Shown here piece by piece: positions 1 through 26,181 of a stretch of 26,181 nucleotides of DNA. The notes under the pieces are model-generated. The model was not told where the DNA came from. It was given only the letters and a program-made list of their open reading frames with translations, and made no database searches. The position numbers and the translations under genes were made by a program. Position 1 is the stretch's first letter. Each line of letters begins with the position of its first letter. Source of the stretch: a virus; the IMG/VR virus record IMGVR_UViG_3300032562_002558, positions 1 to 26,181 of that record, one strand, 5' to 3'.

Positions 1-991
1 CTTGTGTCTCTAATTGCTCACAGGGGTTCTTAAGTAGATGTTTAACTTTTTCAGGACTTTTAGCACCACCCTTTAATTTCTTGTAAACAGCCCAATTGTC
101 TCTAATGGCGGACTTGTATTCAACTATTAATTGGCCATTTTCATACGCCTCAGCTAGGTCCTTAACTCCAGATTCTCTTTCTACTTCGCGAGCGTAGTTT
201 TGGTTTACTCTACAATTCCTAAGCTGTAAATATGCTTCTATAATATTCTCCTGTGCGGAATATAGAGCAAACATATTAGATGCGTGGCATGTTTTTAGTT
301 CAAAGTCCTTTTTCTCTATATCTCTCCTGTTATTATCCTCGGATTGCTGCTTTTCCATGTCTTCATGTATTTGCTTTTCCTTGGCATTTTGTTTTTCCTG
401 CTCAACAAGTGCTACCCTGTTTGCTTCTTCTTGACGTCTCTCATTTTTATTAGCCACGCATTCTTTGATTTTATCTGAAACCGACCTCAGCTTTAGATTA
501 ATATCGTCAACCACACCCCTATCTATTGGTAGGTTATTCTGGTATGTACTGGATAACGTTTGCTGAACCCATAACCAGGAGCTGTTGTAGTATTGGATCG
601 CAGCGTCACTATTATTATGTGATGATAATTCCACAAAATAGTCATACCTGGCATTGACTGTTTCGTAGAAATGGATGAACGATATCAATGATTGCCTAAA
701 TTCACACAATTGTTGATATTCGTTATCGTCGTTGACATCGTATTTATATGCATTTGTTTCCTCTTCGGCTTTATTGAATTGCTTTGCAAGAAGCAACTCG
801 CTTACTCGACTTATGAATATCTTTTGCCAGTTTTTATTGTTGACTGTATCTGCTGATTTATCTGATAGGCTGAAAACAGATAATATCTTACTAAATGCAG
901 CATCTACGTCATTTTCAGATTCTGCGTAACTTACTGAATGGTAATTTACCAAACAAACGCAAAAAATCAAAAACAATGTCTTCCGAATCAC
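1..991 (-). CDS. Secreted coiled-coil protein of unknown function, 3' end outside window
   Basis: An uninterrupted minus-strand frame of 330 codons opens with GTG at 989-991 and runs off the left edge, so the C-terminus is missing. An AGGAGG ribosome binding site sits 5 nt upstream of the GTG, which decides the start. The first 24 or so residues (MIRKTLFLIFCVCLVNYHSV, then SYA) form a Sec signal peptide with a plausible cleavage after SYA, so the product should be exported. Residues about 195-250 are rich in K, E, Q and R and look like a coiled coil; a few cysteines lie in the C-terminal part. Sequence is AT-rich, like the two other exported proteins nearby. I do not recognise a family. Function unknown; export is inferred from the signal peptide only. 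Confidence 0.8.
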   Translation of the reverse strand, partial: MIRKTLFLIFCVCLVNYHSVSYAESENDVDAAFSKILSVFSLSDKSADTVNNKNWQKIFISRVSELLLAKQFNKAEEETNAYKYDVNDDNEYQQLCEFRQSLISFIHFYETVNARYDYFVELSSHNNSDAAIQYYNSSWLWVQQTLSSTYQNNLPIDRGVVDDINLKLRSVSDKIKECVANKNERRQEEANRVALVEQEKQNAKEKQIHEDMEKQQSEDNNRRDIEKKDFELKTCHASNMFALYSAQENIIEAYLQLRNCRVNQNYAREVERESGVKDLAEAYENGQLIVEYKSAIRDNWAVYKKLKGGAKSPEKVKHLLKNPCEQLETQ

Positions 992-1352
992 AGCCCCCTC
1001 CTATTTTTAACATTATTCCAAGGGCCTCTTCATTCCGAAGCCCGACCCATGAATGCACCATTTGGAAGTCATGTAGTCCAGGGACGGCATTATTACATAA
1101 TTTTTATGTAATGTACATTTTAAAGATTCTAAGACCGCTTAAGCAGATACAGCATGGCTCGCACCTTCAGTGCCAAGGCCCGACGTTCCGGCCAGGCCCT
1201 CGAGGTCCTCTCGCCCAACCCTTGCCCGCATGTGATTCACGATAAACCTTTATATGCTGTGATTAATGTGGTATTGAGAATGTTGGTCCATGAGGTCCAC
1301 TATTTATGCGATGTTGTAGGAAATCTCTGTCACCCTCAAATAAGGAGAAAAC
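992..1352. other. Intergenic region between divergent genes
   Basis: This stretch separates the leftward exported-protein gene from the rightward gene cluster and should hold both promoters. It contains a perfect 9-bp inverted repeat (1092-1112) in very AT-rich sequence and a GC-rich patch at about 1150-1240 that contrasts with its surroundings. Short frames across it lack ribosome binding sites and I do not regard them as genes. Confidence 0.5.
1092..1112. promoter_or_regulatory. AT-rich palindrome, possible operator
   Basis: ATTACATAA and TTATGTAAT form a perfect 9-bp inverted repeat separated by TTT. It lies between two divergent genes and could be a regulator binding site. No T-tract follows it, so a terminator is less likely. 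The regulator is unknown. Confidence 0.4.
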
Positions 1353-1721
1353 ATGCGAGAGTTCAATCCGTCGTCAAAGCATCCGGATCGTGCTGTGCAG
1401 GCATGGCTCATTCTTGCCAATGCCGCTATGAACCGTCAAACGCTGACTTATGAAGGTTTGTCGCTATTGATGTACCGTAAAAAGGCGCAGGGAGTTCTCG
1501 ACAGGATTCTCGGGCATATTGCCTTCTATTGTATCGACGAAGACCTTCCACCCCTTACCTCAATTGTGGTTGGGAAAAAGCGCGGGGCACCAGGTGCTGA
1601 TATCCCCATTGACCCCACTGAGTACGACACTGCGCGTGAACGCGTTTATACGACTGACTGGTACAACATTTACCCGCCGAGCCCCGAAGAGCTCAGTGAA
1701 GCACTTGCCAACCACACATAA
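1353..1721 (+). CDS. Conserved hypothetical protein, 122 aa
   Basis: ATG follows an AAGGAG ribosome binding site 6 nt upstream. The product is soluble with no signal peptide. It has an N-terminal helical part containing HPDRAVQAWLIL, a central stretch ILGHIAFYC followed by LPPLTSIVV, and a C-terminal WYNIYPPSPEE segment. The pattern gives the impression of a conserved small family (helical start, then a beta-rich part ending in an aromatic/proline motif), but I cannot name it. It is the first gene of a plus-strand series with short gaps to the next genes (65, 23 and 65 nt), which suggests co-transcription. No function is assigned. Confidence 0.75.
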   Translation: MREFNPSSKHPDRAVQAWLILANAAMNRQTLTYEGLSLLMYRKKAQGVLDRILGHIAFYCIDEDLPPLTSIVVGKKRGAPGADIPIDPTEYDTARERVYTTDWYNIYPPSPEELSEALANHT

Positions 1722-1786
1722 CTACTTACTAGCAGAATGTTAGTGTCCGTCACGAGACGATCCATGAATAGGGAGGAGAAAAAACG

Positions 1787-2206
1787 ATGAAAAACGACAT
1801 GTTGTCTATGAAAGATAATGGCACCGCTGTATGCAGAATTTGCGAACTTCTTTTCGTACCGTCTGAACCAGATGATCAGGAGATGCATCGAAAGATTCAC
1901 GCTGACTTGGCCCGTGGGGGGATGCCACGCCGGGTCAGAGATTTCTCAAAAGATTTTGGTTGGGCCGTGGCCCATAACGATGGCGGCATTGACCGGTTGA
2001 AGGGTAGCTTTGACCCAGAACTAGGCAAGCTGGTTGTCGCTTATTCATGGTGGAGCAGAGCCCGTTCTAATGGCGCCTCAGAAAAGGATTTCAACGCTTA
2101 TATGGAGGCTCACATTAGGTTTGCCGATGCGCTCGTGTCGAATGATGCGAAGCAGATAGATGCAGCTGCAAGCGCAATCAAACCATGGGAGAAGTTTGCA
2201 GGCTGA
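1787..2206 (+). CDS. Small protein with an N-terminal C2H2-like motif, 139 aa
   Basis: The start is supported by AGGGAGGAG about 8 nt upstream of ATG. Residues about 16-40 contain CRIC, then about 15 residues later HRKIH, giving a Cys-x2-Cys ... His-x3-His arrangement like a classical zinc finger. The remainder is helical and includes WSRARSNGASEKDF. There are no membrane segments. It could bind zinc and perhaps nucleic acid or a protein partner, but the finger may be coincidental in such a small protein. The spacing to the next gene is 23 nt, so it probably shares a transcript with it. Confidence 0.65.
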   Translation: MKNDMLSMKDNGTAVCRICELLFVPSEPDDQEMHRKIHADLARGGMPRRVRDFSKDFGWAVAHNDGGIDRLKGSFDPELGKLVVAYSWWSRARSNGASEKDFNAYMEAHIRFADALVSNDAKQIDAAASAIKPWEKFAG

Positions 2207-2229
2207 GGTAAGATTTCAGGGGAATAGCG

Positions 2230-2673
2230 ATGCCAACCATCATCAGCAAGAGATGCCCAAAGTGTTCAACTCTGTTAGAACGTACTCAAATAGGCTGCGA
2301 TATCGGCGATCCAGTTCTTGAGTGTTGGAACTGCAAGACCTATTGCATAGACAGGCACAAGAGCGAATGGGATATAATGGGCAATTACAGGAAGATAGAA
2401 TTGCTCACCTACCGCGGGATGATCGCTAGCATCTACGGCGCGGTCATAGGGACGGTTCCAGTTCTGGCAATATGCTGTTTCTTCGGGGAAAACAAGATTT
2501 TCGGCCCGGACAAGGCGGCACTGCTCATCCCGGCATTCTTTCTCGCCATAGGCCTCGGCATCTCTTTCAAGATCAATATCAGGACTCTGCAGGCAGACAT
2601 CATTAAATCTAGAAACAGATTGAAGATTAAAAGTTATCAGGACAAACTGAAAAGGGCGGGATTATTGTCCTAA
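2230..2673 (+). CDS. Zinc-ribbon membrane protein, 147 aa
   Basis: Residues 9-12 (CPKC) and about 34-37 (CWNC) form a two-knuckle zinc ribbon; this part is expected to be cytoplasmic. Two hydrophobic segments follow at about 62-84 (IYGAVIGTVPVLAICCFF) and 93-112, then a basic C-terminal tail rich in Lys and Arg. The gene starts 23 nt after its upstream neighbour, with GGGGAA upstream of ATG. Proteins with this layout are common and mostly uncharacterised. The architecture is clear; the role is not. Confidence 0.7.
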   Translation: MPTIISKRCPKCSTLLERTQIGCDIGDPVLECWNCKTYCIDRHKSEWDIMGNYRKIELLTYRGMIASIYGAVIGTVPVLAICCFFGENKIFGPDKAALLIPAFFLAIGLGISFKINIRTLQADIIKSRNRLKIKSYQDKLKRAGLLS

Positions 2674-2738
2674 TGCACGAGCTGTATCAAGCGTATCCTT
2701 GCCAGCAGGCCGTACAAGGCAAAGTATGGAGGTATAAA

Positions 2739-3653
2739 ATGAGGTGTTTGGATAGGTTAAAATTTGCGTGCACCATTTTTTTGTTACTAGCTTCAAATAC
2801 TGCGCAAGCTATTGACGATTGCACGCCATACATAGGGAAGTTTTTCTGGGTAACAGGCTATTCTAGAAATCTAGTTGATAGAATGGATGGTGAAGCTAGA
2901 GTCAAGATATTTCCGAATGGCGATGCATTGAATTTTAAAGTCACTAGATGCATTGAGCATGACTCAAGAATGCAGATATACGTACCTACAGCCGAAGTTG
3001 GGTTGCCTGATGCTTCAATATCATATCTAGATTCATTTCGCTTATCCTACCAAAAGCCAAACATAAATACATCAAATTGCGAAATTCCGGACAAGGACCA
3101 ATATGTATTCACCTATAATCCGTTGGAATCCGAGCAGAAATGCAAAGATGCCAAAGCAGCGCAACTAACTGAAAAGTTTAAAAAGTACTTAGATATGTTC
3201 ATGGTTAATAAAATTATCCCTGGTACTAAGGTCTGGGTTCAAATACCGATTGTTTTAAATGACGGCTCGTATTTGCCAGCTTTCACACAGGCTGTTTTTA
3301 AAGGCATCAGTACATCATATGACGATAATGCAGAAATAATAGGGATCAAGCTACTATGCAATGGAGTCGAAATCGAGCCAACACAATATGCCGTTAAATT
3401 AGCACGAAGCTTAACAAGCAGCAATATGGATGCCGTATATAAGAAGAAATGGAACCTTAAAACTATCAAAGCTATCAAGGAGCGCAAAATAGTACTCGGC
3501 ATGTCTAAAGAACAAGTGACAATGGCATGGGGTGAACCACAAGCCATTCACAAAACAACTGTTAAATGGGGCACGCACGAGCAGTGGGTGTACCGTAGTA
3601 ATGGGCAATACGTCTATTTTGAAAACGGAAAAATGACTTCATACCAAGATTGA
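2739..3653 (+). CDS. Secreted protein with BamE/SmpA-like C-terminal domain, 304 aa
   Basis: I choose the ATG at 2739 rather than the upstream in-frame ATG at 2673. It has a strong GGAGG ribosome binding site 7 nt upstream, and it places a clean Sec signal peptide at the N-terminus (LKFACTIFLLLASNTAQA, cleavage after AQA). The mature part has several Cys residues that could form disulfides in the periplasm. The C-terminal 60 residues contain GMSKEQVTMAWGEPQ, then EQWVYRSNGQYVYFENGK. That is the pattern of BamE/SmpA/OmlA-like domains, small envelope folds also found attached to unrelated exported proteins. It ends 65 nt from the oppositely oriented lipoprotein gene, so the two converge. Probably an envelope protein; its precise role is unknown. 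Confidence 0.75.
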   Translation: MRCLDRLKFACTIFLLLASNTAQAIDDCTPYIGKFFWVTGYSRNLVDRMDGEARVKIFPNGDALNFKVTRCIEHDSRMQIYVPTAEVGLPDASISYLDSFRLSYQKPNINTSNCEIPDKDQYVFTYNPLESEQKCKDAKAAQLTEKFKKYLDMFMVNKIIPGTKVWVQIPIVLNDGSYLPAFTQAVFKGISTSYDDNAEIIGIKLLCNGVEIEPTQYAVKLARSLTSSNMDAVYKKKWNLKTIKAIKERKIVLGMSKEQVTMAWGEPQAIHKTTVKWGTHEQWVYRSNGQYVYFENGKMTSYQD

Positions 3654-3718
3654 CATGTGGACATGCAATATATTCGGCTGCAGCATCAATGAGGTAGTCG
3701 ATACTCAAAGCCAGCCAT

Positions 3719-4558
3719 CTAATTAAGCAATATGTCAATTTCCCTAGTTTCACTACCTCTAAGATATTCAATTCTAACATTTTTGCCATAATAATTTTTT
3801 ATATTACTAGAAAGGTCTGCTGTGTCAACGATATCTTTGCCATTAAATTTCAATAAAATGTCTCCAGTAAGAATATTGGCATTAAAGGCTGGAGAGTTTT
3901 TAACTACCATTGTAACTATTGCACCTTTGTTCCGTTGCAACTCATGCTTAACATCGTCTGGTAAATCTTTAGAGGCAACTCCAAAATGTATAACAGGAAT
4001 TTTAGCCCAATACGTTGCGAGATAGTTATATCGATTTATTGTATATGGGATATTGTATGATGTGTACCCACCTGGTATAACAGTAGACGTTGTGCCATTG
4101 TACCTTGTGTTTCCGTAGTAATTTAAAGAACCACCATTGCCATACACTGCCCCGTTACTGTTTATATTTCCAGAGCTATTAGATATTATAGTTTGATTAG
4201 GATTTTGCATTGAATAGGTATAACTGCCAGATACCGAGTTAATATAATTTGCATAATATATAAGAAATTCAGCTCCTTTATCTTTTGCAACTCTTACGGC
4301 ATCTTCAACAGGGCCTTTCGGGCCATCGAATGAAGAATAACCTAATAGCATATTGCCATTTTCAAACATGTTCTTATTGTCTATTTCTGGAGTTGTACCG
4401 TTAATTGCCTTAGGTTCACCTGTGTAGAATTCTACATAGGCTGTTCTGCCGCCAGGCACGCCAACAAGATTGTCATGGTAAAACGTGGAGTATTGGTTGC
4501 AGCACCCCTGCAAACCAGCTATAACCAACATTAATGCACCATATATTATCCTATTCAT
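3719..4558 (-). CDS. PDZ-domain lipoprotein, 279 aa
   Basis: The N-terminus MNRIIYGALMLVIAGLQGCC is a lipoprotein signal peptide with the lipobox LQGC, so the mature protein should begin at a lipidated Cys. The start has AAGGGGG upstream of ATG. A first domain (about 25-110) includes DAVRVAKDKGAEFLIYYANY. A low-complexity stretch rich in Gly, Asn, Ser and Tyr follows (about 115-180). Residues about 195-279 are PDZ-like: GAIVTMVVKNSPAFNANI, then GDILLKFNGKDI, the usual substrate-tail-binding fold with its carboxylate-binding loop. No protease domain is attached, so it is probably an adaptor or scaffold in the envelope rather than an enzyme. It converges with the BamE-like gene. Confidence 0.8.
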   Translation of the reverse strand: MNRIIYGALMLVIAGLQGCCNQYSTFYHDNLVGVPGGRTAYVEFYTGEPKAINGTTPEIDNKNMFENGNMLLGYSSFDGPKGPVEDAVRVAKDKGAEFLIYYANYINSVSGSYTYSMQNPNQTIISNSSGNINSNGAVYGNGGSLNYYGNTRYNGTTSTVIPGGYTSYNIPYTINRYNYLATYWAKIPVIHFGVASKDLPDDVKHELQRNKGAIVTMVVKNSPAFNANILTGDILLKFNGKDIVDTADLSSNIKNYYGKNVRIEYLRGSETREIDILLN

Positions 4559-4907
4559 ATTGCCCCCTTAAATTTGTATAGATTCCATTGCTTGCATAAC
4601 ATAAGACGACCTTCTTTGGTATCAACTTATCATCAGTACGTTTAGGCTTATCGGCAATTAAATGAGAAACTTTAATTCTTTTTTCCAAAGGCTTTTATTA
4701 CTCATTTTGTCACAGTGCCAAATGTCTACTTTTGGCACTGAACCTAATCCCACCGAATTCTCCTCGAATCCAAGATCAAACTCGTGCCAAAACCTCAGCC
4801 AGAATCAAGGTGCCAGATATTGACAACCAGGTCAGGTTGTGGCACTATTGTCTGGGCAATTAACGGGAGAGTCAGTCACCACTGTGTTTTTTTAACAAGG
4901 AGAAAAT
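4559..4907. promoter_or_regulatory. Promoter region with five GTGCCA/TGGCAC motifs
   Basis: This 349-bp gap upstream of the orphan gene carries five copies of one hexamer: GTGCCA at 4715, 4784 and 4810, and its complement TGGCAC at 4733 and 4840. The first two make a perfect 10-bp inverted repeat (4713-4722 CAGTGCCAAA and 4731-4740 TTTGGCACTG). The last two form a wider inverted pair. A repeated operator for a DNA-binding regulator is the simplest reading. TGGCAC also resembles the -24 element of sigma-54 promoters, but no GC pair lies at the required -12 spacing. Confidence 0.5.
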
Positions 4908-5534
4908 ATGTTTTTGTTTACGTCTGAATTGACAGATTTGTTGGCGGGGGATTGGCGTCTGCAGAAGGATGGTTCATGGCGTTCCCTCAGCAGGGGAACA
5001 TGTTCCTTACAGGACACCGACTTCACCACGGAGAATCCAGGCGAGATAGCTCCCATGCGGAGGACTACCATTCCATTGGGAGGGACCACTTACGATATCG
5101 ATCCAGAGATGTGGTCACCGCCGCAGCCGGTACTGCATCACGCTTCTCGCGTTTTTCGCAAGGACTATCCAGATGAGCCGTTATTTGACCGGCTAAGAGA
5201 GGTCATCGCGGCGGGCAGTAATAAAACAATGAACAGGCTTATACTCAACGTGCATGGAGAATTCGAACTTCGCCAGAAAAGGCCATCGTCCTTTGATCCA
5301 ACCATCGTTGTCAAGTTTGAAGCGTTTCCCGCCAAGGGCGGTTACGTTGGGTCAAAGGCTGCAAAGGACGAAAACTATCTCCAGGATATCTATTTGGCGG
5401 CGATGTTACACTGGAGGGACCACCTCAAAAGCGGCAAGACACAGCTCTATGACGATACTTACGCTGCAATGGCCACGCCTGATGTGCGACAGGAATTGAA
5501 AGAGATCAACGCTAACTGGAAACCTGGGTACTAA
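4908..5534 (+). CDS. Hypothetical protein, 208 aa, upstream of the recombinase
   Basis: A good AAGGAG site lies 6 nt before ATG. The protein is soluble, without a signal peptide or membrane segments, and has no motif I can name. Noticeable segments are WRLQKDGSW near the N-terminus, TTYDIDPEMW, HASRVFRKDYPDEPLF, a beta-like stretch LILNVHGEFELRQK, and a helical end AAMLHWRDHL. It is the nearest gene upstream of the serine recombinase, in the same direction with a 132-nt gap. Its leader holds five copies of a GTGCCA motif, so its expression is probably controlled. Base composition is less AT-rich than the exported-protein genes to its left. Function unknown. Confidence 0.75.
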   Translation: MFLFTSELTDLLAGDWRLQKDGSWRSLSRGTCSLQDTDFTTENPGEIAPMRRTTIPLGGTTYDIDPEMWSPPQPVLHHASRVFRKDYPDEPLFDRLREVIAAGSNKTMNRLILNVHGEFELRQKRPSSFDPTIVVKFEAFPAKGGYVGSKAAKDENYLQDIYLAAMLHWRDHLKSGKTQLYDDTYAAMATPDVRQELKEINANWKPGY

Positions 5535-5666
5535 CCTCATTGTTGAGGCCTAGATGATGCGCCGATCTGATACATGGATTTGGTTGGTGTGTCTCTCAAT
5601 ACTTCTAGCCGGTTACTTGTCGCTAGATTAAGTAGCAGTTTAGAAGTTATAACGGAGAGTGCTTGT

Positions 5667-6290
5667 ATGTCTCAACGAATCGGCTATGCCAGGGTAAGCT
5701 CAAAAGACCAGAATCTCGATGGTCAACTGGATATGCTGAAGGCCGCAGGGTGCCAAAAAGTGTATGCGGACAAAACTAGCGGTGTAAGTGAATCACGTCC
5801 GGAGTGGGACCGCCTACTTGAATTCATCAGACCTGGTGATTCAGTGGTTGTGGCCGAGTTGTCCCGGATGACTCGATCGCTTTCGCACCTCTTGACCCTC
5901 GTTGATGAGTTCAAGAAGAAAGAGATTCATCTCGTTTCCCTTCGTGAAAACATCGATACGACGTCTGCAACGGGGCGAGCCTTCATAGGCATGATGGGCG
6001 TAATTAACCAGATGGAAAGAGAGCTAAAGTCCGAACGCGCTGCCGCTGGTAGGTCTGCAGCAAGAGCCAGGGGGAAGACCGGGGGACGGCCTAAAACAAG
6101 CACAGAGAAACTGGAAAAGGCAAGGATACTGTATGAAGATGGCGGCTACACTGCGGCTGACCTTTGCAAAACCTTCGAGATCGGCAGACGCACTTTTTTT
6201 CGCCACCTCGCTGAAATAGGTCAGGTCGTATGCGAAGCCAAGAGGGGAGAGATCGCAAATCCTCCACAATCGACAGTAGAGGATTTGTAG
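5667..6290 (+). CDS. Small serine recombinase (resolvase/invertase family), 207 aa
   Basis: This is a site-specific recombinase that cuts DNA through a phosphoserine link. The start at 5667 has GGAGAG about 8 nt upstream and puts the catalytic motif where the family has it: RIGYARVSS, nucleophile Ser11, with Arg9 beside it. Arg44 (in SESRPEW) and the SRMTRS segment around 67-71 supply the other active-site arginines. GRAFIGMMGVINQMEREL (about 104-121) is the dimer/E helix. About 160-182 (YTAADLCKTFEIGRRTFFRH) is a C-terminal helix-turn-helix for site recognition. Length and layout match Tn3-type resolvases and Hin/Pin invertases; all key residues are present, so it should be active. An intrinsic terminator overlaps its end, and the repeat array begins 38 nt after the stop. 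Confidence 0.92.
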   Translation: MSQRIGYARVSSKDQNLDGQLDMLKAAGCQKVYADKTSGVSESRPEWDRLLEFIRPGDSVVVAELSRMTRSLSHLLTLVDEFKKKEIHLVSLRENIDTTSATGRAFIGMMGVINQMERELKSERAAAGRSAARARGKTGGRPKTSTEKLEKARILYEDGGYTAADLCKTFEIGRRTFFRHLAEIGQVVCEAKRGEIANPPQSTVEDL

Positions 6291-6295
6291 TTTTT
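6256..6295 (+). terminator. Intrinsic terminator overlapping the recombinase stop
   Basis: CAAATCCTC (6256-6264) and GAGGATTTG (6279-6287) form a perfect 9-bp stem with a 14-nt loop. TTTTT follows at 6291-6295, right after the TAG stop. The recombinase transcript is therefore expected to end before the repeat array, so an RNA from the array would need its own promoter or arise from readthrough. Confidence 0.65.
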
Positions 6296-6327
6296 ATTCC
6301 GATGCGATTGATCCTTTATAAGTTGGT

Positions 6328-6793
6328 GGATGAGTCTTTTGGATTTGAATGCCTTGATGACTATTGAAAAGGCGTACTTCTTGTGCGTTTCGACAGGGGA
6401 AAACTGGATAAGTCTTTGAGGCATAGAGACTATTGAAATGAAGGAATCAGTCCAGTCAAAATCCAGAACTCGATAAATAAGCCTTCCAGGTTTTAGAGGC
6501 TATTGGAATTTGTCATACCCCTCTCAGATAAGGGTAGTTAAAAGGTGGATAAGTCTTTGATGTTTAGATGCTATTGGAATAGTTATGCTTGCCGAATACG
6601 GTTAGTATACACCAGATAGATACGTCTTCGGCTCATATAGACTATTGAAAATCCTTCGGTGTACAGCAGTTAAGAAATGCCTTTTGATGAATAAGCCACT
6701 AATTTTAGCGGCTATCGAGAAATGACCTCGTGTAATCGCAGTCTGTTTGCGTGGGAGGGTGAATAGGTCTTTAAGATTTATATGTTATGAAAG
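6328..6793 (+). repeat. CRISPR-like array: seven degenerate structured repeats, no cas genes
   Basis: Repeats lie at 6328-6370, 6406-6439, 6475-6509, 6547-6580, 6618-6651, 6689-6721 and 6761-6793. The first carries about 9 extra nt in its loop; the others are 33-35 nt. Their tail motifs are spaced 69, 70, 71, 71, 70 and 72 bp apart. The intervening 35-39 nt segments do not resemble one another. The consensus is GGATAAGTCTTT, a loop of about 7 nt, then AGAGACT and ATTGAAAT. AGTCTTT pairs with AGAGACT in repeat 2. In repeats 3 and 6 the stem changes on both sides (AGCC with GGCT), which preserves pairing; repeats 5 and 7 pair weakly. A hairpin followed by an 8-nt ATTGAAA-type tail is the design of type I/III CRISPR repeats. 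True CRISPR repeats are nearly identical to each other, however, and these are not. An alternative is a set of recombinase-binding sites. Confidence 0.75.
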
Positions 6794-6846
6794 CAGTGCA
6801 ACATCGTTTGCAGCACAAACTCAGCCACAGATAGTTGGTTAGTAAT

Positions 6847-6945
6847 GAATTTCCCCGCTGCAAGCAACGGGGTATCTTCTTCAGTACAGCATCGCTGCTG
6901 CGATGCAATACATCAATCGCCCCAAGGGGCGGGGAATTTACCCTG
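6847..6945. repeat. REPIN-like element (inverted REP pair)
   Basis: AATTTCCCCGC (6848-6858) and GCGGGGAATTT (6929-6939) are near-complementary head sequences in inverted orientation. Each belongs to its own hairpin: CCCCGCTGC with GCAACGGGG (6853-6872), and CGCCCC-AA-GGGGCG (6918-6931). A third perfect stem, CATCGC with GCGATG (6890-6905), lies between them. Two inverted REP units around a spacer is the REPIN form mobilised by RAYT (IS200/IS605-like) transposases. No RAYT gene is in the window. Confidence 0.6.
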
Positions 6946-6950
6946 AGGGA

Positions 6951-7325
6951 TTAAATAACTTTATGATAATTCGGGTATCGTTCAAGCCACCGGCTTCTTT
7001 GTCTCGCTTTAAAGAAGTAGGTTATATAGAATAATAGGCACCCTACTAAAGCGATCTTCCAAAGGCAGAAAAAAGATGTAATCGCGACAAAAATCGAAAG
7101 ACTTATGAAGAAATTAACCAAATAACTGATCGAGACATCTTCTGGATCGTACCGGAGGTCCATATTATTAATCTCGGCAAGTTCTTCGATTGTGAATGTA
7201 TACGTATTTGTTTCTTTGGTTTTTACATTGCGGAAAAACAGTGTTATTTTGTTTCCCTCCGGATCGAATGAGTCCACTGTACCAAATTTTAGATGTTTTA
7301 GCCACATTCCTTGTTTGATTTGCAT
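6951..7325 (-). CDS. Small membrane protein with an SH3-like N-terminal part, 124 aa
   Basis: The start follows a GGGGGG ribosome binding site. Residues about 5-50 (GMWLKHLKFGTVDSFDPEGN, then ITLFF) resemble the compact beta-barrel that opens CarD-like and similar small domains, including the K/R-x-G-x-V turn. Two hydrophobic segments follow, at about 67-86 (LVNFFISLSIFVAITSFFCL) and 88-105 (WKIALVGCLLFYITYFF). A short basic tail (ARQRSRWLERYPNYHK) is probably cytoplasmic. It lies downstream of the truncated helicase in the same direction, separated by 158 nt. No assigned function; the SH3-like reading is a guess from pattern. Confidence 0.65.
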   Translation of the reverse strand: MQIKQGMWLKHLKFGTVDSFDPEGNKITLFFRNVKTKETNTYTFTIEELAEINNMDLRYDPEDVSISYLVNFFISLSIFVAITSFFCLWKIALVGCLLFYITYFFKARQRSRWLERYPNYHKVI

Positions 7326-7483
7326 AAATACCCCCCGACCATAAATGGTTTCTTTATCTGGCTTGGTATTGGTTCATCACTGCACTGAAATTTCGAGATA
7401 ATTGAATGTAAAAGTCAGGTCCTTATCATTTGGGCTAACAAACTGTAGCTGTCCCTCTTTGTCCATATATCTGTATAGACCAC

Positions 7484-9820
7484 CTATTTATATAACTCCA
7501 GAGTCATATCCCTTGCCAAAACATCAAAATATTTCCTTGCGCTCCAGTCTGGCCGCTCACCGATAACGTAAAACCTTGTTTTCGCACGGCTTATGGCGAC
7601 ATTCAAGAGATTGGGTTTTCCTGCGGCCCAATCACGAACACCGGAATTACTGCCGCCGAGAACCATTATAACTACTTCAGCTTCTTTACCTTGTGTGGTG
7701 TGCACTGTACCGACTTTCAGAGAATTTAACTTAAACTCCCTACCAATAACCCTGAGTTCCTTGACCACATCTCGAAAAGGAGAAATAAGAAAAATATCGT
7801 TCACTGACACTCGATACGTCATGGTGAGGTCTCGGAGAAGCGTTTTGAGGGCTTCTCCTTCGGCAGGTAACCAATGGTTACCGCCTCCAGGGCACTTTGG
7901 GACATGTATCCACCTACTCGGGGGCCAGGGAACATCAGAAGGCTCTTTTTGGTGCACCATCAATCCACCATAGGCAATGGCGTTGGAGATTGTGAACATC
8001 GGATCATCACACCGACGATGAACACGCAGGGGGGCACCTACCCATTGAGCGTCCGCGTCCATTTCGACTACAGTGCCGATTGCTGTCGACTGATCTGCCA
8101 GCAACTGGACGGATGTAACAGACGGGTACAATCGTTTATCGACGTTCCCTTTCCATCCGGCAAGCGACGCTTCAACAGTACCGGGGATGGTAACAACCGG
8201 CTCTAGCTGCAAAGGGTCTCCGACAACGACAGTACGCCGTGATCGCCAGATAGTAGCAGCGGCAGCCTGTGGTGTCGCCTGCCCGGCTTCATCGATCAAA
8301 AGCCAGCCAAGGCCCTCACCTCCAATCGCTCCAAAAAGGCTGGATACAGAGGCAAATGTAGTAGAGATTACCGGGCATACGAGGGTAAGGCTGTCAAAGG
8401 CAGTTTGGCAGGCGTCACGATCAGAGATGCCATTGCTGAGCATACTCATGGCAAGTCCCAAGTTGCCCATTATCTGCTGTGAGTGGTTCTCTATGAAGCT
8501 CTTGTGAAGTTCTAGAGCGGAGAGGAACACCTTGATTCTTGCTTCTCGCCATTCCGGATATGCCCAAGGGCTGGATTTCTCTTGTTCAGTGACATGGGCT
8601 GTTAGATCTGGCCAGTACGGTCCTAGCCATTCACGATCGCGCAATAGCGCTTGTTCGATTTTGGTGTGGTTAGCCTGCATTTCCTTTTCCTGGCGGCTAA
8701 GCATGATGAGTTCGTTTTTGATGTAATCTTTTTGACGATTCCAATCCGAGTATTCTCTCTTTAGCTCGCATTCAGCATCTTCGAGCGGTTGTAATTGCTC
8801 CATAATACGGTGGAAGTTTGATTGCCATTCACGATGTGATCCACCGAAGGTAGATATCCAGTCTAGAATGCCCGGTCGGGTGCCCTGAAGACGGTCTAAC
8901 TGGGAATTCAAGGCTGATATACACTCAGACTTTTCATACAAGCATTTTGCCATGGTTTCTACCTTTGCTTCTGTACTTACTAATTGGGGACGCCGAGTAA
9001 CCTGTAACTTACAATTCTGTTTTATGCTATCCGCAAGTTCAGCTAAAGTTTCTACATATTTGCTGATTTTGCCTACTTTGTCGCGCAACAGGTGCTCCGC
9101 CTGTAATGCCATATTAAACTTCGACACGGCATCTTCCCACGGGATCGTCGGAGGTTTGGCCCCTTCTCTCAAAGCAATTAATCTCGCCCTTAATCCGAGG
9201 ATATCCCCTTTCCCGTCCCAGCCGGTCCACCAAAAGGTATTAACGAAATCACTGCGGTTAGACTTGTTGCCGAGCCGACCTGCTATCATTGCCCAAGCGG
9301 GGCGATCTTTCGGATCCAGTAGCAGTCCAGCCAAATCGGTAAAAATATCAGTTTTGCCTACCCACTTCTGATCGATCGCAGTTTCCTTTGGTAATTCGAG
9401 AGAAAGGTTCTCTACTGCACCATTATTGCTTGATGCCACAACAATGGTGAACCCTGAAAGCTCTTTCGATAAACTGTGATAATTATGAGGGTAATCGGCA
9501 ATCTTGATTGTCCTTTTAGCAACAAATGCATCCTTCCCAAGTCTTGCCAATATCTTGGCACGTTCAACCGATATGGCAGCAACGACATCACGGAGCAGAG
9601 TTGTTTTCCCTGTGCCTGGGGGGCCATTGATCGCAAAAATCCCACTGTCTTGCGCAAGGTCTTTCCACAGTGCATTGATCGCCACCTGCTGGCTCCAGAC
9701 CAAAGGATGTTTGGCCGGCCAGCAGCCTTGTGGGAAATTATATGGTGACAAGATTGAGAGTGCCTTATCCCGCTCTTTTCGGACATCTATGCGTTGGATG
9801 TTTGCTGGTGGCTTCAGGTA
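7484..9820 (-). pseudogene. SF1 (Upf1/Dna2-like) helicase, N-terminally truncated
   Basis: This encodes a superfamily 1 helicase with a two-part motor. Counted from the TTG at 9751: Walker A GPPGTGKT is at 43-50, and the IVVASSNNGAVENL segment (motif Ia region) is near 105. A long helical insertion fills about 230-400. Walker B LLIDEAGQ is near 485 with VVGDPLQLEP (motif III) after it. TVHTTQGKEA is near 685 and NVAISRAKTRF (motif VI) near 717. The C-terminal motor is complete. Coding continues upstream of the TTG ([20 protein letters not shown]) until about 9818, where it meets the chemoreceptor remnant and soon hits a stop. No ribosome binding site supports a start there. The N-terminal domain of the original protein is therefore missing. 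Such helicases occur in phage-defence and RNA-processing loci; the specific role is unknown. Confidence 0.8.
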
Positions 9821-10731
9821 TTGAGAGCCTCGGTGCTAAGTCCGACCAAATAGGTGAGATTGTGGGAACAATCGAGGACATTGCTGATCAGACCAATTTA
9901 TTAGCACTCAATGCTGCCATTGAGGCAGCCCGGGCCGGCGAACAGGGGAGAGGGTTTGCCGTAGTTGCTGACGAGGTCAGAGCCCTGGCAGAGCGGACGA
10001 CCCATGCCACCAAGGAAATCGGTGCAATGATCAAGGCCATCCAGAAAGAGACCCAAACCGCAGTCAGGGTAATGGGTGAGGGTGTCGCTGAGGTTGACAG
10101 GGGGGCCGGAGAAGCAGCCCGTTCCGGCGAGGCACTACAGGGGATTTTGCAGCAGATTGGGGAGGTGACTCAGCAGATCCACCAGATAGCTACCGCCGCA
10201 GAGGAGCAGACCGCAACCACCAGCGAGATCAGTACCAATATCCACCAAATAACCGACGCCTTCGTCAAGGCGGCGCAGACCGCCCACCAGACGTCCGTAG
10301 AGGCGGACAATCTCAACAAGCTTTCAGGAAGCCTCCAGGACACCGTCAGAAGGTTCAAAACCAAGGAGAGTGAGGTCCTCATGCTGACCGTAGCCGCAAA
10401 TGATCACCGACTCTTCGTCAACAAGATACGGGCCTCTGTAATCGGTGATGCGCAACTCGATGCAAGCGGACTGGCCAATCACCACACCTGCCGGTTTGGG
10501 AAATGGTACGATAACGAGGGCGGACATATCTGCGGGGATCTGGCTTCGTTCCGATCGATAAACGCCCCCCATGAGCGGATCCACTCACTTTCGAAGGATG
10601 CCGTGAATGCGGTTAATTCGGGCAATCAGGCCAAAGCCAACCAGTTGATGCTGGAGATCGACGCGGTTTCCCATGACATCATGGTGAAGCTTGAGGAAAT
10701 CAGGCGTGAGCACCTGGGCAAGGAGGTCTGA
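9820..10731 (+). pseudogene. Chemoreceptor fragment: MCP signalling domain plus CZB domain
   Basis: The frame from 9820 encodes the cytoplasmic half of a methyl-accepting chemotaxis protein. It starts at [15 protein letters not shown] and passes the kinase-control hairpin tip ([20 protein letters not shown], then [18 protein letters not shown]) and the [13 protein letters not shown] return helix. It ends in a CZB zinc-binding domain ([10 protein letters not shown], with further His residues in [10 protein letters not shown]). Sensor, membrane segments and HAMP are absent. In-frame codons upstream of 9820 are the antisense of the helicase gene and have no ribosome binding site. I therefore regard this as a 5'-truncated gene rather than a soluble receptor, although a fused short product from 9730 cannot be excluded. 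Confidence 0.8.
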
Positions 10732-11004
10732 GGCATAATCATCATGATGGCGCCATAAGCATAAGTAGCCAATTGATAAACATTTTTTATCAACTATACA
10801 ATTGGCAGAGAATTGCTAATTATACGCCTTATTCTGGTTTTCCTTCCCAAGCGCCTTTGTTTTAAAGGTTTTTTGGTATCTATGCATCTCCGTTAAAAAC
10901 ATTCCGAGTGCGCCTAGGCGACCGGTGTGAAAGGCGCCGGCGGCTGCGGCGCCCGAGGTAGGCGGCAGCAAAGCGGAAAAACCAGAGAAAGGCCCCCGGA
11001 TGGA
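10732..11004. other. Non-coding region downstream of the chemoreceptor fragment
   Basis: Two hairpins are visible. GCCAATTG (10768-10775) pairs with CAATTGGC (10799-10806), with an alternative inner stem TTGATAAA/TTTATCAA (10773-10793). The GC-rich GGCGCCG (10933-10939) pairs with CGGCGCC (10947-10953). Neither has a clear T-tract. There is no convincing gene. This is likely host-side DNA up to the possible prophage end near 11005. Confidence 0.45.
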
Positions 11005-11053
11005 TGTTGCGCGAAATTTTTTTGGCAGTGATTTGGGTTTTTTTTGGCAGTGA
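11005..11053. repeat. Two 15-bp direct repeats, candidate prophage right end
   Basis: TTTTTTTGGCAGTGA occurs at 11017-11031 and again at 11039-11053, a 22-bp period or about two helical turns. The segment from 11005 reads TGTTGCGCGAAA. Mu-like phages end in TG/CA and carry repeated transposase-binding sites close to their ends, and this is where the right end should fall, beyond the last phage gene and its terminator. The exact boundary is a guess. Confidence 0.35.
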
Positions 11054-11061
11054 GCCGCTTC

Positions 11062-11107
11062 AAAAAAAAGGCGGACCGCACAGGGTTTAATACCCGTTTA
11101 ATCCGCC
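11062..11107 (-). terminator. Intrinsic terminator after the phage methyltransferase gene
   Basis: Read on the minus strand, GGCGGA (11107-11102) pairs with TCCGCC (11075-11070), with an inner GGGT/ACCC stem, and is followed by eight T residues (11069-11062). It lies about 190 nt past the stop of the methyltransferase gene and would end the leftward phage transcript. Confidence 0.65.
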
Positions 11108-11125
11108 CTAAATTGCCCTATGTAT

Positions 11126-11140
11126 TGAAAATGATTGTCG
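11126..11140. promoter_or_regulatory. Fur-box-like sequence (weak)
   Basis: TGAAAATGATTGTCG matches the 7-1-7 Fur pattern TGATAATNATTATCA at 11 of 14 defined positions. It is followed by TTATTGCTAACCTTTT, similar to what follows the stronger site at 12268. No promoter or target gene is evident next to it. Confidence 0.25.
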
Positions 11141-11296
11141 TTATTGCTAACCTTTTTAGCCTACCTTTTTATGGGCTTCTCGCTCACATGCTCCAGGCCG
11201 ACGCTGGAAGGCTCTTTTCGGGTCTATGCCAACACCCCACCGCTATTATTTTCTCCCTCTTATGCCCCCTTTTTGGGAGCTTGCATCTTTTTGCCC

Positions 11297-12058
11297 TTAC
11301 CAGGTCTTTATGATCATCTCGCGGCTCTGGTTGCTCTGGCCACCACCACCGACTGTGTAGCTGATGGCCACCTCTTTGCTTACGAACCCTTTGAAGATTT
11401 CTTTCATCTCTGGATGGTCGTTGATAGTCAGGATAGCCTTACCTTGCATGGTCCGCATGAGCTCGGCCATAGCGTGATACTGATCGATACCGAAGGGAGC
11501 TCCATAACCCTCGACCTTCCAGTACGGCGGATCTAGGAAGAAAAAAGTCCCCGGTCGGTCGTACTTCCTGATGCACTCCTTCCAGTCCAGATTTTCAATA
11601 TAGCACCGGGCCAACCTCATATGAGCCTGGCTTAGATCCTCTTCAACCCGAGTAAGGTTCAGCCTGGGGGGAGAGGTAGTGGCTGTGCCAAAACTGCGCC
11701 GGGAGACCTTCCCTCCAAAGGACATCTTCTGCAGGTAAAAGAAGCGCGCTGCGCGCTGGATATCGGTGAGGGTTTGCGGCGGGGTTTCGCCCAGCCATTC
11801 GAACATCTGGCGCGAGACCAAGGCCCACTTATACTGCCGAATGAACTCCTCCAGGTGATGCTGGATAACACGATAAAGGGCTACCAGCTCACCGCTGAAA
11901 TCGTTCAGTACCTCGACCTTGGAGGGGTCCTTCATAAAGAACAATGCCGCGCCGCCGCAGAAAGGTTCGCAATAACAGATATGCTCCGGAAACATCGGAA
12001 TGATCTCTTTTGCAAGTCTTCTCTTGCCACCTATCCAAGGAATTACAGGTTTAAACAT
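11297..12058 (-). CDS. DNA adenine methyltransferase (Dam/D12 class), 253 aa
   Basis: This enzyme transfers a methyl group from S-adenosylmethionine to the N6 of adenine in DNA. Motif X is PWIGGKRRL (7-15), the SAM-binding motif I is EPFCGGAALFF (31-41), and the catalytic motif IV is DPPYW (176-180). The order X-I-IV is that of the alpha/D12 group, as in Dam. The length is close to family size. GAGAGG lies about 10 nt upstream of ATG. It sits at the far end of the tail operon, the place where Mu carries its DNA-modification gene mom, so it may protect phage DNA from host restriction. Its target site cannot be read from the sequence; GATC is only a guess. Confidence 0.9.
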   Translation of the reverse strand: MFKPVIPWIGGKRRLAKEIIPMFPEHICYCEPFCGGAALFFMKDPSKVEVLNDFSGELVALYRVIQHHLEEFIRQYKWALVSRQMFEWLGETPPQTLTDIQRAARFFYLQKMSFGGKVSRRSFGTATTSPPRLNLTRVEEDLSQAHMRLARCYIENLDWKECIRKYDRPGTFFFLDPPYWKVEGYGAPFGIDQYHAMAELMRTMQGKAILTINDHPEMKEIFKGFVSKEVAISYTVGGGGQSNQSREMIIKTW

Positions 12059-12471
12059 TTTTATGAGCCTCTCTTATTTCTTTTGGCACCGGACTATGCT
12101 AATCTCCTCACGCTCTGATCAGAGTGGGAAGCCTCGGTCTGGCTCACAGCTCGTTTGTGGGTTGGATGGCTGGGCCATGCTCCAACATGGCCCGGTCGCT
12201 TCTCTTTTTTTATTTATGCCGCAAAAGCCCATTCCCTATAAAAATCACCTTAAATTAACTAGCAAGTCGATAATAATTATCGTTATTGTTGGCCTTTTCC
12301 GGCAGCTTCATTCCGGGCTTATCGATGCTGCCTCTCAGAACGGTATTCGGTGGACTTTCCCGACTCTGAGCAAGCACCTAAGAAAATATCTTTATGACTA
12401 TCTCCCAGATCTTGTAACATTTGAAGCCTATCTACCATAGTTTTGGTGTTTTCAATATTTGTGAAACTAAC
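12059..12471. other. Intergenic region between tailspike and methyltransferase genes
   Basis: This stretch holds several palindromes and no convincing gene. CTCTGATCAGAG (12113-12124) is a perfect 12-bp palindrome containing GATC. GGGCCATG (12172-12179) with CATGGCCC (12186-12193) forms a perfect 8-bp stem. CGATAATAATTATCG (12268-12282) is a Fur-box-like palindrome. The region probably contains a promoter for the methyltransferase on the minus strand. Frames crossing it lack ribosome binding sites. Confidence 0.5.
12268..12282. promoter_or_regulatory. Fur-box-like palindrome
   Basis: CGATAATAATTATCG is a perfect 7-1-7 palindrome and matches the Fur consensus TGATAATNATTATCA everywhere except the two outermost bases. 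Being so AT-rich, it could also arise by chance. If it works, it would place the methyltransferase region under iron control. Confidence 0.35.
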
Positions 12472-14928
12472 TCAATAAAACCATTTGGTGAGATTCGCGT
12501 CATAACAAAGATGGTATAACTGCCCAGTGGTGAGAGTTAATGCTCTCGAAATATTCCCTGATATTCCAAAGGGTACGGCTCCGTCGGCAATTATGTTGAT
12601 GCAGCCATTGGCTCCATCACCTGACGCCCCCCAAAAAATGTTCGCTATGGAATTCACGGTGGTTGTGCCCGTCAAGTGAAAGGTCTGTCCCGTGGGCGTT
12701 ACCGAATTGGCCGAGGCGACGTTGGCGCCCATGGTGGTTGCCACCGGTCCGAATGCGGTAATTATCCCCGTTGAACCCGCGCAAAGCCGGTTATTGAGAC
12801 CATTTGTGAAGATGCAAGCAGGCAAAGCGGTCCTAGTCCCGAATCGGGTGTACTGGCCGGTGTCGTGCCGGAACTGCCCCTCAATAGTGGCCCCGTTTTC
12901 GATTGACCACGCGGCCGCCGCACCGTTAGCTGCGGTGTTGTCAAACTGCCAAATGTTGCTGATCGACGCTGTATTATCCGTCTGTGTCGAGTGCATCTCC
13001 GTCGCTGAATTGACTGAGCCCGTCTGCGGACGGATTACCCACTGGCTGGTGGGGGAGCTGCCATTGACGCCACCCGTACCATTTAAAACGGTCCTCCCGG
13101 TCCCGCTCGGAGTGAGGTTGATATTCTGGTTACTTCCTCCAGCGGCAAAGGTGAGTGCACCAGTGCCTGCTATAGAACCGTTGCTGCTACCGGTCCCCCC
13201 GGAAGCAACAGGCATAATCCCCGTGGGGGTAAAGGGGGAATTGGGAGAGGTGCTCACCGATGCTTCATAGACGTGGTATATGGCGTTGTTGGTATCTGAG
13301 CCATTAATATCGAAGATCACACGCATCCACACAGAACCGCCGGCGGGGGGCGCCACAAACGGTATTGAAATGGAGTAAGGCACCGAAGAAATGGGGAGCC
13401 ATAGGCGAGTAAGCCCTGTGTTGTCGTAGTTGCCAGTGAGGAAATTTAGGCTTTTATAACTGTCGCCTGCGTTTTGGAGCCCTAACTGTATCGGACTGTT
13501 GGAATGAGCGAGCCCTGTGTCACATTTATAGGTAAGGTTGACGTAGTAAGTGGCACCCGCCGTTAAAGAGGTGGTGAGCTGCCCCATTTCAATCGCAGCG
13601 GCCGTGGACGGTTGCGCCACCTTAGCCGATTGCGTGGTACCGAAGAGCACCGTATCGGTCGTATCAGCCGTAATCTGCCCCGCGCCGTTCCCTGATTCGG
13701 TCCAGGCAGCAAAAACGTCCGCCCCTCCCGCGCCGTTGGTCTGAAAGGCAGAGTTGGAAAGAAGAGAAACGGAAGGGTTGAGCTGCTGCGTGGTATCAAA
13801 GCGAGCGCCAAAAACAGATTTAGGTTTCGCTGAAATCACTCCGGCCGAAATGTCGATCTTCGGATTGAGCGAAAGGTTATCGATAACCACTACGTTAGCA
13901 TTTTTGCCGCTGAAGTTGAAATCGTAGAAGGTCCCGGTAATGTCCACGTTGGACGCCTGTTTGATGTTAAACACCCCGGACGACTTCGTAACGTAGGCGA
14001 TATAGGTGCCGTTCTCCAGTTTGGTGTTATTTGTCCCAACGATCTCAACAGAATCCGGCCAGGTATCGAGGGTATAATTGACGTAGTTCCCCTCGATGTA
14101 GGGCGCCACCATTACATCGTTATCCTGGCGGCTGCTTGTTATGAGCGGTACTGTATTTGAAGTATCCCCCTCAAGTCTGAGGTTCCATTTGGCGTTCCCG
14201 ACAGACTTGAAAGAGAGAAAGGTGTTCCCCTGGCCATGCCTTTTGGTGGTACCTGCACCCCCGTTGAAGTTGGTCTCCAGGTGAAGGAATTTATTGTGGT
14301 CCGAGGCCGATTGCCCGGTGAACTCGATAAGTGCGCCGTCGCCCAGATTGTAGCTGCTCACCACATCGATGTTGCAGAGGAGAACCTGATTAAGGTAGAG
14401 GCCGACAACATAGGTACCGTTGATGAAAACTCTTTCCAGGGCGAAGTGTCCTACCGCTGTAGCGACGACTCCGCGAGCTCCCCCGATGATTTTCACATTG
14501 TGTATTCCGCCCCAATGGTTACCGTATCCATCATTACCCATGATCAGGTCATCATGCGTCGAACTGGTAAAATGCAGTTCAGTACCGCCGGGTCCATAAC
14601 TCGCCCCATGAATATTAACATTCGGTGGTACGGTAAACCCCCCAACGGAGTTATCAAAGTACCACGCCCCTGCGGGCATTATCAAATCACCGCCCCCCTT
14701 AGCAGACAGATAATTTACCGCTCGAATGAATTGGGCACCGCAATCAGCTCCACCAACTACTGCGCCAGGTTGCCCGTTTATCGAGGCACGGAAATCCAGC
14801 CAAGGCCCCTTAGAGATAATGTCATCACTTTTCAAAGTGCTGACCAATGTTGGAGGTACCGGCGCAGCAACAGCTGAATGCCCCAAGAGAACCAACGACA
14901 GCAACGACCAAAATAATAATATCTTCAT
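12472..14928 (-). CDS. Phage tailspike/receptor-binding protein with Sec signal peptide, 818 aa
   Basis: The first 22 residues (MKILLFWSLLSLVLLGHSAV, then AA) are a signal peptide, and AAGGGGG lies 4-5 nt before ATG, so the start is firm. Residues about 60-360 look like a right-handed beta-helix of the pectate-lyase type: a GGDLIMPAGAWYFDN entry, NVNIHGASYG, then repeated short beta-turn strands such as FLHLETNFNG and ALERVFING. About 400-560 resembles a carbohydrate-binding jelly roll. GIMPVASGGTGSSNGSI (about 575-590) is a repeat common in phage fibres, and the C-terminus is beta-rich. It probably binds or trims surface polysaccharide. It is the last of three tail-fibre genes at the end of the baseplate cluster. 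The signal peptide is unusual for a virion protein. Confidence 0.8.
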   Translation of the reverse strand: MKILLFWSLLSLVLLGHSAVAAPVPPTLVSTLKSDDIISKGPWLDFRASINGQPGAVVGGADCGAQFIRAVNYLSAKGGGDLIMPAGAWYFDNSVGGFTVPPNVNIHGASYGPGGTELHFTSSTHDDLIMGNDGYGNHWGGIHNVKIIGGARGVVATAVGHFALERVFINGTYVVGLYLNQVLLCNIDVVSSYNLGDGALIEFTGQSASDHNKFLHLETNFNGGAGTTKRHGQGNTFLSFKSVGNAKWNLRLEGDTSNTVPLITSSRQDNDVMVAPYIEGNYVNYTLDTWPDSVEIVGTNNTKLENGTYIAYVTKSSGVFNIKQASNVDITGTFYDFNFSGKNANVVVIDNLSLNPKIDISAGVISAKPKSVFGARFDTTQQLNPSVSLLSNSAFQTNGAGGADVFAAWTESGNGAGQITADTTDTVLFGTTQSAKVAQPSTAAAIEMGQLTTSLTAGATYYVNLTYKCDTGLAHSNSPIQLGLQNAGDSYKSLNFLTGNYDNTGLTRLWLPISSVPYSISIPFVAPPAGGSVWMRVIFDINGSDTNNAIYHVYEASVSTSPNSPFTPTGIMPVASGGTGSSNGSIAGTGALTFAAGGSNQNINLTPSGTGRTVLNGTGGVNGSSPTSQWVIRPQTGSVNSATEMHSTQTDNTASISNIWQFDNTAANGAAAAWSIENGATIEGQFRHDTGQYTRFGTRTALPACIFTNGLNNRLCAGSTGIITAFGPVATTMGANVASANSVTPTGQTFHLTGTTTVNSIANIFWGASGDGANGCINIIADGAVPFGISGNISRALTLTTGQLYHLCYDANLTKWFY

Positions 14929-14939
14929 ATGTACCCCCT

Positions 14940-15323
14940 TTATCCTTTCAAAATTCGCCAGTTGGTGCCGTCGCTGTAAAATGTCCGTCCCATGCCATTG
15001 GAGAGATCAAGCCCCGACTGCCCCTCGACCGTTTGACCAGCCCCGCCATTTACTGTCAGAAGGTTGCCGGTGGCTCCGATGTTCTCGCAGTAAATATGGG
15101 ATCCCATCTGGCCTACCGCAGTCGGAAGCACCCAGACAAGAGCCCCCGCAGTGGTATCGCCCAGACTAATTGACGGATAACTTGCGAGCGTTGTAGATAC
15201 GGCTACGGTCGACACGTCTGTCAGGAGGGAGTTGAGGAAGGCCACTGAGACCTTGGTTCCCTTCTGCCCAGTTAAGGGATTTCCAGGATGGAATAAACCG
15301 TCAGATGTTTCTGGCCTCTGCAT
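14940..15323 (-). CDS. Small phage fibre-associated protein, 127 aa
   Basis: ATG follows AGGGGG at 5 nt and lies 9 nt behind the collar-fibre gene; the tailspike begins 11 nt further on, so the three form one tight unit. The N-terminus (GNPLTGQKGTKVSVAFLNSL) repeats the opening of the collar fibre (GNPVTRAPGTRVTAAFLNGL), which suggests a shared attachment segment derived by duplication. The remainder is beta-rich, with a GNLLTVNGGAGQTVEG stretch and an ending FYSDGTNWRILKG typical of short fibre tips. There is no signal peptide here, unlike its two neighbours. Probably a second fibre or fibre accessory protein. Confidence 0.7.
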   Translation of the reverse strand: MQRPETSDGLFHPGNPLTGQKGTKVSVAFLNSLLTDVSTVAVSTTLASYPSISLGDTTAGALVWVLPTAVGQMGSHIYCENIGATGNLLTVNGGAGQTVEGQSGLDLSNGMGRTFYSDGTNWRILKG

Positions 15324-15332
15324 CCTGTCCCC

Positions 15333-16301
15333 CTAATATTTGATGCAGAACAACACGGCCATGTTGCGCGGCCGGGTCTCGGTCCCGCCGACCGAAAGCA
15401 TCGGGCCTCCGTCTCCAACGCCGACAGCCTGCTCAGAGCCCGATCCCGTGTTATCTGTGCCTGTGAGAGAACTCGCATAGGGAGGTTTAAGTAGGTACTG
15501 GTAGACCCCGTCCGAGTGTGTATGAGACTTAAACTGATCAGCCTGCCAACTTCCTATTGCACGCCCAGGGTCAATGCCACGACCAAGGTCACCGCCTCGT
15601 AAAAACTCACCTCGGAAATCCGGTAGATTAAATGTCGAGACAGAGTCACCAGCCCCCCAGGTCGTACCGATTGCTGCAAAAAGGTTGAGGAACGCTGAAC
15701 GCAACACAGCGCGGCCGTCGCAGATCAGCCAGCCATCGGGGGCGCTCGCCATGGCGAATGCCATCACTGCGCCCGGAGGGACCAATTGAATTGCCGTACG
15801 CCCATTAAGCGTGCTGGCGTCGGTTACCGGTGGGGGCGGTTGGTTCTGGTAGTTTATCAGTTGGTAGGCGCTGCCTGCCCAACTGACACCTATCACCTGC
15901 CCGACCCTGATATCTCCGGCAATTAGCTCCTGGCCCACGTTTTTGTAAAGTGAGACAGCCGCCAAGCCGTCCACTGCTATGGTGGTAGGCCCGGTATTGT
16001 CATGGCCTACCTTGACCCAGATCGGCATCCCCTCTACATGGGCGGTCAGCGCAGGTGGCGGCAAGGCGATCACGATCGCATTGGCCGAGCCGGTGTCAAC
16101 CGCATAGTCCAGAACCCCAGAGCCGTCGGCATTCTTGCCGTCATGCCGATGGTTATTGAGCCCGTTCAGGAAAGCAGCTGTGACGCGAGTCCCGGGAGCA
16201 CGGGTGACCGGGTTACCGTCGGTGAACGTGGTCTTATCGGCAAGCGCCACTCCGGCAAGGAGCTGCAGGAAGATGAATAGTAAAATGAGCCGTTTAATCA
16301 T
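15333..16301 (-). CDS. Phage tail collar fibre with Sec signal peptide, 322 aa
   Basis: The C-terminal half is a phage tail collar domain. It contains PPGAVMAFAMASAPDGWLIC (about 175-194), then FNLPDFRGEFLRGGD and a SHTHSDG metal-binding-like motif, and it ends ETRPRNMAVLFCIKY. This is the standard form of short tail fibres and the collar fibre family. The first 21 residues (MIKRLILLFIFLQLLAGVAL, then A) are a clear signal peptide, directly behind a strong GGAGG 7 nt before ATG, so this start is real. After it comes a short segment (GNPVTRAPGTRVTAAFLNGL) shared with the next gene, and NNHRHDGKNADGSG. It takes the position of Mu gene S. Export of a tail fibre is unexpected. Confidence 0.85.
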   Translation of the reverse strand: MIKRLILLFIFLQLLAGVALADKTTFTDGNPVTRAPGTRVTAAFLNGLNNHRHDGKNADGSGVLDYAVDTGSANAIVIALPPPALTAHVEGMPIWVKVGHDNTGPTTIAVDGLAAVSLYKNVGQELIAGDIRVGQVIGVSWAGSAYQLINYQNQPPPPVTDASTLNGRTAIQLVPPGAVMAFAMASAPDGWLICDGRAVLRSAFLNLFAAIGTTWGAGDSVSTFNLPDFRGEFLRGGDLGRGIDPGRAIGSWQADQFKSHTHSDGVYQYLLKPPYASSLTGTDNTGSGSEQAVGVGDGGPMLSVGGTETRPRNMAVLFCIKY

Positions 16302-16314
16302 GGGCCAACCTCCG

Positions 16315-16911
16315 TTAAAGATAGGTGAAATTGAGCTGAATGTGAGCCGGTTTCAAATCGTTCAGTACTGCCTCCAGGCCGGGAGTCGGCGGAGTACCGG
16401 GTGAGGAAACTACTACCACCTCCCAGATCCAGTTGAGAACGGGGTCCTCCTGGGAGAGAGTATCTCCAGCCTGCCCGACGCCTGCCGAGAAGTCAGTCCA
16501 TTGCTCCTCGAGAATCAACTCATCATCCGCGCAGAGCCAGTCCGCCATACACGTGGTGTAGTCCTGGATGTAGATGGTGTAGCCAAGGCTCGCTGCCAAG
16601 GCCACCAAGTAGGGCTTCTTGATGTCTCCGGACGCAGTGTGCCGGAACCAGACCACGTGCTGGCGCTCTTCGATCGATGCCCCGTCAGAAGGCATGATCT
16701 GATACTCGGCTTCCCAATCAGTCAGTAGCTCCACGCTGGTAAGCGGGTTCAACTCGCGCAACAGATCATCGACGCGGCCTGCGATCCGGGCCGGCTCCTG
16801 GGCGAGGCCGGTCAGGAGATTGGTCATTACTCCAGCGTCTCGGGGCCAGGCGAGACCGGAGGGGAGCAGCGCCTGCAGCTGGGCCAGATAGGCGTCGCCG
16901 GTCAGAGCCAT
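16315..16911 (-). CDS. Mu gp48-like baseplate protein (YmfQ/DUF2313 family), 198 aa
   Basis: The product corresponds to Mu gp48, a baseplate component that links the wedge to the fibres. The N-terminus (YLAQLQALLPSGLAWPRDAG) is the family signature, followed by LLRELNPLTSVELLTDWEAEY. The middle (GYTIYIQDY) and the end (LKPAHIQLNFTYL) also fit. Length is typical. It overlaps the end of gp47 by 10 nt and precedes the collar fibre by 13 nt, as expected for tightly coupled late genes. Confidence 0.88.
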   Translation of the reverse strand: MALTGDAYLAQLQALLPSGLAWPRDAGVMTNLLTGLAQEPARIAGRVDDLLRELNPLTSVELLTDWEAEYQIMPSDGASIEERQHVVWFRHTASGDIKKPYLVALAASLGYTIYIQDYTTCMADWLCADDELILEEQWTDFSAGVGQAGDTLSQEDPVLNWIWEVVVVSSPGTPPTPGLEAVLNDLKPAHIQLNFTYL

Positions 16912-17963
16912 GTCATGGCCCCCATCACCACGCGCTGGTAGGCAGTGTAGGTAAAATCAGCAGCGGGAACGGTGAGCGCCTGGTCGACCACGCCGGTAGC
17001 CAGGGAGACCGCTTCGTTGATATGACTAAACGGGATCGAGCCGCCGTTCTCGCCTTCCCGGACGGTTAGATCAGTCAGTTCAGCGACGACGGAGGTCTGC
17101 ACTGCTGCAGTGTTCGGGGTGAGACGCACGGTGACATCGAGCGGAGCGGGTACCCAGGGGAGCACCCTGAGAAACTTCACATCGTTTGGGCAGATGTCTA
17201 CGATTTTAGACCGCACGGCGGCTAGCAGGTCGTCGCTGGGCATTTCGGAGCCGGTGATGGCCGGGTCGGAAACGATGACCAGGTCGACGGTGCCTGGACC
17301 ATTCCCACAGGGAATGGTCCAGCCTCGCGCGACTCCGGTAATCTCCTGAGCCCAGGTGACGTAATCGTATTTATTACCGCCTGCAGGCTTGCGTCGCTTG
17401 TAGGCCAGTACCCTGGCGCGGAAGGGTTCGGTGCCCTCGATATCGGTTCCGTAAAGGATGCCAGACTCCGCTACTATCCCGGTGCCAGCTACGCCGTCCA
17501 GGGTATTAAGCAGGTTGAGCTGCGCGCCGATCGCACAGTTACCAAGGCTCCCGGCAACCAGGGCGATGATGCTGACTCTCGCGCTGCCGCCAATGATCGT
17601 CGCATCGGATGTGACGGAGTACTCCGCACCATCGGCACGCTGCCAGACGGTCCCTTCTGGGATGACTGCTCCGTTATTGCCCGGCACGGCGATCGCGCCC
17701 AGGGCGAAAGTTGCCGGGTTCTTGGTGAGGCCATACTCGGCCCCGCCAATCACCAACTGGTCGTCATCGCAGGAGGTAAAGAAGATCTGCCGGGCGGTCC
17801 AGTCCAGGTAACCGTACTGGCCATGCGCCAGGCCGGCAGAGGCGCGGGCGAGCACTGCGGTATTGGAGCGGCGCAGGGTGGAATCGGTGCCACCCATACG
17901 GCTATCGATATCGGTACTCACCCGGGCAACCAGGTCGCTCAATAATGGCCTGTTAAACGGCAT
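16902..17963 (-). CDS. Baseplate assembly protein J-like (Mu gp47), 353 aa
   Basis: This is the wedge protein of contractile-tail baseplates (Baseplate_J family). The N-terminal FNRPLLSDLVARVSTDIDSR, then AHGQYGYLDWTARQIFF, and the beta-rich middle (VPGNNGAVIPEGTVWQRADG) are typical. So are the ALVAGSLGNCAIGAQLNLL segment and the RKPAGGNKYDYVTWAQEITG region. The ending contains the conserved VREGENGGSIPFSHINEAVS. ATG directly abuts the stop of gp46, indicating translational coupling. Mu-like order is preserved. Confidence 0.92.
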   Translation of the reverse strand: MPFNRPLLSDLVARVSTDIDSRMGGTDSTLRRSNTAVLARASAGLAHGQYGYLDWTARQIFFTSCDDDQLVIGGAEYGLTKNPATFALGAIAVPGNNGAVIPEGTVWQRADGAEYSVTSDATIIGGSARVSIIALVAGSLGNCAIGAQLNLLNTLDGVAGTGIVAESGILYGTDIEGTEPFRARVLAYKRRKPAGGNKYDYVTWAQEITGVARGWTIPCGNGPGTVDLVIVSDPAITGSEMPSDDLLAAVRSKIVDICPNDVKFLRVLPWVPAPLDVTVRLTPNTAAVQTSVVAELTDLTVREGENGGSIPFSHINEAVSLATGVVDQALTVPAADFTYTAYQRVVMGAMTWL

Positions 17964-18410
17964 TTAAACCCCCATCCAAAACAGTTCGAAACGAAAGCGC
18001 GCCGGATCTCCGGTGGGCCGGTTAATCTGCACAGTCAAGCCGATCATCCCTTCCCGCGCCTTTACCGCGGTTGCCGTAATGCTGTCGGCTACGCCATCCT
18101 CGATCATCCAGGCGAGCGCTTCCTCGGCGTATTCCTTGGCCCTGCTGAGGGCCTCCGGGAGCTGCTTTTCCCGGGAGAGCAGCCAAAGCCGTGAGCCGAT
18201 CAGATCTCCGTCGACCGCGGGGAAGGCATCGGCCCACCAGCCGCGCCGATCTGAGCCGTTATCGGGCAGTACGTCGTCGGGATCGGCGCGCCGATCGGTG
18301 AAGAGGGAGATGAGAACCGCGGTCTCAAAACCGTTATCTTCGGCGAGTCCCGGACCGGCCATCTGCCATTGTCCGGTACCGTCCAGCCAAAAGGTCCGGA
18401 TGTCTGCCAC
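17964..18410 (-). CDS. Mu gp46-like baseplate protein, 148 aa, GTG start
   Basis: I take the GTG at 18408-18410 as the start. GGAGG lies 8 nt upstream, and translation from there gives MADIRTFWLDGTGQWQMAGP, which agrees with the family. The longer in-frame reading from 18500 overlaps the previous gene and has no site. The hallmark is ETAVLISLFTDRRADPDDVL, then RRGWWADAF. This protein corresponds to phage Mu gp46 and P2 W-type wedge proteins (gp25-like lysozyme fold, non-enzymatic). It is followed directly by gp47. Confidence 0.88.
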   Translation of the reverse strand: MADIRTFWLDGTGQWQMAGPGLAEDNGFETAVLISLFTDRRADPDDVLPDNGSDRRGWWADAFPAVDGDLIGSRLWLLSREKQLPEALSRAKEYAEEALAWMIEDGVADSITATAVKAREGMIGLTVQINRPTGDPARFRFELFWMGV

Positions 18411-18411
18411 G

Positions 18412-18738
18412 TTACTTCCCTCCGGAGAGCTCGGAAGCCTTGGCTGCCAGCTTGGTCTCGATACGGGCAATGCGCTCGGTGTAAAGGTCGATCTTGGCAA
18501 GAAGCGTCTGAAAGGGCTTAACGTAGGTATCGATGACGGCCTTGGCCCAGAGGACCATCTGAGGCAGGGTCGCGGGCGGGTCCATCAGCGGCTCCAGGCT
18601 CGTCATCTGATCCTGGGCGAACTTCTTCATATTACCGAGCTGATCTAGCACCTGGGCCTTGAACGTCACCAGCATATCCGGTGTATGAATAGCGTCTATC
18701 TTCCGCTCGATCGCATCGAAAAAATCTTTATCTGCCAT
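18412..18738 (-). CDS. Hypothetical phage protein within the baseplate cluster, 108 aa
   Basis: An AGAGGTG site lies upstream of ATG. The protein is almost entirely alpha-helical and probably coiled (NMKKFAQDQMTSLEPL, IDLYTERIARIETKLAAKAS). There is no membrane segment. It sits between gp45 and gp46, where classical Mu has no gene, and it overlaps or abuts both neighbours. Together with the membrane protein just before it, it forms a two-gene insertion into the conserved block. A tail accessory or lysis-related protein is possible, but nothing in the sequence settles it. Confidence 0.7.
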   Translation of the reverse strand: MADKDFFDAIERKIDAIHTPDMLVTFKAQVLDQLGNMKKFAQDQMTSLEPLMDPPATLPQMVLWAKAVIDTYVKPFQTLLAKIDLYTERIARIETKLAAKASELSGGK

Positions 18739-18739
18739 G

Positions 18740-18970
18740 CTACACCTCTGAGTCTTTGAGCCCTTGTTCGGTAAGAGCTTGAATCCTCTGACCTAACCCG
18801 CTTAGCTGGTATCCTCTTAATTCTACTGAGATCAGTCTTAACGCTTTACGCGCCGCTGGTTCTGGCGCTTTTTGATATCTCCGAACTGCTGCAACTACAA
18901 TCAAGCTGAAAGCCAAGCCCATGCTCAACCCGGAAAGAAAAATGATGCAGTCCATTCTGTTGATCCTCAA
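18740..18970 (-). CDS. Single-span membrane protein within the baseplate cluster, 76 aa
   Basis: One hydrophobic segment (CIIFLSGLSMGLAFSLIVVA, about 8-28) is followed by a basic, soluble tail (RRYQKAPEPAARKALRL). The first ATG overlaps the stop of gp45. A second ATG five codons on (18955) has GAGG at a better distance and may be the true start. Membrane proteins do not belong to the virion baseplate, so this could be a lysis factor (holin- or spanin-like) or host-directed protein placed here. No family is recognised. Confidence 0.65.
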   Translation of the reverse strand: MRINRMDCIIFLSGLSMGLAFSLIVVAAVRRYQKAPEPAARKALRLISVELRGYQLSGLGQRIQALTEQGLKDSEV

Positions 18971-19473
18971 TCAATGCTGACTATGCTGCCGTTTACTACT
19001 GTAAAAGATTTCCCGGTGGCATCGATAAGGATGCCATTAGCGCCATTGGTAACAGTAACGATGGCCGCCTCGACTTCATTCTCAGTGAACAGCTTGACGG
19101 CCTGCACCTCGGCGGTGTTGTCGGCCCGGCAGATGATTCGGGTCCCGACATGGTTGTAGAGCGCCGACTCCCCCTCGGCCAGGTCGCGAGGCCGGTAGCG
19201 CCCATCGTCCAGGGCGACGATGACCAGATGATCGCGGTTGCCGGAGACCGACAGCGTGACCGCCTGAGCTCCCTGGAAAGGACGGGAAGTGAGACCGTAG
19301 TTCTGGATGCGCTCAACGGAGCCGTGGGTCTCATCGGCCAGGATGGTAACCTGGACGCGCTGGATCGGCGCGGAGTCGTCGATCAGGCTGACCACGGCGC
19401 GACCTACCATCAGGCGCAGGGCGCGGGCATAGGGAGCGATCAGTTTGTTGAAGGCGCGGATGATGTGTTCCAT
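18967..19473 (-). CDS. Mu gp45-like baseplate spike protein, 168 aa
   Basis: This corresponds to Mu gp45, the trimeric membrane-piercing spike at the tail tip (gpV type). The N-terminus (MEHIIRAFNKLIAPYARALR, then LMVGRAVVSLIDDS) leads into an OB-fold part with VQVTILADETHGSVERIQNYGLTSRP. Next comes the typical AVTLSVSGNRDHLVIVALDD. The C-terminal third (HVGTRIICRADNTAEVQAVK to the end) is a strongly beta-repetitive needle. Start and length fit the family. It overlaps the upstream gpP gene by 34 nt, so the two are probably coupled. Confidence 0.9.
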   Translation of the reverse strand: MEHIIRAFNKLIAPYARALRLMVGRAVVSLIDDSAPIQRVQVTILADETHGSVERIQNYGLTSRPFQGAQAVTLSVSGNRDHLVIVALDDGRYRPRDLAEGESALYNHVGTRIICRADNTAEVQAVKLFTENEVEAAIVTVTNGANGILIDATGKSFTVVNGSIVSID

Positions 19474-20561
19474 CTGGCGGCCTCCTTCTTATCATGGCGC
19501 CGGTGCTTGTCCGGGAGGTTGATCAGCTCGAAGGCTTCCGGCAGGCAAAGGTCCATCTGTGCCTGGCTGCCGCTTTGCTCGCTGAGCGTCAAGCGCACCT
19601 GGGAGATGAGAAGATCCCCGGTGTAGCCCATGTAATCGTCCTGGACCTGGACCAAGTTGTTGGGCAGCCAAAGCCCGGCGGCATGTTCCCAGCCGGTCAC
19701 GGTGTAGCTGACCCGGTTCCCCTTGCCGACCCTGATGTTGCGCTCCCAGGTGGCGCGGTCCATATAGGTGCTGCCGTCGCCCTGGTAGGCGATGGTGACG
19801 TGCGGACGGTACCGGGTAATTGACTTGTCGGGAACTGAGGCCTTGGTCTGAAAGAAGTGTTTAGGCTCCTCATCAGCCGCCGCTTCTCCCGCCACGTGGT
19901 GCTCCCAGGTCCCTTTACCCATTGCCGTCTGGCCCTTGACGACGTATTGGCTGAAACGGTCTTTCCAGCTGAACTGCCCGCTGGCGCTCTCGATGTTCAC
20001 TCCCTTCACCAGGGCGGTGGCTATCCGGTTGGTACCGGTGCGGGTAAGTAGAAGATTACCCTTGCCATCCGATACCAGGAGCACTCCGCGCATACGGGCG
20101 GCGCGGTCCAGACACTCGAAGGCGGTCTCTCCATGCCAGATAGCGAAGCTGCTGAAAGGCTTGCCGACATTGATCACCGCCACGACCTTGATCCCGAAGG
20201 GTACGCAGAGGTCGGTAGCGATCCTGGTAAGGCTCGCGTTATGCCATTCTCCGGACTTGTGCACGGCCGCGCAGTCCACCAGGTCGCCGGTCTTATCGCG
20301 ACCGGTGATCTTGATGGTATGGGACTCCTTGTCATAGCTTGGCGCGAAGTCATCCACGTAGCCGCTGATCACCTGGGTGGAACCCACCAGGAGCTTGCAG
20401 GCGTCGCCGGGGTTTATGCGCCATGCTTCGGGCTGGGCCGGCCAGCGCTCGGTGGTCGTCAGCTCGAAGTTCCCCGCGATCTGCTCCATGCCAAGGGTGA
20501 TGCCCACGGACTGCCAGCCGCCATAATTGACGCCGTTTACCTGCAGGGTGACATCAGGCAT
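19440..20561 (-). CDS. Mu gpP-like tail hub protein, 373 aa
   Basis: This is the baseplate hub protein of Mu-like phages (gpP/gp44, related to T4 gp27 and P2 gpD). It opens with VTLQVNGVNYGGWQSVGITL, then ERWPAQPEAWRINPGDACKL. It continues with ISGYVDDFAPSYDKESHTIK, then ITGRDKTGDLVDCA, and a C-terminal region with GWEHAAGLWLPNNLVQVQDD and YTGDLLISQVRLTLSEQSGS. All of this matches the family order. It overlaps gpN by 8 nt upstream and gp45 by 34 nt downstream. Confidence 0.9.
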   Translation of the reverse strand: MPDVTLQVNGVNYGGWQSVGITLGMEQIAGNFELTTTERWPAQPEAWRINPGDACKLLVGSTQVISGYVDDFAPSYDKESHTIKITGRDKTGDLVDCAAVHKSGEWHNASLTRIATDLCVPFGIKVVAVINVGKPFSSFAIWHGETAFECLDRAARMRGVLLVSDGKGNLLLTRTGTNRIATALVKGVNIESASGQFSWKDRFSQYVVKGQTAMGKGTWEHHVAGEAAADEEPKHFFQTKASVPDKSITRYRPHVTIAYQGDGSTYMDRATWERNIRVGKGNRVSYTVTGWEHAAGLWLPNNLVQVQDDYMGYTGDLLISQVRLTLSEQSGSQAQMDLCLPEAFELINLPDKHRRHDKKEAARWNTSSAPSTN

Positions 20562-21750
20562 TGGTCAGCACCTCCAGGGGGCGCCCGCCCGGGATGAACT
20601 CGGGGTTGCGGACCTGGTTGCGGGTGATGATGTCGTCCGCCCGGGTAGCGTCGCCATAAAGCCGGTGCGCCAGCACCAGGGCGGGCACTGTCACAAGGGG
20701 CGTGTAGGGCACGATCAGTGCCAGGTCGGCACCCCGAACCGCTATGTCTCGAACTACGGCGGCGCGTAGATCCGCGAGCGCCGTATAGAGCGTGTCGTCG
20801 CTGCAGGTATCCATCTGGATCTCGAGCTGCCCGGTCACGATGTCCCGTATGGCGAGCGCGTCCTGTAGCGAGGCGAAGTCCATCTCTGAACTAGTAGCGG
20901 CGGCGCCGATCGTCGCGGCCTGGCGCACGGCCGCAATGGTCGCGACCTGGTTGGCGGTCACCTGGTTGCGGCTCGGAGTACTCCCCGGGGTGGAGGGCCA
21001 GTCGGAACCGAAATCGAACATCCCCTGCCAGATCCCGAAGCGCGGTCCCGGGTTGGTGCAGAGATTCACGGCGCCGTAGATAGCCAGGATGATGTTATTA
21101 GCCAGCACGCCCGGCGCATTAACCAGGGTGGAACAGGCAGACTCGAAGCTTGCCAAGTCGTGGAAGAACTGGGCGCTCGGCAGGTCGGTCGGGATCAGCT
21201 TTGCCACGCCGCGCAACGTGTCGGTCAGTTTCTGCAGGTTGGAGAGGGCCGAGGCACGTACGAAGGTCGGATTTTTGCCCACGCTGAATGTCCGGACATA
21301 GGCGGCCTGGCTGGCGGCCGTGGCTGCATCGGCCTTGTCGGAGACTGCGCCCGCCGTGTCCGCGGAGGCCCCCGGCTGTTTGTTGGTACCTGATAGCGCA
21401 AAGGACGCCGTGAAGCGGGCCATGCCGCCCTCACTGGTCGTCTCGCGGACCTTGACCTTACCGGTGACGTCGACCTTGAGCGCGCCGTAGAGGGGATGCA
21501 CCAGGGGGGCGGAGCCGGCAGTCTCGAATGCGACGATGAGGCGATCGCGAGCGGCCATGTAATCGGGGCCGATGACGTACATCTCGAGGGTGAACTCACG
21601 CGGACATTTGCCCACGTCTTCGAAGTACGCATCATCGCGCAGAGGGTAGTCATGCCGAACATTCCTGCGACCGATATCCGTATCAGACGACTGCCAGAAA
21701 AACGGGACATTCCTGTAGCTCCCTTGTCGTAGTCGCTCGCGCCAGGTCAT
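20554..21750 (-). CDS. Mu gpN-like tail/DNA-circularisation protein, 398 aa
   Basis: The N-terminal domain (WRERLRQGSYRNVPFFWQSS, then RRNVRHDYPLRDDAYFEDVG and CPREFTLEMYVIGPDYMAAR) is the DNA_circ_N domain of Mu gpN. The name is historical: the protein is a baseplate-hub component at the end of the tail tube. A long helical and Ala-rich C-terminal half follows. Its ATG overlaps the stop of the tape measure gene by 4 nt. The length is somewhat shorter than Mu gpN, as is common in other Mu-like prophages. Confidence 0.9.
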   Translation of the reverse strand: MTWRERLRQGSYRNVPFFWQSSDTDIGRRNVRHDYPLRDDAYFEDVGKCPREFTLEMYVIGPDYMAARDRLIVAFETAGSAPLVHPLYGALKVDVTGKVKVRETTSEGGMARFTASFALSGTNKQPGASADTAGAVSDKADAATAASQAAYVRTFSVGKNPTFVRASALSNLQKLTDTLRGVAKLIPTDLPSAQFFHDLASFESACSTLVNAPGVLANNIILAIYGAVNLCTNPGPRFGIWQGMFDFGSDWPSTPGSTPSRNQVTANQVATIAAVRQAATIGAAATSSEMDFASLQDALAIRDIVTGQLEIQMDTCSDDTLYTALADLRAAVVRDIAVRGADLALIVPYTPLVTVPALVLAHRLYGDATRADDIITRNQVRNPEFIPGGRPLEVLTNA

Positions 21751-23417
21751 GGGGTATGCACACTCATGAGGCCCGAATCGATCTCGAGGTCCATGCCCTT
21801 GCTCTCCATCCTGGTGACCTTGGCCGTCGAGCCATCCTTGCTGTTGATCTCGATGGCGAGCTTGGATTCCTTGTTACCCAGGGCGGCAAACGCCTTGTTG
21901 ATGGCGTAGCCGATCGCGTTGCCGAACGAGGTGCCGTCGACCAGGTTCTCGTTGACATAGGTGCCGATCGAATAGCCTACTTCAGCGGCCCCGCCTACGG
22001 CAAACGCTCTGCCGGCTACCCTGCCGAGCTTCGCCAATTTGCCGAGCTTACTGGGGGAGCCCCCCGGGATCGGCATACCGCCCTCTTTACCCGGGAAGCC
22101 CCACCCTTGGCCGGGCAGCATGGAGAGGTGCTTGTTGACTACATAGACTGGAATGGGTCCCACCTTACCGCCCAGCCCTCCCAGCGCGCCGCCAAGTCCC
22201 CCGCGTGCGCCAGTGCCGAAAAGATCGCGGTAAACGGTGAAGGCCTTCCGGGCGACTACCGCGGCACCCACCACGCCGACTCCGATGCCGACATCGGTCA
22301 TGACGTTCTTGGTGGTTCCAGGGCCGAATTTGTCCAGGTAGTTCGCGGTAGCGCGTACCGGCCTGATCAGATGCTCATCGGCGAGGCGCTTGAAGCTTGT
22401 CCTGGTATCGCCCATGACCGAGTTGAATTCCTTGGCATTGAGGGTGGCATCCTTGATGATCTGGCTGCCATCGGCCTCGACTTTGAGGTATTCATCGAGC
22501 GTCTTCATCTTCCCGTAGAGCTGCTTTTCCATCCCTGCAGGGCCGAAAGCGCGAATCGACTCGCGTTCGAACACCTGGCTCAGGTTTTCCCGTTTGCCGC
22601 CTGAAGCCTGGTAGATCTCTTTGTAAAGGTCGACCAGGGGGCGCATCTTGGTGTGGTCCTTATCTGCCCAGACCTTGATGCCGTTACGCTTGAGGATCTT
22701 GCCTTTCACCGGGTCGGCTATCTCACGGATGAAGTTCTCAATGACGGTACTGGTCGCCTCCGGACTCTCCATGTTGGGTCTGAGATACTGCGCCAGTACG
22801 ACCAGGTCCTTCATGGCGGCCGGGCCGGTGCGCCCGACGCCGCCGATGGCGCCCACCATGCGCGGCATCTGCCCCGCCATGTCTTTGAGGATGAAGGACC
22901 CGCGCTTGCCCAGGACGGAGATCAGGTCGATCAGCTTTAGTACTTCTTCCTGGCTCTTGATCCCCTGCAGCCGGAACTGGAGCATCATCTGACCGATGTC
23001 GTTTCCGGAGCCGCCGGTGGCCTTGATGGCCGCCGCGATGTTCTCGATGTTCTCCTGGGCGAACTTCAGATCCCCGGACTTGGAGACGATCTCCTCGAAG
23101 GCGCTGGTGAGCTCCTCGGGGTTGAGCCGGATCTTGGGGAGCTGGGAGACCTCGAAGATCTTCTCCTTGATCTTGTCTATTTCGGGGAGGGTGGCACCGG
23201 CGTTGATGGCCAGCTGGGTGAAGCGGGCGGAGAGGTCCCCGACTTCCCTGATCTGCAGGGTGAGGGCGCCCCCGGTCAGCTCCACGGTCTTATGGAAGGC
23301 CAGCATGGAACGCGAGGACCCGGTGCCAAAGCGCTGCATCGAGCTCAAGTACTTCTGAGCCTGCCCCTGCAGGTTTCCTGCAAGGTCGATGATCATGGAG
23401 GTTTTAAGCTGGCCCAT
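21747..23417 (-). CDS. Tail tape measure protein, 556 aa
   Basis: This is the ruler that sets tail length and leaves with the DNA. Residues 1-330 contain the helical core of the TP901-type family: SMLAFHKTVELTGGALTLQI, then AINAGATLPEIDKIKEKIF, LNPEELTSAFEEIVSKSG, and GRTGPAAMKDLVVLAQYLR. A hydrophobic segment (GIGVGVVGAAVVARKAF) lies at about 375-390, followed by a Gly-rich stretch (about 405-445). At the usual ~1.5 angstrom per residue the tail would be around 80 nm. It is short for a tape measure and might be a compact version. It begins 3 nt after the stop of the frameshifted chaperone. Confidence 0.9.
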   Translation of the reverse strand: MGQLKTSMIIDLAGNLQGQAQKYLSSMQRFGTGSSRSMLAFHKTVELTGGALTLQIREVGDLSARFTQLAINAGATLPEIDKIKEKIFEVSQLPKIRLNPEELTSAFEEIVSKSGDLKFAQENIENIAAAIKATGGSGNDIGQMMLQFRLQGIKSQEEVLKLIDLISVLGKRGSFILKDMAGQMPRMVGAIGGVGRTGPAAMKDLVVLAQYLRPNMESPEATSTVIENFIREIADPVKGKILKRNGIKVWADKDHTKMRPLVDLYKEIYQASGGKRENLSQVFERESIRAFGPAGMEKQLYGKMKTLDEYLKVEADGSQIIKDATLNAKEFNSVMGDTRTSFKRLADEHLIRPVRATANYLDKFGPGTTKNVMTDVGIGVGVVGAAVVARKAFTVYRDLFGTGARGGLGGALGGLGGKVGPIPVYVVNKHLSMLPGQGWGFPGKEGGMPIPGGSPSKLGKLAKLGRVAGRAFAVGGAAEVGYSIGTYVNENLVDGTSFGNAIGYAINKAFAALGNKESKLAIEINSKDGSTAKVTRMESKGMDLEIDSGLMSVHTP

Positions 23418-23420
23418 TTA

Positions 23421-23561
23421 CTAGTCCTGTTTCGGAATGTTTGCCTGATACCTGATCATCCGGCTGAGTGGCATGGCGCCGATATCCGCCGCGCTCCAGT
23501 GTGTCCAGGTGGCGAGGCGAAAGATGAGCGAGTGCAGCGAGCTCCTCAGTCGGTTAATCTC
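23421..23561 (-). CDS. Frameshift extension of the tail chaperone (gpGT-like), 46 added residues
   Basis: After the slip at CGGGGGCGA (23568-23560), the -2 frame reads GAG ATT AAC CGA CTG and stays open for 46 codons to TAG at 23421-23423: EINRLRSSLHSLIFRLATWT, then HWSAADIGAMPLSRMIRYQA and NIPKQD. The joined product has about 160 residues. The extension has no start codon or ribosome binding site suited to independent translation, and it exactly fills the gap between chaperone and tape measure. This is the known arrangement in Mu. A +1 slip would reach the same frame, but the -1 frame stops at once. Confidence 0.75.
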   Translation of the reverse strand, partial: EINRLRSSLHSLIFRLATWTHWSAADIGAMPLSRMIRYQANIPKQD

Positions 23562-23901
23562 GCCCCCGCTCCACTATCGCCTCCAGGGAGCCGTTCTCCA
23601 GCATGATTGCCCGCTCCTGCAGGAGATTCAGATCACCGGCGGAAAGCTTCTTCAGCTCCCCAAGGGTGAGCGGGCCGGGGTGGTCACCGATCCGTACGAT
23701 CTGCCGGCGCAGTGCGTGCAGCCCCAGCATGGTATCGCTCACCAGGAGCTTGTAACCCTCGCCCTCGATGAAGACGGCGCGCTCGCTCTCCTCCGTAGCG
23801 TCGATCAGATCGCCGGCACTCGCCTCCCGGATCTCCGCCTCGTGGTGGACTTCCTCGCCGATCTTTAACCCCTTCTTTAACGTGACTTTAATGGTCGCCA
23901 T
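23554..23901 (-). CDS. Tail assembly chaperone, zero-frame product (Mu gp41-like), 115 aa
   Basis: The position between tail tube and tape measure, the size and the acidic helical make-up (IGEEVHHEAEIREASAGDLI, then GELKKLSAGDLNLLQERAIM) identify it as the gpG-like chaperone of the tail, equivalent to Mu gp41. It keeps the tape measure soluble and loads tube subunits. The last codons (GAG CGG GGG CGA GAT TAA) contain the Mu-type slippery site CGGGGGCGA. A minority of ribosomes should slip there by -2 and make a longer product (see next entry). Confidence 0.85.
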   Translation of the reverse strand: MATIKVTLKKGLKIGEEVHHEAEIREASAGDLIDATEESERAVFIEGEGYKLLVSDTMLGLHALRRQIVRIGDHPGPLTLGELKKLSAGDLNLLQERAIMLENGSLEAIVERGRD

Positions 23902-23904
23902 GAA

Positions 23905-24267
23905 CTACATCCTCTCGCAGGACATGCCGATCCATTTGACGGGGACCTTGCCGCCTTCCCCTGCGGTGATCTCCGGGGGAGTTGAGGACCAGGCGTTTTT
24001 GAGCACCCACACCTGCCCGGTGTCCGCCTCGAAGGTCACGGTGCCGTTGGTGACCGCCTGGATGTCCTCCAGGCTGGTGTCCTTGGTGATGCTGATCACG
24101 GAGTCGATGAAGGGCGCCACCGCCTCCTCGGCATAGCCGTGAACCTGGTCGCCGACCACTTCCTTACGGTTCACTCCGCCGACGTTGATCTTGGCGCCCT
24201 TATCGGTCAGCATGACCCTGCCATTGAATTTGACGGTTGCCCGCCCCAGTACCTGGTTTGATGCCAT
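23905..24267 (-). CDS. Phage tail tube protein (Mu gpM-like), 120 aa
   Basis: This is the subunit of the inner tail tube through which DNA passes. The family pattern is clear: RATVKFNGRVMLTDKGAKIN, then NGTVTFEADTGQVWVLKNAW and VKWIGMSCERM at the end. AGGAG lies 8 nt before ATG. It is separated from the sheath by a 209-nt gap with a terminator and palindrome, which could set a different expression level. It is followed 3 nt later by the chaperone. Confidence 0.9.
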   Translation of the reverse strand: MASNQVLGRATVKFNGRVMLTDKGAKINVGGVNRKEVVGDQVHGYAEEAVAPFIDSVISITKDTSLEDIQAVTNGTVTFEADTGQVWVLKNAWSSTPPEITAGEGGKVPVKWIGMSCERM

Positions 24268-24363
24268 TGATTAGTCTCCTACGGTTATGTTGCAGGGAAA
24301 TGCGATGGGGAGTTTTTTTTAACTACAGGGGGGATACTACGTGGACCTAGCGGGGTTTCATAC

Positions 24364-24377
24364 TTGAAGCGCTTCAA
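24364..24377. promoter_or_regulatory. Perfect 14-bp palindrome, possible operator
   Basis: TTGAAGCGCTTCAA is fully palindromic with a central CG, the shape of operators of LacI/GalR-type regulators. It lies between the sheath and tube genes, directly next to the terminator stem. No such regulator gene is in the window, and it could equally be part of a composite hairpin. Confidence 0.35.
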
Positions 24378-24416
24378 AAATTAAAGCCCCGATCCTATGA
24401 AGGAAAGGGGCTTTAA
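24376..24416 (-). terminator. Intrinsic terminator between sheath and tube genes
   Basis: TTAAAGCCCC (24381-24390) and GGGGCTTTAA (24407-24416) form a perfect 10-bp stem with a 16-nt loop. In the minus-strand direction five T residues follow (24380-24376). It sits 61 nt past the sheath stop, so part of the leftward transcript would end here and tube and later genes would depend on readthrough or a second promoter. Confidence 0.65.
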
Positions 24417-24476
24417 TAGTCTTTCATGGTGTAGCCTAAATTTGTTGCTGTGTCAACGGAGAATGATTGTCAGTCG

Positions 24477-25946
24477 CTAAAGCCTGAACTGCAAGAGGCC
24501 GGCGAACTGGATGAAGTTGTTGATCAGGTTGGGCGGGATGAGGGCGTTCACCCGGTTGCGGTTGTTGGCGTCGCGCTCGACGACCAGGTCGGCCTTGAAC
24601 TGGTCCACGTCCTCCACCAGGCCCGCCTCCTCCCACTCCCGCGCCAGGCAGAGCTGCTCCGCGGCAAGGATGTTGGGCGTGACGATCGCCTGCCCCTCGC
24701 CGAACCTGGTGCCGTTGTCGGCCAGCTTATGGCGCGGGTACTTGCCGGAGATCCGGTCGATGAGGGAGAAGCGCAGGTAGCTCACCAGAGCGGGCGTCGT
24801 GATGTCCAGGTAGACCTCGCTGGCAATCCCGCTCGCGTTGGTCTGGTTCATGGTGATGGCCCGGTCGATGCGGACCGTGCCTCCGGAGTCGACCGTGTAG
24901 GTGGAGATCCCGTCGTAGAGGAGCACGTTGCGCTCCTGGCCGTCCCAGGCCACGCCCATGGCCGGAGGCAGCAGCCCGGGAAGCGGCAGGGTCTTCAGCT
25001 GGCGCGCCGGGTCGATGGCGAGCGCCGCCGCGGAGACGATGCCGTTGACGGCCGCCCAGATGTAGGGCGGGTCGGGCACGACGTTGGTGCCGATGCATTC
25101 CATCAGGAAGCTGTTGCGGGTGGCGCCGTAGGTGCCGGTGGCCGAGTTGGTGCCGCGATATGCGGTGAAGCCGAGGCCGTCGATCTGGCGGGTCGGCAGC
25201 CAGCGGGAGGCGAGCTCCGCTTCCAGGATCGCCATGGAGCCGGCGTCGGCATAGGGCAGGATGATGGCGTTCCACTGTTCGCTCGCCATGGCCGCGATGA
25301 CGGGGGTAATGTCGGGATTGGCGGTGCCCCCGCTCATGGCGGTGATCGTGACGCTGATCCCTGCCGGCAGCGCGTCGCCGATCTGGTAGTTGATCCGGAG
25401 ATCGATGTCGTTGCCGGTGAGCCCCTTCCACCTGCAGGTGAGGTTCACCTTGGCGGGGTTCGCCCCGTCGACCGCTGCAGTGACAGGCATGGTGCCGTCG
25501 GCGTTGATGGCGGCGGCCACTGCAGTGGCCAGCTGGGCGGGGGTCATGGCGCTGGTGATCCCCGTCTGGTTCAGCTTGGCGGCGATATAGAGGTTCAGGG
25601 TGCCGGCGGTAGTGGCCGAGCCAGTGAAGAGGAGCGCCCCTAAGGCGGCAGCACCCGCCACGTTGTCGGCCAGGGCGAAGCCCCAGGTCTCCAGTGTGGT
25701 GTCCGCGTTCTTCAGCGCCCGGAACATCTCAGTGATCATGGAGCCCTTGCCCCAGGCTACCTGCGCCTCGTCTCCGACGTTGATGGGGACCAGGGTGTTG
25801 ACGGCGGCGGCACCGCCCAGGGCCTGGCCGAGCACCAGGACGCGATAGCGTGTCTGACTGGTACCCTGGCTGGCGCGGGAGGGGTCGACCTCGATGGCCA
25901 CGAAAGGGACCCGCTGGTTGGGGATGTTGTTGAATGCGACGGTCAT
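24477..25946 (-). CDS. Contractile tail sheath protein (Mu gpL-like), 489 aa
   Basis: This is the outer tail cylinder that contracts to drive the spike and tube into the target. N-terminal FNNIPNQRVPFVAIEVDPSR, then YRVLVLGQALG. The middle shows ASEQWNAIILPYADAGSMAI, FTAYRGTNSATGTYGATRNS and PPYIWAAVNGIVSAAALAID. The C-terminal domain contains VLLYDGISTYTVDSGGTVRI, DRAITMNQTN, then SLIDRISGKYPRHKLADNGT. These are the hallmarks of the phage sheath family in Mu-like phages. It overlaps the DUF2635 gene by 4 nt. Length is typical. Confidence 0.93.
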   Translation of the reverse strand: MTVAFNNIPNQRVPFVAIEVDPSRASQGTSQTRYRVLVLGQALGGAAAVNTLVPINVGDEAQVAWGKGSMITEMFRALKNADTTLETWGFALADNVAGAAALGALLFTGSATTAGTLNLYIAAKLNQTGITSAMTPAQLATAVAAAINADGTMPVTAAVDGANPAKVNLTCRWKGLTGNDIDLRINYQIGDALPAGISVTITAMSGGTANPDITPVIAAMASEQWNAIILPYADAGSMAILEAELASRWLPTRQIDGLGFTAYRGTNSATGTYGATRNSFLMECIGTNVVPDPPYIWAAVNGIVSAAALAIDPARQLKTLPLPGLLPPAMGVAWDGQERNVLLYDGISTYTVDSGGTVRIDRAITMNQTNASGIASEVYLDITTPALVSYLRFSLIDRISGKYPRHKLADNGTRFGEGQAIVTPNILAAEQLCLAREWEEAGLVEDVDQFKADLVVERDANNRNRVNALIPPNLINNFIQFAGLLQFRL

Positions 25947-26161
25947 TGCTGGTCACCTCCGGTTGCTTTCTTGGCCGGCGCGGCCGGTGCGGCCGGGACT
26001 CCGGGAGGGTCGCACTGCACGACGTCCTGGTCGGATTCGCGGCGCAGCCAGAAGGCCGATTTGGGTTTCTCCTCCCCCTCGGCGGCGAGCGGCAGCCGGG
26101 TGGCCGGGTCGCGCACGATGAGCCCCTCCCGGGACGGCTTGATGAAAAATGATGCGGGCAT
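25943..26161 (-). CDS. DUF2635 protein (Mu gp38-like), 72 aa
   Basis: The small protein just upstream of the sheath in Mu-like phages. FIKPSREGLIVRDPATRLPL (about 6-25) is its signature, followed by a low-complexity Pro/Ala tail (PPGVPAAPAAPAKKA). ATG is preceded by AAAGGAGC. It overlaps the sheath start by 4 nt, so translation is coupled. Its function in assembly is not known. Confidence 0.85.
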   Translation of the reverse strand: MPASFFIKPSREGLIVRDPATRLPLAAEGEEKPKSAFWLRRESDQDVVQCDPPGVPAAPAAPAKKATGGDQQ

Positions 26162-26181
26162 GATTGCTCCTTTAGTCCTGC

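Follow-up and report, generated by a model that had tools for sequence, protein, structure and literature searches.

The virus record IMGVR_UViG_3300032562_002558 of IMG/VR, analysed here over its whole length of 26,181 nt (the window), carries at positions 6325-6791 of its + strand an array of seven direct repeat units that is real and beyond chance. We give a probability of about one half to the reading that this is a decayed orphan type I/III-like CRISPR array, read along the + strand, with unit 1 on the leader side; the dimensions of the array, a stem standing directly before an ATTGAAA-type tag, and the distal wear favour this reading. Searches for cas genes, a leader, spacer targets and relatives gave nothing, nor are the repeats near-identical, and the array is therefore described as a probable CRISPR relic and not filed as a CRISPR array proper. 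We infer its CRISPR ancestry, the loss of its cas genes and its present inactivity; no good evidence was found that the array still works.

Seven diverged repeats in register

Seven recurring units had been claimed in an earlier, sequence-only reading of this DNA, and our analysis bears the claim out. The right anchors (CTATTG) lie at 6361, 6430, 6500, 6571, 6642, 6712 and 6783, with tail-to-tail spacings of 69, 70, 71, 71, 70 and 71 bp. With the unit boundaries drawn from 4 bases before a GATAAG-like left anchor to 9 bases into the CTATTG block, the units are 34-37 nt long with the exception of unit 1 (45 nt), 36 nt being the length of three among units 2-7, and the repeat consensus is GGTGGATAAGTCTTTGAGGTTTAGAGACTATTGAAA. 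The loop is the part most variable in length; the distance from left to right anchor is 21-24, and 32 in unit 1, where an insertion of 8-9 nt in the loop accounts for the excess.

Read along the + strand, unit 1 (6325-6369, 45 nt, with the tail GACTATTGAAAA) is followed by a spacer-like first interval (6370-6402, 33 nt) unrelated to the other intervals. Unit 2 (6403-6438, 36 nt) is the nearest to the consensus, and interval 2 (6439-6471, 33 nt) separates it from unit 3 (6472-6508, 37 nt), in which the stem reads AGCC/GGCT. Interval 3 (6509-6543, 35 nt), unit 4 (6544-6579, 36 nt), interval 4 (6580-6614, 35 nt), unit 5 (6615-6650, 36 nt) and interval 5 (6651-6685, 35 nt) lead to unit 6 (6686-6720, 35 nt), which again has the stem AGCC/GGCT and carries the tail TATCGAGAA. 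Interval 6 (6721-6757, 37 nt) then precedes unit 7 (6758-6791, 34 nt, tail TGTTATGAAA), the most diverged of the seven. The six intervals thus measure 33, 33, 35, 35, 35 and 37 nt; segments of 35-39 nt had been described before, and the two sets of figures differ only by the point at which the repeat is cut.

Profiles built from six units at a time were used as position weight matrices to search for the seventh among some 52,000 background places on both strands of the window. Each of units 2-6 ranked first over all of these places, while unit 7 came third and unit 1 23rd, the latter because its loop insertion is penalised in such a scan; the assignment of units 1 and 7 thus relies in part on their register. 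The mean score of repeat-to-repeat alignments was 11.2, against -3.1 (sd 0.7) for shuffles, and the two-tail pattern CTATTGRAA N56-66 RRCTATTGRAA occurred three times in the window and in none of 100 shuffles. Tandem Repeats Finder did not report the array, as is expected given how far the copies have diverged.

We considered whether the units could be coding repeats of a leucine-rich kind (LRR-like, 23-25 aa), and rejected this on periods that are mostly 70 or 71, which are not multiples of three, and on the lack of any frame open across the array.

Unrelated intervals and one-sided wear

The segments between the units had been said not to resemble each other, and this is upheld by a mean pairwise score of -5.7, compared with -4.5 for shuffled sequence; the intervals are mutually unrelated. 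Their independence was set against a simulation (n=300) in which whole 70-bp units were copied and then drifted at the rate of the repeats, 23% of positions per copy. Intervals that had been duplicated and drifted in this way scored about 7.4, and no simulation gave less than 2.2. The observed scores fall below those of the simulated duplicates, which argues either for independent origins of the intervals, as in the case of CRISPR spacers, or for constraint on the repeats alone.

This result bears on the view that the array arose long ago when a different short element (MITE-like or non-coding) was duplicated in tandem, and that only half of that element can still be made out. Direct repeats amid many pieces of mobile elements, and a MITE-like palindrome adjoining unit 7, would suit such an origin; however, equal drift should have left the intervals alike, which they are not, and the searches turned up no solitary copy of the unit in other places, so that we think a duplication quite unlikely.

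The repeats themselves are off the consensus at 23% of positions, with pairwise identities of about 47-74%. Counted from unit 1 to unit 7, the differences from the consensus number 5, 4, 10, 5, 6, 11 and 14, and the wear increases toward unit 7 (Spearman 0.81, P 0.03); neighbouring repeats show no significant excess of likeness (Mantel P 0.10). CRISPR repeats usually wear first at the trailer end. With the ATTGAAA tag on the right of each repeat, unit 1 would be on the leader side of the array and unit 7 on the trailer side.

Variation among the columns is slightly uneven (variance 1.59, against 1.11 expected; P 0.03). Mild constraint, or the way in which the units were aligned, would account for this; pure neutral decay would not predict it. 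Uneven columns would also suit a series of dyads bound by a protein, for example the partition centromere of a plasmid or element since lost, or a cluster of its operators. In such a series, arms of the type AWWAGTCTYTRA would face one another over a variable centre some 70 bp apart, and the DNA between would be irrelevant. Conserved arms with free intervals would account for the unrelated intervals, the loop is the part most variable in length, and in each unit the mirror symmetry of the two arms, though imperfect, extends beyond the 5-bp stem. Such sites would leave the ATTGAAA tag adjoining the stem as a coincidence, however, and a spacing of 69-71 bp does not correspond to an integral number of turns of the helix; no gene for a partition protein or repressor was recognised among the scanned ORFs, and no relatives of the array were found. 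On balance we regard binding sites as a rather unlikely explanation.

The hairpin

Each repeat can be drawn around a stem AGTCT/AGACT, which in units 1-5 is directly followed by ATTGAAA or ATTGGAA; tag and stem are both visible in these five units, and the stem is weak. In the consensus stem 82% of cells pair, compared with 28-47% when the partner columns are slid, and the loss of pairing on sliding indicates that a stem is present in the consensus; selection is not demonstrated by that alone.

The replacement of AGTC/GACT by AGCC/GGCT in units 3 and 6 had been put forward as a compensatory change that argues for selection on a hairpin. The change is there, but as an argument for selection it comes down to a single pair: columns 17/43 are the only stem pair with changes on both sides, and in units 4 and 7 the same columns form U-G. 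Of 500 shuffles, 95 reached the covariation score computed on the seven units and 265 the count of pairs changed on both sides, neither being significant. Folding z-scores of the single repeats averaged -0.8 and were outstanding only in units 2 and 6, while units 4 and 5 folded no better than shuffles. The evidence for selection on the hairpin is weak.

These figures bear on the proposal of a guide or decoy RNA array, which the sequence-only reading had also named. In a living array of this kind, selection would act on hairpin and spacing, the repeat sequence would be free to drift, and the transcripts, some 70 nt long, would base-pair by way of their unique segments or titrate a protein. The existence of a consensus stem, the paired changes in units 3 and 6, and the precedent of CreA, whose degenerate CRISPR-like repeats remain functional (PMC8501985), speak for it; the covariation, which does not exceed that of shuffles, and the mean folding z-score of -0.8 speak against. 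A promoter scan gave none above chance, Rfam 15 gave no family at gathering score and just chance-level matches at E<=10, and no relatives came to light. We consider a guide or decoy array unlikely, and the stronger form of the proposal, a working array that drifts in sequence from copy to copy and is unlike any described CRISPR or guide-array system, is improbable. Relatives with kept stems, if found, would instead point to an RNA-guided array that tolerates divergence of its repeats, a kind that present CRISPR detectors would overlook.

Resolvase and other neighbours

A TnpR-like serine resolvase gene (5667-6290, + strand; Pfam Resolvase and HTH_7) lies outside the array and ends 34 bp before unit 1. 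Its product is 61-65% identical to Tn3-family resolvases of Pelobacter and Methylomonas and, taken alone, points to Geobacter-like bacteria and methanotrophs. The proximity of this gene lends some interest to a further proposal of the earlier reading, that the units are tandem recombination sites, either accessory sites of the neighbouring resolvase or sites like the attC of integrons. The resolvase, however, has its own Tn3-type res region at 4714-4850 (+ strand, outside the array), with arms GTGCC/GGCAC and a layout matching those of its relatives in Pelobacter, Methylomonas, Geomonas and others, and none of this is shared with the array. The boxes RYYYAAC/GTTRRRY are absent from both strands of 6300-6860, and a covariance model found such an array in none of the 32 nearest resolvase loci. 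Accessory sites and attC sites were thus rejected on their differing arms and the missing boxes; the proposal is contradicted, and we hold it to be highly improbable.

Several other features were seen to the left of the array. The res region and the resolvase gene are separated by an ORF of 208 aa (4908-5534) without a family match; in the relatives only a few bases lie there. A hairpin CAAATCCTCCAC/GTAGAGGATTTG followed by a T-rich run (6256-6298) overlaps the end of the resolvase gene; it looks like a terminator that would separate the resolvase transcript from the array, and was not listed by the terminator scan. No transposase was recognised in the window, and the surroundings of the array yielded no terminal inverted repeat of the Tn3 kind.

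Directly after unit 7, at about 6848-6947, there is a palindromic MITE-like element (GAATTTCCCCGC...GCGGGGAATTTA), pieces of which are 84-89% identical on plasmids of Xenorhabdus, Edwardsiella, Kovacikia and others. Further to the right, an ORF at 7484-9751 encodes a helicase matching the Mokosh MkoC model (E 9e-65), which falls short of about 335 N-terminal residues by comparison with a plasmid relative, and abutting this truncated helicase is an N-truncated methyl-accepting chemotaxis gene (9730-10731) with a C-terminal CZB zinc-binding domain. From about 11.3 kb rightward the record is a Mu-like prophage, with tail sheath, tape measure, baseplate and fibres. The stretch 14887-26181 of this phage is about 99% identical in other IMG/VR contigs (L086, L087, L099 and L101), none of which reaches the array, and 6290-11300 had no match in those contigs nor in related phage contigs. 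The 11 kb on the left appear to be flanking host DNA that holds pieces of mobile elements and of defence elements. Mobile-element fragments and a truncated Mokosh-like defence helicase nearby were counted in favour of a CRISPR relic.

Relatives and spacer targets

A single copy of the array is known. Blastn against phages and plasmids found no relative, the array region having no match there besides the MITE-like piece, and a pattern search of about 85,000 genomes did not find the consensus repeat. Two GACTATTGAAA tails in tandem were absent from 398 genomes. A pattern for the single unit gave no related array in viral contigs; its matches in viral contigs (L002, L003/L004 and L010) and in one genome (L085) are isolated and have no neighbouring units. 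Isolated single matches were likewise all that was seen in 251 genomes of one order and in 277 genomes of one class, in the latter case within an apparent gene. Covariance-model scans of the same number of genomes of one class (277) and of 201 genomes of one order were empty, which is weak evidence with only some 20-30 candidates scored per genome. The absence of relatives thus rests in part on exact patterns and on scans that scored few candidates in each genome.

A looser two-tail pattern picked out 94 loci in viral contigs, of which the covariance model scored 0/94. We rejected these as relatives: their periods are mostly 69, 72 and 75 and they usually lie in open frames, pointing to coding repeats or chance. 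In both respects they contrast with the array.

The spacer-like intervals fared similarly. Blastn found no match for them in 50,697 phage records, the plasmid matches include none that covers the array, and two spacer cores were absent from viral contigs. Against the grounds on which the sequence-only reading had said it could be refuted, the outcome is largely negative: related arrays, spacer matches and, in the seven units, significant covariation all failed to appear.

A probable decayed CRISPR array

Among the three readings offered from the sequence alone, that of an old array without Cas proteins fits best. CRISPR arrays have repeats of about 23-47 nt and unique spacers of near-constant length; here the repeats are 34-37 nt, with one of 45, and the intervals 33-37 nt. 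Their repeats are also near-identical, whereas pairwise identities of about 47-74% represent a divergence far above that of any ordinary CRISPR array. The lengths, the stem followed by the tag, the unique spacers and the one-sided wear together resemble the build of type I/III CRISPR arrays.

The 8-nt tag of such arrays reads ATTGAAAC/G, and 124 papers in which CRISPR is mentioned contain the string ATTGAAAC. In CRISPRmap, 17 of 40 repeat families conserve a tag of 8 nt at their 3' end (PMC3783184), and type I and III crRNAs have an 8-nt 5' handle (PMC5965380).

On this plan a repeat of about 36 nt would consist of an 8-nt 5' part, the stem AGTCT/AGACT with some 10 nt of loop between its arms, and a 3' tag of 8 nt of the ATTGAAA type, and repeats would alternate with unique spacers of 33-37 nt. 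While cas genes were present, Cas1-Cas2 would have added new spacers at the leader end, and an enzyme of the Cas6 type would have cut the transcript below the stem, leaving ATTGAAA as a 5' handle on the product. The cas genes would then have been lost, after which repeats and spacers would have drifted, by about 23% per copy.

The lack of cas genes had been noted before, and holds for the ten ORFs that were scanned (PADLOC), none of which encodes a Cas protein, but the contig extends just some 6.3 kb to the left of the array. An AT-rich leader is absent: with just 34 bp between the stop codon of the resolvase gene and unit 1, no leader remains. As a CRISPR relic the array would be worn to an unusual degree, having kept seven repeats in register after a drift of about 23%, and it would show how relics appear to repeat finders that require near-identical copies.

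Comparison with known systems

The res sites of the Tn3 family and the attC sites of integrons share with the array the presence of imperfect inverted repeats near a site-specific recombinase, and attC sites resemble it further in that their structure is kept while the sequence drifts; the array differs in its arms, in the lack of attC boxes and in having seven evenly spaced copies. The phage-encoded repeat mimics known as Racrs offer a CRISPR-repeat-like hairpin (PMC10651486), which in our case is also found in a prophage-containing record, but Racrs are solitary units that resemble host repeats, whereas the present array has seven diverged copies, apparently in flanking host DNA. In CreA/CreTA, divergent CRISPR-derived repeats keep the positions of tag and stem, as the repeats of the array appear to do, and remain functional (PMC8501985); creA comprises a single spacer with one or two repeats about it, beside cas genes and a toxin, while here there are seven repeats and none of these companions was found. 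CreA and Racrs are precedents for useful degenerate or mimic repeats, and the layout of neither matches the array. As for orphan cas-less type I/III arrays with a ATTGAAAC-type tag, their repeats are nearly identical while those described here share about 47-74% of positions in pairs and come without a leader, a spacer match or a known repeat sequence; what the array has in common with them is the lengths of repeats and spacers, the uniqueness of the spacers, the stem (weak in the array) directly before the tag, and the wear at one end.
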